Shown: positions 1 through 64,000 of the stretch, piece by piece
Layout of the letters: each line of letters starts with the position of its first letter
Numbering within the stretch: position 1 is the first letter of the stretch
Source of the DNA: Olivibacter sitiensis DSM 17696
Lineage (GTDB): Bacteria > Bacteroidota > Bacteroidia > Sphingobacteriales > Sphingobacteriaceae
Direction: 5' to 3'
Assembly: GCF_000427965.1 (NCBI RefSeq)
Contig: NZ_ATZA01000007.1
Coordinates: forward strand, 1 to 64,000
DNA length: 64,000 nucleotides
The notes under the pieces: model-generated
Database searches by the model: none
What the model saw: only the letters and a program-made list of their open reading frames with translations
What the model was told of the DNA's origin: nothing
Translations under genes and position numbers: made by a program

Positions 1-75
1 TGCCTGACGGCAGGCAGGCAATCTGCGTTTTTGTTTGCCAGATTGCCACGTCGTACCTCCTCGCAATGACGACAA
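1..75. repeat. Dispersed intergenic repeat (partial)
   Basis: The first 16 bases form a TGCCTG/CAGGCA palindrome. An 8-bp inverted repeat follows (GGCAATCT at 17-24, AGATTGCC at 40-47), and then a stretch at 40-73 whose complement reads CGTCATTGCGAGGAGGTACG and on into GTGGCAATCT. That 'cgtcattgcgagg...ggcaatct' pattern is a familiar high-copy intergenic repeat in Bacteroidota and some other bacteria. It has no coding potential and may extend beyond the window edge. Only one copy lies in this window, so the repeat status rests on recognition. Confidence 0.6.
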
Positions 76-244
76 ACGAGAAAAAGAAATTTTGTCATGT
101 ACAATTCACCATATCATATAATTTGTTTAGACTTATTAAAAATTAGACAAAAGTATTAAAATATTTAAATTTAAAAACTATTTAACACACAAAAAAGTCT
201 ATATAATTTCAATTATAACAAAAAATCACCAATCGGTTATTTAG

Positions 245-261
245 AATTATTCAAAATAATT
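245..261. promoter_or_regulatory. Inverted repeat next to receptor promoter, possible operator
   Basis: A perfect 7-bp inverted repeat with a 3-base spacer (AATTATT CAA AATAATT) abuts the -33 TTTG of the receptor promoter. A repressor bound here would occlude RNA polymerase. The downstream gene is a siderophore-type receptor, so an iron-responsive regulator such as Fur is the obvious guess. The site is A/T only apart from one base, so chance is possible. Confidence 0.3.
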
Positions 262-291
262 TTGACAGGTCTCAATTTATAGCTTTATTTG
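261..291 (+). promoter_or_regulatory. Bacteroidota-type promoter of the TonB receptor
   Basis: TTTG at 261-264 and TTTATTTG at 284-291 are separated by 19 bases, matching the Bacteroidota sigma-A layout (-33 TTTG, -7 TANNTTTG) with one mismatch in the -7 box. Transcription would begin near 298, giving a leader of about 34 bases before the ATG at 332. The AT-rich stretch 76-244 upstream shows nothing else recognisable. Confidence 0.5.
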
Positions 292-331
292 CGCATTAAA
301 ACAAAATTAGAAATGATCTAAATAAAAGAAT

Positions 332-2713
332 ATGAAAGCAAGAATTATCCTACTATTGATTGCACTTCTAGCAAATGGCATAATCGTCTTTGCACAAAAT
401 ACCGGAAGCATTAAAGGAGAACTAAAGTCCTCCGATGGTCATCCCGCCGCTTATGTAACCCTTACTTTGACCAATCTGGGTAAGAGCGTAAAATCTAATG
501 AACAGGGTAAATACAGCTTCAATAAATTAGCTCCGGGAACATACACAATCAAGATGACCGCTATCGGTGTCAATTCCCAAAGCAAAGAAGTCACGGTAAA
601 TCCAGGGGAGGAAGTTGAACTTAACTTTGCGCTTACGGAAAGCAACCAAGTGCTAAAAGATGTCATAATCAATGCCAATAAGAGCAAATATACCACCACG
701 GAACCTTCCACTACCTTGCGGATAAATGAACCGCTCATCGAGGCTCCGCAGAATATACAGGTAGTGACCTCACAGGCTATTAGCGACCAACAAATAATAA
801 GTATGAGCGATGGACTGATACGTAACGTGAGCGGGGCGGTACGACTGGAACATTGGGGCGATCTATACACTAACATAACCATGCGAGGATCCCAGATACA
901 AGCGTTCAGAAATGGCTTTAATGTCGTAGCGTCTTATTGGGGACCGCTTACGGAAGATATGAGTATTGTGGATCACATCGAATTTGTCAAGGGACCTTCG
1001 AGTTTTATGCTCGCCAATGGCGATCCTAGTGGTCTATACAACGTAGTAACCAAGAAACCCACGGGGCAAACAAAGGGCGAATTTTCTGCCACCTTGGGCA
1101 GTTTCGATCTCTATCGCAGTTCGCTTGACCTGGACGGAAAGTTGAGTAAGGATGGAAAGCTGCTATACAGATTGAATGTTGCCGGACAAACCAAGGGCTC
1201 GCACCGCCCTTATGAGTACAATAATCGCTATACCATCGCCCCTGTACTTTCCTATCAACTAAGTGACAACACGAAATTAACAGCCGAATATACGCTCCAA
1301 AATGCAAAAATGACGGAAGTTGGTTCCTATTACGTATTTGCAACAGATGGTTATGCCATACTTCCTGTTGATTTTACCATGACGAACCCTGGACTACCGG
1401 CAACAAAGATAAACGACCACAGCGCGTTCATCACTCTTGAACATCGAATTGACGACAACTGGAAATTAACGGCCCAGGGAGCCTATTTCAAGTACACACA
1501 ACAGGGAATGAGCTCTTGGCCGTCGAGTGTAGCCGAAAACGGAGGCATTGTCCGCAATGTAGGTATTTGGGATGCTGAAAGTGAAATGTCCCTTGGACAA
1601 GTTTTTTTAAATGGCAATATATATACAGGTTCCGTTCGTCATCGTATTTTGGCGGGACTGGATATGGGAAAGAAAAACTACATGGCCGATTGGGGACAAT
1701 CACATGATCTGGATACAGCTGGAGGAGAATTCAACATTTATGCGCCTACCTATGGATATCCAAACAACGGTTACCCTTCCTTCGACCGTAGCCAGCCTTT
1801 GTCTCAAAGAGCAGTAGCGGCGGGAGGACTAATGGATCAACGGTACAACAGTTTTTACGCACAAGATGAGCTTGGATTTTTGGATGGCTCGTTGAGGGTC
1901 ACGCTTGCGGGAAGATACACCTATGTCAGCCAATCAGCATGGGGTGCATCTCCAGATGAAGCCAAACACTTCACCCCTAGGTTGGGTATCAGCTATTCCG
2001 TATTGAAGAATCTATCGGTATACGGAGTCTATGACCAAGCGTTTACCCCACAGAGTGGGATCATTTACAGCGGTGAAGCCGTAAAACCTTTGACGGGAAA
2101 CAATATAGAATTCGGGCTAAAGCAAGATTGGTTCGATGGAAAATGGAATTCGACTTTGTCGATTTATCAGATTACCAAGCAGAACGAGCTTACAGCGGAT
2201 CCCGAGCGTCCCAACAGTCAATATAGTATTGTGGTTGGCGAAAAGGTGGCAAAGGGATTTGAATTTGATATAAGGGGGGAAATTGTATCAGGTTTTAATG
2301 TAGTAGCCAACTATGCTTATACCGATTCTAAGGTGACAGAAACAGCCCCAGGCGTTACCGCTATTGCCGTTGGAGACGTTATTCCCGGTTTTTCGAAACA
2401 TACAGCAAACGGTTGGCTCAACTACAAGATCCAAAAAGGCCGATTGGAAGGCATAGGCTTCTCAGGAGGATTCACCTGGCTTGGAGATAGAGCAACCGAC
2501 ACTTGGAGTGTAGGCTTACAAAAACTGCCCAATTATTTCAAGCTGGATGGCGGACTGTTCTATGAAAACAAGAAGTTCAAAATCATGGCAAACGCCTTTA
2601 ACGTATTGGACAAATATCTGTACAGCGGATCCTACTACGAATGGTTGAACGCTTACTACTGGCAAACCGAAGCCCCTAGAAACTACAGGCTTAGCATAAA
2701 CTACAAGTTTTAA
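332..2713 (+). CDS. TonB-dependent siderophore-type receptor
   Basis: 793 residues. An N-terminal signal peptide (about residues 1-21, ending near FAQ) is followed by a carboxypeptidase-regulatory-like beta domain (about 24-110), a plug domain (about 115-240; VEFVKGPSSF-like and NVVTKKP segments) and a 22-strand-type barrel ending in an aromatic residue (NYKF), as outer-membrane proteins do. The plug and barrel resemble the TonB-siderophore receptor family (FhuA/FepA-like) rather than SusC, and there is no SusD partner. The likely role is energy-dependent import of ferric siderophores across the outer membrane. It stands alone with its own promoter, a possible operator and a terminator. The ligand cannot be read from sequence. 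Confidence 0.88.
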   Translation: MKARIILLLIALLANGIIVFAQNTGSIKGELKSSDGHPAAYVTLTLTNLGKSVKSNEQGKYSFNKLAPGTYTIKMTAIGVNSQSKEVTVNPGEEVELNFALTESNQVLKDVIINANKSKYTTTEPSTTLRINEPLIEAPQNIQVVTSQAISDQQIISMSDGLIRNVSGAVRLEHWGDLYTNITMRGSQIQAFRNGFNVVASYWGPLTEDMSIVDHIEFVKGPSSFMLANGDPSGLYNVVTKKPTGQTKGEFSATLGSFDLYRSSLDLDGKLSKDGKLLYRLNVAGQTKGSHRPYEYNNRYTIAPVLSYQLSDNTKLTAEYTLQNAKMTEVGSYYVFATDGYAILPVDFTMTNPGLPATKINDHSAFITLEHRIDDNWKLTAQGAYFKYTQQGMSSWPSSVAENGGIVRNVGIWDAESEMSLGQVFLNGNIYTGSVRHRILAGLDMGKKNYMADWGQSHDLDTAGGEFNIYAPTYGYPNNGYPSFDRSQPLSQRAVAAGGLMDQRYNSFYAQDELGFLDGSLRVTLAGRYTYVSQSAWGASPDEAKHFTPRLGISYSVLKNLSVYGVYDQAFTPQSGIIYSGEAVKPLTGNNIEFGLKQDWFDGKWNSTLSIYQITKQNELTADPERPNSQYSIVVGEKVAKGFEFDIRGEIVSGFNVVANYAYTDSKVTETAPGVTAIAVGDVIPGFSKHTANGWLNYKIQKGRLEGIGFSGGFTWLGDRATDTWSVGLQKLPNYFKLDGGLFYENKKFKIMANAFNVLDKYLYSGSYYEWLNAYYWQTEAPRNYRLSINYKF

Positions 2714-2733
2714 CAACCCAACAAATAGGCTTT

Positions 2734-2768
2734 ATAGGAAGGCATTCTAAGGATGTCTTCCTATTTTT
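2734..2768 (+). terminator. Rho-independent terminator of the TonB receptor
   Basis: A 12-bp stem with one G-U pair (ATAGGAAGGCAT / ATGTCTTCCTAT, 7-base loop) is followed by five T residues. It starts 20 bases after the receptor stop and ends at the stop codon of the converging pbpC gene, so it may also act weakly on the other strand. Confidence 0.8.
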
Positions 2769-5138
2769 CTACTCATTGACAATCGTCACCCGCCTCCTGA
2801 TCTCTCCCCCATACTCATCCGTTACCGTGATGAGGTAAGTGCCAGACTGGGCATTGACGGCCATCTCATGAAAATTTTGAGTAGTGCCCAAAAACACGCC
2901 GTCCATATACCAAAATAGTTTCATCCTGGCCTGATTGTGTGCTACTTTCAGTATGACGGGCTGTATCAATCCATCAAAATCCCTTGTAAGATAAATTTTG
3001 CTGCTGTATTCCTTGGGATAAATAAAATCCATATTCAAACCCTGCCCAATTGTGCAATCCGCCCGGTATGGTGGTAGCACCTTATAGTCCGCATGTTTGC
3101 TCTTGTAGTACCACTCCATGACAGGGGGCAATACGAACCAACTCTTGGTGACCATTTCGTCTACCGGCACGCAGCTGCTGTTCACCCTAAAGCGTTCTTC
3201 TTTATCTAGGTGAACCAAACTATGATAAGGGCAAATATTGCTGCGCAAACCTTTTACGGGAATATAGGCATTTTCCGCGTTGCAGTATTCTCCGGCCAAG
3301 CTCCCACTTAAGGTGCATATTTCAGCGTCTTCTATATCGTTCAGGGGCATATCAAACCAGCCAGAACGTGGCAATAAGCGAAATACATCGAACAGAATAG
3401 GAGCAGCATTACTTACTCCCGTGAGCGTGGGGCGCCCCTCTCCCGTGGCATTGCCTACCCACACCCCCACCACGTAATCCTTGGTCGTGCCAATGGCCCA
3501 GGCATCCCGATTGCCAAAGCTGGTACCCGTTTTCCATGCTATTTCCAATGCCGAATCATAAAACTTCCACGCTTCATCGCCCCTAGGTCGGTTCACTTCC
3601 TTCATAGCTTGGTAAGTGAGCCAAATGGAGCCCGCGCCTAATATATTTTCTTGTTCGATATCTTTGCCCAAATCGGCCTGCTTTTGACCATAAACGTTCA
3701 AATCTGAAAACTCCCTTTCCCTGTAAAAACCATTGGCATTGTAATAATTCAAGGTAGATGATAGGTTGGCATAGGTCTTACACAAGTCCCAAAGGCTTGC
3801 CTCCGCACCACCCAAGATAAGGGATAGGCCATAGCTGTCGGGGTGTCTATTGATATGTCTTATGTTAAACTTGTGCAACTCCTCGTAGAACTTGTAGATA
3901 CCATACTGCTGCAACATCAGCACACATGGGATATTGAGCGACCGAGCAAGAGCCAAGTGAGCCGGCACGGCGCCATCGTAGGTATGGTCGAAGTTCTCGG
4001 GTGTATAGCCCGATATTTGGGTAGGTACATCGGCCACAAGCGTATTGGGCAATATTTTGCCATCGTTCAGCATACCGGCATACAGCAATGGCTTCAGAAT
4101 ACTGCCCGTGCTTCTGGGCGCCTGGATAATGTCGACATCTTTTTGATGCGATTTATCGGTTGGAGCGTTCCCTATATAGGCCAATACTTCCCTTGTTTTG
4201 ACGTCTACGACCATCACGGCAAGATTATATACTTCATTTTGTCGGTAATGCCGATAATACTGCTCGGCCAGTTGGTTGACGCGTTGTTGAAGCTCAATTT
4301 TCAAGGTAGACTGAATTCTTTTCCCTTCATCATTGACGGATATCCTATCCAATAGATGGGGAGCGATCTGTGGCAGGTCATAAGGCCTCTGCGGCAAAGC
4401 TTCTTCCAAGGCCAAGGTATAGGTCATTGAGTCGATAACGCCCTTTTCAAAAAGACGTTGCAACAACCTATTTCTCTTTTGTAGTAAAAGCTGCTGGTTC
4501 TTGCCGGGATAGATCAAGCTAGGCGCATTGGGCAACACGGCCAACGTGGCGGTTTCTGCCCAAGACAACTGGCTCGGCTCTACGCCAAAATAGCGCCAGG
4601 ATGCCATTTCCAGCCCCACAACGTTTCCCCCAAAGGGCGCGTGTGCTGCGTAGATCCTCAAGATTTCGTCCTTGCTATGACGCCACTCCAAGCGCGTGGC
4701 TAGGACGAGCTCTATCAATTTTTCAAGATAAGTGCGCTTGCGGTGTTGCCTCGAAAGGCGTATTACCTGTTGGGTGATAGTGCTGCCTCCCCTTATGACC
4801 CTATTAGCTTTATTGTTCTGCAGCAACGCATTAAATATCGCTATAGGATTGAAGCCCGGGTGCTGGTAGAAATATTGGTCCTCATAGTAGACGATACACT
4901 GCTTGAATTTCTCTGATAAGCTATCCTGTTGCGGAAAACGCCATTGCCCATCCTTTGCGATTTTGGCTCCCAGCAAATCTCCCTGTTTGCTTTCCAGAAC
5001 GGTCGTATAGGGAGTATCAAACAAAATACTCGGTAAGCTGAAATAGTATAGCACGAGTACGGACAAAGCCAAGGTACTCTTGCCTTTATTCCGGCGCAAC
5101 CACAATAAAATCTTCTTTGAATTGCCAAATTTGACCAT
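2769..5138 (-). CDS. pbpC: Penicillin-binding protein 1C
   Basis: A bifunctional peptidoglycan glycosyltransferase and transpeptidase-family protein of 789 residues from the ATG at 5138. A TTG at 5150 would add four residues and overlap the upstream gene by eight bases. Features in order, numbered from that TTG: one N-terminal membrane segment (about 22-45), a GT51 domain with the catalytic Glu in YYEDQYFYQHPGF (E90) and GGSTITQQ (121-128), a transpeptidase domain with STGSILKP (SxxK near 350), SLN and KTGTS, and a C-terminal BiPBP_C beta domain. This order and the lack of PASTA repeats identify class 1C. PBP1C is typically encoded beside a bacterial alpha-2-macroglobulin, and the two are proposed to act together in the periplasm. 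Here that partner lies upstream, but an ATPase gene intervenes. Confidence 0.93.
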   Translation of the reverse strand: MVKFGNSKKILLWLRRNKGKSTLALSVLVLYYFSLPSILFDTPYTTVLESKQGDLLGAKIAKDGQWRFPQQDSLSEKFKQCIVYYEDQYFYQHPGFNPIAIFNALLQNNKANRVIRGGSTITQQVIRLSRQHRKRTYLEKLIELVLATRLEWRHSKDEILRIYAAHAPFGGNVVGLEMASWRYFGVEPSQLSWAETATLAVLPNAPSLIYPGKNQQLLLQKRNRLLQRLFEKGVIDSMTYTLALEEALPQRPYDLPQIAPHLLDRISVNDEGKRIQSTLKIELQQRVNQLAEQYYRHYRQNEVYNLAVMVVDVKTREVLAYIGNAPTDKSHQKDVDIIQAPRSTGSILKPLLYAGMLNDGKILPNTLVADVPTQISGYTPENFDHTYDGAVPAHLALARSLNIPCVLMLQQYGIYKFYEELHKFNIRHINRHPDSYGLSLILGGAEASLWDLCKTYANLSSTLNYYNANGFYREREFSDLNVYGQKQADLGKDIEQENILGAGSIWLTYQAMKEVNRPRGDEAWKFYDSALEIAWKTGTSFGNRDAWAIGTTKDYVVGVWVGNATGEGRPTLTGVSNAAPILFDVFRLLPRSGWFDMPLNDIEDAEICTLSGSLAGEYCNAENAYIPVKGLRSNICPYHSLVHLDKEERFRVNSSCVPVDEMVTKSWFVLPPVMEWYYKSKHADYKVLPPYRADCTIGQGLNMDFIYPKEYSSKIYLTRDFDGLIQPVILKVAHNQARMKLFWYMDGVFLGTTQNFHEMAVNAQSGTYLITVTDEYGGEIRRRVTIVNE

Positions 5139-5142
5139 GTCA

Positions 5143-6330
5143 TTATCCAAAATCTCTTACCATGGCAAGAAATTCAATCAAACCTATTGCCTCTACCCCC
5201 CTCGTCATGGGAAATCTTTCGCTACCTGAATATACCACAAATCTCTTTTTTGCCCGAATGTCCTCACAAGCATCATAAAAACCTCTCTTTAACGCAGGTG
5301 ACGTCGATTTTTTGATTTCTACGGCCCATATTTCATCCCTAGGGCCTTCAAGTACCAAATCTATTTCCACCTGATTGCTCGTACGGTAATAGCTATATCT
5401 CCATTTGCTCGAAAGTTGCCGAATGATGTTTTCGGCCACAAAGCCTTCCCAACTGGCTCCCACAATGGGATTGCCCAGCAAGCTTTCAAAACCGGAGATC
5501 TGTAGCAAACTATGCAATATACCCGTGTCGCGCAAATATATCTTTGGAGTCTTTGTTAGCCTTTTCTTGGTATTGCCATACCAAGGTTGCACCTGTCTCA
5601 CCATGTAAAAATCCGTCAGGATATCTAGATAGGAACGTACCGTGGTATGGCTCACTTCCAGGCTTTTCCCTATCTCGGAAAGCACCACTTGTTGCCCATG
5701 GTAATGGGCTAGCATGGTCCAAAACTTCTTCATACGCATAGCAGCTACCTGCGGTCCCATCAGCGGTATGTCCCGTTCAACATAGGTGGCGATAAAATCA
5801 TTACGCCAATCCCAGCTTTCATCTTCCCCAGCTGCCAAGTAACTGTCAGGAAAGCCTCCCCTAAACCACAACTTGTCGTGATTATAGCCAAGCGGGTCGT
5901 TTTCGTAGATTTCCAATGCCGAAAAAGGACTAAGCTCCAGATAGCGTATCCTGCCTGCCAACGTTTCCGAAGACTGCTGAAGTAAATCGCGCGAGGCTGA
6001 ACCCAACAAAAGGAAATGACCCGCCTTTTCACCTGCCCTTTTCCTGCCATCTACCAAACTTCTCAACACAGGAAATAAATCTGGCTTGCGTTGCACTTCA
6101 TCGATAATCAACAATTTTCCTTCAAAACGTTTGAGGTAACTTTCGGCATCTTGCAACTTGTTCAAATCGGAATCCAATTCCAGATCAATATAAGAAGCTT
6201 GCTTCCCTACCTCTTCTGCAACTGCCATGGCCAAGGTAGTCTTGCCCACCTGCCTAGGCCCCAATAAAGCAACCACGGGCATTTGCCCTATAGCCTGAAA
6301 CAGCCTACTCTTCAGCGCGCGTAAAATCAT
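5143..6330 (-). CDS. AAA_14/DUF4143-family ATPase
   Basis: 395 residues from the ATG at 6330. The frame stays open another 45 bases upstream, but that stretch is not family-like. Walker A is GPRQVGKTTLA (about residues 23-33) and Walker B is LLIIDEVQR (about 73-81), followed by a sensor-like LLLGSASRDLL. A winged-helix-like segment (LEVSHTTVRSYLDIL) comes next, and the C-terminal DUF4143 region carries EIDLVLE...WAVEIKKS, a D...ExK pattern like PD-(D/E)xK nuclease folds. These proteins occur in many copies in Bacteroidota and archaea; their function is unsettled, with mobile or toxin-like behaviour suspected. It sits inside the macroglobulin/PBP1C pair, four bases upstream of pbpC, so it probably feeds transcription into pbpC. 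A 21-bp inverted repeat lies in front of it. Confidence 0.85.
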   Translation of the reverse strand: MILRALKSRLFQAIGQMPVVALLGPRQVGKTTLAMAVAEEVGKQASYIDLELDSDLNKLQDAESYLKRFEGKLLIIDEVQRKPDLFPVLRSLVDGRKRAGEKAGHFLLLGSASRDLLQQSSETLAGRIRYLELSPFSALEIYENDPLGYNHDKLWFRGGFPDSYLAAGEDESWDWRNDFIATYVERDIPLMGPQVAAMRMKKFWTMLAHYHGQQVVLSEIGKSLEVSHTTVRSYLDILTDFYMVRQVQPWYGNTKKRLTKTPKIYLRDTGILHSLLQISGFESLLGNPIVGASWEGFVAENIIRQLSSKWRYSYYRTSNQVEIDLVLEGPRDEIWAVEIKKSTSPALKRGFYDACEDIRAKKRFVVYSGSERFPMTRGVEAIGLIEFLAMVRDFG

Positions 6331-6393
6331 CTTGAAATCGATATTAAGAATGCAAACCGAAACATAAATGTACAATTTTCATTCAAAAATATA

Positions 6394-6442
6394 ATTTTAC
6401 CATGTAAATTGAAAGTTAAAATTTCAATTTACATGGTAAAAT
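6394..6442. repeat. Perfect 21-bp inverted repeat upstream of the ATPase gene
   Basis: The left arm at 6394-6414 begins ATTTTACCATGTAAATTG. Its exact reverse complement occupies 6422-6442, with a 7-base loop. A third partial copy (ATTTTACCA) follows at about 6445-6453. The arms are AT-rich with no T-tract logic, so this is more likely an operator, a recombination site or an element end than a terminator. It lies between the macroglobulin stop (6467) and the ATPase start (6330). Confidence 0.75.
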
Positions 6443-6466
6443 CAATTTTACCAGTCTACTAAAAGT

Positions 6467-9400
6467 CTATTTCACCACTTCCACCCATTGCCCCTTGGTA
6501 CGCGCCAAGAACGTATTGTCGTACATGGCTTCCGCTTGCAGCCCGGGCAAATAGTATTTCCCTAGATACGAGGCATTCAAAAGTATCTTAAAGGTCCTCC
6601 CTTCTCCACCGTTCAATCCAAAGTAAAAAGCGGTACGATCGTCCCGAATATCGATATAATCGGCCTTGTTATCGCCAAAGGCTCCATAATCTGTATACCG
6701 TGTGTTCACAATCTCCCAGCCCGATGGGACAATCTGCGTAAGCGCCACGTTCTCCACACGGTCTAAGCTCTGATTTTTCACACTGACTACTGCCACGAAC
6801 TCGGTACCTTGCGCCAATGCGTCTATGGCCAATGGATTGCCCTTTCTGTCTTGAAAGGAGACACTTGCCAGTAGGTTGCGCTGCAATACCTGCTCCTGCC
6901 CTACCGGCAATATACCGCTGTTGAGTACTTTCACATATATGGTATTCTTTTCCTTATTCTTGATTTTCAGGACATTTGCACCCATTTTCACGTCTAACTT
7001 TCTGTCAGAAAAAGCCTTGGCGGTGCTAATGTCCATATTTTTGCCCTGATAGCTGTACTGCACATTGATGCCTGTTCCTCCATTTACCTTGGCAAACCTG
7101 GAAACGGCATACAAGCTATAAGCTGTGGTCTGCGTACTCATCCAAGCACCCGAAGACAAGTCCTTCGCTATCCTGGTGGCAAGCGGGAAAGCCTTGGCCG
7201 TTTGTCCCAGTAAGATCAAGGTCTCGAGCACCATTGCCCGATTGCGTTCGGGAGATCCGTAATAGTAATAACTGTAGGGTGTCCTGTTGCTTTCATCTAT
7301 ACTGCTTTCGTTCAACAGGGCATTTCCTGCTTGTTTCTGACCGGCCAAGGCATAAGCTGCCGCTAGCCGCAAGCGCGTTTCGTTGGAAATACCCCCCGTT
7401 TCCCGCAATCTATTCATAGACGCCATATCGGCTGAACCGGCAAGGGCAAGTGTATACAAACGATAAGCCTGCGCAAAATCACTGCCCCGATGGGTTTCCA
7501 TCCGCCATTGCTTAGATGCCCGTTGCTGATAGCTGATCCATCTCCCTTTGAAATCTACCGGCAATACATAGCCTTTTGCCTCTGCCTCTATTAAGAAATG
7601 GCCCACATAGGAAGTGCTCCAATCATCGGCCACGTTCATACTGGGCCAATAGACAAATCCGCCATTGGCCAGCTGAAACTTGCTCAACTTATTGATGCCT
7701 TCTACCACATGTCGCTGTATGACTTCCTGCTTCTCCTTGCTCAGGTCAACCACATCGCTGAGATACAATTGCGGAAAAACGGCAGAAGTAGTCTGTTCCA
7801 AACAACCGTGCGGATATTGAATCAGGTAATTGAGCCTGCTATTAAAGTCGATGGAAGGGAATGAGGATACTTCCAGTCGCGACTCATTGCTACCGTTTAC
7901 ACCAAATGTTTCCCAGTTAATGGTCTTTTCTTCATTGGCATTGAGCACGACTTCCTTGTAGTCATTGGTTACGGGATTGGGATTCACGATATCTATTTCT
8001 ACAGGGTAGGAAGCCTTTTCCTTGCCAGCTGAAGCCAATACTTCAACCCTAGCAATCCCGGTAACATTGCCCACCTCTAGGTCAAAATAGAGCATTTTAT
8101 CTCCTGTGCGTTCAAAATTGACCGTTTTCGTTGTGCTGCCAAGCACCTTGATCCCCGCACTTGTCTTTACCTGAACCTGGGCATTTTTCACTTGATCTTC
8201 CAGTGCAAATACCGTTACGGGTAACGTCACCTTTTCCGTGGGCGATATTTTTCTTGGTAAGGAAGCCAAAACCATTAAAGGACTCCTCACGGGCGTAGCC
8301 TTTTCTACACTGCCATAGGCTCCTGTCGCGGCATCGCCGGCCACTACCATAGTCCTTACCGATCCGATGTAGTTTGGCAACTTCACTTTGTGGGTTTTAG
8401 TTTCATTCTTAGCCAAGTGAAACGGCCCCAGATAGATGACAACAGGCTTAAAGCGATCGGCATTTTTATTTTCGCCTCCACCAATGTCCTCATCGCCTCC
8501 TATGCTGAACACCTGATTGATTTTACCTCCATAGGCACCTATTACATCGTTATAGATATCCCAGGTTTTTACTCCCAAGGCTTCACGCGCGTAGAACCTA
8601 TCCCAAGCGTTGGGGGTCGTAAATCTGGTAAGATCCAGCAGCCCCTCGTCTACAATGGCTACTGTATAGCTCATGGCTTTTCCACTGCCCTCATTCACTT
8701 GCAACGACACCGTTTGCTCCGGCCTTAGTACGGACGGCATTGTCAATACGGGTTTCAATATGGTTTCCTTGTTGAGCACCTCAATCGGTATAACGCCATA
8801 GAGTCGTATGGGGGCATCATTCAAGGTGGAAGCGTGGGGCTGCAAAAGCGTAATGAATACATAAACATTTGGAGCCATTTTATCCGTAATTGGTATTTCC
8901 ACCTGGGTTTCCCCTTTTTGGGTCTCTGCCCAATGCGTGGCCACCACCTGTGAACCGCTTTCAATAGATATCAGGGCCCTACTCCCTTCGCTCGAAGGAA
9001 AGGAGACTTTCATTTTCTCTCCTACGTTGTATTTCTCTTTATCCGTAGAAAAGACCAGCATGTTGGCATTGGTAGCATCGGTGTTTTTCGTCTTGGCAGA
9101 CCAATAGGGCCAATCTATCAATACCGTCTGCCCTGTGGCATGGCCGCCGTCCAAATCACTGATCAACACAAAATATCGTCCCCAATCATTCTCGTCTACT
9201 TTAAAACTAATACTAGTTTTGCCATTTGCGCCAGTGCTTACGCGAAATGTCTTGTATGGCGTGATACTGGAGGATGACCGATAGTTGGACAAATTGTCAT
9301 TGGAAGCGTCCCACCACCAGCGCCATTCCACTTTATATACCTTCGCTTCGATATTGGCAGTAGCGTTCGGTCTACCATGCATATCCAGTGATACGATGTC

Positions 9401-11974
9401 AAAACGGTTTTCCTTGCCGGTTTCCAACATCCCATATTTGTTGGGTTCCGGAGACTTGACACCCAAATAAGTCTGGTAGGGTGAGTAAGTGGCAGAGGCC
9501 ACATCCGTACTGAAATCGCCTCCGTTTTCATAAACCTTGGTTATAAACGAGGCTTTCAACATACCCGGAGCTTGTCCATGCAACTGTGGCTTGATACCAA
9601 TGGTCGCCTTTCCCTCTCCATTGATACTGCCCGAAAAGACATTAATCTCTTCCATACCGAATCGGCGCGAAGGGTCGTCAAACATATAGTTGTCATACCC
9701 TTTAAAGCTGGTTCTCATCTGATAAAACTTAGCCTGCATGTCGGCCTTTAGGTCCTTGGCTATTGCTCCATGCAACCACGTTACGGCTATTTCATCGGTC
9801 GTAAGCTGTTCGGCCGTCAACAGTTTGCCCGCAAGGTTATTCTTTATCTTCAACCTGTTCGGCTTGATGGTCTCTATCTTAATGCTTTTATAAAATTTGG
9901 CCCCGCCTACGCTCACTTGTGCTTCCCAGTTGCCCGTAGGGGCATCTGCCTTGGTGGGAAGCACAAAACGGTAATGGTGATCTTCATTGGAAGGTTGTAC
10001 TTGTTGCGCCACCAGCTTACCGTTCGGATCGGACAAGCGCAACTTCACTGGATGGGATGGCGGCAATTTGTTGGCTTGATCATTAAGCATAAACGACAGA
10101 AACAGGGTGTCTCCAGGTCGCCAGACCCCTCGCTCCCCATATATATAGCCTTTCAGCCCCTTTTCCAGCTCTATTCCCGATACGTCAAAGTTGCTCAAAG
10201 AAAGTGAACGCCCCTCTTCCAACTTGACATAACTAGTATGTTTACCATTCTTTACCACTACGAAATAAGCTCTATTGGACTTTTCTAAAACAGCTACGCC
10301 GTCCTTATCAGTGGTCGCTTCTGCTACCTTTTGCTGTTGGTAATCATACAACTCCACTTGAGCATTCGCCGCAGGCTTGGCAGTTACTATATTGTTCACC
10401 GCGATAAAATAGCTGCCATTTTTGCCCATCTTGGCGATGACACCCAAATCGGTAGCCATGATATTTGCGGCCACCTTGTTATTATAGTAATAATAGGAAT
10501 TTGAGCAAGGGTCGTCCCGCTCGCGCCAATCGTAATCATAATAATCATAGTATTCATATTCATAACTATTGCCACGGGATTTTTCTTGTTCTTCTTCTAG
10601 GCTACTTCCACTGTCGTCGGCCTCATCCGCTGCATTATTTAGCCCACAGGGATAAATAGAATATGCCTTTTTATAGCTGAACTCTACGTGGTATATCGCT
10701 CCAGGATCGGGATCGATTAGCTCAGCTAGATCAAGTGCAAAGACATTCCATTTACCATTATTGTATAGGCTATTGGACGTTAGCTCTAGTTTTTTCTTGG
10801 CTATAGGCAAGGCTACCTTGCGCAAATTATAGTTGCCATTAATATCATTATCTTGCAAGAACTGCAGCACGTTGTCATGGTAAATCTTGTACACCATCAC
10901 ATCTACCGCCTTGAGATTGGCCGCTTCGAAGTTTACCTTTAAGTTACTGGAGCTAGGCAACAGGACACCATTCTTCAAGAGTCGCACGCCAGGTTTTGTC
11001 TGTTCGAAAAGGATTTTCTTGGAATAACCGGATTTGAGCTTTATTCCATTACTATTGGCAACTCCTTGAAAAACTTCCAAGAGGCGCTCGCCTTTGAGCG
11101 CCTCTGCCGTAAACACTTTCAACACATTACCGTCTACCGTATAGCTCAGATTTCTGGCGGAATCTATGGTGACAAGACCTTCGAAATTTTGCGTTTTCTT
11201 GAGCGGATCGGAGAAGTTGATCAGCAACAATTGACCATTTTCCTCTGCAATGGTTGTTTTGAATACTTTGAAATGACCTTTTGCCGCAATTTCTATCTCC
11301 TCATGACCACTTTGACCAATCCCTAAGCTGCTTCCATCCCATGCGAGCTTAATGGTTTCATCTTTTTGAGGACGTCTGATACTATCGACTATAAAGCCAA
11401 ACTCCGTCCCGCTAGTGGCCCCTTCAAATCGAATAGGCAAACGCTTGCCATTTTGTTCAGCATAGACCAGCTTCTTGGCGGCCGAAACATCCAGTTCATC
11501 GCTTGTCCGCATTACGGCTCGTAAAAACTGCCAATCTGGATTATACGATTGCAATTCTTTGCTCAACACCACAAAATCTTGCTTGACTGTTTTTATGGTA
11601 AAGTTAAACTGTGACAACTCCTTAGGGACATCAATGACATCCTTTAGCCGAAAGGACACTTGATATTCCGTGTCCTGTTTCAATCGGCTTTTAGGTTTAA
11701 AAATAACTGTGTTCTGCGATAGTGCAATCACCTTACCCTCAACACTGGGGTTTATCTTAAAAAGATCGGCATCCAGCTCTTGGTTTGGCTTCCATTCTTG
11801 TTTGTTGAAGGCAAGCACTATGCGGAGGTCCGATGCTGCAGGCACCACGCCAGAAGTAAATTCACTGACATAATCCTTGTACAGGGAAAAATCCGAATTG
11901 AAATCCTTTGATTTCTTATTGCAGGCAAGCAAGAGCAGCATAAGGCATGCAAGGAGGTAATTTTTTCTACTCAT
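6467..11974 (-). CDS. Bacterial alpha-2-macroglobulin lipoprotein (YfhM-like)
   Basis: 1835 residues. Lipobox LLAC at residues 15-18, so the protein is lipid-anchored in the envelope. Repeated MG-type beta domains fill the first part, then an alpha-2-macroglobulin core with an intact thioester motif CLEQ (residues 1391-1394, after YPHG). An alpha/alpha-barrel thioester domain and a C-terminal receptor-binding-like beta domain follow. In the family, proteolysis of a bait region exposes the thioester, which traps the protease; in Gram-negative bacteria this is thought to protect the periplasm with PBP1C. Odd: around residues 450-505 there is a low-complexity insertion first rich in Asp/Glu/Ser and then in Tyr/Asp. 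An in-frame ATG at 11974 is the start. The gene normally abuts pbpC; here an ATPase gene separates them. Confidence 0.92.
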   Translation of the reverse strand: MSRKNYLLACLMLLLLACNKKSKDFNSDFSLYKDYVSEFTSGVVPAASDLRIVLAFNKQEWKPNQELDADLFKINPSVEGKVIALSQNTVIFKPKSRLKQDTEYQVSFRLKDVIDVPKELSQFNFTIKTVKQDFVVLSKELQSYNPDWQFLRAVMRTSDELDVSAAKKLVYAEQNGKRLPIRFEGATSGTEFGFIVDSIRRPQKDETIKLAWDGSSLGIGQSGHEEIEIAAKGHFKVFKTTIAEENGQLLLINFSDPLKKTQNFEGLVTIDSARNLSYTVDGNVLKVFTAEALKGERLLEVFQGVANSNGIKLKSGYSKKILFEQTKPGVRLLKNGVLLPSSSNLKVNFEAANLKAVDVMVYKIYHDNVLQFLQDNDINGNYNLRKVALPIAKKKLELTSNSLYNNGKWNVFALDLAELIDPDPGAIYHVEFSYKKAYSIYPCGLNNAADEADDSGSSLEEEQEKSRGNSYEYEYYDYYDYDWRERDDPCSNSYYYYNNKVAANIMATDLGVIAKMGKNGSYFIAVNNIVTAKPAANAQVELYDYQQQKVAEATTDKDGVAVLEKSNRAYFVVVKNGKHTSYVKLEEGRSLSLSNFDVSGIELEKGLKGYIYGERGVWRPGDTLFLSFMLNDQANKLPPSHPVKLRLSDPNGKLVAQQVQPSNEDHHYRFVLPTKADAPTGNWEAQVSVGGAKFYKSIKIETIKPNRLKIKNNLAGKLLTAEQLTTDEIAVTWLHGAIAKDLKADMQAKFYQMRTSFKGYDNYMFDDPSRRFGMEEINVFSGSINGEGKATIGIKPQLHGQAPGMLKASFITKVYENGGDFSTDVASATYSPYQTYLGVKSPEPNKYGMLETGKENRFDIVSLDMHGRPNATANIEAKVYKVEWRWWWDASNDNLSNYRSSSSITPYKTFRVSTGANGKTSISFKVDENDWGRYFVLISDLDGGHATGQTVLIDWPYWSAKTKNTDATNANMLVFSTDKEKYNVGEKMKVSFPSSEGSRALISIESGSQVVATHWAETQKGETQVEIPITDKMAPNVYVFITLLQPHASTLNDAPIRLYGVIPIEVLNKETILKPVLTMPSVLRPEQTVSLQVNEGSGKAMSYTVAIVDEGLLDLTRFTTPNAWDRFYAREALGVKTWDIYNDVIGAYGGKINQVFSIGGDEDIGGGENKNADRFKPVVIYLGPFHLAKNETKTHKVKLPNYIGSVRTMVVAGDAATGAYGSVEKATPVRSPLMVLASLPRKISPTEKVTLPVTVFALEDQVKNAQVQVKTSAGIKVLGSTTKTVNFERTGDKMLYFDLEVGNVTGIARVEVLASAGKEKASYPVEIDIVNPNPVTNDYKEVVLNANEEKTINWETFGVNGSNESRLEVSSFPSIDFNSRLNYLIQYPHGCLEQTTSAVFPQLYLSDVVDLSKEKQEVIQRHVVEGINKLSKFQLANGGFVYWPSMNVADDWSTSYVGHFLIEAEAKGYVLPVDFKGRWISYQQRASKQWRMETHRGSDFAQAYRLYTLALAGSADMASMNRLRETGGISNETRLRLAAAYALAGQKQAGNALLNESSIDESNRTPYSYYYYGSPERNRAMVLETLILLGQTAKAFPLATRIAKDLSSGAWMSTQTTAYSLYAVSRFAKVNGGTGINVQYSYQGKNMDISTAKAFSDRKLDVKMGANVLKIKNKEKNTIYVKVLNSGILPVGQEQVLQRNLLASVSFQDRKGNPLAIDALAQGTEFVAVVSVKNQSLDRVENVALTQIVPSGWEIVNTRYTDYGAFGDNKADYIDIRDDRTAFYFGLNGGEGRTFKILLNASYLGKYYLPGLQAEAMYDNTFLARTKGQWVEVVK

Positions 11975-12271
11975 ATTTTGTCTATGGCCAATAACTATAG
12001 GTTCATAACTATATAATTCATTTTTTTAATATGTTGATAATCGCCAAAGCATGAAATCATGGTTTGGTAATATCTGCCATAAAAAAGTAAAGCAATATAG
12101 GGGCTTTTCTTGGATTTGAAGAAAATTTGAGCCGCACTGCATGAGAAATAGCGGTTTTCAGGTACTTTTAGGCGGCGCTTTTCTATGCGCATTTAATTGA
12201 AAAAAGAGCGCTCCCTTTCCAATAACCTTGGAATGAGAACGCTCCTTTTCTTTTGGCGTAGTTCAAACAGG
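11975..12271. other. Intergenic region, promoter of the macroglobulin expected
   Basis: AT-rich spacer between the macroglobulin start and the end of doxX. A 65-codon frame on the minus strand (11995-12192) has no recognisable domain and starts right after the doxX terminator; I do not call it a gene. No convincing TANNTTTG box was found for the macroglobulin gene. Confidence 0.4.
12203..12250 (-). terminator. Terminator of doxX
   Basis: Read on the minus strand, an imperfect stem (AAAGGAGCGTT...TTCCAA against TTGGAAAGGGAGCGCTCTTT) about 20 bases downstream of the doxX stop is followed by a run of six T residues. The facing arms are GC-rich and the placement fits a rho-independent terminator. 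Confidence 0.65.
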
Positions 12272-12718
12272 TCAAAACCATCGCTTGTTGCCCGGTCTTC
12301 TCATTGCATGATCCAATGAATAAGTACCCGATCCCATAACAAAAAAAACAACGAGCAAAATCAGGGTTATCAATGAAAGCCAGAGTTCCGAGTTCATGAA
12401 GTTAAATCCTTCAGTAATATTGACAAAAAAGACTGCTCCCAACAAAATGGGAATTTGAAAGGCAACGGCCACACGTGTCACCAAGCCAAGGGCGATAAAA
12501 ATTCCGCCAACGATATGCGCAAAGGCTACATAGTGAACCGCTGTCCAAATAGATAGTTGGAAATGTGTCTTTTCTATTAGACGCCCCACGGATTCCGTGT
12601 CGGCAATAAAGCTTAGGCCTTTTGCGAATATAAACAGCCCTAGGGCAATGCGCAAAAAATCAAGCCAACGGGGATAATTTCGATCTCCCCAATGTTCGAT
12701 TCTGTGAATCAAATTCAT
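12272..12718 (-). CDS. DoxX-family membrane protein
   Basis: 148 residues with four predicted membrane helices (about 22-38, 60-82, 85-103 and 113-132), the usual DoxX topology and length. DoxX-like proteins are small integral membrane proteins of ill-defined role, in some bacteria linked to thiol or oxidative stress. The start is well supported because a purine-rich GAGGAGG lies about seven bases upstream of the ATG, a Shine-Dalgarno match that is unusual in this phylum. The next gene upstream is cysteine synthase, also on the minus strand, but a 263-base gap holding a hairpin separates them, so doxX is probably its own unit. Confidence 0.8.
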   Translation of the reverse strand: MNLIHRIEHWGDRNYPRWLDFLRIALGLFIFAKGLSFIADTESVGRLIEKTHFQLSIWTAVHYVAFAHIVGGIFIALGLVTRVAVAFQIPILLGAVFFVNITEGFNFMNSELWLSLITLILLVVFFVMGSGTYSLDHAMRRPGNKRWF

Positions 12719-12840
12719 AACAACCTCCTCTCTTATAATTGGTTATTAGACATAACGAATAAAGAGATAAAAAAGTTTCTTGCGATAGCTCCTTTTTGCA
12801 TTTTGGCTAAGGCAAACAAAATAAGGAATCAGCAAGCATG

Positions 12841-12858
12841 TTTGGCACGACCTTTGAT
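12841..12858 (+). promoter_or_regulatory. Sigma-54-like promoter site
   Basis: TTTGGCACGACCTTTGAT has TGGCACG in the -24 position and TTGA in the -12 position. There are ten bases between the GG and GA dinucleotides, the sigma-54 spacing. The expected GC at -12 is GA, a significant mismatch. It points along the plus strand toward a terminator 30 bases on, with no plus-strand gene in between. Confidence 0.3.
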
Positions 12859-12890
12859 AGCTTTTAAACAGGTTTAGGTTGATTATTTAG

Positions 12891-12933
12891 AAAGGCCCGG
12901 CATCCCCAAAAGCCGGGCTTTTCTTTTTTTTTT
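12891..12933 (+). terminator. Strong intrinsic terminator, best on the plus strand
   Basis: An 11-bp stem with one G-U pair (AAAGGCCCGGC / GCCGGGCTTTT, 10-base loop) is followed by CTTTTTTTTTT. The T-tract is on the plus strand, yet no plus-strand gene ends nearby; the adjacent genes doxX and cysM are both on the minus strand. It may also stop cysM transcripts, where the tail is only CTTTCT. Confidence 0.85.
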
Positions 12934-12981
12934 AGGCAAAGCGTTTAATCCGCTCTACCCAACTTTATCCTTCCACAGCGT

Positions 12982-13854
12982 TTAGCCAAAAAGATTGCTG
13001 CTCAAATAACGGTCGCCTCGATCGCAGGCAATAAAGACAATGACTCCCTCATCCAATTCTTCCGCTACTTTCAAAGCGCAATGTAAAGCACCACCAGTAC
13101 TCATTCCAGCAAATATCCCCTCGACCTTTGCCAATTTGCGTGTCGCTTCAACGGCATCGCGCTCGGAGACATCCATCACCCTATCTACTCTTTTTGGGTC
13201 AAATATTTTGGGTAGATATTCCACTGGCCATCTCCTAATTCCTGGTATGGATGATTCTTCTGTCGGTTGACAGCCTATAATTTGGACATCGGAATTCTTT
13301 TCCTTTAGGTACATGGAGTTGCCCATAATACTGCCAGTTGTCCCCATAGCACTTACAAAATGAGTGATTTTCCCTTCCGTATCTGTCCAAATTTCTGGTC
13401 CAGTCGTATTGTAATGCGCCAAGTAGTTGTCTGGATTAGCAAATTGGTTAAGTAAAAAATAGCCCTCTTGTTCTCCCCTTTCCTCCGCATAGTCGCGGCA
13501 AACCTCCATGGAGTCTAGTAAGGTAACCTTCGCGCCGTAAGCTTCCATCGTTAGTGTTCTTTCCCTTGTACTATTGGATGGTATGACCAACTCTATCTCC
13601 AGGTCATACATACTGGCTATCATTGCCAAGGCAATACCCGTATTGCCACTAGTGGCCTCTATCAACTTAGTACCTTTCCGTATATTTCCTCGCTCGAGTG
13701 CACTTTTGATCATATTCAAGGCAGCTCTATCCTTCACGCTGCCTCCTGGATTAGTGCCTTCCAATTTAGCCAACAATTGCACTTTTGGATTGGGATTCAA
13801 TCGTTGAATCTTTACTAAAGGGGTATTCCCAATAAATTCTATGATATTTTTCAT
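12982..13854 (-). CDS. cysM: Cysteine synthase B
   Basis: 290 residues, a PLP-dependent beta-replacement enzyme that makes cysteine from O-acetylserine and sulfide. The PLP lysine is in GGSVKDRAA (about residues 37-45), the substrate loop in EATSGNTGIAL (about 64-74), and the phosphate-binding glycine loop in SAMGTTGSIMG. The segment PTEESSIPGIRRWPVEYLP and the short C-terminus favour the CysM type over CysK, though cysteine synthase specificity cannot be settled by eye. It supplies the last step for the sulfate assimilation cluster 1 kb away, but is a separate transcription unit. The ATG at 13854 is the only plausible start. Confidence 0.88.
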   Translation of the reverse strand: MKNIIEFIGNTPLVKIQRLNPNPKVQLLAKLEGTNPGGSVKDRAALNMIKSALERGNIRKGTKLIEATSGNTGIALAMIASMYDLEIELVIPSNSTRERTLTMEAYGAKVTLLDSMEVCRDYAEERGEQEGYFLLNQFANPDNYLAHYNTTGPEIWTDTEGKITHFVSAMGTTGSIMGNSMYLKEKNSDVQIIGCQPTEESSIPGIRRWPVEYLPKIFDPKRVDRVMDVSERDAVEATRKLAKVEGIFAGMSTGGALHCALKVAEELDEGVIVFIACDRGDRYLSSNLFG

Positions 13855-14082
13855 CTACCTAAAACCCACGTCCTACGGGATTTGCTTTTATGACACTTCT
13901 TTAATTACTATTACTTCTGTTGCTGGCGCGCGCAATTGTTACATCATCATATAGGCCACGCATGGTAAAACTACGTATTTCTCCAGATTATACGGAAAAA
14001 ACCCGCACAAATATAAAAATTACCTCCCTGCCCTTCATGGTCACGTGGACAACAATATTGTTCGGTCCTACATTTGGCATTC

Positions 14083-14889
14083 ATGTCGTATAGCCTTAAA
14101 TTTATGGCGTCAATGGAAGAGAATAAAGACAAAACGAAAACAAGCAAGTTTCAGGGTATAGGCAGCCTCCTCTATTTCAACTGGCCTAATTACCTTATGG
14201 TCTTGACGCTTGTCATCTTATTGGGCATTTTGGAATACCTTATGCCAAGTGAAGGATTCTCCATTTATCGGTTGGCCCTGATGCTATTGTTGCTTTCTAT
14301 ATTTTCCTCTTTACTGGTCTCATTCTATATACAGGATCTTTCTCCATTGTATAATTTGCGTTGGATGAAATTGTTGCCCAAAATTCCCCGACAGGCTAAA
14401 ATAGTGTTGATACATGCAGGGATGGACAATATTAGTGCTACCCTTAACAGCCGCTACGCCGATGCCCAGCTCTTGAAGTATAACATATATGATTACAAGA
14501 GGCACACCAAAGAAGAAGGACGGAAGATACGCAAGAAACATCCATTGACAACCGATACTATTGCGATCTCTACTTCTTTTCTTCCCATTGCCCCACGTTC
14601 AGCCGATGCCATTTTTTTTATTCTAAGCGCTGGTGAACTGAAAGACAAATACGAAAGGATTGGTTTTTTCAAGCAAATGCAGGAATCGCTAAAACCTGAA
14701 GGACAACTTATTTTTGTAGAACACACAAAAAATGTGGCAAACCTTTTGGCCTTCACCTGGGGAGCTACAGACCTTCTGAAAAACAAGGAATGGGAGAGCA
14801 TCTTTGTAGACACCAAACTTAATGCGGTATATTACAGCGGCACCATCACGCCATTCTTAAGTATATACAGCCTAGGCACTAACAACTAA
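14083..14889 (+). CDS. Membrane-anchored class I methyltransferase-fold protein
   Basis: 268 residues from the ATG at 14083; a TTG at 14074 or an ATG at 14116 (MEENKDK) are alternatives. Two hydrophobic helices near the N-terminus (about residues 35-53 and 65-85) precede a Rossmann-like domain. ESLKPEGQLIFVEH and RSADAIFFILSAGEL resemble the post-motif strands of SAM-dependent methyltransferases. The SAM-binding motif I is degenerate: IVLIHAGMDNIS stands where VLDxGxGxG is expected, so activity is doubtful. It lies alone between cysM and the converging carbonic anhydrase. Function unknown. Confidence 0.65.
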   Translation: MSYSLKFMASMEENKDKTKTSKFQGIGSLLYFNWPNYLMVLTLVILLGILEYLMPSEGFSIYRLALMLLLLSIFSSLLVSFYIQDLSPLYNLRWMKLLPKIPRQAKIVLIHAGMDNISATLNSRYADAQLLKYNIYDYKRHTKEEGRKIRKKHPLTTDTIAISTSFLPIAPRSADAIFFILSAGELKDKYERIGFFKQMQESLKPEGQLIFVEHTKNVANLLAFTWGATDLLKNKEWESIFVDTKLNAVYYSGTITPFLSIYSLGTNN

Positions 14890-14890
14890 A

Positions 14891-14912
14891 AAAGGAAGCC
14901 TAAGCTTCCTTT
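14891..14912 (-). terminator. Bidirectional terminator overlapping a stop codon
   Basis: A perfect 9-bp stem (AAAGGAAGC / GCTTCCTTT, 4-base loop) sits between two converging genes. On the minus strand it is followed by TTTTTT and includes the last codons and stop of the carbonic anhydrase. On the plus strand it follows the methyltransferase-fold gene by one base, with a weaker TTTG tail. Confidence 0.75.
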
Positions 14913-15532
14913 GTAAAATAAATATCAAACAGGCCTTTACCTATTTTTTCAAAATCCAGTTTTTGATCAATCAATTTACCGGTTTTTATATCAAACACCC
15001 AGCCGTGTATAGTTACCTTTCCCTCGTCAAATGCCTGATGTACTTCCGTTACCTTATAGAGATTTATACATTGTTCCAAAACGTTCAATTCTACCAAACG
15101 TTTATATCGGGACTCTTCATCGTCAATAGCATTCAATTCGTCCTTATGTATACGATATACATCGCGAATGTTACGCAACCAAGGATTTAATATACCTAAA
15201 TCGTTGGGCTCCATAGCCGCCTTTATACCTCCGCAGTAATAATGCCCACAAACCACCACATGTTTCACTTTCAAGTGCTTCACCGCGTAATTTATAACGG
15301 ACAAAACGTTAAGATCGTTATTGGGAACAACGTTGGCAATATTTCTGTGAACAAAAACTTCACCAGGCCTTGCACCCATCATTTCTTCTGCCGTGACTCT
15401 GCTATCGGAACAGCCGATGTATAAAATCTCGGGTGATTGTCCTTTAGAAAGGTCATCAAAATAATGATCGTCCAGGTCTAGGTGTTTACTGATCCATTCC
15501 TTGTTGTTCTCAAAAATCTTTCCTATATCCAT
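14900..15532 (-). CDS. Beta-class carbonic anhydrase
   Basis: 210 residues. Zinc ligands and the Asp-Arg dyad are all present: C41 and the D43/R45 pair in IGCSDSR, H97 and C100 in VCGHYYCGG, plus the conserved RNIAN segment. It converts CO2 and bicarbonate, most likely in the cytosol (no signal peptide). It follows the cysN gene by 86 bases on the same strand and may be co-transcribed with the sulfate assimilation operon, although the gap is larger than those inside the operon. SulP-type transporters often neighbour such enzymes, but none is here. Confidence 0.93.
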   Translation of the reverse strand: MDIGKIFENNKEWISKHLDLDDHYFDDLSKGQSPEILYIGCSDSRVTAEEMMGARPGEVFVHRNIANVVPNNDLNVLSVINYAVKHLKVKHVVVCGHYYCGGIKAAMEPNDLGILNPWLRNIRDVYRIHKDELNAIDDEESRYKRLVELNVLEQCINLYKVTEVHQAFDEGKVTIHGWVFDIKTGKLIDQKLDFEKIGKGLFDIYFTKEA

Positions 15533-15618
15533 TTGTTTTAATTCTTTTTACTGAAAAACGCCAAACCACGGAATATGTTTTTTTGCGATAAATATTCTAA
15601 CCTTATTTTAATTCACCA

Positions 15619-16866
15619 TCACAAAATGGTTCTAAACATGAGCGCACCAACAGTGATATTGGTTCTTGGATCTATCAAGATAGCAGCACCATTCGAACGG
15701 TTTTCATCATAGGAATCTGCTGCCAGCTCGTCAGCGGTTTTTAACACGATCCTTCCGATGTCATTTAACTTAAAGCTATCTGCGGCATGTTTCTCCAAGG
15801 TGTTGATATCCACACTATACATTATCTCATTGATCTTGCATCGAGTTATTTTACTGTTATGCTGCAGGAAATAGGTGAGAGAGGTATCGAGCGCGCGCGA
15901 ATCCATCCAGCAAAGATCCGCTTCTATTTCTTTGCTAGGAATAGGCGCATTCTCATAAGCAACCAAAACATCTCCCCTACTGATATCTAGGTCGTCTTTC
16001 AGATGCAACACTACTGATTGACCTGCAATTGCTTGCTGTAAGTCTGCTCCGAAGAATTCAATACGTACTATACTGCTTTGCTGACCGGATGGCAACACCT
16101 GTATGCTATCCCCTACGCTGACGACACCCGTTTGCAAACGCCCTGCATAGCCCCTATAGTCATGCAAATCATCGGTCTGTGGTCTAATTACCCATTGCAC
16201 TGGAAAACGAGCATTCACCTTGGTTTTGTCTTGTTGTACATCCACTAATTCCAAGTGATTCAACAAGGTGGTGCCAGAATACCAAACCATATTTTCGGAA
16301 GGTGTCACCACGTTATCGCCCTTCAACGCACTGACAGGTATGTAGCTTACATGTTTCAATTTCACCTTGTCGGCCAAGGCTTTATATTTCTCTACAATGG
16401 CACTAAAAACGGTCTCACTGTAGCCTACCATATCCATTTTATTGACACAGACAACTACCTCTTCGATACCCAGCAGCGACACTAAGTAACTATGCCTCAC
16501 CGTTTGTTCTACCACCCCATTTCTTGCATCTATAAGGATAATTGCCAGATTGGCATTCGATGCTCCCGTTACCATGTTGCGGGTATATTGAATATGGCCA
16601 GGCGTATCGGCAATTATGAATTTCCTTTTATCGGTATGGAAATATTTGTAGGCTACGTCTATGGTAATGCCTTGCTCGCGTTCGGCACGTAGTCCGTCCG
16701 TCAATATGGCCAAATCTATAGTACCATCATCATTTTTCCTGTTGGAACGTTCCAACGCTTCTAGCTGATCGGCCAATATAGAATCTGTATCATATAACAT
16801 ACGCCCTATGAGTGTGCTCTTTCCATCATCCACACTGCCTGCCGTAAAAAATTTCAGTATATCCAT
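15619..16866 (-). CDS. cysN: Sulfate adenylyltransferase subunit 1 (GTPase)
   Basis: 415 residues, an EF-Tu-like GTPase that drives ATP sulfurylase. P-loop AGSVDDGKST (residues 9-18), DTPGH (about 86-90) and NKMD (about 141-144), then beta-barrel domains 2 and 3. At this length the APS kinase (CysC) domain found in CysNC fusions is absent. That agrees with the reductase encoded upstream being of the APS type, which needs no PAPS. Only four bases separate it from cysD, so the two subunits are co-translated. Confidence 0.95.
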   Translation of the reverse strand: MDILKFFTAGSVDDGKSTLIGRMLYDTDSILADQLEALERSNRKNDDGTIDLAILTDGLRAEREQGITIDVAYKYFHTDKRKFIIADTPGHIQYTRNMVTGASNANLAIILIDARNGVVEQTVRHSYLVSLLGIEEVVVCVNKMDMVGYSETVFSAIVEKYKALADKVKLKHVSYIPVSALKGDNVVTPSENMVWYSGTTLLNHLELVDVQQDKTKVNARFPVQWVIRPQTDDLHDYRGYAGRLQTGVVSVGDSIQVLPSGQQSSIVRIEFFGADLQQAIAGQSVVLHLKDDLDISRGDVLVAYENAPIPSKEIEADLCWMDSRALDTSLTYFLQHNSKITRCKINEIMYSVDINTLEKHAADSFKLNDIGRIVLKTADELAADSYDENRSNGAAILIDPRTNITVGALMFRTIL

Positions 16867-16870
16867 CGTG

Positions 16871-17773
16871 TTAAAAGTATCCTCCTTTCTTCCTATCTTC
16901 CATCGCTGCCTCAGACACCTTATCGTCTATGCGTGCACCCCGTTCACTGATCTTGGAACTACTGATTTCTTCAATGATGGCATCTAAATTATCCGCACTC
17001 GATAGAACCGCTGCAGTACATGAAATATCGCCCACAGTTCGAAAACGCACTGTACTCTTTGTTACTATGTCTTCTTCGTCCATGTTTAAAAACGGTGAAG
17101 CCGCCATTAATTGTCCATTTCGTGTTATGCAGTCCCGCTCATGTGCAAAATAAATGCTAGGTAGGGCGATATTTTCCCGTTTGATATAATTCCACACATC
17201 CAGCTCTGTCCAGTTGCTTATGGGGAAAACACGCACATTTTCGCCTTTGGCTATTTTACCATTGTATATATCCCACAGCTCTGGTCTCTGGCGTTTAGGA
17301 TCCCATTGGCCGAACTCGTCTCGAACAGAAAAGATACGCTCTTTGGCACGTGCTTTTTCCTCGTCACGCCTCGCTCCGCCAATGCAGGCATCGAACTCAT
17401 ACTTGGCAATGGTATCCAGCAAGGTAACGGTTTGCAATGCATTTCTACTGGCATTTTTGCCCTTTTGCTCCACTACTTTACCTTGATCGATGGAATCCTG
17501 CACATAACCAACAATCAATTTCTCTCCTATTCTCGCTATCAAATCGTCCCGATAACTGATAGTTTCTTCAAAATTGTGCCCTGTATCGATATGTACCAAA
17601 GGAAAAGGAAATCTCCCAGGCCTAAAAGCCTTTTCTGCTAAGTGTACCAATGTGATGGAATCCTTTCCTCCGGAAAACAGCAAAGCTGGTCTTTCAAATT
17701 GCCCCGCCACCTCACGGAGTATATAAATGGCCTCTGCCTCCAACTCATCTAAATAATCTAACTGCTTGCTCAT
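16871..17773 (-). CDS. cysD: Sulfate adenylyltransferase subunit 2
   Basis: 300 residues from the ATG at 17773 (MSKQLDYLDELE). The frame is open for 19 further codons upstream, but these would overlap cysH and are not family-like. PP-loop ATP pyrophosphatase fold with FSGGKDSITLVHLA (about residues 30-43). With CysN it makes adenosine 5'-phosphosulfate from ATP and sulfate. The C-terminal segment with RxKKGGYF is typical. It starts two bases after the cysH stop. Confidence 0.95.
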   Translation of the reverse strand: MSKQLDYLDELEAEAIYILREVAGQFERPALLFSGGKDSITLVHLAEKAFRPGRFPFPLVHIDTGHNFEETISYRDDLIARIGEKLIVGYVQDSIDQGKVVEQKGKNASRNALQTVTLLDTIAKYEFDACIGGARRDEEKARAKERIFSVRDEFGQWDPKRQRPELWDIYNGKIAKGENVRVFPISNWTELDVWNYIKRENIALPSIYFAHERDCITRNGQLMAASPFLNMDEEDIVTKSTVRFRTVGDISCTAAVLSSADNLDAIIEEISSSKISERGARIDDKVSEAAMEDRKKGGYF

Positions 17774-17775
17774 TT

Positions 17776-18480
17776 TTATGCTTGTGTTACATGTAAGCCA
17801 CATTCTTTCTTGGATTGATCCTCCCACCACCAGCGCCCGGCTCTGAAATCTTCACCTTCTCGTACGGCGCGGGTGCAAGGAGCGCATCCAATGCTCGGGA
17901 AGCCTTTGTCATGTAATGCGTTGTACACGATATTATGTTTTTTTACAAATTGCTTAACCTCATCTAGGGTCCAATCAAAAATGGGGTGGAACTTAATCAG
18001 ATCGTTTCCTTCATCCCACTCCAAATGGTGCATCTGCCCCCTATTGGCTGATTGTTCCATACGTATGCCGGTAACCCAACATTGGTTTCCTTTCAAAGCT
18101 CTTTTCAGGGGTTCGATCTTACGTATATGACAACATTCTTTCCTGTTTTCCACAGATTCATAGAAGCTGCTTGGGCCTTTCTTGTTTACCATTTCCTCCA
18201 AGGCTGTCCTATCTGGATAATACGCATACAAGGGCTTACCATATATTTCTAATGTCCTATTCCATACATAGTAAGTCTCGGGAAACAATCTCCCAGTCTC
18301 CAGTGTAAACACCTTAATGGGGATATCATTGCTGAAGATTAAATGCGTGATGATTTGATCTTCCCAACCAAAGCTGGTGGAAAAAACAATTTGATCGGAA
18401 AAGCGTTCAGCTAGGTAGCTCAACGATTCGACCGGATCCAATCCTGTTATCTTTTCGTCAATCTCTTCTATTATACTCAT
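17776..18480 (-). CDS. cysH: Adenylyl-sulfate (APS) reductase
   Basis: 234 residues from the ATG at 18480; a GTG six codons upstream is possible. PP-loop fold with STSFGWEDQ and ETGRLFPETYYVW. The cysteine pairs ECCHIR and GCAPC mark the [4Fe-4S]-binding assimilatory APS reductases rather than the cluster-free PAPS type. The C-terminal ECGLH carries the catalytic cysteine. It reduces APS to sulfite using thioredoxin. It is the middle gene of the operon, feeding sulfite to the siroheme enzyme encoded upstream. Confidence 0.93.
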   Translation of the reverse strand: MSIIEEIDEKITGLDPVESLSYLAERFSDQIVFSTSFGWEDQIITHLIFSNDIPIKVFTLETGRLFPETYYVWNRTLEIYGKPLYAYYPDRTALEEMVNKKGPSSFYESVENRKECCHIRKIEPLKRALKGNQCWVTGIRMEQSANRGQMHHLEWDEGNDLIKFHPIFDWTLDEVKQFVKKHNIVYNALHDKGFPSIGCAPCTRAVREGEDFRAGRWWWEDQSKKECGLHVTQA

Positions 18481-18528
18481 CCCTATATATTGTCGCACTT
18501 CAATACGTCAGTGCATTGTTTAGTTAGT

Positions 18529-19149
18529 TTATTCTTTATTTCGCCCTTGCTCCGAAAGGATGGCCGTTATGGCATTCAGTTGCTTCACCTTATCGGCAAA
18601 ATCTCCTTTTAAAGTATCTCTCAATCTATTCAACTGTTCTAGCGTATCCTCTATCTCTTCGGGCAAATAGCCTTGCAATACATCCCGCAAACGTTTGGCC
18701 ATCGTGGGGGATTTCCCATTTGTAGATATCGCTATTTTCAAACTCCCCTTTTTTGCTATAGATGCCAAATAGAAGTCGCACAAATCTGGCTTATCTGCTA
18801 CATTGACGAGCAAATTTCTTTCATGCGCGCTTTGGCAGATAAAGTCGTTCGTCAGTGGATTGGCCGTAGCGGCAATCACTAGGTGCACACCATCAAGATC
18901 TGAAGGAGCATATTCTTTCTTATATATTTCAACATTAGCATATTTGCTGGACAGTTGCTCCACCTTTGCCGAAACTTCCAAAGAAACTACCCTTACATTT
19001 ACCGATGGGCTATTAATAAGCAGAGCCTGTAACTTTTCATAGCCTACATTGCCCGCACCAATCAATAGGACTGTAAGTTGATTAAGCTTCAAAAAAACGG
19101 GGAAAAGCTCGTTTCCTTGACTTCCATTATGCTCCAATGACTGCGACAT
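18529..19149 (-). CDS. Siroheme synthase dehydrogenase/chelatase domain protein
   Basis: 206 residues from the ATG at 19149 (MSQSLEHNGS). This start overlaps the end of cobA by 23 bases, in line with translational coupling. Rossmann motif LLIGAGNVGYEKLQ near residue 30, followed by VIAATANPLTNDFIC and STNGKSPTMAKRLRD, matching the N-terminal half of CysG and yeast Met8p. It oxidises precorrin-2 to sirohydrochlorin and probably inserts ferrous iron to make siroheme for the sulfite reductase of the same operon. The methyltransferase half is a separate gene just upstream. Confidence 0.9.
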   Translation of the reverse strand: MSQSLEHNGSQGNELFPVFLKLNQLTVLLIGAGNVGYEKLQALLINSPSVNVRVVSLEVSAKVEQLSSKYANVEIYKKEYAPSDLDGVHLVIAATANPLTNDFICQSAHERNLLVNVADKPDLCDFYLASIAKKGSLKIAISTNGKSPTMAKRLRDVLQGYLPEEIEDTLEQLNRLRDTLKGDFADKVKQLNAITAILSEQGRNKE

Positions 19150-19918
19150 ATTCCTGAACCAATGTGTCGAAAGCCTTATGCAAGGATACGACTTCGCCCA
19201 AAACAATTAATGCCGGAGCCTTAATCTCTTTTTGTTCTACCAAGTTCACGATGCTTCCCACCGTACCCAAAGCTATCTTTTCATTTTTGGTAGAGCCATT
19301 TTGAATTACCGCTACTGGCAAATTGCTCTTTCCCTCTTCATGAAAAACGTCGCATATCTCCCGTAGTTTACCCAATCCCATGAGCACCACTACGGTTGCA
19401 CTGCTACGAGCGGCGTGGCGAATATCAGCGGATAGCTTCCCTTTGGTTGTTGTGGCAGTCACTACCCAAACGCTTTCACTTTTGCCGCGATGGGTAACTG
19501 GGATATGCTGCACGGCTGGTACACCAAAAGCACTACTGATACCGGGAATAACCTCTACCGGTATATCGTGCTGTTGGACGTGCAGTAGTTCTTCGCCACC
19601 TCTTCCAAAAACAAAACTATCTCCACCTTTCAATCGTACGACATGCCCATATTTCCTAGCATAGTCCACCATCAGAATATTGATGGTGTTTTGCGAATAG
19701 GCATGCGCCCCCGCTCGTTTACCTACATATATTTTCAGGGCATCCTGGGGTACCATATCCAATATTTCGTTTCCCACAAGCGCATCGTACATGACTACAT
19801 TGGCAGACTGCAATGCCTTCACGGCCTTTATAGTGAGTAAATCCGGATCTCCGGGACCTGCTCCTACCAAAGTAACCCTAGCGGACGGATGCATTTCTTT
19901 TTCCACCTTCACAATCAT
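19127..19918 (-). CDS. cobA: Uroporphyrinogen-III C-methyltransferase
   Basis: 263 residues, full length for SUMT. VGAGPGDPDLLTIKAVKAL at the N-terminus, then RLKGGDSFVFGRGGEE and PGISSAFGVPA, all diagnostic of the tetrapyrrole methylase family. It makes precorrin-2 from uroporphyrinogen III with two SAM. The ATG overlaps the sulfite reductase stop as ATGA, so it is translationally coupled. The gene placement shows it serves siroheme rather than cobalamin. Confidence 0.94.
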   Translation of the reverse strand: MIVKVEKEMHPSARVTLVGAGPGDPDLLTIKAVKALQSANVVMYDALVGNEILDMVPQDALKIYVGKRAGAHAYSQNTINILMVDYARKYGHVVRLKGGDSFVFGRGGEELLHVQQHDIPVEVIPGISSAFGVPAVQHIPVTHRGKSESVWVVTATTTKGKLSADIRHAARSSATVVVLMGLGKLREICDVFHEEGKSNLPVAVIQNGSTKNEKIALGTVGSIVNLVEQKEIKAPALIVLGEVVSLHKAFDTLVQEYVAVIGA

Positions 19919-22008
19919 ACGGTTACCTCCTCCATTGCTTCTTTTGCCCTTTGCAAAAACGAAGTGGCAGCTTGCAGGTATTCCTGGGCAAACGCCTCCG
20001 AAGGCTCGTGCTTATTAATCTGCAACACCTCATTTTCAAAACTTCCCGAAGTGAGCTTGAATTGGCTGGTTTCAACAAAATATTTATCAAAATCCTTGAT
20101 AACCGCCATTTGCGTACTATTATTAATTCCCTTTTTCAACAACAGTGCTTTCGCAGTTCCTACATATACGCTGTAACTGTGGTATATGCTATCCGCCCAT
20201 GCACCTGCGTCGAATGATTTCTGTGCCCATCCCAACTTTTCTTCTGATTCATACAGTAGAGTGGCGACCAGGTCTACCACGACACCGGCACATTCTCCTA
20301 CCCCAATAGCCGTAGAGAAGGTTTCTTCATGTCCCCAATCCACGTATTCTTCAGGCTGCAGCGTAGTCAAATCGGCCAATGGCTTCAGCAAGCGGTAGAA
20401 ATAATCTTTACCCTGCCTATCGTAATAGGCGTGGAAATTCTCGTTGTTCGATTTGTTTCCTTCATAATCCTTCAATAAGACACGCAATACATCTGTTGCC
20501 CTCTTTGAAGGTGTTTTAATGACTCTCTCAGCAACGCGTCCTTCGCCATTGCCCACTATACCTCCTCCCAACATAACCTGTACGGCAGGTATCACCTTGC
20601 CATTCACTTTAAGTGAGCTGCCATGAAAACCGATTTCAGCAAGGCCATGCTGACCACATGAATTCATACATCCGCTGATCTTTATTTTCAGGTTGTTTTC
20701 GTATATCAAATCAGGGAATTCGGAATATATCAAATCTTCAAGTACCACGGCCAGGGTCATGCTATTGGAAATCCCCAGGTTACAGGTATCTGTACCCGGA
20801 CAAGTAGTCACGTCCGCCACGCTGTCATATCCAACCAAGGTGAGCCCCAGTTTGTCCAAAGCATAATAGAGTGGTCTGATATTATTCTCCGGCACATATT
20901 TGAGCAAGAGGCTTTGACTTTGAGTAATGCGTATCTCATCGGCGACATAAGGCTTAATGGCCGCTATGAAAGCTCTGCCTTTATCCGTTTTTATATCGCC
21001 AATCGGGATTTTTACATAAACGCCATAATATCCTTGTTGTTTTTGTTCAAAAACATTGGTCTCCAACCACTTTTGATAATGTTCTTCATCGCGCAAAGTT
21101 ATACCCTCACCTTGGTATATCTCTGGCAAAGCAGGCTCATCCAACATGTCGAGTACTATTTCATAATGCTTCACCTTGTTAGCCAGTTCTTCCTCTTTTA
21201 CCAATGCCAGAAATTCTTCTAAGCCAATTTTCTGTATGAGGAACTTCATACGTGCCTTATTGCGATTGTTGCGTTCGCCATATCTATCGAACACCCTCAA
21301 GATAGCTTCCATGAACGGAATAATTCTATTGGCAGGCAAGAACTCATATACTGGATAAGCCAATAGGGGCTGGGCACCGAGCCCGCCTCCAACAACTACC
21401 TTAAATCCACGGTTACCATCAGCATCCAGCTTCGGAATGAGCCCAACGTCATGAATAAAAGAATAGGCTGTATCTTTTTCACTGCTGGAAAAGGCAATCT
21501 TTATTTTTCTGCCCATTTCTTGGCAAATAGGGTTACGCAAGAAATAGGAAAACACCGCATGGGCATAGGGAGAGACGTCAAAAGGTTCAAGTGGATCGAT
21601 GCCAGCGGTAGGCGATGCAGTTACATTGCGCACGGTATTGCCACAAGCTTCTCTCAGAGTTATATCGTCTTGCTCCAACTTAGCCCACAATTCTGGTGTG
21701 CGATCCAAATTCACATAATGAATCTGGATATCTTGCCGCGTAGTCAGGTGCATATTACTGCTACCATACTCATCGGCGATGTCCGCAATACGAAGAAATT
21801 GCTTCATGCTCAACTTGCCAAAGGGCAGTTTGATGCGTACCATTTGAACTCCTGGTTGCCGCTGGCCATAAACCCCTCTCGCCAAACGGAGACTACGAAA
21901 GCGCTCTTCATGAATCTGACCTTCACGAAACGCTCTTATCTTTTTCTCCAAATCTATTATATCCTGTTCTACTACAGGATTTTCCAGTTCCGTCCTAAAA
22001 CTTTGCAT
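19915..22008 (-). CDS. Ferredoxin-type sulfite reductase with C-terminal HEPN domain
   Basis: 697 residues. Two ferredoxin-like half domains and two siroheme domains occupy about residues 1-520. Cluster ligands are in CPGTDTCNLG and SGCMNSCGQHG, with conserved basic residues (TRQDIQIH) for substrate. Reduces sulfite to sulfide; nitrite cannot be excluded from sequence, but the sulfate genes behind it favour sulfite. The last ~165 residues (from about YVDWGHEE) are helical and match HEPN-like domains known to be fused to this enzyme in Bacteroidota. I see no RxxxxxH-type ribonuclease motif in it, so it is probably structural or binds a small molecule. First gene of the operon. Confidence 0.9.
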   Translation of the reverse strand: MQSFRTELENPVVEQDIIDLEKKIRAFREGQIHEERFRSLRLARGVYGQRQPGVQMVRIKLPFGKLSMKQFLRIADIADEYGSSNMHLTTRQDIQIHYVNLDRTPELWAKLEQDDITLREACGNTVRNVTASPTAGIDPLEPFDVSPYAHAVFSYFLRNPICQEMGRKIKIAFSSSEKDTAYSFIHDVGLIPKLDADGNRGFKVVVGGGLGAQPLLAYPVYEFLPANRIIPFMEAILRVFDRYGERNNRNKARMKFLIQKIGLEEFLALVKEEELANKVKHYEIVLDMLDEPALPEIYQGEGITLRDEEHYQKWLETNVFEQKQQGYYGVYVKIPIGDIKTDKGRAFIAAIKPYVADEIRITQSQSLLLKYVPENNIRPLYYALDKLGLTLVGYDSVADVTTCPGTDTCNLGISNSMTLAVVLEDLIYSEFPDLIYENNLKIKISGCMNSCGQHGLAEIGFHGSSLKVNGKVIPAVQVMLGGGIVGNGEGRVAERVIKTPSKRATDVLRVLLKDYEGNKSNNENFHAYYDRQGKDYFYRLLKPLADLTTLQPEEYVDWGHEETFSTAIGVGECAGVVVDLVATLLYESEEKLGWAQKSFDAGAWADSIYHSYSVYVGTAKALLLKKGINNSTQMAVIKDFDKYFVETSQFKLTSGSFENEVLQINKHEPSEAFAQEYLQAATSFLQRAKEAMEEVTV

Positions 22009-22045
22009 GCTCTACAATTTGTCAATCACACCCACTATTGACTTG

Positions 22046-22053
22046 CAAATATA
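22046..22053 (-). promoter_or_regulatory. Possible -7 box of the sulfate assimilation operon
   Basis: On the minus strand TATATTTG fits TANNTTTG and lies 38 bases upstream of the sulfite reductase ATG. No properly spaced TTTG was found for the -33 position. Confidence 0.35.
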
Positions 22054-22213
22054 CAAAGTATATGTTATTTATAGTCTTTACTGTCCAAATTTTATATTTA
22101 ATCCAGTTTGGGATTATGATTACCTTTGTGTTGTCTAAACGTCCGCTCTTTCTCTTGCCCGAAAATAAAGATGCTTAGGTTTTAGTTTACATTATTTAAG
22201 AGTAGTAAGCACC

Positions 22214-22777
22214 ATGACAACAACAAATAGATGGATAATTGCAAAATACGGCCTATTAACTACCCTTTTTTGCTTATCTTTCATTTGCCCAGCACAAGAC
22301 ATCAAAAGAGACATAACCAACGTTATTGTGAAGGAAAATCTTATTAAGAACAACAAATTGGCCATTATTGCTTGTGACAGCAACGACACGCCACTGGAGC
22401 ACGTCAATGGCACCTATAGCTTTGTTATTAACGGATTCAAGCAATCGCTCGTTTTTCATGATGGCGTGGCCATATCACCCCAAGAAATCGACAAATCACT
22501 ATTTGTCCTATTGAAGCATGAAAATACACACGGAGCATTCAGCAAATTATACTACGTATACAAGGGAGCTGACAGCCTCAAGCCTATAAAAATCAGCTGG
22601 ATGTTTTTACTTTTAATACCGGTTGTTCTGATCATAATCGCCAGCTTATACAAAAGGTTATTAATCATCGCGGTTATCGCACTGATTGCCCTTGGTTATT
22701 TTGGTTATAGCAAAGGATTGGAACTTTGGTCTGTCTTGGAGACCATTTTTCAGGGACTTAAGAACTTTATAAACTGA
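22214..22777 (+). CDS. Small membrane protein of unknown function
   Basis: 187 residues, no recognised family. An N-terminal signal sequence (about 1-28, ending near CPAQ) leads into a periplasmic domain of about 100 residues with several short beta-strand-like stretches. Then come two closely spaced hydrophobic helices (about 129-145 and 148-165) and a short tail. A TACCTTTG box at 22121-22128 could be its -7 element. It sits between the divergent sulfate operon and the convergent tamL gene, so context gives no hint. The codon use and signal peptide suggest a real gene. Confidence 0.65.
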   Translation: MTTTNRWIIAKYGLLTTLFCLSFICPAQDIKRDITNVIVKENLIKNNKLAIIACDSNDTPLEHVNGTYSFVINGFKQSLVFHDGVAISPQEIDKSLFVLLKHENTHGAFSKLYYVYKGADSLKPIKISWMFLLLIPVVLIIIASLYKRLLIIAVIALIALGYFGYSKGLELWSVLETIFQGLKNFIN

Positions 22778-22807
22778 AGACTATTGGCAAATCGATATCC
22801 CGCTTTC

Positions 22808-25165
22808 CTAAAAAGGCATACCGATACCAAAATTATACTGCACAAAATTATAGGGATCAGGGGCATTCGTTAGGGCATATTCGCGCTTAAACTCCCTGCT
22901 ATTAAACAATTCGGTAATGACCCATTGCTTTCTCCCTGTAAACTGTGGGTCTTTTATTTTGAACCCCACGTCAAAGCGAAACACGAAATAATCCAAGTCA
23001 AACCGCAGCCCAGTACCGGCACCTATGGCCATCTGACCTAAGAACCTGTCCCATTTAAATACGGCCGGGTCGCCCGTTGTTTCTTCTTCCTTGAGTCTCC
23101 AAATATTGCCTATGTCAGAGAATGCAGCGCCTTTCAATTTCGCTCCGAAGAAATCGTTCAAAAGCTTGAAACGGTACTCAAAATTGCCCACTATTTTGAT
23201 GTCTCCCAATTGATCGAGATTTCTCAGGTTCAACCGTAGGGAGTCTGACAAGATAGATCTATTATAATTTCCCGGTCCCAAAGTACGTGCTTGCCAAGCA
23301 CGCATATCGTTCATCCCGCCAGCAAAAAAGCTCTTCTCGAAAATCAGAAACTCTTGGTTATTGCCGTATGGCACACCTACACCTGCGTTGATGCGGGCCA
23401 CAAATTGCCTCTCGGCTCCCAAGTGCATGTAGCGCCTTAGGTCTAACTCCACTTTGGCATATTGCAGGTAAGGCACATTGAATACTGTTCTTTCGCCATC
23501 TTCGTCTACCCTAAAACTGAATAAGCGAGACAAGAGAGCCAAGCTATTGCCGCTCACGTCGGCCATACCTCGAAAAAACCAAAAGTTCTCGTATGAATTA
23601 AGGCGTAGGGTATTAACCGTATAGGAATATTGACTACCTAGGCCAAAATAAGCCCTGTTATTAGTTCGGACATATAGCTCATATCCTTCGCCAGTCAGAT
23701 ACTGAAGAAAACCAGGATCCAGTCGTCCATCCCGGTACTCAACCAAAATCGGCGTCAAGCCATGCAATTTATACCTAGTCTCATACCAGTTATAGGTGAT
23801 GGAATTTGTAATGTATCTATTACTATAGGTATTTACTTGATCAAACACCTGGAGGTTGCTGGCAAAAACGGTGTGTGGCATGCCATTTTTGCCCATCACA
23901 GGTATGTTGAAAGGAACGATAATGCGAGGAATAGTCAAGGTAGCGCCTACTTGCAAGTCCCTGTTCCAAATCCTATTCCAGAGTGCTCCACTGAGACGTG
24001 AATCAAACAGGACGCCGTAGCGTGCTTTGATTTCTAATTGCTCGGCACCACCAAAAAGGTTCCTATTCGTGTAAGTATTTCCCAAGTTGAAGCCATTTCT
24101 TCCAGAAGCAAAGGTATATTCCCCTTCCACCCTGTTTCCCATTCGTTTCATGGGAGTGATGTCGTAGTTTACATTCAGCTTAGTAGAGTCTTTCTTTTCG
24201 TAGCTTATTTTTACCCCCCGAAAAATATTCAATTCGTAAAGTCTATCGTAGGTAAGATTCTCCTTGGAAACGTCGAACTTCTCTCCTTGCGTGTTGTAAA
24301 TGTATCTTGCCAGTGGTCTGGCACGTATTCTCTTGGAAAAATCGTTGAAAACAACACCCTTTGGTTGTGGCATGCGCTTAAAGGTGCTATCTCCAAAAGT
24401 TTCTCTACTATCCCTTATATTTACAAAACTGGAATCAATATAAAAAACAACGTGTTTGTCTTGTTCTGGGGGATTGTCGATATACATGACCAAATCTGCC
24501 TGAGAGGAATGCAAGCTGGAGTCCACATCAAAACGGACATATTGCCTCAAATAGTCGTAATAGCCGTTCCTTCTAAAGATATTATAGGTATTCTCCCTTT
24601 CGTTTACAAGCGAGTCTGCATCATATCTCATCCCCTCGCGCAGCGTTTGCTGACTGCCCTTTTCGTTTTCATACAAGGCAAGCAATACTGTATCGGGCAC
24701 AACGTAGGTAATATTCCTTATGGAAAAAGCTCCGCCTTGTTTCACGTCAAACTTAACAGTCGCCTTCTTTTTGCTAATGGCAACGGAACTGCTCACCTCG
24801 GCATTAAAATACCCTTTGGAATTGAGGAATTTCTCAATTTGGTTTCTCGAAATCTCCACCAGCGTGCTATCCAAGATTCGGGGAGCTTCTCCTACATTCC
24901 TAACCCTTTCGGTACGATAACGTCCGCCTTTGGCATTGGCCAGGTTATATAGAAAGAGCTTAAACCTAGAGTTGGGCCTGATATCTCTTTGGATATATTG
25001 TTGGGCTTGCTCCGTAAAATCATCCTTAACACCGTTCAGTTTTACTTTTGTCACAAGTGCTTGGTCGTCCTCTAATAATCTTGTACTACGACACGATGCG
25101 AAAAATAGCGGCAAAAGCGCTAATATTGCAAACGAAACTTTTATTTTCTGAAGAAATGCTCTCAA
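22808..25165 (-). CDS. tamL: TamL-type lipidated Omp85 protein
   Basis: 785 residues. Lipobox FFASC puts the lipidated cysteine at residue 25. POTRA-like domains (about 35-330) precede a 16-strand Omp85 barrel with conserved elements such as GNTYTNRNLFGGAE, FFAGGMNDMRAW and a C-terminal FGIGMPF. TamL is the lipoprotein variant of TamA in Bacteroidota, which works with a TamB-like inner-membrane partner in outer-membrane biogenesis; no tamB lies in this window. The only start that keeps the signal sequence is the TTG at 25165. It overlaps the 5' end of the divergent methyltransferase gene by ten bases. Confidence 0.85.
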   Translation of the reverse strand: MRAFLQKIKVSFAILALLPLFFASCRSTRLLEDDQALVTKVKLNGVKDDFTEQAQQYIQRDIRPNSRFKLFLYNLANAKGGRYRTERVRNVGEAPRILDSTLVEISRNQIEKFLNSKGYFNAEVSSSVAISKKKATVKFDVKQGGAFSIRNITYVVPDTVLLALYENEKGSQQTLREGMRYDADSLVNERENTYNIFRRNGYYDYLRQYVRFDVDSSLHSSQADLVMYIDNPPEQDKHVVFYIDSSFVNIRDSRETFGDSTFKRMPQPKGVVFNDFSKRIRARPLARYIYNTQGEKFDVSKENLTYDRLYELNIFRGVKISYEKKDSTKLNVNYDITPMKRMGNRVEGEYTFASGRNGFNLGNTYTNRNLFGGAEQLEIKARYGVLFDSRLSGALWNRIWNRDLQVGATLTIPRIIVPFNIPVMGKNGMPHTVFASNLQVFDQVNTYSNRYITNSITYNWYETRYKLHGLTPILVEYRDGRLDPGFLQYLTGEGYELYVRTNNRAYFGLGSQYSYTVNTLRLNSYENFWFFRGMADVSGNSLALLSRLFSFRVDEDGERTVFNVPYLQYAKVELDLRRYMHLGAERQFVARINAGVGVPYGNNQEFLIFEKSFFAGGMNDMRAWQARTLGPGNYNRSILSDSLRLNLRNLDQLGDIKIVGNFEYRFKLLNDFFGAKLKGAAFSDIGNIWRLKEEETTGDPAVFKWDRFLGQMAIGAGTGLRFDLDYFVFRFDVGFKIKDPQFTGRKQWVITELFNSREFKREYALTNAPDPYNFVQYNFGIGMPF

Positions 25166-25908
25166 AATCTCAACTCCATTTCCTACGATCCCTGCACCTG
25201 AAAAAATTCAGAAAAGAACACCAATTGTTCATTGCTGAGGGTATAAAGTCCATAACGGAATTTATACGTTCAAGTTATGCCATCGAAACTATTTATTATA
25301 CGCCCCCATTTGCCGTACAAATTGAAAAACTATCGCCAAAGATAAACAAAAGCCTGATTGATGAGACTGATCTGCAAAAAATAAGCGCCTTAAAAACACC
25401 TCAGGGTATCTTGGCAACCATCAAAATGCCCATTTCGGAAGTACCTGACATGACATTGCTGCAAAACAAGTTCAGTATTGTTTTGGACAACATTCAAGAC
25501 CCTGGAAACATGGGTACTATTATTCGCACGGCAGATTGGTTTGGCATTCATCAGATCATATGCTCCAATGACACGGTGGAGGCATACAACCCCAAGGTCG
25601 TGCAAGCCACCATGGGTTCTTTGGCGCACGTAGCCGTCTATTACCTAGATTTGGACAGGTGGCTTCCAGAGGCAGACATGCCCCAATATGCGGCCATGTT
25701 GGGCGGACGCTCCATTTACGACACGCCTTTTGGGACTTCGGGCCTACTTATCATGGGCAACGAAGGCCATGGTGTTCGAGCGCAGTTGTTGACAAAGGAC
25801 GTGCAGCATGTTACCATTCCAAAATTTGGAGAAGCCGAGTCACTCAACGTGGCACAGGCAACCGCCATATTTTGTTCGGAAATAAAGAGGAATACTCGAA
25901 ATTTTTAA
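25156..25908 (+). CDS. SPOUT-family RNA 2'-O-methyltransferase (TrmH/RlmB-like)
   Basis: 250 residues from the ATG at 25156. The frame extends upstream to a TTG at 25048, inside tamL, but MLSKSQLHFLRSLHLKKFRKE is the family-like N-terminus. An N-terminal substrate-binding domain (about 1-90) is followed by a SpoU methylase domain with the three trefoil-knot motifs: DNIQDPGNMGTIIRTADWF, LLIMGNEGHGV and IPKFGEAESLNVA. It methylates a ribose in rRNA or tRNA with SAM; the exact site is not readable. Its promoter must lie within the tamL coding region; TACTTTTG at 25043-25050 is a candidate -7 box. Confidence 0.9.
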   Translation: MLSKSQLHFLRSLHLKKFRKEHQLFIAEGIKSITEFIRSSYAIETIYYTPPFAVQIEKLSPKINKSLIDETDLQKISALKTPQGILATIKMPISEVPDMTLLQNKFSIVLDNIQDPGNMGTIIRTADWFGIHQIICSNDTVEAYNPKVVQATMGSLAHVAVYYLDLDRWLPEADMPQYAAMLGGRSIYDTPFGTSGLLIMGNEGHGVRAQLLTKDVQHVTIPKFGEAESLNVAQATAIFCSEIKRNTRNF

Positions 25909-25921
25909 ACTAAAAATTAGC

Positions 25922-25947
25922 TTTGAAATAATATTTTACTATTTTTG
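25922..25947 (+). promoter_or_regulatory. Promoter of tRNA-Cys
   Basis: TATTTTTG at 25940-25947 is a perfect TANNTTTG box ending 17 bases before the tRNA. A TTTG at 25922-25925 is the likely -33 element, but the 14-base spacer is shorter than usual. Transcription would start near 25954. Confidence 0.5.
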
Positions 25948-25964
25948 CAGTCCGTTTGAAAAAC

Positions 25965-26035
25965 GGTCGGATGGCCGAGTGGCTAGGCTGAGCTCTGCAA
26001 AAGCTCCTACAGCGGTTCGAATCCGCTTCCGACCT
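25965..26035 (+). tRNA. tRNA-Cys (GCA)
   Basis: 71-base cloverleaf. Acceptor stem GGTCGGA/TCCGACC with discriminator T. Anticodon arm GAGCT-CTGCAAA-AGCTC gives anticodon GCA, and the T-loop is GGTTCGAATCC. No CCA is encoded. A 60-codon gene follows 27 bases later and shares the downstream terminator. Confidence 0.95.
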
Positions 26036-26062
26036 CAAAAGATTTATAGAAAAAATATAACC

Positions 26063-26245
26063 ATGGGAGTTACACGTTTAAAAAGAAAAGATAGAAGAAA
26101 TAAAACGGTTTCACGTTTGGAAGTCCAATTCCTAAAACTTGGCCGTAACATCGAATTGGGAAGCCGTTCAAAGCTATCCCCAACTAGTCAGATAGCCAAG
26201 AACCAAGAGGTTTTGGACAAGTTAGCTGCTCAAAACAAGAAATAG
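26063..26245 (+). CDS. Small basic protein of unknown function
   Basis: 60 residues from ATG at 26063. It is strikingly basic at the N-terminus (MGVTRLKRKDRRNKT), with a middle segment VQFLKLGRNIELGSRSKL and a short helical C-terminus (EVLDKLAAQNKK). The frame remains open back into the tRNA, but the ATG after the tRNA is the sensible start. Probably co-transcribed with tRNA-Cys and ended by the terminator at 26274. Size and charge suggest an RNA- or ribosome-associated protein, but no family is assigned; this is inference. Confidence 0.7.
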   Translation: MGVTRLKRKDRRNKTVSRLEVQFLKLGRNIELGSRSKLSPTSQIAKNQEVLDKLAAQNKK

Positions 26246-26273
26246 ACAATAGCAATATTGATTTCATCATACT

Positions 26274-26302
26274 AACCTGTGGCAAATGTTACAGGTTTTT
26301 TT
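26274..26302 (+). terminator. Terminator of the tRNA-Cys/small protein transcript
   Basis: Stem AACCTGT/ACAGGTT with a 10-base loop, followed by a run of seven T residues. It covers a GTG at 26279 that opens the next frame, which argues that the next gene really starts at the ATG at 26318. Confidence 0.85.
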
Positions 26303-26317
26303 GTTTCCTCTAGGCAC

Positions 26318-26851
26318 ATGAAAAAATTATCCATGGACGAACTCGACCGAGTGTCCATAGAAGATTTCAAACAACAGGAAAAGCTCCCTGTAATTGTATT
26401 GCTAGACAATGTGCGCAGCCTCCATAACGTAGGCTCCGTATTTCGCACATCGGATGGGTTTGCCATTGAGCAAGTGATCCTATGTGGCATCACGGGAAGA
26501 CCTCCCCACCGCGACATAGAGAAAACGGCTCTAGGCGCCACGCAGTCAGTAGATTGGGTTTATGTGGAAGACACCAAGGCTGCCATTGAGCAAAAGCAGA
26601 AAAAGGGCTATACTATTATTGCCATAGAACAAGCATCTGGGAGTACCTACCTACATCAATTCCAGCCTTTGGCAGATGAAAAATACGTGCTGATATTTGG
26701 CAACGAGGTAAATGGCGTATCGGATGAGGTTATGCCGCTGGTAGATGCATGCATAGAAATACCGCAATTTGGCACCAAGCACTCTTTTAATGTGGTGATA
26801 TCTGCGGGCATAGTGCTTTGGGATTTTTATAGGAAGATCAAATTACAATAA
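26318..26851 (+). CDS. SPOUT-family RNA methyltransferase (TrmH-like)
   Basis: 177 residues from the ATG at 26318 (MKKLSMDELDR). SpoU domain throughout, with no N-terminal substrate domain: LLDNVRSLHNVGSVFRTSDGF, LIFGNEVNGV and IPQFGTKHSFNV are the three knot motifs. At this minimal length it resembles TrmH/TrmL-type tRNA or rRNA ribose methyltransferases. It is the second SPOUT gene within 1.5 kb, separated from the first by tRNA-Cys and a small gene; the two are diverged, not recent duplicates. Converges on gltD. Confidence 0.9.
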   Translation: MKKLSMDELDRVSIEDFKQQEKLPVIVLLDNVRSLHNVGSVFRTSDGFAIEQVILCGITGRPPHRDIEKTALGATQSVDWVYVEDTKAAIEQKQKKGYTIIAIEQASGSTYLHQFQPLADEKYVLIFGNEVNGVSDEVMPLVDACIEIPQFGTKHSFNVVISAGIVLWDFYRKIKLQ

Positions 26852-26900
26852 AGCACGCCATAACTGGAGGTTATAAACCAAAGCTATGGCACGCGTTATT

Positions 26901-28376
26901 TTAAAAATTAGCAAATTCTGCCACGGCATTCTTCGTTTCCAACACGCTATGGCCCATCAGGAATTCGTCCACCTGACGAGCGGCCTCCCTCCCTTCCGAG
27001 ATAGCCCATACCACAAGCGATTGACCGCGTCTGGCATCGCCTGCTACAAACACTTTATCGATGCTGGTTTTATAGTCCTTTTCATTGGCCAAAACATTGC
27101 CTCGCCTATCCAGTTCCACTCCTAGCTCCTTAAGGAGGCCTTCAGACTGAGGGCAGCTGAAACCCAAAGCGATAAGTGCCAGTTCACAAGGCATTTCCAA
27201 TTCGGAATCAGGATTTTCCTCAAACTTGGTAGGCCTTCCGAAATCGTCCAACTCCCAAGAAAGCTGTGTAACTTTCACCCCTTTCAGACGGCCATTTTCA
27301 TCTCCTACGAAAGCCTTTGTATTGAGGGAGTAATGCCTTTCAACTCCCTCTTCATGCGAACTGGTAATGGTGTGCAATTGTGGAAACGTAGGCCATGGCA
27401 TCGCCACAGTGCGTTCCATGGGCAACATAGGTTTCCAAGCTATTTGGCCTACGCGGATTGCCTTTTGCCGATTGGCTGTGCCAACACAGTCGGATCCGGT
27501 ATCGCCACTACCTATCACTAGCACGTGTTTTCCCGTAGCCAATATATCTTCGCCCTCTACTGGAAGACCTGCCACCCGCTTGTTTTGTTGCTTCAAATAG
27601 TCCATGGCAAAGTGCACTCCCTTGAGCTCCTTTCCAGGAATATCTAGATTTCTAGGAACCGTAGATCCCACTGCCAATATTACGGCATCGTAGGCCATAA
27701 TTTCGGCCGTTGGCACGTTCTTTCCCACTTCCGCATTGAAACGAAAAACAACGCCTTCCTCTTCCAATAGCTTTATCCGCCTTTCTATCACCCATTTCTC
27801 CAATTTAAAATCCGGGATGCCATATTGAAGCAAACCGCCAGCCTTGTCATCGCGTTCATAAACCACCACCTCATGGCCTACTCTAATCAACTGTGCCGCA
27901 GCCGCTAAGCCCGCAGGACCAGACCCCACTACTGCTATTCGTTTTCCAGTCTTGTGGAAACTGGTGTTTGCTTTTACGAAACCTTTGTTAAAGGCTATTT
28001 CAATAATATGCTTTTCTATTTCCTCTATGGTCACGGGTTTATTGTGAATACCTAGCACACAAGCCGATTCACAAGGGGCAGGACAAATCCTGCCTGTAAA
28101 TTCGGGAAAATTATTGGTAGACACCAAAATATCGTATGCCTCTTCCCATTTTGCATTGTAGACGGCTTCGTTGAACTCGGGTATCACATTACCTAAAGGA
28201 CAGCCAGAATGGCAAAATGGAATCCCACAATCCATGCACCGCGCCGATTGTTTGTTCAACTCCTCCTCGCTATATAGGTGTACAAATTCCTTATAATTCT
28301 GCACCCTTTCCTTTATCGGATCTTTTTTAGGAGTCTTTCTACTATATTTTTTAAATCCTGTTATATCTGTAGTCAT
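26901..28376 (-). CDS. gltD: Glutamate synthase small subunit
   Basis: 491 residues. The N-terminal iron-sulfur domain has CMDCGIPFCHSGCPLGN and CPAPCESACVLG. An FAD-binding Rossmann fold (VVGSGPAGLAAA, about residue 149) and an NADPH-binding fold (VIGSGDTGSDC) follow, ending in VFVAGDARRGQSLVVWAI. It passes electrons from NADPH to the large subunit for ammonium assimilation. It is encoded after gltB with an 88-base gap on the same strand, so the two form one operon. Confidence 0.96.
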   Translation of the reverse strand: MTTDITGFKKYSRKTPKKDPIKERVQNYKEFVHLYSEEELNKQSARCMDCGIPFCHSGCPLGNVIPEFNEAVYNAKWEEAYDILVSTNNFPEFTGRICPAPCESACVLGIHNKPVTIEEIEKHIIEIAFNKGFVKANTSFHKTGKRIAVVGSGPAGLAAAAQLIRVGHEVVVYERDDKAGGLLQYGIPDFKLEKWVIERRIKLLEEEGVVFRFNAEVGKNVPTAEIMAYDAVILAVGSTVPRNLDIPGKELKGVHFAMDYLKQQNKRVAGLPVEGEDILATGKHVLVIGSGDTGSDCVGTANRQKAIRVGQIAWKPMLPMERTVAMPWPTFPQLHTITSSHEEGVERHYSLNTKAFVGDENGRLKGVKVTQLSWELDDFGRPTKFEENPDSELEMPCELALIALGFSCPQSEGLLKELGVELDRRGNVLANEKDYKTSIDKVFVAGDARRGQSLVVWAISEGREAARQVDEFLMGHSVLETKNAVAEFANF

Positions 28377-28464
28377 GGCCGTGTCTCGCGTTATGTTTAT
28401 CGTACACTGGTAGTTTTGAGCGGTACGCTTTTTTTACTTTTTAACTTTTTGCTTTTTATTTTGG

Positions 28465-31400
28465 CTAGTGGATCTTTTCTTCCAACATTTTTCCTTGAAG
28501 CACCTTCTTGTACTCCTTTGGAAAGACCTTTACAAAACTGTTGCGCTCTTCTTTCCAGTTGGAAACAATGGCATAAGCCAGTTGGCTGCCGGTCAAAGCT
28601 ATATGACGCTTCAACAGGGCAATAATTTGGGTTTCATCTTCTACCGAAAGTGGATCTAGATCTACCATTTCCATATTGCATTTTTTTCGAAAATCCTTAT
28701 CCACGTCATATACCCAAGCAATACCGCCGCTCATACCTGCGCCGAAGTTTCTGCCAGTCTCACCCAAGATAAGCGCTCTACCTCCAGTCATATACTCACA
28801 ACCGTGATCACCAATACCCTCTACCACCGCGGTGGCTCCCGAATTGCGGACGGCAAAGCGCTCGCCTGCTTTTCCACGAACGAAAAGGTGTCCAGAAGTT
28901 GCTCCATATAGGGCTACATTGCCTATTATGATGTTCTCTTGTGGGGTGAGCGTGCTTTTTTCCGAAACGTAAATAGCGAGTTGCGCACCAGACAATCCTT
29001 TGCCAACATAATCGTTTGCTTCGCCTTCCAGTTCAAAGGAAAGTCCTTTTGCGGCAAAAGCCCCAAAACTCTGGCCTGCGGAACCAACGAATTTATAGTT
29101 GATCGTATTATCCGGCAAGCCCTCCGAACCGTATCGCTTAGACACCTCGTTAGAGAGCAAGGTACCTACCGTTCTATCCGTATTTTTCACTTCAAAAACA
29201 CCAAACACGGGCGTTTTATTCTCCAAAGCCGGCTTAGCTTGCTTCAGCAGCCCCCAGTCCAGTATCATGTCCATGCCGTGATCTTGCTGCTCCGTCTGAT
29301 ACAAACTTGCTCCCGTAGGGTTTGGCGCAGCATATAGAATCTGATCCAATTCCAGTTTATTCACCTTCCAGTGGTCAATGTTCTCCCTAACTTTGAGGAA
29401 TTGAGAACGTCCCACCATTTCATTGATGGATCTAAAACCTAGCTCGGCCATGATTTCACGTAATTCCTCTGCCAAGAATTTAAACAAGTTGACAATATCT
29501 TCGGGTTTTCCTGAGAAGAGCTTTCTCAATTCAGGATCTTGTGTCGCTATTCCGACCGGACAAGTATTCAAGTGGCACTTACGCATCATTACACAGCCAC
29601 CAGCTACCAGCGCTGCTGTCGCCACGCCCCATTCCTCTGCTCCCAACAATGTGGCAACCGCCAGATCCCTTCCGGTCTTCATCTGTCCATCAGCTTGCAA
29701 TACCACTCTGCTACGCAATTGGTTTTGCACCAAGGTTTGCTGTGCTTCAGCCAGACCAAGCTCCCAAGGTAATCCTGCATGCTTGATGGAACTAATGGGA
29801 GAGGCTCCAGTACCTCCATCAAATCCAGCGATCAAGATCACGTCGGCATGTGCTTTCGCTACACCAGCGGCAATGGTTCCTACCCCCGCTTTGGATACCA
29901 GCTTCACATTGATACGCGCATCCCTATTGGCATTCTTCAAATCAAAAATCAGCTGTTTCAAATCTTCGATAGAATAGATATCGTGATGGGGAGGAGGCGA
30001 TATCAACCCTACACCTGGAGTTGAATGCCTAGTTTTGGCTATCCAAGCATCTACCTTATGGCCGGGCAACTGCCCCCCTTCTCCTGGTTTTGCTCCTTGG
30101 GCCATCTTTATCTGCAATTCGTCCGCTTCCGTCAGATAATGCGAGGTCACTCCAAAGCGCGCCGATGCAATTTGTTTGATAGCAGAGCGCATAGAATCGC
30201 CGTTCGGAAGCGGTATATAACGCATTTCGTCCTCACCTCCCTCACCGGTATTGCTTTTTGCACCTATACGATTCATGGCGATTGCTAGGGTAGAATGAGC
30301 CTCATGTGAAATAGAGCCAAAAGACATGGCCCCAGTGGCAAAACGCTTTAGAATACTTTCCGCACTTTCTACCTCATCAATAGGAATGGAAGCTCGATGT
30401 TTTGCAAAATCAAGAAGACCTCGCAAGGTATACATCTTGTCCTTTTGATCGTTAACGAGATGCGCATAACGTTTATACAGCTCATAGTTACCTGTTCGAC
30501 AAGCATGCTGCAACAAATGGATCGTATCTGGATTAAAAAGGTGTACTTCGCCTCGCCGTCTCCATTGATAGATCCCCCCTTCTGGTAATAGATGGGTCCC
30601 CGTCTCATTTGCAAACCCATAACGGTGCTTGGCCAGTACTTCACGTGCTATGTCATCTAGCTGCAAACCTCCAATACGCGATACTGCACCACAAAAATAT
30701 TTGTCTACGACATTTTTATGGATACCTAACACCTCAAAGATCTGCGCGCCGCTATATGACTGGAGCGTAGAAATTCCCATCTTGGAGAAGATCTTCAAAA
30801 GGCCAGCACATACCGCGCCAACATAATTATCCGACAATTCCTGAAAACTTAGTGGCGTATCTATCACCTGCTGTTCCTTCAAGGTCCTGATGGTGGCCAA
30901 GGCCATATAAGGATTGATAGCCGTAGCTCCAAATGCTAATAAACAGGCAAAATGATGTACTTCCCAAACATCTCCAGCTTCTATAACTAGCCCCACTGCG
31001 CCCCTATAACCCGTTTTGATCAAATGGTGGTGCACTGCAGATACCGCCAATAGGGACGGGATAGCAGCATGTTGTGAATCAATTGCCCTATCGGAAAGAA
31101 TAAGCACCTCGAAGCCATCCCGTACCGCATCTTCAGCATAGCGGCAGAGCCTAGTGAGTCCGTCTTCCAAGGCGCCTGGCTCTCCGCTCGCGCGGAAATA
31201 CATTTGCAACGTTTTGGCTTGAAATATCCCGGTATCGATACTTCTAAGTTTCTCCAAATCTCTACTTGTGACAATAGGATGTTTCAGCGCTACGCAGTGG
31301 CAATGCATCTTATCTTCATCCAAAATATTCCCCGAATTGCCTATAAAGGTAGCCAAACTCATGACCAAGCGTTCCCTAATGGGATCAATGGGAGGATTGG

Positions 31401-32985
31401 TAACCTGGGCAAAATATTGCTTGAAATAGCTGCTTAAGTGTTGCGGTTGCTCGGACAAAACGGCCAAAGGCACGTCACTTCCCATTGAACCTATAGGCTC
31501 CTTGCCATCGATGGCCATAGGAGTAATAATATTCTCTACATCTTCACGCGAGTACCCGAAGATCTGCTGGTATTTGAAAACAGATTCTTTGGACAAATAA
31601 GTAAAGGTAACCCTCGGCTCGGCCAGATCGTTGATATTAATCTTATACTGCTCCAACCATTCTCCGTAGGGTTGTTTTTTTGCCAAATCGTCTTTGATTT
31701 CTACGTCGCTCAGAATTTCTCCTTTCTCCATGTCAATCAAGAAAATCTTCCCTGGCTGTTGCCTTCCCTTGGCTATGATGGTGCTTTCATCTATGGGCAA
31801 AGCGCCCGCTTCTGAAGCGACGACAACGCGGTCGTCATTGGTCACCGCATAACGCAACGGCCTTAAGCCATTACGGTCCAACATGGCGCCTATAGTATAT
31901 CCATTGGTGAAACACAATGCCGCTGGCCCATCCCACGGCTCCATGATGGTGGCGTGATACTCGTAAAATGCTTTACGCAATGGATCCATTTCTTCGTTCC
32001 CGTCCCAAGCCTCGGGCACTAGCATGAGCATGACATGAGGCAACGAACGACCGCTATGTAAAAGGAGCTCCACCACATTATCCAAGGAAGCAGAGTCCGA
32101 TTGATTGGCATCTACTACCGGCAAGAGGATATCCAGCTCCTCCTCGCTAAAATAGGGTGAAGATAGGGATCTCAGTCCTGCATAAAAACGGTTTAAATTT
32201 CCTGTTAAGGTATTGATCTCACCGTTATGAGCCACCATACGAAAAGGCTGAGCCAGTTTCCATGAAGGGTTGGTATTGGTTGAAAAACGGGAGTGTACCA
32301 AACCGAAAGCCGAAACCACGCGTTCGTCCGACAAATCGTTGTAGTAAGATCTAACTTGATAGGTAGTCAATTGCCCCTTGTACACGATTGTCTTACACGA
32401 AAGGGAGGGAATGTAGAACTGCTCAAAGGCGTTCGGTATCTGCTTGATTTTTTTTATTATTGATCTACGCAGTATGTACAACTTTCTTTCAAAATCGTCT
32501 TTGTTTTTTATTTCTTTTGGCCTTTCCACAAAAAACTGGACAATATGGGGTTCCACGCTAAGGGCCGTTGGACCTACGCCTTCTGGGGTGACCGGCACCT
32601 CTCGATATCCCAAGAACTTAAGCCCACGTTCCTCTGCCGAACGTTCTATTATTTCCTTGCTTTGCTCCCTTAACTTCTCGTCTCGTGGGAGAAAAGTCAT
32701 CCCCACACCGTAATATCCCGGTTCTCCAAGACGTATAGAAAGGGAAATACACTCTTCCCAAAGAAACTCATGTGGAATCTGAATCATTATGCCCGCTCCG
32801 TCGCCTGTTTCGGGGTCGCATCCACAAGCGCCTCGATGTTCCATATTCTCCAACATGGTAAGTGCGTCTTGCACTTGCTTATGGCTCTTTGCACCCTTTA
32901 TATTGGCCACAAAGCCCACGCCGCAAGAATCATGCTCAAAATCAGGGCGATAAAGTCCCTTACACGACATATCGTTTACACTCAT
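28465..32985 (-). CDS. gltB: Glutamate synthase large subunit
   Basis: 1506 residues. A propeptide of 20 residues precedes C21 in HDSCGVGF, the N-terminal nucleophile of the glutamine amidotransferase domain (about 21-430). The central domain, the FMN-binding synthase domain (TGEGGEDE, ASARFGV, GGTGASPI) with the 3Fe-4S ligands in CHLNTCPVG, and the C-terminal GXGXG beta-helix domain follow. It makes two glutamates from glutamine and 2-oxoglutarate. Full length, no defect. First gene of the gltBD operon; the promoter should lie in the AT-rich 33000-33060. Confidence 0.97.
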   Translation of the reverse strand: MSVNDMSCKGLYRPDFEHDSCGVGFVANIKGAKSHKQVQDALTMLENMEHRGACGCDPETGDGAGIMIQIPHEFLWEECISLSIRLGEPGYYGVGMTFLPRDEKLREQSKEIIERSAEERGLKFLGYREVPVTPEGVGPTALSVEPHIVQFFVERPKEIKNKDDFERKLYILRRSIIKKIKQIPNAFEQFYIPSLSCKTIVYKGQLTTYQVRSYYNDLSDERVVSAFGLVHSRFSTNTNPSWKLAQPFRMVAHNGEINTLTGNLNRFYAGLRSLSSPYFSEEELDILLPVVDANQSDSASLDNVVELLLHSGRSLPHVMLMLVPEAWDGNEEMDPLRKAFYEYHATIMEPWDGPAALCFTNGYTIGAMLDRNGLRPLRYAVTNDDRVVVASEAGALPIDESTIIAKGRQQPGKIFLIDMEKGEILSDVEIKDDLAKKQPYGEWLEQYKININDLAEPRVTFTYLSKESVFKYQQIFGYSREDVENIITPMAIDGKEPIGSMGSDVPLAVLSEQPQHLSSYFKQYFAQVTNPPIDPIRERLVMSLATFIGNSGNILDEDKMHCHCVALKHPIVTSRDLEKLRSIDTGIFQAKTLQMYFRASGEPGALEDGLTRLCRYAEDAVRDGFEVLILSDRAIDSQHAAIPSLLAVSAVHHHLIKTGYRGAVGLVIEAGDVWEVHHFACLLAFGATAINPYMALATIRTLKEQQVIDTPLSFQELSDNYVGAVCAGLLKIFSKMGISTLQSYSGAQIFEVLGIHKNVVDKYFCGAVSRIGGLQLDDIAREVLAKHRYGFANETGTHLLPEGGIYQWRRRGEVHLFNPDTIHLLQHACRTGNYELYKRYAHLVNDQKDKMYTLRGLLDFAKHRASIPIDEVESAESILKRFATGAMSFGSISHEAHSTLAIAMNRIGAKSNTGEGGEDEMRYIPLPNGDSMRSAIKQIASARFGVTSHYLTEADELQIKMAQGAKPGEGGQLPGHKVDAWIAKTRHSTPGVGLISPPPHHDIYSIEDLKQLIFDLKNANRDARINVKLVSKAGVGTIAAGVAKAHADVILIAGFDGGTGASPISSIKHAGLPWELGLAEAQQTLVQNQLRSRVVLQADGQMKTGRDLAVATLLGAEEWGVATAALVAGGCVMMRKCHLNTCPVGIATQDPELRKLFSGKPEDIVNLFKFLAEELREIMAELGFRSINEMVGRSQFLKVRENIDHWKVNKLELDQILYAAPNPTGASLYQTEQQDHGMDMILDWGLLKQAKPALENKTPVFGVFEVKNTDRTVGTLLSNEVSKRYGSEGLPDNTINYKFVGSAGQSFGAFAAKGLSFELEGEANDYVGKGLSGAQLAIYVSEKSTLTPQENIIIGNVALYGATSGHLFVRGKAGERFAVRNSGATAVVEGIGDHGCEYMTGGRALILGETGRNFGAGMSGGIAWVYDVDKDFRKKCNMEMVDLDPLSVEDETQIIALLKRHIALTGSQLAYAIVSNWKEERNSFVKVFPKEYKKVLQGKMLEEKIH

Positions 32986-33218
32986 TGTTGCTCGCTTAGT
33001 TAGTTTTGATTTGCTAAATTAATAAATCCAATTATATTTATTAAACATTCTAATATTTTTTTTGACAAAAAATTACCTCTCACCCTAGCTTCGACAGTGA
33101 TTTCTTCAACAGATTTCAATACAATATGCCCATTTAAAGCCTATTACTTAGCTATGCTATATAGGGAAAAAATTCCCGCTGACAATCAGCACCCTAAGCA
33201 AAACCAGTCATTTAATTG

Positions 33219-33247
33219 TTGGATAGTTGTTTTTTTTCTTACTTTTG
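33219..33247 (+). promoter_or_regulatory. Promoter of the SRP RNA
   Basis: TTG at 33219-33221, an 18-base spacer and a perfect TACTTTTG at 33240-33247 give a standard Bacteroidota promoter. The predicted start falls at about 33251, exactly where the closing stem of the SRP RNA begins. Confidence 0.75.
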
Positions 33248-33249
33248 CG

Positions 33250-33353
33250 GTGGGTAAGTCTTTTACGACCAGCTCCCCTTTAACTCCCCCAGGGTGGGAA
33301 CGCAGCAAGGGTAGAGGGTTGAGCGGTGCGATAAAAGGGGCTTGCCCATTTTT
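33250..33353 (+). ncRNA. ffs: Signal recognition particle RNA (small bacterial type)
   Basis: The conserved domain IV is visible at about 33291-33309: CAGG, then a GTG-GGAA-CGC tetraloop stem, then AGCA, the same arrangement as the Ffh-binding loop of the E. coli 4.5S RNA. Flanking strands pair inward, and the ends close with TGGGTAAG (33251-33258) against CTTGCCCA (33341-33348), extended by TTTTA against TAAAA. A run of T residues at 33349-33358 terminates it. About 100 bases, no Alu domain. It binds Ffh for co-translational membrane targeting. An open reading frame covering this region in front of the transaldolase is spurious. Confidence 0.9.
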
Positions 33354-33456
33354 TTTTCTTAATTCCCGGAAAATATCTTTCATCACAATCCATAAATCAT
33401 CCAAATTCTTTACCTTTGTTCCTCACAGAGTTAGTTTAACGCTATACAATAAGAAG

Positions 33457-34134
33457 ATGAAATTTTTTATAGACACTGCCAACCTTGCGCAAATACAAGA
33501 GGCTCAAGATTTGGGTGTTTTGGATGGGGTAACGACCAATCCCAGTTTAATGGCCAAAGAAGGCATCAGCGGCAATGAAGCTGTTATAGAGCACTATAAG
33601 GCTATTTGCAACATAGTAGACGGCGATGTCAGCGCAGAAGTTATTTCCACCGATTTTGAAAATATGGTTCAAGAGGGCCTCGCTTTGGCAAAACTAAATG
33701 ACAAAATCGTGGTAAAGGTACCTATGATAAAAGATGGTGTAAAGGCCATTAAGTATTTTAGCAGTCAGGGTATTAAGACAAACTGTACATTAGTTTTCTC
33801 CGCTGGCCAGGCCTTACTAGCGGCCAAAGCTGGTGCCACATACGTATCGCCTTTCATTGGTCGTTTGGACGACATTTCCACCAATGGTCTTGACTTGATC
33901 GAAGACATTCGCTTAATTTACGACAATTATGCTTACGAGACACAGATCCTCGCCGCGTCTGTGCGCCATACGATGCATATCCTGGAATGTGCCAAAATAG
34001 GTGCTGATGTAATGACAGGACCTTTATCTGCCATTTTATCCTTGTTAAAACATCCCTTGACAGACAGTGGTCTAGCCCAGTTCTTGGCCGACCATGCAAA
34101 GGCGGCTGAAAAGTCAGCTGTTCCAATACCTTAA
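33457..34134 (+). CDS. Transaldolase, fructose-6-phosphate aldolase-like
   Basis: 225 residues from the ATG at 33457 ([13 protein letters not shown]). [14 protein letters not shown] near residue 24, the Schiff-base lysine in KIVVKVPM (about residue 85) and the [18 protein letters not shown] segment define the short TalC/FSA-type transaldolase family. It acts in the pentose phosphate pathway or cleaves fructose 6-phosphate. The frame extends another 120 codons upstream, but that part overlaps the SRP RNA and is not protein. TACCTTTG at 33411-33418 is a plausible -7 box about 40 bases before the start. Confidence 0.93.
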
Positions 34135-34176
34135 TTCGACACTACGGTCGTTACCGACCTCGCAAATAACGGATAT

Positions 34177-34216
34177 CCGAGGCCAAATACTATTGGTCTC
34201 GGATTCTGCTTTTTTT
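34177..34216 (+). terminator. Terminator of the transaldolase
   Basis: Stem CCGAGGCC/GGTCTCGG (one G-U pair, 10-base loop) followed by a run of seven T residues, between the transaldolase stop and the next start on the same strand. Confidence 0.75.
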
Positions 34217-34232
34217 CTAAGCTCAACGGAAT

Positions 34233-35216
34233 ATGGAAACTTTTGACATATTGATTATCGGTGGTGGCCCAATTGGACTTGCCTGTGGCATTGCTGCCAA
34301 GCAAGCTGGCCTATCTCACATTATCCTAGAGAAAGGTTGTTTAGTCAATTCCCTTTACAATTACCCTGTTAATATGACTTTCTTTTCCACCTCAGAAAAG
34401 CTTGAAATAGGTGAAACACCATTTGTAACAACTAATCCCAAGCCCAAAAGAGCAGAGGCATTGGAATATTACAGAAGGGTGCAAGACAAATTTTCGCTTA
34501 ACGTACGCCTATTTGAGGAGGTGTTAAATGTGGAAAAGAAAGAAGACGGACAATTCATCACCAAAAGCAGCAAGAGTGAATATCGGAGTAGGTTCGTAAT
34601 CGTTGCAACAGGATTTTACGACAAACCCAACCTCATGAATATTGAAGGGGAAGAGCTCTCGAAGGTAAGGCATTATTATGATGATCCACATTACTATGCC
34701 TATCAAAAGGTGGTGGTTATAGGCAGCAGTAACTCGTCGGTTGATGCCGCCTTGGAAACCTTCCGCAAAGGTGCCGAAGTGACAATGGTAATTCGTCGTG
34801 ACACTATCGGCGAGCGCGTCAAATATTGGGTTAGGCCCGATATTGAAAACCGAATTGCCGAAGGCAGCATAAAAGCCTACTTCAACAGCTGCCTCTTGGC
34901 AATCAGACCAAACGAAGTGGACATACAGACCCCCGAAGGAAGGGTAGAGACCATTGCCAATGATTTTGTGCTCGCTCTTACTGGATACCAGCCAGACTTT
35001 GCCTTTTTAGAGAAAATAGGCATTCAGCTGTCGAGCGATGATTCTCTCATACCCGCTCACAATACGGATACGATGGAGACAAACATCTCCGGACTTTATC
35101 TTGCCGGAGTAGTTTGTGGAGGTATGAACACGCACTTGTGGTTCATCGAGAACAGTCGAATACATGCCGACATCATCATGAAGCACATCAAGATTAAGGG
35201 CTTCGCTACGGCCTAG
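34233..35216 (+). CDS. YpdA-family NAD(P)-binding thiol reductase
   Basis: 327 residues, thioredoxin-reductase-like fold without a CxxC. GGGPIGLACGIAAKQAG binds FAD, and VVIGSSNSSVDAALE binds NAD(P)H. The segment NYPVNMTFFSTSEKLEIG is characteristic of YpdA, the putative bacillithiol disulfide reductase. Bacillithiol synthesis occurs in part of the Bacteroidota; no bsh gene lies in this window. It could equally reduce another low-molecular-weight disulfide. Its stop overlaps the stop of the converging DUF1080 gene by four bases. Confidence 0.85.
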   Translation: METFDILIIGGGPIGLACGIAAKQAGLSHIILEKGCLVNSLYNYPVNMTFFSTSEKLEIGETPFVTTNPKPKRAEALEYYRRVQDKFSLNVRLFEEVLNVEKKEDGQFITKSSKSEYRSRFVIVATGFYDKPNLMNIEGEELSKVRHYYDDPHYYAYQKVVVIGSSNSSVDAALETFRKGAEVTMVIRRDTIGERVKYWVRPDIENRIAEGSIKAYFNSCLLAIRPNEVDIQTPEGRVETIANDFVLALTGYQPDFAFLEKIGIQLSSDDSLIPAHNTDTMETNISGLYLAGVVCGGMNTHLWFIENSRIHADIIMKHIKIKGFATA

Positions 35217-36601
35217 CGGAGCACCTTAATCTTGATGCTTCTAAAACTCACCAAATCTCCATGGTCCTGGAGCAGGATATGCCCTTGCGCCGCCTCGCCA
35301 AAGTCTTTCCAGTCCTTATACTTACTTTTTGCCACCAACTCCCGATAAAGCTCGGAACCGCGCACATATTCCAGCACCTTAACACCATTTAGGTAATGCT
35401 CTACCCTATTGTCCGGGTATACCACTACCCTACCTTGGTTCCATTCTCCTATCTTGTGCACGAATCGCTGTTGTTTTTCTGCCTTGATGAGATCATAGAG
35501 CGATGCCAAGGTGCGGTTACCATCTCGCCCCAGCTTGGCATCCGGATGTAAGGCATCATCCAATATTTGATATTCTAGTCCGATAGCCGAGCCAGCATTT
35601 TTTTCAGAAAGTGTCACAAAATACTTCACCCCACTGTTTGCACCTGGACTAAGCTTAAATTCGAATGAAAGATCAAATGCCCCATATTGATCTTTTGTCA
35701 CGATATCACCTCCATTGGTAGATTCTTCCCCCGCGGCGGGCAATACGCTAATCGTTCCTTTGCTGATATCCCAACCTTTGCTAGGGAAGGCGTTTTTATA
35801 GGCCCCCAGCCATCCTGCCGAGCTTTTTCCGTCGAACAGCAGCTTCCAGCCGTCTTGTTCCTCATAAGCATTCAGAAAATTGGGGATATTATTGACAACA
35901 TAAATACCTGACGGAAAAGGTGTGGGCACCAGATTGGAGGTTTTGAGTTTGATATTACGAAACCAAACTCGTTTTCCTGCATCTTTTTCATTTGAAATGG
36001 CATGCACCTGCAAGCCGATGAATCCCTGTGTATCCAAGGTGTCGACTACATATGCAGCGGGAATACCATTTACCCAGGTTTTCATCTCATTTCCTATGCA
36101 TTCTATTTTAAGATGGTTGTAGCTTTCCCTCTTATAGGCCGTTGCCGCGCCGGCATTTAGTGACATTGGATACAGCCAGTCTCTACGTGCTTCATCATAT
36201 ATCCCACCGCTCCAAGCTCTTGCCGTAGGGTCTAGCTCAGCCTGACGGCCATATACTTTCCCTTTCCCATTATTTCCCGAGGGATCCAAGTGGCTCCTTA
36301 CCTGGACTCCAGAGTTGCCCGTTGGGCTTTCTATCTTCACTTCCAGTTCAAGCACAAAGTCACCGTATTCTTTTTCCGTTATAAGAAAAGTATTGCCAGT
36401 ACCTGCAACAGCAGTGCCCACGATTTCGCCATTTTCTATGTCGAATCGAGCATCACCTCCCACTATTTTCCATCCTTTCAGATCTTTTCCATTGAACAGT
36501 TTATCTTCTGTGCTTTGCGCTAAGGCAGTTAAAGCATATGACAATAACATCGTCAGCGCAACAAGCTTTGTATAATTTGGATACATTGTTTTCGTGTTCA
36601 T
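35213..36601 (-). CDS. Tandem DUF1080 (3-keto-disaccharide hydrolase-like) secreted protein
   Basis: 462 residues with a signal peptide (cleaved near ALAQ). Two DUF1080 domains occur in tandem, about residues 32-200 (LFNGKDLKGWKIVGG) and about 250-462 (LLFDGKSSAGWLGAY). The family has a concanavalin-like jelly-roll fold; members cleave 3-keto glycosides made by sugar oxidoreductases of the Gfo/Idh/MocA type. Single-domain proteins of half this length are the usual form. It is the last gene of the polysaccharide locus, 82 bases after the truncated oxidoreductase. Whether both domains are active cannot be judged. Confidence 0.88.
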   Translation of the reverse strand: MNTKTMYPNYTKLVALTMLLSYALTALAQSTEDKLFNGKDLKGWKIVGGDARFDIENGEIVGTAVAGTGNTFLITEKEYGDFVLELEVKIESPTGNSGVQVRSHLDPSGNNGKGKVYGRQAELDPTARAWSGGIYDEARRDWLYPMSLNAGAATAYKRESYNHLKIECIGNEMKTWVNGIPAAYVVDTLDTQGFIGLQVHAISNEKDAGKRVWFRNIKLKTSNLVPTPFPSGIYVVNNIPNFLNAYEEQDGWKLLFDGKSSAGWLGAYKNAFPSKGWDISKGTISVLPAAGEESTNGGDIVTKDQYGAFDLSFEFKLSPGANSGVKYFVTLSEKNAGSAIGLEYQILDDALHPDAKLGRDGNRTLASLYDLIKAEKQQRFVHKIGEWNQGRVVVYPDNRVEHYLNGVKVLEYVRGSELYRELVAKSKYKDWKDFGEAAQGHILLQDHGDLVSFRSIKIKVLR

Positions 36602-36683
36602 TCTTTCAGTATTTTATCAGTGACCGATCGTCTGCTTTGGCCTTTTCTGTATTTTTATTATCTACTATTATTTACATTATCTC

Positions 36684-37115
36684 TTATACAACATGGTAGT
36701 ATTGTTCCCAACCCTTCCTTGGCGGAGGTCCTGTAAGGAAGTCATTCACAATTTTGCTGTTCGTAATTCGCTTGGTTTTTCGATTAAACTCCAGTTTCGT
36801 ATTTAAACGTCGCGTTGTGACGCTCAGTGCCAATACCTGGCTCAGCGGCGCGGCCACCTCAAAAGGCGAACGTGTCTTTTCCTCTCCTTTGCAGGCCAGT
36901 AGAAAGTTTTTGGAGGCAAATCCTGTGTTATACAACTCGGCAATAATCTCTGCTCTCCCGTTATCTGCACCTATGCAGGCCGGGTTGACTCGCTCATTGG
37001 CTCCTGCTAGCTTAAAAGTTGGAGAGCGGCCTTTTCCGATGAGCAAATCTGGCGCTACAGCCATCGCTAAGCTTTGCTTCAAAAAAGATCTCCTTGAATT
37101 TTTGTGTTTCTTCAT
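36684..37115 (-). pseudogene. Gfo/Idh/MocA oxidoreductase with large internal in-frame deletion
   Basis: The 143 codons join two separate ends of a protein normally about 430-480 residues long. Residues 1-67 carry the twin-arginine-like signal RRSFLKQS and the beginning of the Rossmann fold (ERVNPACIGADNGRA, itself altered from the usual GxGxxG). Residues 68-143 match the extreme C-terminus of the family (FLLACKGEEKTRSPFEVAAP through GPPPRKGWEQYY). The missing middle contains most of the NAD site, the EKP motif and the catalytic lysine/histidine. The junction is near 36914. The reading frame is intact, so a short protein may be made, but it cannot be an oxidoreductase. Confidence 0.85.
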
Positions 37116-37327
37116 GTAAGTTACAATTGGTTTTACTTTGAAATGTGGAAGATATCATTCATCACAACATATCGATTTAATTAATTTTTGAATAGTGTCT
37201 AACAGCAGATGTCGAAAATTTCCAACACCGCCTCTCGCAAATTAAGTCGAAGTGACTAATTTAGCAAAAACAAATAATACCATGTCAATAATGGATAAAT
37301 TCATAAAAGATGTGGACTCCTCAAAGC

Positions 37328-38200
37328 CTATTTCTCAGCTTTCTTAAGAAGGTCTTTGTAGTCAATTAGCTCAATTCCCTTTGCATTTATCATTTTTTTC
37401 ACTTTCTCGCTCCTTAACAAATCTGTCACGCCGTGACGGTCTTCCGCCATGTTTTCATATCCGATATGCCCAACTGATTCAAGTTCTTCATTATTTAATG
37501 CGGGATGGTCAACGAACAGGTATTCCTTGCCATGCTCTAGTCCATCCAACATCTTGATGAAACTTGATTCTTTTTCTTGAAAAGTATTCTTCGGACCATC
37601 ATAGCTAATGCGTTGTATATTATAGTCATCACCTTCTATTACTATTAGATTATACTCTTTCGCCAGTTTTTTGACCATCATCAGCACTTTTTCGTCAAAA
37701 CTCATCGAGCCCATATGTCCAGAGAGGTGACTTGTCCATGGAACATTCTTTAGCATTAGCTCTATTTGCGCCCTGAATTCGGCTTCTATTTCCGAGAGCT
37801 GCCAATCATTCTCCATAACGGACTGATTCGGATAAGCGGCATTGGGCCAAATCATTGGGTAGAAAAAGCCATTACTATCCGTCAAGCTGGGACAATGTGT
37901 CAACGGCCGCCATTTTATATTTTCCCATTCACTGGTAATGGCCAAATGTACCCCCACGTCCACGCCCGAATGTTCCCGAAGCAATTCTACTGCTTCGGGC
38001 AACCATGCGGCAACAGGTATTACTTCTACAGAAGTAGTAATTCCGTTTACATAGGTATCTATTGATGCCCTATTTATCGAATGAAACGCCGCCAAATCAT
38101 CTGAACGGACTATCAACCTTGGCGCTTGTCCACGCAAGGGAGTAAATACGAAGAGAAAAAGAAGTGTCAAGGCCAATTTTTCAATGTTTTTATCGATCAT
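37328..38200 (-). CDS. YdjC/ChbG-family carbohydrate deacetylase, secreted
   Basis: 290 residues from the ATG at 38200, giving a signal peptide (MIDKNIEKLALTLLFLFVF). An upstream start would overlap the rhamnosidase gene. PRLIVRSDDLA supplies the metal-binding Asp pair; VGVHLAIT and TSHLSGHMG supply the metal and catalytic histidines. The family removes N- or O-acetyl groups from oligosaccharides. It lies 25 bases downstream of the rhamnosidase and probably deacetylates the same glycan. The signal peptide indicates periplasmic action, unlike cytosolic ChbG. Confidence 0.85.
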   Translation of the reverse strand: MIDKNIEKLALTLLFLFVFTPLRGQAPRLIVRSDDLAAFHSINRASIDTYVNGITTSVEVIPVAAWLPEAVELLREHSGVDVGVHLAITSEWENIKWRPLTHCPSLTDSNGFFYPMIWPNAAYPNQSVMENDWQLSEIEAEFRAQIELMLKNVPWTSHLSGHMGSMSFDEKVLMMVKKLAKEYNLIVIEGDDYNIQRISYDGPKNTFQEKESSFIKMLDGLEHGKEYLFVDHPALNNEELESVGHIGYENMAEDRHGVTDLLRSEKVKKMINAKGIELIDYKDLLKKAEK

Positions 38201-38225
38201 CTTTTCAAAATCTAAAATTTTCGTG

Positions 38226-40970
38226 CTACTGGGAATCATCCGTTTCAAAAAGGTATTTCCCCGAGGCAACACTGTATACGGCAAAACCATCTTCCCATTG
38301 GACAAAGGAGGCTCCCGGGGTTGCTCTCACGACACCATCTTTTTTACTTTTAACATAAACCGTGGCCGTTGTATTTCCAGGAATCTCGACCGCTATGGTA
38401 TAGGTATTGCCCACTATCGCCCAGTCGGACACGATCAGTCCATAGGGAGAGTTGTACGTTCCCTTGGCCCAAGTAAGGTCACCTCCAGGTTGCGGCTTAA
38501 TCTGCACTTCCTTGAAACCGGGCTTTGCAGGATTGATGCCCAGCAAGGAACGGAAAAACCATTCTTCTGTAGAACCAAACATCGGGTGGTTTTGCGATGG
38601 GCTACTTTCGGGATATTGCCACGATTCCCAAAGAGAGGTGGCTCCTTCGGCGAGCATATATCCCCAGCTTGGAAAGTCGCGTTGATTGGCTAAGCGGTAG
38701 GCAATATGATTCATATTTTTTTTGCGCAAGACATCGAATCCCATCTTCGCGGCAAAAATCCCTGTAGATAAGTGCCAATTATGGCGTTCATACTCCTTCA
38801 ACAGCACATCGAATGTCAAATCCGCTTCGGGCGAAAAGTCATAATATAACGCAAATAGCTGTGCCGCCTGCGTGGCATTGTCAAAGCGTCCGGTGCCCGG
38901 CATCAGATATTTGCGAGTAATTAGCCTTTTGATATTCGCAGCCAACGTTTCGTGGCGTGCAGCATCTTCATCCTTACCCAATATAGCTGCAAATTCGGCA
39001 ATTAGTTTTGCATGGTGATAATAGAAGGCACTTGCGGAAAAAGCTTCAGCCCGAGGGTCAAGCGCATTGTGGTCGCCAATATCCCAATGAAACAGCCCGT
39101 TGATGGCTTTTGATTGTATAAAGTCCATTTGCTTCACGAACATGGGATAACAATGTGCAATGATTCGTTTGTCTCCATAAAACTCATATACTTTTTTCTG
39201 AAGATAAGGAAATGCCAATTGCCAGCCTAAGGGTCCGGAATCGTCGCCCAATCCCTTGTCTGCAATACCGGTAAAAGGTGCAATCTCCGTGATACCTCCT
39301 TCAGGCCTTTGGTCGTTGATGAAATCGCGCACGGTTTTCCAATAAAAGCTGGCCATATCGAAGTTGTAGATGTACGATTCGGCTACGGCAAACATATCAC
39401 CCCCATACCCCATTTTTTCACGGGCAGGGCAGTCGGACTGCACGCTGAACACGTTACTTAGAAAAGTTCGCAAAGTGACGTCATGTAGCTGATTGAACAT
39501 GTCATTGGAACAGGCAAATGTGCCGTTAGTCTTCAAATTGGCAGCAAGGCGGATACCCTCCACATTTTCTGTGGTCAACTTGCCTGGCCAGCCGAACACT
39601 TCCACATATCGGAATCCATGAAACGTGAAATGAGGCGTATATTCTTCAGTAGCTCCTCCTTTAAGTACATAAGCATCCTCCTGATAAGCATCTGGAGGAG
39701 CACCCGGCCCGCCTTTGATCCCCCAGGCACTTTTGATCTGACCTGCCACGCTCGTCATCCAGTTGAGCGTACTATCAGCATATATATCCTCCCCATATCG
39801 GAGCGTAACTTGGGTACCACGGCTGCCCTTTAGCTTAATTCGAGCAACTCCGGCAAAATTCACGCCCATATCGACGATATAGCTTCCCTGCTCGGTCTGC
39901 CAGACACTCACTGGCTTCACGACTTCCCTGATTCGCACGGGGGGCTGCAGTTGCGGAACAAGCAGGCCATCGGGACCTTGTTCTATTACCGCAGGTTTCC
40001 ATAGCGACGGATCAGTCCCTGCCCTATTCCAGTTTTTCACTTCAAGTTGAGCATCGTAACGTTCTCCAAGGTAAATATTGTTTCGGATGACCGGTCCTTT
40101 TGCCGTGCTCCATGATTCGTCCGTCACGATTGTTTCCGTGGTGCCGTCCTTATATGTCAATAAAAGCTGCGCTTTCACTATAGGGCGCCCTGTCTGCTGG
40201 TGATCACGCAGGTTGAAACGCCCAAACAAGCGAAGTGGCAAAGGGTTGTACCAGCCATTGCCCAGCATCACGCCCGCTACGTTTTTGCCCTTCTTTATCA
40301 TCCCGGTTACGTCATGCGTTACATATAGCACTTCCTTACGGTGCGCTGTCCATCCAGGATCGAGGATGTTTTCGCTCACTTTTTTGCCATTAAACGATGC
40401 CTCGTAGTAACCGAGTCCGCAGATATACAAGCGGGCGGAGGCAATGTCCCTTTTCACGTCAAACTCCTTTCGGAAGAGCGGCATGGGATCATCTTGATAG
40501 AACTCTTCATCCTTTTCAAACTGTTGTTGTCCGTCACCTATCCAATGGGCTTTCCAGTCTTTCTGAGAAAGCATCGCTGTCTCAAACCAAGCGGGATCGC
40601 TCCACTCAGATGCTATCCCTTCGACGTTGAATACACGTACTTTCCAATAGTAGCGTTGGAAAGGTTTAATGGGCTTGCCATTCCATTCCACCAGCACGGA
40701 TTGGTCGGAATGCACTTTCCCACTGCACCAGGTGGTAGTTTCTGCTGCCTGCAAACCATCCACCGTCTCGCTTACCAACAACTCATATGCCGACTGCTTT
40801 ACGTCGTTTCTCCCAGCTGCTATCGCCCAGCTAAATCTTGGCGATGAAGTTGCTAATCCCAAGGGGTTTTCAGCAAATTCGCACGTGAGTGACGTAGGAA
40901 AGAAATCCGCCGCTTTCACATGTAGGGCCCAGACTAGAGATAGGACTGAAAACAATATTACTTTTTTCAT
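38226..40970 (-). CDS. Alpha-L-rhamnosidase (GH78)
   Basis: 914 residues with a signal peptide (ending near HVKA). N-terminal Fn3/beta domains, then an (alpha/alpha)6 barrel. DCPAREKMGYGGD carries the general acid region and EGATSLWESW the catalytic base Glu, both typical of GH78. It releases terminal alpha-L-rhamnose from polysaccharides or glycosides. It starts four bases after the FAD oxidoreductase stop, so the two are tightly coupled. It is the most substrate-informative gene of the locus, pointing to a rhamnose-containing glycan. Confidence 0.93.
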   Translation of the reverse strand: MKKVILFSVLSLVWALHVKAADFFPTSLTCEFAENPLGLATSSPRFSWAIAAGRNDVKQSAYELLVSETVDGLQAAETTTWCSGKVHSDQSVLVEWNGKPIKPFQRYYWKVRVFNVEGIASEWSDPAWFETAMLSQKDWKAHWIGDGQQQFEKDEEFYQDDPMPLFRKEFDVKRDIASARLYICGLGYYEASFNGKKVSENILDPGWTAHRKEVLYVTHDVTGMIKKGKNVAGVMLGNGWYNPLPLRLFGRFNLRDHQQTGRPIVKAQLLLTYKDGTTETIVTDESWSTAKGPVIRNNIYLGERYDAQLEVKNWNRAGTDPSLWKPAVIEQGPDGLLVPQLQPPVRIREVVKPVSVWQTEQGSYIVDMGVNFAGVARIKLKGSRGTQVTLRYGEDIYADSTLNWMTSVAGQIKSAWGIKGGPGAPPDAYQEDAYVLKGGATEEYTPHFTFHGFRYVEVFGWPGKLTTENVEGIRLAANLKTNGTFACSNDMFNQLHDVTLRTFLSNVFSVQSDCPAREKMGYGGDMFAVAESYIYNFDMASFYWKTVRDFINDQRPEGGITEIAPFTGIADKGLGDDSGPLGWQLAFPYLQKKVYEFYGDKRIIAHCYPMFVKQMDFIQSKAINGLFHWDIGDHNALDPRAEAFSASAFYYHHAKLIAEFAAILGKDEDAARHETLAANIKRLITRKYLMPGTGRFDNATQAAQLFALYYDFSPEADLTFDVLLKEYERHNWHLSTGIFAAKMGFDVLRKKNMNHIAYRLANQRDFPSWGYMLAEGATSLWESWQYPESSPSQNHPMFGSTEEWFFRSLLGINPAKPGFKEVQIKPQPGGDLTWAKGTYNSPYGLIVSDWAIVGNTYTIAVEIPGNTTATVYVKSKKDGVVRATPGASFVQWEDGFAVYSVASGKYLFETDDSQ

Positions 40971-40974
40971 CTAT

Positions 40975-42648
40975 TTATTTTTCTATCACCAAAACAGGAC
41001 TTTCCAAAACCTGACCGTCCTCTTTCAATACGCTTTTTAGCTGATCATAATCCACGTCCTGAACTGCCCAATCATGATCTATGGCCAGAATGGCTGCGGA
41101 TGCTGCCGACTGGCCCAGGATCATGAATACTGGCTCCATGCGTATCGAACCAAAAGCGATGTGCGAACTGGACATGCATACAGACACCAATAAATTTTCA
41201 CATTCCTCCTTTTTAGGTATTATTGACTGATATGGTATTTTATATGGCCCAGGCAGGTGGACACCAATATCGCCTTCATTTTGCACAAATCCGTCCAGCT
41301 TGACGTAGCGCTGCACATTATGAGAATCCAGCGTGTAGGACCCCATACCTACGGGATCGGCCACCTCGGCTCGATTAAAAATTTCATGTTCGGTAGTCAC
41401 ACGGTCGCCGACCATGCGCCTTGCCTCCCGAATGTATAGCTGGCGGGGCCAGTTTCCGTTGTCCGTAAACTCATCTTTGGCCAATCCCCATTGGGACATC
41501 TTTTCCCGAACCTCTTCCGGTACTTTCGGATCATTGGACAGGAAGTACATCAGTCCTTTCTGGTAATCCTCATGTTCCCTGATAATTTCCTTCCTTCGCT
41601 CGTAGCTGGCCTCTGGATAGTCATAGCTCATGCCTATGAAATCGGTACTGAATGGCCCGTGGTTGTTCGTATCCGTCTTGCGGTTGGGGATGATGTCGAA
41701 CTTGCTGAAGGTTTGTCGCCATCCAGAAGCGAAGACCCTTGCCAGCAACTCATAGTTCTCGGGACTGTAGTTATCCGGTCTAGGGAATACCACTCGGTTT
41801 TCGGGATGATTGCTCAAACACATACGGAAGCAGTAGGCTTGTACACGGTGGTCGCCTTCACCATATTCACCGGGATACTCGGCCGAAACGCCGTAGAGTA
41901 GTCCACTGGTGGAGTCACCGGATATTTTGTAGGGGCTGATGTCTGCCCCAAACCAGTGAGAGTGGTGCAACACTCCCACCTGCACACCGTTCCATTGCTC
42001 GCCATATACGCTATTGGCTTCACGGCCTACATGATAGCTGACTCCCGATGCAGCCAACAGATCGCCTTCGTAGGTAGCATCAATAAACATTTTGCCTTTA
42101 TAAGTATTGCCACTCAACGTGGTGATTGATGTGATCCGACCGTTTTCCTTTTTGACACCAGACTCCCTGTTGAGCCATTCGTCGCGCCGCACGTCGATGT
42201 CATATTCGACTACGTAATCTTCAAAGATCTTTTCGGCCACATGGGGCTCGAATATCCACATGGTGCGCGCATCGCCATCGATAGCAGGTGTTCCCTGTCC
42301 CTTGTTGCCGTATTGCTCCTTTTTTTCCCACTGCCAGGCGGCGCTGTCCTGATAATGGAGATAAACACGGTGGTAGAAATCGCGCGCGAGGCCACCGATG
42401 ACAGACTTATCGCCCGTATCAGTGAACCCCAGCCCTCCCGAGGATAGGCCACCCAAATGGGTATCTGGAGAGACGACGACGACGGATTTACCGGATTTTT
42501 TCACCTGCACGGCCGCGGTGATGGCTGCCGAGGTTCCGCCATATATGACTACATCGGCCTCTACCGATTTTTTGCGATCGATGCTGGTGCAGGACTGACT
42601 AATCGTTAAGAAAAAAATTGCGAGTAGAAGAAAGATACTGCTTTTCAT
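40975..42648 (-). CDS. FAD-dependent oxidoreductase lipoprotein (FAD_oxidored family)
   Basis: 557 residues. Lipobox SQSC near residue 20 suggests membrane anchoring. The FAD-binding start VVIYGGTSAAITAAVQ and the HLGGLSSGGLGFTD segment define the FAD_oxidored (PF12831) family, common in Bacteroidota carbohydrate loci. The substrate is unknown; a sugar or sugar-derived alcohol is inferred from the neighbours. With the DUF1080 protein it could take part in an oxidative route of glycoside cleavage. Upstream GH5 gene is 126 bases away. Confidence 0.85.
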   Translation of the reverse strand: MKSSIFLLLAIFFLTISQSCTSIDRKKSVEADVVIYGGTSAAITAAVQVKKSGKSVVVVSPDTHLGGLSSGGLGFTDTGDKSVIGGLARDFYHRVYLHYQDSAAWQWEKKEQYGNKGQGTPAIDGDARTMWIFEPHVAEKIFEDYVVEYDIDVRRDEWLNRESGVKKENGRITSITTLSGNTYKGKMFIDATYEGDLLAASGVSYHVGREANSVYGEQWNGVQVGVLHHSHWFGADISPYKISGDSTSGLLYGVSAEYPGEYGEGDHRVQAYCFRMCLSNHPENRVVFPRPDNYSPENYELLARVFASGWRQTFSKFDIIPNRKTDTNNHGPFSTDFIGMSYDYPEASYERRKEIIREHEDYQKGLMYFLSNDPKVPEEVREKMSQWGLAKDEFTDNGNWPRQLYIREARRMVGDRVTTEHEIFNRAEVADPVGMGSYTLDSHNVQRYVKLDGFVQNEGDIGVHLPGPYKIPYQSIIPKKEECENLLVSVCMSSSHIAFGSIRMEPVFMILGQSAASAAILAIDHDWAVQDVDYDQLKSVLKEDGQVLESPVLVIEK

Positions 42649-42774
42649 GAAAATCTAGAGTTATGTTATGGTTATATTTATAAATGGTTTTGTGCGTTGA
42701 GGTAATAATTGAATGTCAATTTGTATTTATTATATTAAAAATCAAAATTTTACAAAATATATTTCTTCAATAGA

Positions 42775-43935
42775 CTAGTATTTTTGCAGTAACTTCAATA
42801 GCCTGCTATCTAGTTTGCACCCATACCAGTCCTCATAGGCGACATCTTTTCTTCCTGAATCAAGTAAACCGAAATCGCCACGAAAATTCCATAATCCCCA
42901 TCCAATACCACTCGAACCCAACACATCTAATTGGTCTTCAAACCACGCTAGAAAGACCTTATGGGGAGTTTCTTTGAAACAACCGCATTCTCCGCAATGC
43001 ACACCTATCCCTTGTTTTACTAAATCCATCCAGGGTCTGTAGAAGTCCTCAAGTACTTCCCTATCATATCTCTTACCATTGATCATAGCAGGCCATACGG
43101 GCATGGGTGCATCGTCAGGATTTTTCCATACCCAGCCAGCACGATAGTGGGACACATCATGTGGAAAATATCCCCTGCAACTCTGCGCGATGGGCAAATC
43201 CATCAATTCGGGGATCACCAAAGCCCCGCCATTATTGCCGTCTGCCACAACAAGCCTATCCGCATTTTGCTGATGGATGACCTGCAAGGAGCTTTTGGCC
43301 ACCTTTCGGTAAATATCGCCGGGGATGGCTTGAGCAGGAGCAAACTGGTCATTCATATCTTCTTTGAAGCATGGCTCGTTGACCAGGTCGAAACTCAGAA
43401 GTCGTGGAGCAACGTGGCGGAAACGCTTGGCCCACATATCCCAATGGACATAGAACGCATCTTGTGCTTCTTGGTCTTTCCAAAGATTGAAGGGTTCGCG
43501 AAAGCCCGCATTGATACAAAATCCGGGAGCACGGTGTAGGTTGAGGCTCACATGTAGGTTGTACTTATTGGCCAGATACACCAATTCCTCAACAGCTTCA
43601 AGGGGCTCCTCCTTGAAATCAATGGTTTCCTCCGGCGTAATATCTTTGCCAAGGGATGGATTGTATTTTAGATAAGTGGGGTATGCCAATGGTATACGTA
43701 CAAAATCGAACCCCCAATCTGCCATCCATTTAAAATCCTGCTCGGTAGCGACAAGCAGCTTGTAGTCCGCGACATAGGGGCGGTGTGAGAAAAAATTAAG
43801 AAAATTAAATCCCCGCCAGCGTGGTAGTTTATTTTGTATAGGTTTGGTTTTCCCCGAAAAAACATTGGGCATTCCTGCCAAGGCAAGGCCTGCAGAAGCT
43901 GCTATTAAAAATTCGCGACGATTGATACAGTCCAT
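42775..43935 (-). CDS. Glycoside hydrolase family 5 enzyme
   Basis: 386 residues. The N-terminus NRREFLIAASAGLALAG resembles a twin-arginine export signal. A (beta/alpha)8 barrel follows; LVNEPCF holds the acid/base Glu, preceded by LSFD, and GVHCGECG holds the nucleophile Glu. Beta-glucosidic or mannosidic backbone cleavage is typical of the family; the exact activity is not predictable by eye. First gene after the susD hairpin in the polysaccharide locus. Confidence 0.87.
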   Translation of the reverse strand: MDCINRREFLIAASAGLALAGMPNVFSGKTKPIQNKLPRWRGFNFLNFFSHRPYVADYKLLVATEQDFKWMADWGFDFVRIPLAYPTYLKYNPSLGKDITPEETIDFKEEPLEAVEELVYLANKYNLHVSLNLHRAPGFCINAGFREPFNLWKDQEAQDAFYVHWDMWAKRFRHVAPRLLSFDLVNEPCFKEDMNDQFAPAQAIPGDIYRKVAKSSLQVIHQQNADRLVVADGNNGGALVIPELMDLPIAQSCRGYFPHDVSHYRAGWVWKNPDDAPMPVWPAMINGKRYDREVLEDFYRPWMDLVKQGIGVHCGECGCFKETPHKVFLAWFEDQLDVLGSSGIGWGLWNFRGDFGLLDSGRKDVAYEDWYGCKLDSRLLKLLQKY

Positions 43936-44020
43936 GGATAAATATTTTATATTATTTCTAGGCCAGTCATACCGTGGCCAAACAATCCCAGTTATCTCTA
44001 GCTTCCAAGCGAGGCAAAAA

Positions 44021-44054
44021 AGCCACCCAAAATGGCACTATCTTTTGGGTGGCT
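44021..44054 (-). terminator. Strong hairpin downstream of susD
   Basis: A perfect 12-bp stem (AGCCACCCAAAA / TTTTGGGTGGCT, 10-base loop) followed on the minus strand by TTTTTTG, seven bases after the susD stop. It should end most susCD transcripts and leave the enzyme genes downstream at lower levels or under another promoter. Confidence 0.85.
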
Positions 44055-44060
44055 GATCCG

Positions 44061-45602
44061 TCAATAACCCGTATTCTGGCTCAGATTGGGGTTTTCGTCC
44101 ACTTCGCCAGACGGCAACGGAAAATTGATATTATATTCCTGAAATTGAAGATCGATCAGCAACGAGGCGAAATCTAAGGCCTTCAAGTCAATTTCTCCGG
44201 CGATATGCCTGCGGCGCAGATCCCACCAACGATGTCCTTCCTCAAAGGCAAGTTCAAGTCGCCTCTCCTGAAAAACCCATTCCAATACGGTGCTGGAATT
44301 TGTTTCGGACATGTCACGATTTGCTGGCACTGCGGAGGGCACTCCGTTTTCGGTTGAGTTTCTCGCCCTTTCACGAACGTCATTGATCAAGCCAATGGCC
44401 TGAGACAAGCTACCCCCACTCCGCACAATGGCCTCCGCCTGTAGAAGTAGGACATCGGCATAACGCAGGATACGGGGATTGTTGATACTCACGCCATTTA
44501 CTGGGCCCGAGGCTCCTGCTGCATAAGCATTGTGCGTGACATATTTTTTGACATTGATGAGTACACCATCACTCAAATTGATGTTGTAGCTTTTCCGAGG
44601 ATCACCGTCTTCGTACGCATTTTTTATTGAAGAAGTAGCCGAGAAATAGGAATTGCCAATCCAGGATGGCAGTTGGTTAAACATGCCCGTGTAATGGCCA
44701 ATTTCTCCAATCACGGCGAATGCGTCATTACCACCTGCTCCACCGACAAAGGGATTGACGTTTCCTGCGGAGCTATTGGCCTGGTATTCAAACAACGATT
44801 CGGCATTGTTCTCCTTAGAGGCATTAAAGTTGTCACTATACTGCGGCATCAGTGAAACACCCGATATGGCATTAAAATTGGCGATAGCTTCCGTGAAGTC
44901 GGTGCTTGTATTATTTATTGTACCCCTGAACACCAAGCATTTGCCCCGTAGTCCCAAAGCGGAATTTCTGACTGCCCTTCCCTTGTACTCTGAAGGCCAG
45001 CTATCGGGCAGCAGGGACGCCGCTTCCTGCAAATCGGCTATTGCCTGATCTAGCAACTGTGTCGCAGTCGAGTTGGGAGGATATGCATCTGCAAGATATA
45101 GGATTCGTTCCGTTACCAAGGGGGCCGTTCCGTATACATTCCATAATGCAAAATACATGTAAGCGCGCAAAAACAAAGCCTCTCCCCTGTTGTAGCCTTT
45201 CAAAGTAGGGTCTGACAGATAAATTTCATCGCCATTTTCATCTATTTTTTGCAATACGGTATTGGCACGCGCAATAAGTTGATAAGCAAATCGATAGTAA
45301 TTGTTCAATTGCTCGTTAGAACCGTTAAGCGCGGTAAAATTCTCAAGCGCGTATCCCGCAGGGGAGGTGAGGTCATCGCTCGGAAGCAACGTGACTGGAA
45401 GAACATGGCTGTTTTGCCCACCCCTGAACGCATAAAAGAAGGACAGCTTTTGATAAATGCCAAAAACCGCTTGTTGCATGTGATCCTCATTCTGGAAAAA
45501 TCCGGATTCTATGTCTCCAATTGGATCAAGGTTTATCGTTTCCTCACTGCAAGCGCCGAGAAACATAACCAGTACCAATATGATGGATATTATCTTGTTC
45601 AT
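44061..45602 (-). CDS. SusD/RagB-family glycan-binding lipoprotein
   Basis: 513 residues from the ATG at 45602 (MNKIISIILVLVMFLGAC, lipobox with Cys18); the frame extends 31 codons further without support. TPR-like helical SusD fold with the conserved VLEWVFQERRLELAFEEGHRWWDLRR motif region near the C-terminus. It caps the SusC barrel on the cell surface and binds the glycan. It begins 22 bases after the SusC stop. Confidence 0.95.
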   Translation of the reverse strand: MNKIISIILVLVMFLGACSEETINLDPIGDIESGFFQNEDHMQQAVFGIYQKLSFFYAFRGGQNSHVLPVTLLPSDDLTSPAGYALENFTALNGSNEQLNNYYRFAYQLIARANTVLQKIDENGDEIYLSDPTLKGYNRGEALFLRAYMYFALWNVYGTAPLVTERILYLADAYPPNSTATQLLDQAIADLQEAASLLPDSWPSEYKGRAVRNSALGLRGKCLVFRGTINNTSTDFTEAIANFNAISGVSLMPQYSDNFNASKENNAESLFEYQANSSAGNVNPFVGGAGGNDAFAVIGEIGHYTGMFNQLPSWIGNSYFSATSSIKNAYEDGDPRKSYNINLSDGVLINVKKYVTHNAYAAGASGPVNGVSINNPRILRYADVLLLQAEAIVRSGGSLSQAIGLINDVRERARNSTENGVPSAVPANRDMSETNSSTVLEWVFQERRLELAFEEGHRWWDLRRRHIAGEIDLKALDFASLLIDLQFQEYNINFPLPSGEVDENPNLSQNTGY

Positions 45603-45624
45603 AAAATGATTATTTAGCATTAAA

Positions 45625-48600
45625 TTAAAAACTAATATTTGCCCCGAATGAGAAAACCGTTGGTGTTGTGATATTTTCCGGATCGAGATCGTCATAAGGA
45701 GAAATCACAAACAGATTGGTTCCCGACAAGTAACAGCGCATGCTGCTCACGCCAACTTTCGACAAAAAGTCACCTTTGAAGCGGTACCCAAACTGGAAAT
45801 TCTGGAAGCGGAAAAAACCCGCATTTTGGACATGCCGATCCGATATACGGTTATTTCCCGAAGGATCGCTTTGAACCGCCCTCGGGATAGTGTTGGATGG
45901 ATTGCTAGGTGTCCACCTATTGGCATACGCTGAGAGGAAGTTCGTTCCACCACCACTGATACTTTGCAAGCCCAAGGTATTGATTTTCTGCACATCCCCC
46001 AATCCACGAAACATCAGGGACAGATCCCAGTTTTTATAATCCGTTCCTATACTTATACCATAGTAATAGCCTGGAATGGTTTTTCCCACATAGGTCATGT
46101 CATAGGGGTCTATCCGCCCATCTGGAGAATAGTTTTTCAACGCACCATCTGGATCTTGCGCCGTTGGAGCTCCATAGATATCCACAAAACGCACATCTCC
46201 CGGAGATTTCTGTGCGGAAAACCCAACGTCGTTGTGATTGGCCAGCCATGTGTCCACCTCTTGCTGAGTCTGGAAGATGCCGTCAGTTTTATAGGCATAT
46301 AAGTAATTAATTGAATATCCGTCTTCTATGCGCACATTTCCGCTTGTCGAAGGAAGTCCGTTATACATGTTGCTTACCCGGTTTCGCACGGTAGTCAGGT
46401 TAGCTGAAATATTATATCCCACATTCCCAATCTTGTCCTGAAAACCGATATCAAACTCCATACCTCTATTGTCCACCTTGGCCAAGTTGATCACGGGAGT
46501 TGTCAACGCTCCGATAACCGCTGGAATGGAAATGGCCTGTAAAATGCCATCCGTTTTCCGATTGTAATATTCGGCGGTAAAGCTCAGCCGATTGCGGAGC
46601 GCCATCATGTCAAATCCGAAAGAATAGGTGGTAACCGTCTCCCAGCTCATGTCTGCGATTGGAAAATCGCCCAATGCTGCTGCGGAGTATAAGGTTCCGT
46701 CTCCCGAAACGTCAGTGCCAAACGCAGCTTTAGGGTTTAGATTGACCAATGAAAGGTATGCAAAATCGCGGGTTTCCTGATTACCGGTCTTACCCCATCC
46801 ACCTCGTATTTTGAGATCATCCAGCCAGGAGATGTTCCGCATGAAGTTTTCGGACGATATGCGCCATGCACCTGCAAAAGAAGGAAAGGTACCCCATTTA
46901 TAGCCGGGCCCAAACTTGGAAGTACCATCTCGACGCAGAGTGGCGTCCATATAATACTTACCATCGTAATTATAGCTCAACCTTCCCATGTAGCCCAACA
47001 GGCCGGAGGAATAGCGCTCATAGAAGCTGACCTTATCCGTCGAGGGCCACCCTTCGTTGATATAACGCTGGTCATAATTCGGTATCGGGGAATTGCGGAC
47101 GATGTTGTTATCATTGATATTCCATTTGATTCGTTGGTCCATAATATTGAAAAGCCCTTCTACCGAGTGCTTGCCAAAGGAATTGTTATAAGCGACTAAA
47201 AATTCCTTCACAATATTGATATTTACGCTTTCCCGACGACCGAACGTATTTCCTATTCCACTTTGGACAATTCCTGACGAAATAGAATACAAACCCGTTT
47301 GAGGTTCTGTATAACTTTCTTGTGCATTGGTATAATAGTCGGCACTAAACGTTCCCCGAATACGCAAGCCTTCCAAAGGAGATATCTCTGCATAGGCACT
47401 ACCTAGGTTGCGAAGCATGTCGCGTGTCGAAACATCGTGTGCGTCTACACCTAAGAAATTGTTGATGGTAGCCGCACCATAGCCGTACGGAAAAAACCTG
47501 CCATCGATCGTGCGCCCGGTTCTCGCAAGGCCGTTGGCCTGCGAGGCATCGTAAAGTGGCTGCCACGGCAACACGAAAGATGCGGCACCAAAGCTTGTGC
47601 CAGTATGGCTATCGACATCCGAATAAACCAGCCGGTAGGTTTGCCCTACTTTCAACCAATCGGTCAGCTTATGATCGGAGTTGACCGAAAAGGAATAACG
47701 TTCAAAAAGGTTTTTGTACATCGCATCCTGTTGACTGGCATATCCTCCGCCTACGGCATAGGTAGAGGCCTTTGTTCCGCCCGACACAGATATATTGTAA
47801 TCCTGTATAGCGGCATTTTCCTGCAATACCGCATCCATCCAGTCCTTGGAATAATTGGGACTATTGCCCAGGTAATGTGGTGAGCTGGCGTCAAGAAATG
47901 GATAAAACTGATCCTTGACATAGGCTGGATTGGCATTGATGGCTTCTAGGCTCCAGTCTACGTACTGCTGTATAGAAGCGACGTCATATCTTTTATACAG
48001 GTTTTGAACACCGTAGTTCATGGACAAATCTACCCGTGGCTTCCCTTCGCTGCCACGCTTGGTGGTGATAAGCACCACACCATTGGATGCACGCACCCCG
48101 TAGATGGCTGTTGCCGAAGCATCTTTCAGTACTGAAATGGACTCGATATCGTTTGGATTGATCATATTGAAAACATTGATATTGCCTCGCAATGTCTGAT
48201 CCCGTCCATCGGTCGAACTTGCCCCACCTTCCGTCAACGGAATACCATCCACCACATAAAGGGGATCATTGAAACCCAAGGTACTGACTCCTCGGATACG
48301 GATATCGGGGCGAGCAAAAGGGCTACTGCCGGGATTGCTGACAAAGACACCGGCCATACGACCCTGCATGGCAAATTGCGGAGACATGTTCACTTGCTTG
48401 GTGATTTCTTCGGAAGTAATCTGCGAGACAGCGCCCGTTAGATCCTTCTTTTCCCGTTGGCCGTAACCAATAACCACGATTTCATCCAATGCAGAGGTCT
48501 GGGCCCGAAGTACCACATCGATCGTACGCTGTTCTCCCACAGTTATCTCTCGCTCCAAAAAACCCACATATCTGAAAACAAGAACATTTCCTTTTTCTGC

Positions 48601-49113
48601 TTGTACCTGAAATCTGCCATCGACATCTGTCGAAGTCCCCTGTCTGGTTCCTTTTACCAAGACAGAAACGCCTCCTAAAGGATTGCCCAAAGAATCTCTC
48701 ACGGCACCTACAATCGGTTCCTGCGACAAAGATTTTGGTACCAGTTTTACCAATCTTGGTTTTATTATCACCGTTTTGTCCTCATTGAACTTAAATTCGA
48801 AGGGATAGTCCTTAAAACACAGGTCCAATGCAGTGACCAGCGATACGTCCTTTGCTTCTACCGTAATTGGAGCGATATTTTCCAATAGTTTGCCGTCATA
48901 GATAAAATCGTAGCCACTTTGCTTGGACAGCTGGTATAAAACCTGCGTAGCAGAGGCATTTTTCACCTTAATACTTAGCTGTTGCCCATTGCTGGCCATT
49001 GCCAGCTGCACAAATGCGAAGGTTAGCAACATCGCGATCTTCATCATCACCAAAAATTTGAATGAATAGAAAATTGGTTTTCTGCAATATATTGCAGTAA
49101 AGTTTTTATACAT
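45625..49113 (-). CDS. SusC/RagA-family TonB-dependent transporter with STN domain
   Basis: 1162 residues. After the signal sequence, an STN (secretin/TonB N-terminal) domain covers about 46-120; this domain relays signals to FecR. Then a carboxypeptidase-like beta domain (about 133-210), a plug (about 220-340, with RIRGVSTLGFNDPLYVVDG and SATAIYGVRASNGVVLITTK) and a large barrel ending in FSFGANISF. It imports oligosaccharides with SusD. The STN domain and the FecR/sigma genes upstream make a trans-envelope signalling circuit. An alternative start is the MMKIAMLL pair at codons 23-24. Confidence 0.95.
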   Translation of the reverse strand: MYKNFTAIYCRKPIFYSFKFLVMMKIAMLLTFAFVQLAMASNGQQLSIKVKNASATQVLYQLSKQSGYDFIYDGKLLENIAPITVEAKDVSLVTALDLCFKDYPFEFKFNEDKTVIIKPRLVKLVPKSLSQEPIVGAVRDSLGNPLGGVSVLVKGTRQGTSTDVDGRFQVQAEKGNVLVFRYVGFLEREITVGEQRTIDVVLRAQTSALDEIVVIGYGQREKKDLTGAVSQITSEEITKQVNMSPQFAMQGRMAGVFVSNPGSSPFARPDIRIRGVSTLGFNDPLYVVDGIPLTEGGASSTDGRDQTLRGNINVFNMINPNDIESISVLKDASATAIYGVRASNGVVLITTKRGSEGKPRVDLSMNYGVQNLYKRYDVASIQQYVDWSLEAINANPAYVKDQFYPFLDASSPHYLGNSPNYSKDWMDAVLQENAAIQDYNISVSGGTKASTYAVGGGYASQQDAMYKNLFERYSFSVNSDHKLTDWLKVGQTYRLVYSDVDSHTGTSFGAASFVLPWQPLYDASQANGLARTGRTIDGRFFPYGYGAATINNFLGVDAHDVSTRDMLRNLGSAYAEISPLEGLRIRGTFSADYYTNAQESYTEPQTGLYSISSGIVQSGIGNTFGRRESVNINIVKEFLVAYNNSFGKHSVEGLFNIMDQRIKWNINDNNIVRNSPIPNYDQRYINEGWPSTDKVSFYERYSSGLLGYMGRLSYNYDGKYYMDATLRRDGTSKFGPGYKWGTFPSFAGAWRISSENFMRNISWLDDLKIRGGWGKTGNQETRDFAYLSLVNLNPKAAFGTDVSGDGTLYSAAALGDFPIADMSWETVTTYSFGFDMMALRNRLSFTAEYYNRKTDGILQAISIPAVIGALTTPVINLAKVDNRGMEFDIGFQDKIGNVGYNISANLTTVRNRVSNMYNGLPSTSGNVRIEDGYSINYLYAYKTDGIFQTQQEVDTWLANHNDVGFSAQKSPGDVRFVDIYGAPTAQDPDGALKNYSPDGRIDPYDMTYVGKTIPGYYYGISIGTDYKNWDLSLMFRGLGDVQKINTLGLQSISGGGTNFLSAYANRWTPSNPSNTIPRAVQSDPSGNNRISDRHVQNAGFFRFQNFQFGYRFKGDFLSKVGVSSMRCYLSGTNLFVISPYDDLDPENITTPTVFSFGANISF

Positions 49114-49194
49114 TTGAATTTGGGTTTAATTAATTTAATTGGTTTTACTTGGTCAATTGCTTAGTTATCCCACAAAATTCACAAAGTGAATGGA

Positions 49195-49227
49195 AACCGG
49201 GGGCGCGCCAACGCTTCCGGTTTTTTT
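49195..49227. terminator. Hairpin between FecR and SusC genes
   Basis: AACCGG at 49195-49200 and CCGGTT at 49217-49222 flank a GC-rich loop, followed on the plus strand by seven T residues. On the minus strand, the sense of both genes, the tail is only TTTCC, so it is at best a partial terminator there. Its role is uncertain. Confidence 0.4.
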
Positions 49228-49254
49228 GTGGTGGGCAAGCTTGATAAAAATAAA

Positions 49255-50457
49255 CTATTGTTCCATCACGATTACCTTCCTTTCTGTTATTTTAAAGTCT
49301 ACCATGCCAGTCTCTTTAAAGTTGTTCAATAATTGGACGATGCTTTTGGAACGCTGGAAAACACCTCCAAAAACTTTATTTTCCATATTGCCTTCGTAAT
49401 CCACATCTATATCATACCATCTCGCTACCTTTTTCATAATGCTCTTAATAGGCTCATTGTTAAACACGAAATAGCCGTTATGCCAAGCCAGTTCTTCTTC
49501 CAAATCAACGTCTCGGACTAGCAAACTTGAATTATTCTCTCTATTGATAGATGCCTGTCCAGGGCGGATGACCACTGATTGATTATGCTTGTTGCTGACC
49601 TTTAACTTTCCCTCAGCCAAAGTTGTCTTCACTACCGATTCATTGGTGTAGGCATTTATATTAAATGCGGTACCCAATACTTGGCTGGACTGCGTAGCGG
49701 TATGGACATAAAAAGACTGCTTTTCATTGGATTTCACCTCAAAGAAAGCTTCTCCATCTAGTTCCACCTCTCTTTTGTCACCAATAAACCTGGTCGGATA
49801 TCTCAATGAAGATTCCGAGTTTAAATGCACCCGAGTTCCATCTGGCAAGACGAGTTTATATTGTCCTCCTTTGGGAATAGTGATGGTATTATAGACAACC
49901 GATGTTGGAGTATTTCCATTTTGTTGGTAAGACAATTGCCCATCGTTGGTTTTATTGATATTAACCCCCGCATCATTGGTTAAAAGTCCGCTTTCCACGT
50001 CGTCTAGCAATATAGTGCGTCCATCTCCGAGTGTCAGTACGGCCCGCTCTTGGCCAGGTTTAATATTAAATTTCTCTACTGCTTGTGATATCGTCAATTC
50101 GTCGTCGATCTGATGTTTACCATCGAACAGATAGATTCCGGCTAACATAAAAAGTACGATTGCAGCGGCCACTTTCACCCATGTTTGTACATAGAAAGGC
50201 TGCCTCTCGTTTTTTACAAGTGGCGATTCCTCTTTTTTCAAAATATTATGGATCATTATATCGGCCGCATCATCGGAGAAAGGCGGCTTTTCTGCAAGAA
50301 AGGTTGCATAATAGGTTCCAAGCAGTCTCTCCGCAACTTCCCGATTCAGCGGGTTTGCCATCAACTCGAATAGCTCTTCCCGCTCTTCAGTTGTAATGGT
50401 TTTTGCGATAGCTCTCTCGAACAATAAGCTAAGTCTTGCATGTTCCTCGGCAGTCAT
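49255..50457 (-). CDS. FecR-family anti-sigma factor
   Basis: 400 residues. A cytoplasmic N-terminal helical domain (about 1-85), one membrane helix (VKVAAAIVLFMLAGIYLF, about 91-108), a periplasmic FecR domain (about 180-280; TIPKGGQYKLVLPDGTRV) and a C-terminal DUF4974 domain (about 320-400). It holds the sigma factor until SusC with bound substrate signals through its STN domain. It lies 90 bases after the sigma gene. Confidence 0.93.
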   Translation of the reverse strand: MTAEEHARLSLLFERAIAKTITTEEREELFELMANPLNREVAERLLGTYYATFLAEKPPFSDDAADIMIHNILKKEESPLVKNERQPFYVQTWVKVAAAIVLFMLAGIYLFDGKHQIDDELTISQAVEKFNIKPGQERAVLTLGDGRTILLDDVESGLLTNDAGVNINKTNDGQLSYQQNGNTPTSVVYNTITIPKGGQYKLVLPDGTRVHLNSESSLRYPTRFIGDKREVELDGEAFFEVKSNEKQSFYVHTATQSSQVLGTAFNINAYTNESVVKTTLAEGKLKVSNKHNQSVVIRPGQASINRENNSSLLVRDVDLEEELAWHNGYFVFNNEPIKSIMKKVARWYDIDVDYEGNMENKVFGGVFQRSKSIVQLLNNFKETGMVDFKITERKVIVMEQ

Positions 50458-50547
50458 TATCCTTTGTTTGTAATTGGTTTGCTATAAAGACACCGAAACG
50501 AAGAAAAGTGTATATTGAGATATAAAAAAAATTTAGATTTATTTCAA

Positions 50548-51135
50548 CTACAAGAAAAATGATATCAAAACAATCGCCACAAGCACTTCCATACGAACAA
50601 ATTCACTGACGGACTTCATGGCAAGGTGTTGGTATTTTTTAACGGATTCTATAGATAAGTTCATCCTTTCCGAAATTTCGATATTTTTCAATCCTTGCTG
50701 TCGCAAAATAAAGACCTTTTGCTGTTGAGGCGGCAATGACTGAACAGCATTTTCAATCAATTGATGATAATCTTTTGTTTCGCTGGAAATAAACACCGAT
50801 GGGGCTTCTATGGCATCTATTTCATTCACATAGGCTTTTCGCATTTTCCGTTCTGCTACTAGCTCCCTGATATGGTTCAGGGTATGGTTGCGAGTGATGA
50901 TGAACAGATAAGCATTAAACCTTTTGACATGTGTGAGCGACTCGCGATTCACCCAAATCTTGGCAAACACTTCTTGCACAATTTCCTGGGTAGTCTCGGT
51001 AGAATTGGTCAGCAATTGTACAAATTCCCCAACTTGATTAAAGTAAGCTCGGAACAGCGCTGCAAAGGCCCGCTCATCGCCAGTCGCAATCCGTGACAAC
51101 AATTCCGCTTGATTAGGTAAACTGTTGAATGCCAT
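50548..51135 (-). CDS. ECF RNA polymerase sigma factor
   Basis: 195 residues. Region 2 (about 20-90; AYFNQVGEFV, EIVQEVFAKIW) and region 4 (about 128-182; SLPPQQQKVFILRQQGLKNIEISERM) are both present, with no extra domains. Odd: the last 14 residues are hydrophobic (MEVLVAIVLISFFL), which could tether the protein to the membrane. It should transcribe the susCD-type locus after release from the anti-sigma factor encoded next to it. Confidence 0.93.
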   Translation of the reverse strand: MAFNSLPNQAELLSRIATGDERAFAALFRAYFNQVGEFVQLLTNSTETTQEIVQEVFAKIWVNRESLTHVKRFNAYLFIITRNHTLNHIRELVAERKMRKAYVNEIDAIEAPSVFISSETKDYHQLIENAVQSLPPQQQKVFILRQQGLKNIEISERMNLSIESVKKYQHLAMKSVSEFVRMEVLVAIVLISFFL

Positions 51136-51336
51136 AATTTAAGTATTAGTTAAATTCAAAATCAACAAATGGCCAAATAAGCACAATAGCGTCTCACATT
51201 TTTTTACTTCACCTTTGCCGTTGAGAATTCAGATAATTGGTTACAAAAGCAAACTTACATTATATTTTTCAAACACGCAACCGGTAATTGCTTCCGATTT
51301 TATTTTGCCTTGTATACAGGAATAGCAAAAATTCCT

Positions 51337-51344
51337 TACCTTTG
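51337..51344 (+). promoter_or_regulatory. Possible -7 box directly before nuoA
   Basis: TACCTTTG is a perfect TANNTTTG box ending six bases before the nuoA ATG. If used, the transcript would be leaderless or nearly so. The nearest TTG upstream (51310-51312) gives a 24-base spacer, slightly long. Confidence 0.4.
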
Positions 51345-51350
51345 TCTATT

Positions 51351-51947
51351 ATGGATGGAGACCCCCAACTTACCGAATTTGGCAAGCTATTTATCTACAT
51401 TATCGTAGGTACTTTGCTGGTGGTCTTCACCTTACTAATAGGTCGATTCATATCTCCTCACAAAAAGAACGCCCTTAAAACCAGCACCTATGAGTGCGGG
51501 GAAGAGACTCAGGGCACTTCATGGGTACAGTTCAACAATCGTTTTTATGTTATTGCGCTTATCTTCTTGTTATTTGACGTAGAAGTGGTGTTCATATTTC
51601 CATGGGCTACCGTCTTTGGCCAAGAGTCGCTCATTGCCGTAGATGCTAGATGGGGATACTTCACCTTGATAGAGATGTTTACTTTTGTGGGTATACTAGT
51701 ACTCGGTTTGGTCTACGTATGGAAAAAAGGCGACTTGGAATGGGTCGGCACGCGATCTATCGTACGACCGGTCCCCTCTCCCATTCCTTCTTCTGCCTAT
51801 GATAATATCAATGCGGAGGTGTATCGGGTGCGCGACTATAAGGGAGAGCAACAAATAGCCATTCAAGAAACGAAAAAGGAGGATGGGCAGGAAGCGCGCA
51901 AACCCGCTTTCAGACCAAGATTCGTAAAACAAAGCAAGAACGAATAA
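51351..51947 (+). CDS. nuoA: NADH-quinone oxidoreductase subunit A
   Basis: 198 residues from the ATG at 51351 ([11 protein letters not shown]); the frame opens 21 codons earlier without family similarity. Three membrane helices, and the conserved loop YECGEETQG with [18 protein letters not shown] identify NuoA of complex I. NuoA is usually about 120-150 residues; here a charged, proline-rich tail of about 70 residues follows the third helix. nuoB follows four bases after the stop. Confidence 0.93.
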
Positions 51948-51951
51948 CCCA

Positions 51952-52452
51952 ATGAGTATCAGCAAAAGGCAAGAAGATTCGGGTATTGTCGTCGCTAAGT
52001 TGGACGATTTGCTCAACTGGGCTAGGCTATCATCGCTATGGCCAGTGAGCTTTGGCATTGCCTGCTGTGCCATCGAGATGATGGGGGCCATGGCTGCCAC
52101 TTACGACTTCGACCGCTTCGGGGTGTTTCCTCGGGCCACCCCGAGGCAGGCAGACGTGATGATCATTGCTGGAACGGTCACGTTCAAAATGGCCGAACGG
52201 ATTAAACTGCTGTACGAACAAATGCCCGAGCCCAAGTATGTGGTTTCTATGGGTTCATGCGCCAACTGTGGCGGCCCCTACTGGCAGCATGGCTACCATG
52301 TGGTAAAAGGCGTAGACCAGGTTATACCGGTAGACATCTATGTACAAGGATGTCCACCTAGGCCTGAGGCACTTATCGGTGCTTTTTTGGAACTGCAGAA
52401 AAAAATAGACAAAGAAAGCTTGATAGAAGAGCGTTTTGCAAAACAAGTATAG
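51952..52452 (+). CDS. nuoB: NADH-quinone oxidoreductase subunit B
   Basis: 166 residues. Ligands of the N2 iron-sulfur cluster are present: [11 protein letters not shown] (C38, C39), [12 protein letters not shown] and [10 protein letters not shown]. It carries electrons to quinone. Translation is coupled to nuoA. Instead of nuoC and the rest of the operon, purK comes 67 bases later, so the other subunits must be encoded elsewhere. Confidence 0.96.
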
Positions 52453-52519
52453 AACAAATAAACAAAGCAGATCTGCATGGTAGCAGTCCCTTTTTAAGGC
52501 AAACGGCCATGCGCAAACT

Positions 52520-53662
52520 ATGGAAAAGGAATTTTACGGAAATCTAAAGCTGGGAATTTTAGGTGGCGGACAACTTGGGCGTATGCTCATACAGGAATCC
52601 ATCAACCTCAATGTAAGTGTGCACGTATTGGATCCAGACAAATATGCTCCTTGCAGGAGATTGTGCGACAAATTTGAGGTGGGCAGTCTGTCTGATTACG
52701 ACACGGTGTACCGCTTTGGCAAGCAAGTGGACATGCTGACCATTGAAATCGAGAAGGTAAACGTAGACGCCTTGGAACAGCTCGAAGAGGAAGGGGTTGT
52801 TGTTTACCCTCAGGCCCGCATCATTCGTCTCATTCAGGACAAGGGACTGCAAAAGCAATTTTTCAAGCAAAACGATATTCCTACTGCACCCTTTCAACTG
52901 ATATCCTCACGTGAGGGGCTTAGTCAGGCTGTTTTACCACTTCCCTATATCCAAAAACTCCGCAAAGACGGCTACGATGGCAAGGGTGTCATGAAAATAG
53001 TGGACGAAAGCTATTTTGACAAAGCCTTTGACGAGCCGTCGCTCATCGAGGAATGGGTATCTTTTGAGAAAGAGATCGCCGTCATCGTAGCTCGTAACGA
53101 TAAGGGCGAGGTGAAAACGTTTCCCATGGTGGAAATGGAGTTTAACGAACAGGCCAATTTGGTAGAGTTTCTCATCTCTCCATCGACCTACAGCTTCGAG
53201 GTACAACAGCGCGCGGAGCAGTTGGCTCTCAAGATTGCCGATGACCTGCAGATCGTGGGCATACTCGCTGTCGAAATGTTCTTGACCTCAGATGGTCGCA
53301 TTTTGGTCAATGAGCTAGCTCCTAGGCCACACAACAGTGGTCACCATACCATCGAGGGCAATTTCGTGTCGCAGTTTGCACAGCACCTTAGGGCTATTTT
53401 CAATTTGCCTTTGGGCGATACTTCCTCCAAATCCAATGCCGTCATGATCAACCTCCTTGGCAAAGAAGGCCATGAGGGCCCAGCCATTTATGAAGGTATT
53501 GAGGAAATCATGGAAATTCCCGGTGTATATATTCATCTTTATGGCAAGAAATTTACCAAACCCTTTCGGAAAATGGGGCATGTGACCATCGTGAACGACG
53601 ATCGAGAAAAAGCCATTGAAATAGCCAGAAAAGTACAGTCAACGATAGAAGTTATATCATAA
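52520..53662 (+). CDS. purK: 5-(carboxyamino)imidazole ribonucleotide synthase
   Basis: 380 residues, ATP-grasp enzyme: [14 protein letters not shown] at the N-terminus, YDGKGVMKI in the ATP-grasp lid and [15 protein letters not shown] near the active site. It carboxylates AIR with ATP and bicarbonate in purine synthesis. The product goes to PurE, encoded 13 bases downstream. Confidence 0.96.
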
Positions 53663-53675
53663 AACATCTAGCAAC

Positions 53676-54185
53676 ATGAGTGAGCAGCAGCACGCAAAAG
53701 TAGGTATCATCATGGGCAGCAAGTCTGACCTACCCGTAATGGAGGAGGCCATACAGGTATTGAAAGAGTTAGGAGTCACTTTTGAGGTGAGCATCGTATC
53801 GGCACACCGCACACCCGAACGCATGTTCGACTATGCGCAAAATGCCGCAAACCGAGGCCTAAAGGTCATTATCGCGGGCGCAGGTGGGGCAGCACACCTT
53901 CCGGGTATGGTAGCTTCCGTCACCCACTTGCCGGTTATCGGTGTTCCGGTCAAATCCTCCAACTCCATAGATGGATGGGATTCTATCCTGTCCATATTGC
54001 AGATGCCCAATGGCATACCCGTGGCTACCGTGGCCCTTAACGCGGCAAAGAATGCGGGCATCTTGGCCGCCCAGATACTTGCCACTTCGGACAGCCAATT
54101 GGCCCAAAACATTTTGCATTTCAAGCAGGAATTAAAAAAGAAAATCGAAGAAACGGCCAAGGAGGTAGAAGGTAAATCTTTTTAG
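53676..54185 (+). CDS. purE: 5-(carboxyamino)imidazole ribonucleotide mutase (class I)
   Basis: 169 residues. [25 protein letters not shown] and [14 protein letters not shown] are the class I PurE signature, including the catalytic histidine. It converts N5-CAIR to CAIR. A pair with purK confirms class I. A terminator follows eight bases after the stop. Confidence 0.96.
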
Positions 54186-54192
54186 GGACGAT

Positions 54193-54235
54193 AAGCACAA
54201 GAATTTGAAGATGCACTTGTGCTTTTGCTTTTTTT
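54193..54235 (+). terminator. Terminator of purKE
   Basis: Stem AAGCACAAG/CTTGTGCTT (9 bp, 14-base loop) followed by TTGCTTTTTTT. Its 3' arm contains the TTG that serves as the -33 element of the next tRNA gene. Confidence 0.8.
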
Positions 54236-54248
54236 CTTATTATTTTTG
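54217..54248 (+). promoter_or_regulatory. Promoter of tRNA-Gly
   Basis: TTG at 54217-54219, 21-base spacer and a perfect TATTTTTG at 54241-54248. The start would be near 54255, a few bases before the tRNA. Confidence 0.65.
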
Positions 54249-54258
54249 CTAGGCATAA

Positions 54259-54331
54259 GCGAAAGTAGCTCAGTTGGTAGAGCGCAACCTTCCCAAGGTT
54301 GAAGTCGCGAGTTCGAGCCTCGTCTTTCGCT
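54259..54331 (+). tRNA. tRNA-Gly (CCC)
   Basis: 73 bases. Acceptor stem GCGAAAG/CTTTCGC with discriminator T; anticodon arm CAACC-TTCCCAA-GGTTG gives anticodon CCC, which reads GGG. T-loop GTTCGAGCC. No encoded CCA. Confidence 0.93.
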
Positions 54332-54498
54332 CTTTTAAAAGAATGTTATCTCTTCCTGAAGCACCAGGTTATGCAAGATTTTTCTTGCCTCATCATGCTC
54401 TACATCCATTACTGCACAAAGCATAAAAATTAGATTGCCGCATATGTGTATTGCTTTTTATTTTTAATTTTACTTTTGATCCTAGAATAGGTACGAGC

Positions 54499-55521
54499 AT
54501 GAATGAACATTTAAATCCCAATGCGGAGAATCTGTCTAAAGTAGACAAGGATATTGAGCGAGCATTGCGTCCTCAGGTATTTGAAGACTTTACGGGACAG
54601 GAAAAAATACTCGAAAACCTGAAGATTTTTGTTCAAGCAGCAAAATTAAGAGGCGAGGCATTGGACCATGTCTTGCTTCACGGGCCTCCGGGCTTAGGCA
54701 AGACCACCTTGTCGCATATCATTGCCAATGAGATGGGAGTGGGCATCAAGATTACCTCTGGCCCCGTACTGGACAAGCCTGGTGACCTGGCCGGCCTGCT
54801 CACCAACCTGGAAGAAGGCGACATCCTATTCATAGACGAAATCCATCGCCTTAGCCCTTTGGTAGAAGAGTACCTATACTCGGCTATGGAAGACTTTAAG
54901 ATAGACATCATGCTGGAAACTGGCCCCAATGCCCGTTCGGTACAATTGTCACTCAGCCCATTCACGTTAGTGGGAGCTACTACCAGATCTGGCTTGCTGA
55001 CTGCACCGTTGCGTGCGCGTTTCGGCATCAACTCGCGCTTGCAGTACTATGATGCCAAACTCCTTACAACTATCGTCTTGCGCTCTGCCCATATCCTCCA
55101 AACACCTATCAGCGATGAGGGTGCTTACGAGATCGCCCGCAGGAGTCGAGGTACGCCACGTATTGCCAATGCACTGCTGAGGCGTACACGAGATTTTGCG
55201 CAAATCAAAGGCAACGGAAACATAGATACCGAAATAGCCAAATATGCCCTACATGCACTCAATGTGGACGAACATGGACTGGATGAGATGGACAACCGTA
55301 TCTTGATGACCATCATAGACAAATTTAAGGGTGGACCGGTAGGCCTAAAAACCATCGCTACTGCGGTAGGTGAAGATGATGGCACCATCGAAGATGTTTA
55401 TGAGCCTTTCTTGATACAAGAAGGTTACATCATGCGCACGGCAAGAGGCAGGGAATGCACCGAACTGGCCTATAGACATCTGGGCAAGACAAACTTTCCA
55501 AAGGGAAATACGTTATTCTAG
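54499..55521 (+). CDS. ruvB: Holliday junction DNA helicase RuvB
   Basis: 340 residues from ATG at 54499 ([13 protein letters not shown]); an ATG-less extension upstream is not family-like. Walker [12 protein letters not shown], Walker [10 protein letters not shown], sensor 1 GATTRSGLL, and the C-terminal winged helix with [20 protein letters not shown]. It drives branch migration in recombination with RuvA. Standard length. Confidence 0.97.
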
Positions 55522-55549
55522 TCCTAAAAGCAATATATCATACAAACAC

Positions 55550-57064
55550 ATGAATATAAAAGTACGTACTTTAACCATAAAGGATTACAATGATCTCAAA
55601 TCCTCTATGGAAGAGGCCTACAACGTCAATATAGGTGGCGTCTGGAGCCGCAACAATATAAAAGACCTTATCAAACTATTTCCCGAAGGGCAATTATGCG
55701 TAGAGGCCAATGGACATGTCGTAGCCTGTGCGCTATCTATCATCATCAATTCAAAGAAAACCGACAACACATCGAGTTATAATGACATTATCAGCTATGG
55801 CACTTTTGCCAACCATGATCCCGATGGCGAGGTGCTGTACGGCATAGAGGTGTTTGTACATCCTGACTATAGATCGCTACGCTTGGGCAGACGTCTGTAC
55901 GATGCACGTAAGGAATTATGCGAGCAGCTCAATCTCAAAAGCATCATCGCTGGAGGAAGAATACCCAATTACCATGAATATGCCCCTGAAATCACACCAA
56001 GGCAGTATATAGACAAGGTTAAGCAGAAAGAAATTTTCGACCCTACCCTTACGTTCCAGCTTAGCAATGACTTCCATGTCAAGAAAATACTAAAGCACTA
56101 CCTGCCTGATGACAGCGAGTCATTGGAATATGCTACCTTGCTAGAATGGAACAATATTTACTATCAGCCAAAGACAACATCTATCTCTCCCACCAACCAG
56201 ACCATCCGCTTGGGTTTGGTACAGTGGCAGATGCGATCCTTCAAGAGTGTAGACGAGTTCTTTGACCAAGTCGAGTTCTTTGTGGATGTAGTAAGTGGCT
56301 ATAATGCCGATTTTGCCGTCTTTCCGGAATTTTTCAATACGCCGTTGATGGCTCCATACAATAGCCTGCCAGAGCAGGAAGCTATGCGTCGGTTGGCTGA
56401 GCATACTGCCCCCATTAGGGAAAGGTTATTGGAGTTTGCGATTTCCTACAATGTCAATATTGTGGCGGGATCTATGCCTACGGTAGACGATGACGGCAAA
56501 ATGTACAATACTTCTTACCTTTGCCATCGGACGGGCAAAGTAGATGCCTATAACAAAGTACATATTACTCCGAATGAGCGAAAATATTATGGCATGTATG
56601 GCGGCGACTCCGTTAAGGTCTTTGATACCGACTGTGGCAAAGTGGGCATAGTCATCTGCTATGACGTTGAATTTCCAGAAATACCCCGTCTGTTGGCCGA
56701 CCAAGGCATGCATATCTTGTTTGTCCCTTTTCTAACCGACACACAAAACGGCTACACCAGAGTTCGAGCTTGTGCCCAAGCTAGGGCCATTGAAAACGAA
56801 TGCTATGTGGCCATTTCGGGCTCAGTGGGCAACCTACCCAATGTGAATAACATGGATATCCAGTATGCCCAATCGGCAGTCTTCACCCCCTCCGATTTTG
56901 CTTTCCCCACAAATGGGGTTAAATCCGAAGCCACACCCAATACGGAAATGGTACTTATCACCGATGTAGATCTCTATGCACTGAAGGAACTGCACGAGTA
57001 TGGCACGGTGAAGACCATGAAGGACAGAAGGCATGATCTTTATCAGCTTAATTTATTGAAGTAA
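55550..57064 (+). CDS. GNAT acetyltransferase-carbon-nitrogen hydrolase fusion
   Basis: 504 residues. Residues 1-210 form a GNAT domain (VHPDYRSLRLGRRLYDARKE is the acetyl-CoA loop). Residues about 220-500 are a nitrilase-superfamily amidase with the Glu-Lys-Cys triad in FPEFFN, YNKVHITPNE and IVICYDVEFPE. The domain order is a known architecture in Bacteroidota and other bacteria, but the substrate is not established. It begins 28 bases after ruvB and may be co-transcribed. Confidence 0.92.
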   Translation: MNIKVRTLTIKDYNDLKSSMEEAYNVNIGGVWSRNNIKDLIKLFPEGQLCVEANGHVVACALSIIINSKKTDNTSSYNDIISYGTFANHDPDGEVLYGIEVFVHPDYRSLRLGRRLYDARKELCEQLNLKSIIAGGRIPNYHEYAPEITPRQYIDKVKQKEIFDPTLTFQLSNDFHVKKILKHYLPDDSESLEYATLLEWNNIYYQPKTTSISPTNQTIRLGLVQWQMRSFKSVDEFFDQVEFFVDVVSGYNADFAVFPEFFNTPLMAPYNSLPEQEAMRRLAEHTAPIRERLLEFAISYNVNIVAGSMPTVDDDGKMYNTSYLCHRTGKVDAYNKVHITPNERKYYGMYGGDSVKVFDTDCGKVGIVICYDVEFPEIPRLLADQGMHILFVPFLTDTQNGYTRVRACAQARAIENECYVAISGSVGNLPNVNNMDIQYAQSAVFTPSDFAFPTNGVKSEATPNTEMVLITDVDLYALKELHEYGTVKTMKDRRHDLYQLNLLK

Positions 57065-57094
57065 TAGTGTGTGATTTTGCACCGCATCCGATGC

Positions 57095-57913
57095 TTACCC
57101 TAATGCCACATCCAATGTCATCATTACAATAAATCCCCCTATAAAGCCCAATGTAGCAATATCCGAATTCTTGTTTTGCTGTGCTTCGGGAATCACCTCT
57201 TCCACCACTACGAAAAGCATCGCTCCTGCCGCAAAGGCGAGTGCGTAGGGAAGCATCGGCGTAAAAAAAGTGACTGCAAAAGCCCCCAAAACACCGGCTA
57301 TCGGCTCAACGATAGCGGATGCTTGACCATAAAAGAAACTCTTTCTCCTGCTCATCCCCATGCGTCGCAAGGGCATGGATACAGCGATTCCCTCTGGAAA
57401 ATTCTGCAAACCTATACCAATGGCAAGAACAACGGCTCCAGAGATGCTTGCCTCGGGAATGCCTGCCGCAACTCCGCCAAAAATCACACCGATGGCCAAT
57501 CCTTCCGGAATGTTGTGAAGTGTAATTGCCAATACCAGCAATGTTGTCCTCTGCCAAGGTGATTTCACTCCTTCAACTTGCTTGAAATTGACATGCAAGT
57601 GGGGCAACAATTTATCTAAGGCAAACAAAAACGCCGCTCCAATGAGTAATCCTACTACCGCTGGTATCACTTTGGTGAAGCCCTCTCCTTCGCTCATGTC
57701 TATGGCAGGAATTAACAAACTCCAAATGCTTGCAGCAACCATCACGCCTCCCGTGAAACCTAGCATTCCATCTAAAACAGAGCGATTCAAGTCCCTGAAA
57801 AAAAACACTATAGAGGCTCCCGCCGCCGTCACCAACCATGTAAAAAGCGTGGCATATAGCGCCGCCACAATAGGACTAATCCCTTCCAGATACTGGATTA
57901 TAGAGTCTAACAT
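57095..57913 (-). CDS. ZIP-family metal transporter
   Basis: 272 residues with eight predicted membrane helices. HNIPEGLAIGV (helix IV) and NFPEGIAVSMPLRRMGMSRRK (helix V) are the metal-binding HNxPEG and NxPEG motifs of ZIP transporters. It imports zinc, possibly iron or manganese; the bacterial ZupT/GufA-like subfamily fits. Monocistronic between converging and divergent neighbours. Confidence 0.92.
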   Translation of the reverse strand: MLDSIIQYLEGISPIVAALYATLFTWLVTAAGASIVFFFRDLNRSVLDGMLGFTGGVMVAASIWSLLIPAIDMSEGEGFTKVIPAVVGLLIGAAFLFALDKLLPHLHVNFKQVEGVKSPWQRTTLLVLAITLHNIPEGLAIGVIFGGVAAGIPEASISGAVVLAIGIGLQNFPEGIAVSMPLRRMGMSRRKSFFYGQASAIVEPIAGVLGAFAVTFFTPMLPYALAFAAGAMLFVVVEEVIPEAQQNKNSDIATLGFIGGFIVMMTLDVALG

Positions 57914-58087
57914 ATGGTTTTTCCATTAATTTATCGATTTGACAAAGTTCACAAAAAACACCATAAGTTAGACAGTCCTAATAAATTTATTTTTACATCC
58001 AAAGGATTTGGAAGAAACAAATCTAAACGCTCTATTAGTTTTCCTGAAAGAAAACAACCGAAGGATTAACGAAAAGCAATCAAAAGA

Positions 58088-60583
58088 CTACCTCTTAAGA
58101 GGTACTTCCCTGTTCATCTCTATCAAATCCACGGAGCGTTCCGTTTCGTCTCCCATCAGGTAGCGGTTGAAATAATCGCCCATTTTCCAGAAGAAATATT
58201 CGGTCATATCACCAAACCCGTGTCTCTGCCCCGGCATAATGACAAATTCGAAGCGCTTGTTAGCTTTGATTAAGGCATTGGCCATGCGGATGGTATTGGC
58301 AGGATGCACATTGTTATCGATATCTCCTGTTACCAACATGAGCCTTCCTTTCAAGTTCTTAGCCAGATCGGGATTTTTTTCTATTTGGTAAACAAACGTT
58401 GTATCTCCTTTGGCATTGTCAATGCGCTCGGTGACTCCATGATGGCGCTCGCTCCACCACCTGTTGTAGATGTTGTTTTCGTGGTTGCCTGCTCCAGACA
58501 CTGCTACCTTGAAGAAATCGGGATAAACCAACATAGCCGCGGTAGACATAAAACCACCGCCACTGTGGCCAGTAATGCCCACCCGTTCTACGTCAATAAA
58601 AGGATATCTTGCTGCAAGTTGCTCTGCTGCAGCTTTCTTATCTGCCAAACCATAGTCGCGCAGATTGCCATAACCATAAGTATGGTACCACTTGGAGCGC
58701 GCTGGGTGTCCTCCCCTATTGCCGACGGTTATCACGATATAGCCAAACTGTGCCAATCGGTCTATCCTATCCATACTGCGACCGAATGACTTATTGACGG
58801 CCTCCGTTTGTGGGCCTGGGTATACGTACTCGATCATAGGGTATACCTTAGTAGAGTCGAAATTGAATGGCTTGTACATCACACCGTAGAGATCGGTAAT
58901 ACCGTCGTCTGCTTTCACCTTGAAAGGTTCGGGAAATTGGTATCCTGCGGCCAACAGGGAAGAGAGGTCTGCCTTTTGCAAGTCCATCACCTTCTTTCCT
59001 GTATTATCGTACAAGGCAGATTGGGGAACCGTGTTTACTCTGGAGAAATTGTTCACGAAGAAGCGATTATCATCATCCAGAACGGTTTGATGATTAAAAT
59101 CTCCACTGTTCAGTAGTTTCATGCCAGAGCCATTTAGCCCTATGCTGTACAGATGTTCGTAATAGGGATCTTCTCCATTTTCCCTGCCATTGGCAGTCAA
59201 GTAGAGGGTTCTTGTTTTTTCGTCCAGTCCTTGGATATCAGAGCTGTAAAACTCACCCTTGGTAATCTGATTTTTTAGGTTTCCCTCGCCGTCATAGAGG
59301 TAATAATGTCCCCAGCCATCACGCTCGGACCAAAAAACAAATTCCTTGCCTCCATCAATCAAATACGGCCGTTGAATATCGAGATAAACATTGGAGCGCT
59401 CCTCCACCAAAATCTTTACCTCCCCATTGAGGGTAATGGTTCCCATATCGATCTTTTTCAGATCGCGACTGCTGCGATAGAAATAAAATTTGCCTTCATC
59501 TCCCAGCCAAGTGGCCACCCGATATTCGTCATCGCGAGCTTTCGCGGGCGTCGGCGCGGTCCATATGGAAATTTCCTGGTCTTTAAAGCCCGATACATCT
59601 ATCTTTTTGGATGACTTATCTTCAAAATTGAATAGGTACAGCTCGCGTATCGGTGCATCGCTTTCGCCTGGCATTTGGTACTTGTAACGTTCCAGGGTGG
59701 GCCTTGGGTTGGCCGTGTTATTAATGACCCAAAGATCTTTCACTTTCCGGTTGTCCGTTCTGCTCAGGACAAAATGCTTGCCATCTGGCGACCAGATGAG
59801 GCGCACACCCTTGCGTTTTTTCTTGTTCTCTTCCGATTCCTTGTCGCCAATGGTTTCGCTATAGTCGTCACCGCCCCACGCATAATATTGTATTCCTCCC
59901 TCGGTAAACTGATGTTCTACAATAGTGCTGTCCTTTTCGTCTTTCAAGGCTTTTTCATAGTTAGCCTTGTCCATCCAGTAGAGATTATATTCCTTGGCGA
60001 AGATCACCTTGCTGGTATCTGGTGTAAACGAAGCCCAGGAAGCACGCTCCTTTGGCTTTTCGTCCTTGCTCAATTCGGAGAGCTTACCAGAAGTAAGATG
60101 ATATTGCAAATAGTAGGTCTTTTTCTCCAGCGAATCGGTCTTGTTCTTGCTCTTCTTTCTATCTTCCGCGCTTTTCAGCGTATCGCGTGTACTCTTTACA
60201 TCAAAGCGTATTGCCTGCTCGTCTTCGGTAAACTTGATACGTTGGATGGGCAAATGCTGCGCATCGAAAGGATCCTGCACCACTTTGGAAAGTTCAGCAG
60301 CTAGGGCAGCGTTGTCAAAGAGCTGCTGTTGCGACTTGGCTACAGGATCTACGATGTACCACGATTTGCCAGATGGTGTCTCGTAAGTATACCAAAAACG
60401 ATTGCTCTTCTTCAGCCAATGTGGATCTACATCGGTAGAGAAAATCAGTTTCTTCAATTTCTCTGGAGAGAAACGACTGGCCAATTGATAATTGGCTTTC
60501 GGTGTATTGCTTTCGGTTTTTTGTTGCGCACTGAGCGCTGTTGCCAGCACAACAGCTGCCGTAAAAAGGAAAAATTTCTTCAT
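58088..60583 (-). CDS. S9 family peptidase, dipeptidyl peptidase IV-like
   Basis: 831 residues with a signal peptide (cleaved near LSAQ). An N-terminal beta-propeller (DPPIV_N, about residues 90-530) is followed by an alpha/beta hydrolase domain (about 590-815). Triad: Ser in GHSGGGF, Asp in VTGDIDNNVHP and His in PGQRHGFGD. It should remove N-terminal dipeptides in the periplasm or at the cell surface. The exact specificity (Xaa-Pro or other) is not certain. Confidence 0.92.
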   Translation of the reverse strand: MKKFFLFTAAVVLATALSAQQKTESNTPKANYQLASRFSPEKLKKLIFSTDVDPHWLKKSNRFWYTYETPSGKSWYIVDPVAKSQQQLFDNAALAAELSKVVQDPFDAQHLPIQRIKFTEDEQAIRFDVKSTRDTLKSAEDRKKSKNKTDSLEKKTYYLQYHLTSGKLSELSKDEKPKERASWASFTPDTSKVIFAKEYNLYWMDKANYEKALKDEKDSTIVEHQFTEGGIQYYAWGGDDYSETIGDKESEENKKKRKGVRLIWSPDGKHFVLSRTDNRKVKDLWVINNTANPRPTLERYKYQMPGESDAPIRELYLFNFEDKSSKKIDVSGFKDQEISIWTAPTPAKARDDEYRVATWLGDEGKFYFYRSSRDLKKIDMGTITLNGEVKILVEERSNVYLDIQRPYLIDGGKEFVFWSERDGWGHYYLYDGEGNLKNQITKGEFYSSDIQGLDEKTRTLYLTANGRENGEDPYYEHLYSIGLNGSGMKLLNSGDFNHQTVLDDDNRFFVNNFSRVNTVPQSALYDNTGKKVMDLQKADLSSLLAAGYQFPEPFKVKADDGITDLYGVMYKPFNFDSTKVYPMIEYVYPGPQTEAVNKSFGRSMDRIDRLAQFGYIVITVGNRGGHPARSKWYHTYGYGNLRDYGLADKKAAAEQLAARYPFIDVERVGITGHSGGGFMSTAAMLVYPDFFKVAVSGAGNHENNIYNRWWSERHHGVTERIDNAKGDTTFVYQIEKNPDLAKNLKGRLMLVTGDIDNNVHPANTIRMANALIKANKRFEFVIMPGQRHGFGDMTEYFFWKMGDYFNRYLMGDETERSVDLIEMNREVPLKR

Positions 60584-60737
60584 TAAGATAACAAAAATGG
60601 GTTAAGGAAATTCAAAGGCGCAATTTACGCAACAACTATATCCATGGAGTACTTTACTTGTAAAATTCTTAGTACATGCATTGAATACTATTTCTTTCTA
60701 CGAGGCCGATGGATCCGCCTGGTCTCAAAAGTTAACT

Positions 60738-60762
60738 AAAACCAAATTCAAGATTTGGTTTT
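60738..60762 (-). terminator. Hairpin spanning a stop codon
   Basis: Perfect 10-bp inverted repeat AAAACCAAAT/ATTTGGTTTT with a 5-base loop. On the minus strand it covers the last codons and the TGA of the HEAT-like gene and ends in TTTTAGTT. Probably a weak terminator overlapping the gene end. Confidence 0.5.
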
Positions 60763-61350
60763 AAGAAACCGTTCATCCTTAAGGTGCGCAACCCGCATCC
60801 TTTTCAGCAAGCGCTTTCCCCTGCTCTGCATTGCTGCCGAGCCATCGCGCAAGAAGAATTCGATTTGCGGAGCCAGTTCTTCCTTTATCCAAGGAAATTC
60901 GCCAGACATATTATACAGTATATCCATCACGTTGACCCGCACGGCCACTGGCGTATCGGGATCTACCAACCAATCGAACTGGCATTCTACCAATTTCTCA
61001 CGCTGCGCCACTGTCAAGCGGCTATATGGCACCTGCCGTACTGCAGGTGCCTTGGCGTGGGTATAGTTCATCAATATCTTAGTGAAATGTCTTTGACAGC
61101 TTTCATTGACCTGCTCGGGCATTCGCTGAATGAAACGGAAGAAAATAAGCGAGAACTGCTCTGGGTAAAGACTATCAATCTGTTCCAGTATCCACGCTGC
61201 CCTAAAAGCTAGGACATCGGGTTTTGTGAAACACAAATCCAAGAGGTCGTTCAAGTCAAATTTGCCTTCCGCCAATCGCTTGGCAACATTCTGCACTTGC
61301 ACCTTGCCCATTGTCTGCTTCAGCTCCTGAAATAATTGTTCCTTCTTCAT
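60748..61350 (-). CDS. HEAT/ARM-like helical protein of unknown function
   Basis: 200 residues from the ATG at 61350 (MKKEQLFQELKQTMG). All-helical with repeat-like segments (LLDLCFTKPDVLAFRAAWILEQI, about residues 35-57; VAVRVNVMDILYNM), resembling HEAT or DNA-alkylation-repair-type scaffolds. It lacks catalytic motifs. No signal peptide, so cytosolic. It diverges from the neighbouring gamma-glutamyltransferase gene. Function unknown. Confidence 0.7.
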   Translation of the reverse strand: MKKEQLFQELKQTMGKVQVQNVAKRLAEGKFDLNDLLDLCFTKPDVLAFRAAWILEQIDSLYPEQFSLIFFRFIQRMPEQVNESCQRHFTKILMNYTHAKAPAVRQVPYSRLTVAQREKLVECQFDWLVDPDTPVAVRVNVMDILYNMSGEFPWIKEELAPQIEFFLRDGSAAMQSRGKRLLKRMRVAHLKDERFLKTKS

Positions 61351-61525
61351 CCTAAAACCTAAAATAATAACTTTAGCTTTCAAAAAGCAAGGCCTTTCTC
61401 CCACAACTTAAATAAATATGCCCTGTATTTCTTTGTATAAAAACAAAACGCATGTAAAAATCCGATTACGAAAGCCTATCTGTGCATCAAAGTACATATC
61501 TTGTGTCAAAAAATCTTTCTGGACC

Positions 61526-63484
61526 ATGGTATTTCATTTCACGCGTAATAGTTACTGCTTAACCACTCTAGCTCTTTTCCTTTTATCGATAAACGGATAC
61601 GCCCAGCGCACCCAAAAGCCGCCTTTGCACGGCAATCACTGGATGGCCATTACGGGCAAACCGCTAGCGGCCACTGCCGGTGCGCAATTGTTTCAACAAG
61701 GAGGCAATGCCGTAGATGCCGCCTGTGCCATGCTGGCAGCTACCTGCACCATGTGGGACGTGCTGAGCTGGGGCGGAGAAACCCAAGCGCTGATCTATAA
61801 TCCCAAGCTGAAAAAAGTAATCGCCATAAATGCGCTGGGAGTAGCTCCCACTGGTGCAACGCCAGCCTTTTTCAAGGACAAGGGTTATGAGTTTCCTCCC
61901 GAATACGGACCATTGGCTGCCGTCACGCCAGGTACGCCAGGTGGCCTTTGCTACATGTTGGCCCAATACGGCACCAAGAGCCTAAAGGAGGTGTTGGCCC
62001 CAGCGATGGAGATGGCCGCTGGCTATGCCATAGATGCCCAGACAGCCAATAGCATAGAACGAGGAAAGAATAGAATCAAAGAATGGCCCTATAGCAAAAA
62101 GGTATTTTTGGTACATGAGGGACAAGAGCGCGAAGCGCCGGAACCGGGGGAAGTATTTATCCAAACGGACTTACTCAATACCTTGAGCAAAATGGTGGAA
62201 GCAGAGCAACAGGCCCTTCAAGCTGGAAAGGATCGCAAGACCGCCATCCAAGCTGCTTATGACCGTTTCTACAAAGGCGATATAGCCGATGAATTTGTAA
62301 GGGGTAGCAAGGAACAAGGCGGATTGATCACCAAAGAGGATTTGGCCAATTGGAAGCCCATTGAAGAGGAACCACTACATATAGACTACAAGGGAATTGA
62401 TGTCTACAAGTTGCAGGAATGGACCCAAGGGCCAGCGATGCTACAGGGTCTGAACATCCTGAAGCATTACGACCTACAGAAAATGGGTTACAATTCTACA
62501 GAATATATTCACACGGTGTACCAAGCTATGAACTTGGCATTTGCGGATCGCGATTTTTACTATGGCGACCCCTATTTCTTGCCTAAAGCGCCCATGCAAG
62601 GGCTATTAAGTGATGAATATGCCAAAGCACGAGCCACAGAAATAGATCCGGGACACAACAATCCCCTGGCAGCCCCTGGCGATCCATATCCATACGAGCA
62701 AAAGACAAATCCCTATAAAGACTTGCTGCTAGAACGTGCCAAACTACTAGACCCGTCCCAAAAAGATAAAAGCGACTCTTTCTTGCCCAAACACGATGCC
62801 ATTCCAGCAAATAGCCTTAACTATGAAGCTGAAAATAGGCATTGGACTCAATTGGGTATCGATAGTGCGTATATGAATCGACTGTGGCGAGGCACCACTA
62901 GCGTAGAGGCGGCCGACGAAGAAGGTTGGGTAGTATCCATCACACCAAGTGGTGGTTGGTTGCCAGCTTGCATAGCAGGCAATACAGGAGTTGGCATGAG
63001 CCAGCGACTGCAAAGCTTTGTACTCGATTCATTAGTTAGCCCGTTTAACGTCATCGCTCCCGGCAAAAGACCTAGGGTTACCCTTACCCCTTCCCTAGCA
63101 CTCAAAGATGGCAAACCCTTTCTCTCGTTTGCCGTTCAAGGCGGGGATACACAAGACCAGAATTTATTACAATTTTTCTTAAATGTGGTTGAGTTTGGCA
63201 TGACGCCACAACAAGCGAGCGAAGCGGCCAACATCAACAGTAACCAGCTATGGCTCTCGTTGGGAGGAACAAAGGTAGATGACAGGAAACCCAGACCGGG
63301 AAGCATTTTGCTGGACATATCAACTCCCAAGGAGGTACAGGAAAGGTTGAAAAGCATGGGCTATACGGTCAGATTGGGAGAACGAACCAGCGGCCCTATC
63401 AATGCCATCTATTTTGACCAGAAACACCAAACACTTTGGGGCGGCAGCAGCAACAATGGCGAAGATTATGGCATAGGTTGGTAA
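61526..63484 (+). CDS. Gamma-glutamyltransferase family protein
   Basis: 652 residues from the ATG at 61526 (MVFHFTRNSYCLTTLALFLLS), giving a signal peptide ending near GYAQ. An upstream ATG at 61418 would add 36 codons that hide the signal. The N-terminal segment QGGNAVDAACAMLAA and the segment GTTSVEAADEEGW, with the autoprocessing Thr of the N-terminal nucleophile fold, identify the family. It should hydrolyse or transfer gamma-glutamyl groups of glutathione or related amides in the periplasm, though the segment after the Thr differs from classical GGT (SVEAAD for HYSVVD). Confidence 0.88.
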   Translation: MVFHFTRNSYCLTTLALFLLSINGYAQRTQKPPLHGNHWMAITGKPLAATAGAQLFQQGGNAVDAACAMLAATCTMWDVLSWGGETQALIYNPKLKKVIAINALGVAPTGATPAFFKDKGYEFPPEYGPLAAVTPGTPGGLCYMLAQYGTKSLKEVLAPAMEMAAGYAIDAQTANSIERGKNRIKEWPYSKKVFLVHEGQEREAPEPGEVFIQTDLLNTLSKMVEAEQQALQAGKDRKTAIQAAYDRFYKGDIADEFVRGSKEQGGLITKEDLANWKPIEEEPLHIDYKGIDVYKLQEWTQGPAMLQGLNILKHYDLQKMGYNSTEYIHTVYQAMNLAFADRDFYYGDPYFLPKAPMQGLLSDEYAKARATEIDPGHNNPLAAPGDPYPYEQKTNPYKDLLLERAKLLDPSQKDKSDSFLPKHDAIPANSLNYEAENRHWTQLGIDSAYMNRLWRGTTSVEAADEEGWVVSITPSGGWLPACIAGNTGVGMSQRLQSFVLDSLVSPFNVIAPGKRPRVTLTPSLALKDGKPFLSFAVQGGDTQDQNLLQFFLNVVEFGMTPQQASEAANINSNQLWLSLGGTKVDDRKPRPGSILLDISTPKEVQERLKSMGYTVRLGERTSGPINAIYFDQKHQTLWGGSSNNGEDYGIGW

Positions 63485-63597
63485 AAATTGAACAGTCATT
63501 TGGTTTAAATATCCACAATACCTATCATTGCACCTCAATACCGATTTCTTGCGGCGAGGGCATAATAGCACAAGCATGCGAATCGTTTTCAGTTTAG

Positions 63598-64000
63598 ATG
63601 ATAGGTAGGTTCATAGACTTTTTTTATCCCCCTTTTAGCAGGTACTTCACCAAGCAGCAGTTTCGTTATGCGGCATGTGGAGGAGGGAACACGGTATTCA
63701 GCGTTTTGCTGTATCCCATTCTTTATAATTTTGTACTAAGAAAAGAGATACTGCATCTTGGCTTTGTTGCTATCAGCCCACATATAGCTGCTTTAGGCAT
63801 CGCCTTCGGCATTACTTTTCCAATTGGTTTTTTGCTCAATCGCTACGTAGTATTTCAGGGGTCTTACCTGCGCAAGCGTACCCAAGCGTTTAGGTATTTT
63901 CTCGTTGCTATGTGCTGCCTTTTATTCAACTACCTATTCCTCAAGCTATTTGTAGAAGTATTTGGCTGGTACCCTACCCCTTCTCAGGTACTCACTACGG
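63598..64000 (+). CDS. GtrA-family membrane protein (partial, cut by window end)
   Basis: 134 codons are visible, starting at ATG 63598 (MIGRFIDFFYPPFSRYF). Residues from about FRYAACGGGNTVFSVLLYP onward match GtrA-like four-helix proteins, with further helices around IAALGIAFGITFPIGFLLN and YFLVAMCCLLFNYLFLKLF. GtrA proteins are thought to flip or assist undecaprenyl-linked sugars for cell-surface polysaccharides. The C-terminus lies outside the window. Confidence 0.8.
   Translation, partial: MIGRFIDFFYPPFSRYFTKQQFRYAACGGGNTVFSVLLYPILYNFVLRKEILHLGFVAISPHIAALGIAFGITFPIGFLLNRYVVFQGSYLRKRTQAFRYFLVAMCCLLFNYLFLKLFVEVFGWYPTPSQVLTT

Follow-up and report, generated by a model that had tools for sequence, protein, structure and literature searches.

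In the window, the 64,000-nucleotide stretch of Olivibacter sitiensis DNA analysed in this work, the minus strand carries between positions 35213 and 42648 five genes that an earlier note had described, and Pfam and paralogue matches found each of them where the note had placed it. In reading order these are a FAD-dependent oxidoreductase of family PF12831 (40975..42648, 557 aa), a GH78 alpha-L-rhamnosidase (38226..40970, 914 aa), a predicted YdjC-family carbohydrate deacetylase (37328..38200), a 143-aa remnant of a Gfo/Idh/MocA dehydrogenase (36684..37115) and an intact tandem DUF1080 (PF06439) protein of 462 aa, a predicted 3-keto-disaccharide hydrolase (35213..36601). Upstream on the same strand lie a GH5 glycoside hydrolase with a Tat-like signal by eye (42775..43935; PF00150, 277 bits to the endoglucanase 1vjz), a SusD-like glycan-binding protein (44061..45695; PF07980, PF14322), a SusC-like TonB-dependent transporter (45625..49113; TIGR04056, 827 bits), a FecR-type anti-sigma factor (49255..50457; PF16344, PF04773) and an ECF sigma factor (50548..51135), which scores above the cut-off of TIGR02937 and below the curated cut-off of TIGR02985. 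With a SusC/SusD pair, CAZymes and a sigma/anti-sigma regulator, the region is a polysaccharide utilization locus (PUL). The rhamnosidase has the catalytic six-hairpin and accessory domains of its family (PF17389, PF08531, PF25788, PF05592, PF17390) and matches the solved structure 6i60 with 545 bits; its relatives elsewhere are at best 50% identical, and in five flanked loci of these relatives BLAST to seed proteins found neither a FAD enzyme nor a YdjC neighbour. One of the relatives' loci (L166) has a DUF1080-like ORF (31%) about 8 kb off, truncated where the stretch ends. The YdjC protein matches PF04794 with 135 bits over 1-265 of 266 positions and the YdjC protein 8jqe with 82 bits; it is the sole PF04794 match in the genome, and besides this copy a relative (31%, E <= 1e-20) occurs in one of 38 genomes.

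The earlier note had placed these genes in one operon, which is plausible. The gaps are 4 nt (FAD enzyme to GH78), 25 nt (GH78 to YdjC, with the YdjC start that we chose at 38200; the longest ORF starts at 38305), 212 nt between YdjC and the remnant and 82 nt between the remnant and the DUF1080 gene. Scans were at chance level, with 16 promoter-like sites seen versus 16.6 expected and 13 terminator-like sites versus 10.2 (sd 3.5). No terminator-like hairpin was found between YdjC and DUF1080, and a Bacteroidota-type promoter pattern matched twice in the 64-kb window and nowhere inside the locus. Since a terminator-like hairpin followed by six T lies downstream of SusD on the minus strand (44036-44022), GH5 and the genes after it may be uncoupled from SusC/SusD transcription.

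The Gfo/Idh/MocA remnant aligns to an intact 474-aa paralogue (L002:7723-9147) in two pieces, its residues 4-87 with 37% identity and its residues 69-142 with 58%, which cover residues 6-85 and 401-474 of the paralogue. About 335 internal core residues are gone with the reading frame kept; the region from ~65 to ~399 of the intact copies, and with it a complete Rossmann fold and catalytic core, is missing. The same split recurs by tblastn against L183, L037, L082 and others, the C-terminal part being 58-73% identical to the intact copies. The start is Tat-like by eye, and by eye also the glycine-rich loop, conserved in intact copies, carries substitutions; no match was obtained in Pfam, PF01408 included, or NCBIfam. 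This anatomy is taken from the tblastn pieces and not from the columns of the multiple alignment, which misplaces the N-terminal part and whose counts (47 kept, 28 changed and 179 deleted of 254) were set aside. Judged by the two-piece alignment to its paralogue, the remnant is a gene broken by an in-frame internal deletion and not by a frameshift, so that the broken dehydrogenase of the earlier note is borne out by comparison with intact copies.

The neighbouring DUF1080 protein is intact. Its two PF06439 stretches (272.9 bits) both exceed the cut-off, residues 31-461 match the solved tandem protein 4jqt with 462 bits, the start resembles a signal peptide by eye, and none of 104 family-invariant columns is changed (in an alignment of 22 rows, from which a truncated one was left out; 0 to 8 changes in each of the 20 others). 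Two such domains in one chain had been called uncommon; this did not hold, because three of the seven DUF1080 genes of this genome and 20 of 38 genomes (own included) have the tandem type, as does 4jqt, and rarity of the architecture was thus ruled out. The link of DUF1080 enzymes to 3-keto sugars agrees with the Pfam family name and with the available text of PMC9007349. Gfo/Idh/MocA enzymes as the usual neighbour were likewise supported: of 20 loci with a tandem DUF1080 gene, taken from 19 other genomes, 16 have such a gene directly adjoining it. Because the other four (one ending at a contig edge) have no directly adjacent Gfo gene, the absence of a partner in cis seems to be tolerated. In a tree of 22 tandem proteins the window protein stands on its own branch with no supported sister, and therefore we make no claim on its origin.

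Alternative suppliers of a 3-keto substrate are present in the genome. The search that the earlier note proposed, for another Gfo/Idh/MocA gene beside DUF1080, found at C56 an intact Gfo gene (474 aa; PF01408, 57.9 bits) next to a tandem DUF1080 gene in a Gfo-DUF1080-Gfo set, with the dehydrogenases 8tdf and 8tdh as best PDB matches. A GMC and Gluconate_2-dh3 pair lies at C56 also, and another at C51, where a Gfo gene separates the two. We take these pairs to be of the LacA/LacC type, LacA being a GMC enzyme. A recent paper reportedly describes a 3-keto glycan pathway of broad specificity. Since intact candidate oxidoreductases are encoded elsewhere in the genome, supply in trans would be the simplest reading; of the note's suggestion that another gene provides the oxidation, the candidates stand and the supply itself is putative. 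The substrate of the C56 Gfo enzyme may differ from that of the lost cis enzyme. The accessible part of PMC11300592 describes BT2158 as a glycoside 3-dehydrogenase of the periplasm, which matches the need of trans supply for a shared periplasmic pool.

The FAD enzyme is the sole intact oxidoreductase left in the locus. It matches PF12831 over the full profile (371.4 bits, 1-416 of 416, cut-off 27), its start is lipoprotein-like by eye, and it has none of 81 invariant columns changed (63 rows; 0 to 6 changes in each of 12 further rows tested). A GMC-like sugar oxidase was rejected by sequence: PF12831 alone is above cut-off, the GMC domains PF00732/PF05199 are absent, and BLAST against the genome's own GMC enzyme gave no meaningful match. 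No solved relative was found by sequence. An AF2 model has a pLDDT of 90.8 as a whole and 91.2 in the substrate domain (~ residues 200-482). Function could not be read from the whole fold, where FAD-Rossmann enzymes tie at Z 16.1-17.5 and Foldseek TM by query length is <=0.32 (both among the matches listed). For the substrate domain by itself, Foldseek found nothing at E <= 0.001 (the best value being 0.47) and VIA gave Z values of no more than 2.2 over 378 chains, a lack of matches that is no proof of a new fold. The literature searched held no function for this PF12831 subgroup; for the family the searches gave one paper, on Brucella flavoproteins.

The genomic neighbourhoods were counted in the best 80 of 576 confirmed relatives (64-81% identical), a sample that leans to close relatives. 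Neighbour profiles were built from the sequences of the analysis and not from Pfam, those for GMC, Gluconate_2-dh3, CstA, MFS, sulfatase, SusC and SusD from the same 80 loci; distances within 3 kb were measured from any FAD-family gene, paralogues included. ORFs of relatives follow a simple longest-ORF rule, labels at the FAD and tandem-DUF1080 loci and in the co-occurrence statistics were assigned by BLAST against seed proteins or by clustering, and MAG-bin genomes may be wrongly assigned. Within 3 kb lie SusC in 39/80 loci and GMC and Gluconate_2-dh3 in 15/80 each; CstA occurs in 12 loci (11 within 3 kb), MFS in 10, DUF1080 in six (three within 3 kb) and GH78 in one. A conserved GH78-FAD partnership was ruled out, the sole case in these loci being L094, where the FAD gene sits between GH29 and a GH78 33% identical to ours. 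In the comparison with relatives that the earlier note had advised, the FAD enzyme is seldom near DUF1080 or GH78 and absent among up to five genes either side of the tandem DUF1080 gene in all 20 loci of other genomes. In Parapedobacter sp. SGR-10 (L082) its orthologue (77%) directly follows an intact Gfo-DUF1080-Gfo set with a GMC dehydrogenase also present, an arrangement suggestive of a separate step within the same chemistry. A Planctomycetaceae MAG (L136) has a DUF1080 gene immediately ahead of the FAD gene. A recurrent form (partial count), poor in recognised glycoside hydrolases, is SusC-SusD-(FAD + Golvesin_C)-FAD-CstA or MFS. A movable module would fit, because the window SusC/SusD share at best 32%/28% identity with their counterparts upstream of FAD genes in the 80 loci, and because 8 of 395 Bacteroidota genomes (own included; E <= 1e-190) have an orthologue of the FAD enzyme. 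Orthologues are found, however, in 8 of 9 genomes having the remnant-type Gfo versus 13 of 60 overall (hypergeometric 4e-6 by genome and 0.008 by genus, kinship ignored; E <= 1e-100 for Gfo and, by our own cut, E <= 1e-200 for FAD), and therefore the enzyme appears tied more closely to glycoside oxidation chemistry than a pure module.

We hypothesize, giving it an even chance, that this is a composite PUL in which the DUF1080 protein is fed in trans and the PF12831 enzyme is a separate, movable tailoring enzyme. The locus would target a rhamnose-bearing, probably acylated glycoside, on which GH5, GH78 and YdjC would perform ordinary hydrolysis and deacylation. The DUF1080 protein would be a working, presumably periplasmic, 3-keto-glycoside hydrolase whose neighbouring putative Gfo/Idh/MocA 3-dehydrogenase was destroyed by the in-frame deletion, and the C56 Gfo beside the second tandem DUF1080, or the GMC and Gluconate_2-dh3 sets, may make its 3-keto substrate. 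The flavoenzyme, plugged into varied SusC/SusD loci, would perform an uncharacterised oxidation, probably of tailoring type. Our verdict is a degenerate member of a known pathway type plus one truly unknown enzyme. The co-occurrence of FAD and remnant-type Gfo runs counter to this reading, as do two further observations. The FAD gene and GH78 are 4 nt apart here, and in L094 the former is flanked by GH29 and GH78, so that a defined function of the enzyme on glycosides of deoxy-sugars is conceivable. None of ten Pedobacter DUF1080 genes gave a phenotype on lactose, according to the part of PMC9007349 available.

A tentative alternative, which we consider somewhat unlikely, is that the FAD enzyme works outside glycoside cleavage, on a freed small acid, ether or aglycone whose product is imported by CstA/MFS. 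The recurrent transporter-bearing form, the CstA and MFS frequencies among the best 80 of 576 relatives and a substrate domain unmatched among solved structures agree with it, and it is compatible with trans supply to DUF1080; the GMC and Gluconate_2-dh3 genes within 3 kb in that sample and the full oxidative glycoside set of L082 speak against it. Rather doubtful, in our view, is that the PF12831 subgroup forms a third, unrecognised oxidation module beside Gfo/Idh/MocA and GMC, whose substrate domain, with no solved match found, would oxidise a sugar position out of reach of both; it would be exported, as it appears, in varied SusC/SusD loci, and often doubled with a Golvesin_C-bearing paralogue.

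That the FAD enzyme stepped in for the deleted Gfo and now supplies the DUF1080 hydrolase with oxidised sugar, one of the two options of the earlier note, is unlikely. The two intact proteins do share strand and locus, the L082 and L136 arrangements bring their genes together, and FAD and Gfo co-occur across genomes; but in L082, where the orthologue stands together with a GMC dehydrogenase and two intact Gfo genes, it does not act as a substitute, and replacement also sits badly with the missing GMC similarity, the six DUF1080 loci among those 80 and the 20 tandem loci lacking the enzyme. Improbable as well is a leftover or repurposed DUF1080 protein (sugar binding, or hydrolysis without oxidation) in a now purely hydrolytic locus: the cis dehydrogenase is lost, and the available text of PMC9007349 names the single-domain THTE_1561 an endo-xanthanase/lichenase, but all 104 family-invariant columns are retained and the four other loci, one cut by a contig end, also do without an adjacent Gfo gene. 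Although the genome is a 110-contig draft, an assembly artefact can be dismissed almost entirely as the cause of the broken gene, since its loop substitutions (by eye) and the 58-73% identity of its C-terminal part to intact copies rule out that the remnant is the C56 gene in collapsed form.

The genome amounts to a natural experiment in which a DUF1080 hydrolase was retained without its cis dehydrogenase, and the conserved FAD enzyme, with no solved relative by sequence and no function in the literature searched, is a clear target for a possible third oxidation class. Among known systems, the FAD enzyme shares its full-length match with the FAD_oxidored family PF12831, whose name is a domain description only. 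The DUF1080 protein shares its two-domain architecture with 4jqt, deposited as 'putative glycosyl hydrolase', for which we know of no activity. As proposed here, C3 oxidation precedes glycosidic cleavage with Rhizobium GIN611 GlycDH and Agrobacterium OGE, where the cleaving enzyme is another and DUF1080 does not appear in the main-text portion available of PMC10628242. In Caulobacter and other bacteria the LacABC dehydrogenase and DUF1080 are proposed to act together, C3 oxidation coming first (PMC9007349, available part). GMC and Gluconate_2-dh3 genes occur also in the Olivibacter genome and beside some FAD orthologues, whereas the window locus has no GMC gene and its FAD enzyme is of PF12831. 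A further likeness is to BT2156-BT2160 of Bacteroides thetaiotaomicron, where the DUF1080 3-ketotrehalose hydrolase BT2157 is paired with the periplasmic 3-dehydrogenase BT2158, which we take to belong to the Gfo/Idh/MocA family. Deletion of BT2157 or BT2158 caused no growth defect on raffinose-family oligosaccharides, as stated in the accessible part of PMC11501099. C56 keeps a similar intact Gfo-DUF1080 pairing, whereas the window locus differs in its deleted cis dehydrogenase, its two-domain DUF1080 protein and its GH78, YdjC and PF12831 neighbours.

The genes that the earlier note had named at 35213-42648 are those present, and the broken Gfo/Idh/MocA dehydrogenase (Gfo) gene among them was well made out. 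The window, which comes from a genome of 5.05 Mb in 110 contigs, carries on its minus strand, in this order, genes for a sigma factor, FecR, SusC, SusD, a GH5 enzyme, a PF12831 FAD enzyme (40975-42648), GH78, YdjC, a 143-aa Gfo remnant (36684-37115) and a tandem DUF1080 (PF06439) protein, and the named interval is bounded exactly by the DUF1080 stop codon and the FAD start codon. The FAD, GH78 and YdjC genes follow one another closely, separated by 4 and 25 nt (we placed the YdjC start at 38200), the remnant lies 212 nt beyond YdjC and the DUF1080 gene 82 nt beyond the remnant. Since a terminator-like hairpin (44036-44022) lies directly below SusD, a single transcript for the whole gene run is not a given. 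The DUF1080 gene and a convergent Pyr_redox_3 gene (34233-35216) also meet stop codon to stop codon, with a 4-nt overlap (35213-35216).

Searches of the 143-aa remnant against Pfam and NCBIfam returned no match. Against its intact paralogue on C56, another contig of the same genome, it aligned in two pieces, residues 4-87 with the N-terminus (37%) and residues 69-142 with residues 401-474 (58%), and the same split was obtained with intact copies of other genomes, the best being that of G007 (L183; 53% and 73%). It follows from these two-piece matches that an in-frame loss removed about 335 residues; in what is left, the glycine-rich loop looks altered by eye. The reading frame is still open, yet it cannot encode a dehydrogenase. 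The DUF1080 and FAD proteins of the locus are intact. In a 22-row alignment the tandem DUF1080 protein kept all 104 columns invariant in the other rows, the other 20 rows showing 0 to 8 changes in the same test, from which one contig-edge row was skipped; the FAD protein kept 81 of 81 invariant columns (63-row alignment), and 12 other FAD rows showed 0 to 6 changes.

Tandem DUF1080 chains, previously regarded as uncommon, are in fact ordinary: three of the seven DUF1080 genes of this genome (10 domains in all) are tandem, a tandem relative was found at E <= 1e-60 in 20 of 38 genomes (this one included, and one relative cut by a contig end), and 4jqt is a solved tandem chain. Gfo was rightly taken as the usual oxidoreductase of DUF1080, since in 16 of 20 loci, from 19 other genomes, the tandem DUF1080 gene has a Gfo-family gene as its direct neighbour. 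On contig C3 of the same genome (L001:3518-10247), a 1134-aa protein (6007-9411) has two DUF1080 domains after a long, repetitive-looking N-terminal part, and its neighbours are two Gfo genes and a DUF1080 gene with one domain.

For the missing Gfo step, it had been proposed that the FAD enzyme replaced the broken gene or that another gene supplies the oxidation, and the latter is the best reading. Contig C56 carries a gene that we read as GH43-like, Gfo and tandem DUF1080 genes (the latter 60% to that of the window) and the remnant's intact Gfo paralogue; among solved structures, this paralogue is best matched by the dehydrogenases 8tdf and 8tdh. The same contig also carries a GMC and Gluconate_2-dh3 pair at about 24.6-26.8 kb, and a second such pair, its members separated by a Gfo gene, lies on contig C51; the LacABC dehydrogenase belongs to this GMC plus small-subunit type. 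By eye, the Gfo genes have Tat-like starts and the DUF1080 gene a Sec-like one, and it is therefore plausible that their products share one periplasmic pool.

Replacement by the FAD enzyme is possible and less likely. In Parapedobacter sp. SGR-10 (L082:3198-16075), a one-strand run holds two GH43-like genes, a Gfo (72% to the C56 Gfo), a tandem DUF1080 (62.5% to the window's), a second Gfo (80% to the remnant-type copy on C56), the FAD enzyme (77% to the window's), Gluconate_2-dh3, GMC and a GH2-like gene, the GH43-like and GH2-like names being our reading by eye. Hence, the FAD enzyme does associate with 3-keto glycoside chemistry, but in this locus beside intact dehydrogenases of both other types, Gfo and GMC, which speaks for a separate FAD step and against simple replacement. 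Further links to this chemistry come from genome G022 (L184), where a stretch of about 8 kb holds a FAD paralogue (43%) together with Gluconate_2-dh3, GMC, GH29-like and Gfo genes, and from another locus (L094), which has the order GH29-FAD-GH78. FAD orthologues (our cut, E <= 1e-200) also co-occur with the remnant-type Gfo, being found in 8 of the 9 genomes that bear it vs 13 of 60 overall, although five of these nine genomes belong to one genus; in the stretches read from genomes of the window's own genus (L185-L188), Gfo had no DUF1080 or FAD neighbours.

The flavoenzyme extends well beyond the window locus. Its AF2 model has a mean pLDDT of 90.8 (91.2 for residues 200-482 alone) and the FAD part resembles general flavoenzymes, the substrate domain giving no match to solved structures at E <= 0.001; no reaction is readable from this comparison of a predicted model. 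Among the best 80 of 576 confirmed relatives, whose loci come from named genome records, orthologues are 64-81% identical and mostly from Bacteroidota, a Planctomycetaceae and an Omnitrophota MAG being included, and their distribution is patchy (8 of 395 Bacteroidota genomes, this one included, at E <= 1e-190). A recurrent order in these loci is sigma-FecR-SusC-SusD, a ~670-aa Golvesin_C paralogue, the ~555-aa FAD enzyme, CstA or MFS, Gluconate_2-dh3 and GMC, many loci being without some members; few glycoside hydrolases were recognised in this form (L076-L155, e.g. L076:4200-13050, L083, L113). Across the same 80 loci (in brackets, those within 3 kb of any FAD gene, paralogues included), SusC was found in 52 (39), SusD in 46 (38), sulfatase in 20 (10), GMC and Gluconate_2-dh3 each in 17 (15), CstA in 12 (11), MFS in 10 (9), Gfo in 9 (6), DUF1080 in 6 (3) and GH78 in 1 (1). 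The six with DUF1080 are a mild excess at most, since the density in this genome (7 genes in 5.05 Mb) predicts about 2 for the 1.54 Mb covered. When 74 of the 162 operon-like FAD neighbours were scanned with Pfam, Gfo was found in 4, DUF1080 in 2 and GH78 in 1, among the 25 of 132 families listed. The SusC and SusD found upstream of FAD genes across these 80 loci reach at best 32% and 28% identity to the window's pair, and therefore the flavoenzyme is paired with a different SusC/SusD in the window. A FAD paralogue (41%) on C3 (L053:9209-15968) follows SusD and a SusC that seems to be divided between ORFs of 540 and 613 aa. Two further GH78 genes (L169 and L170, C3:50000-76000), one adjoining SusC/SusD, have by eye rhamnose mutarotase-like and rhamnulokinase-like kinase genes nearby, because of which this genome may carry an ordinary rhamnose pathway.

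As for known systems, PMC9007349 has the proposal that the LacABC dehydrogenase and DUF1080 proteins cooperate in Caulobacter and other bacteria, although 0 of 10 DUF1080 genes of a Pedobacter had a lactose phenotype; BT2158 is described, in PMC11300592, as a periplasmic glycoside 3-dehydrogenase.
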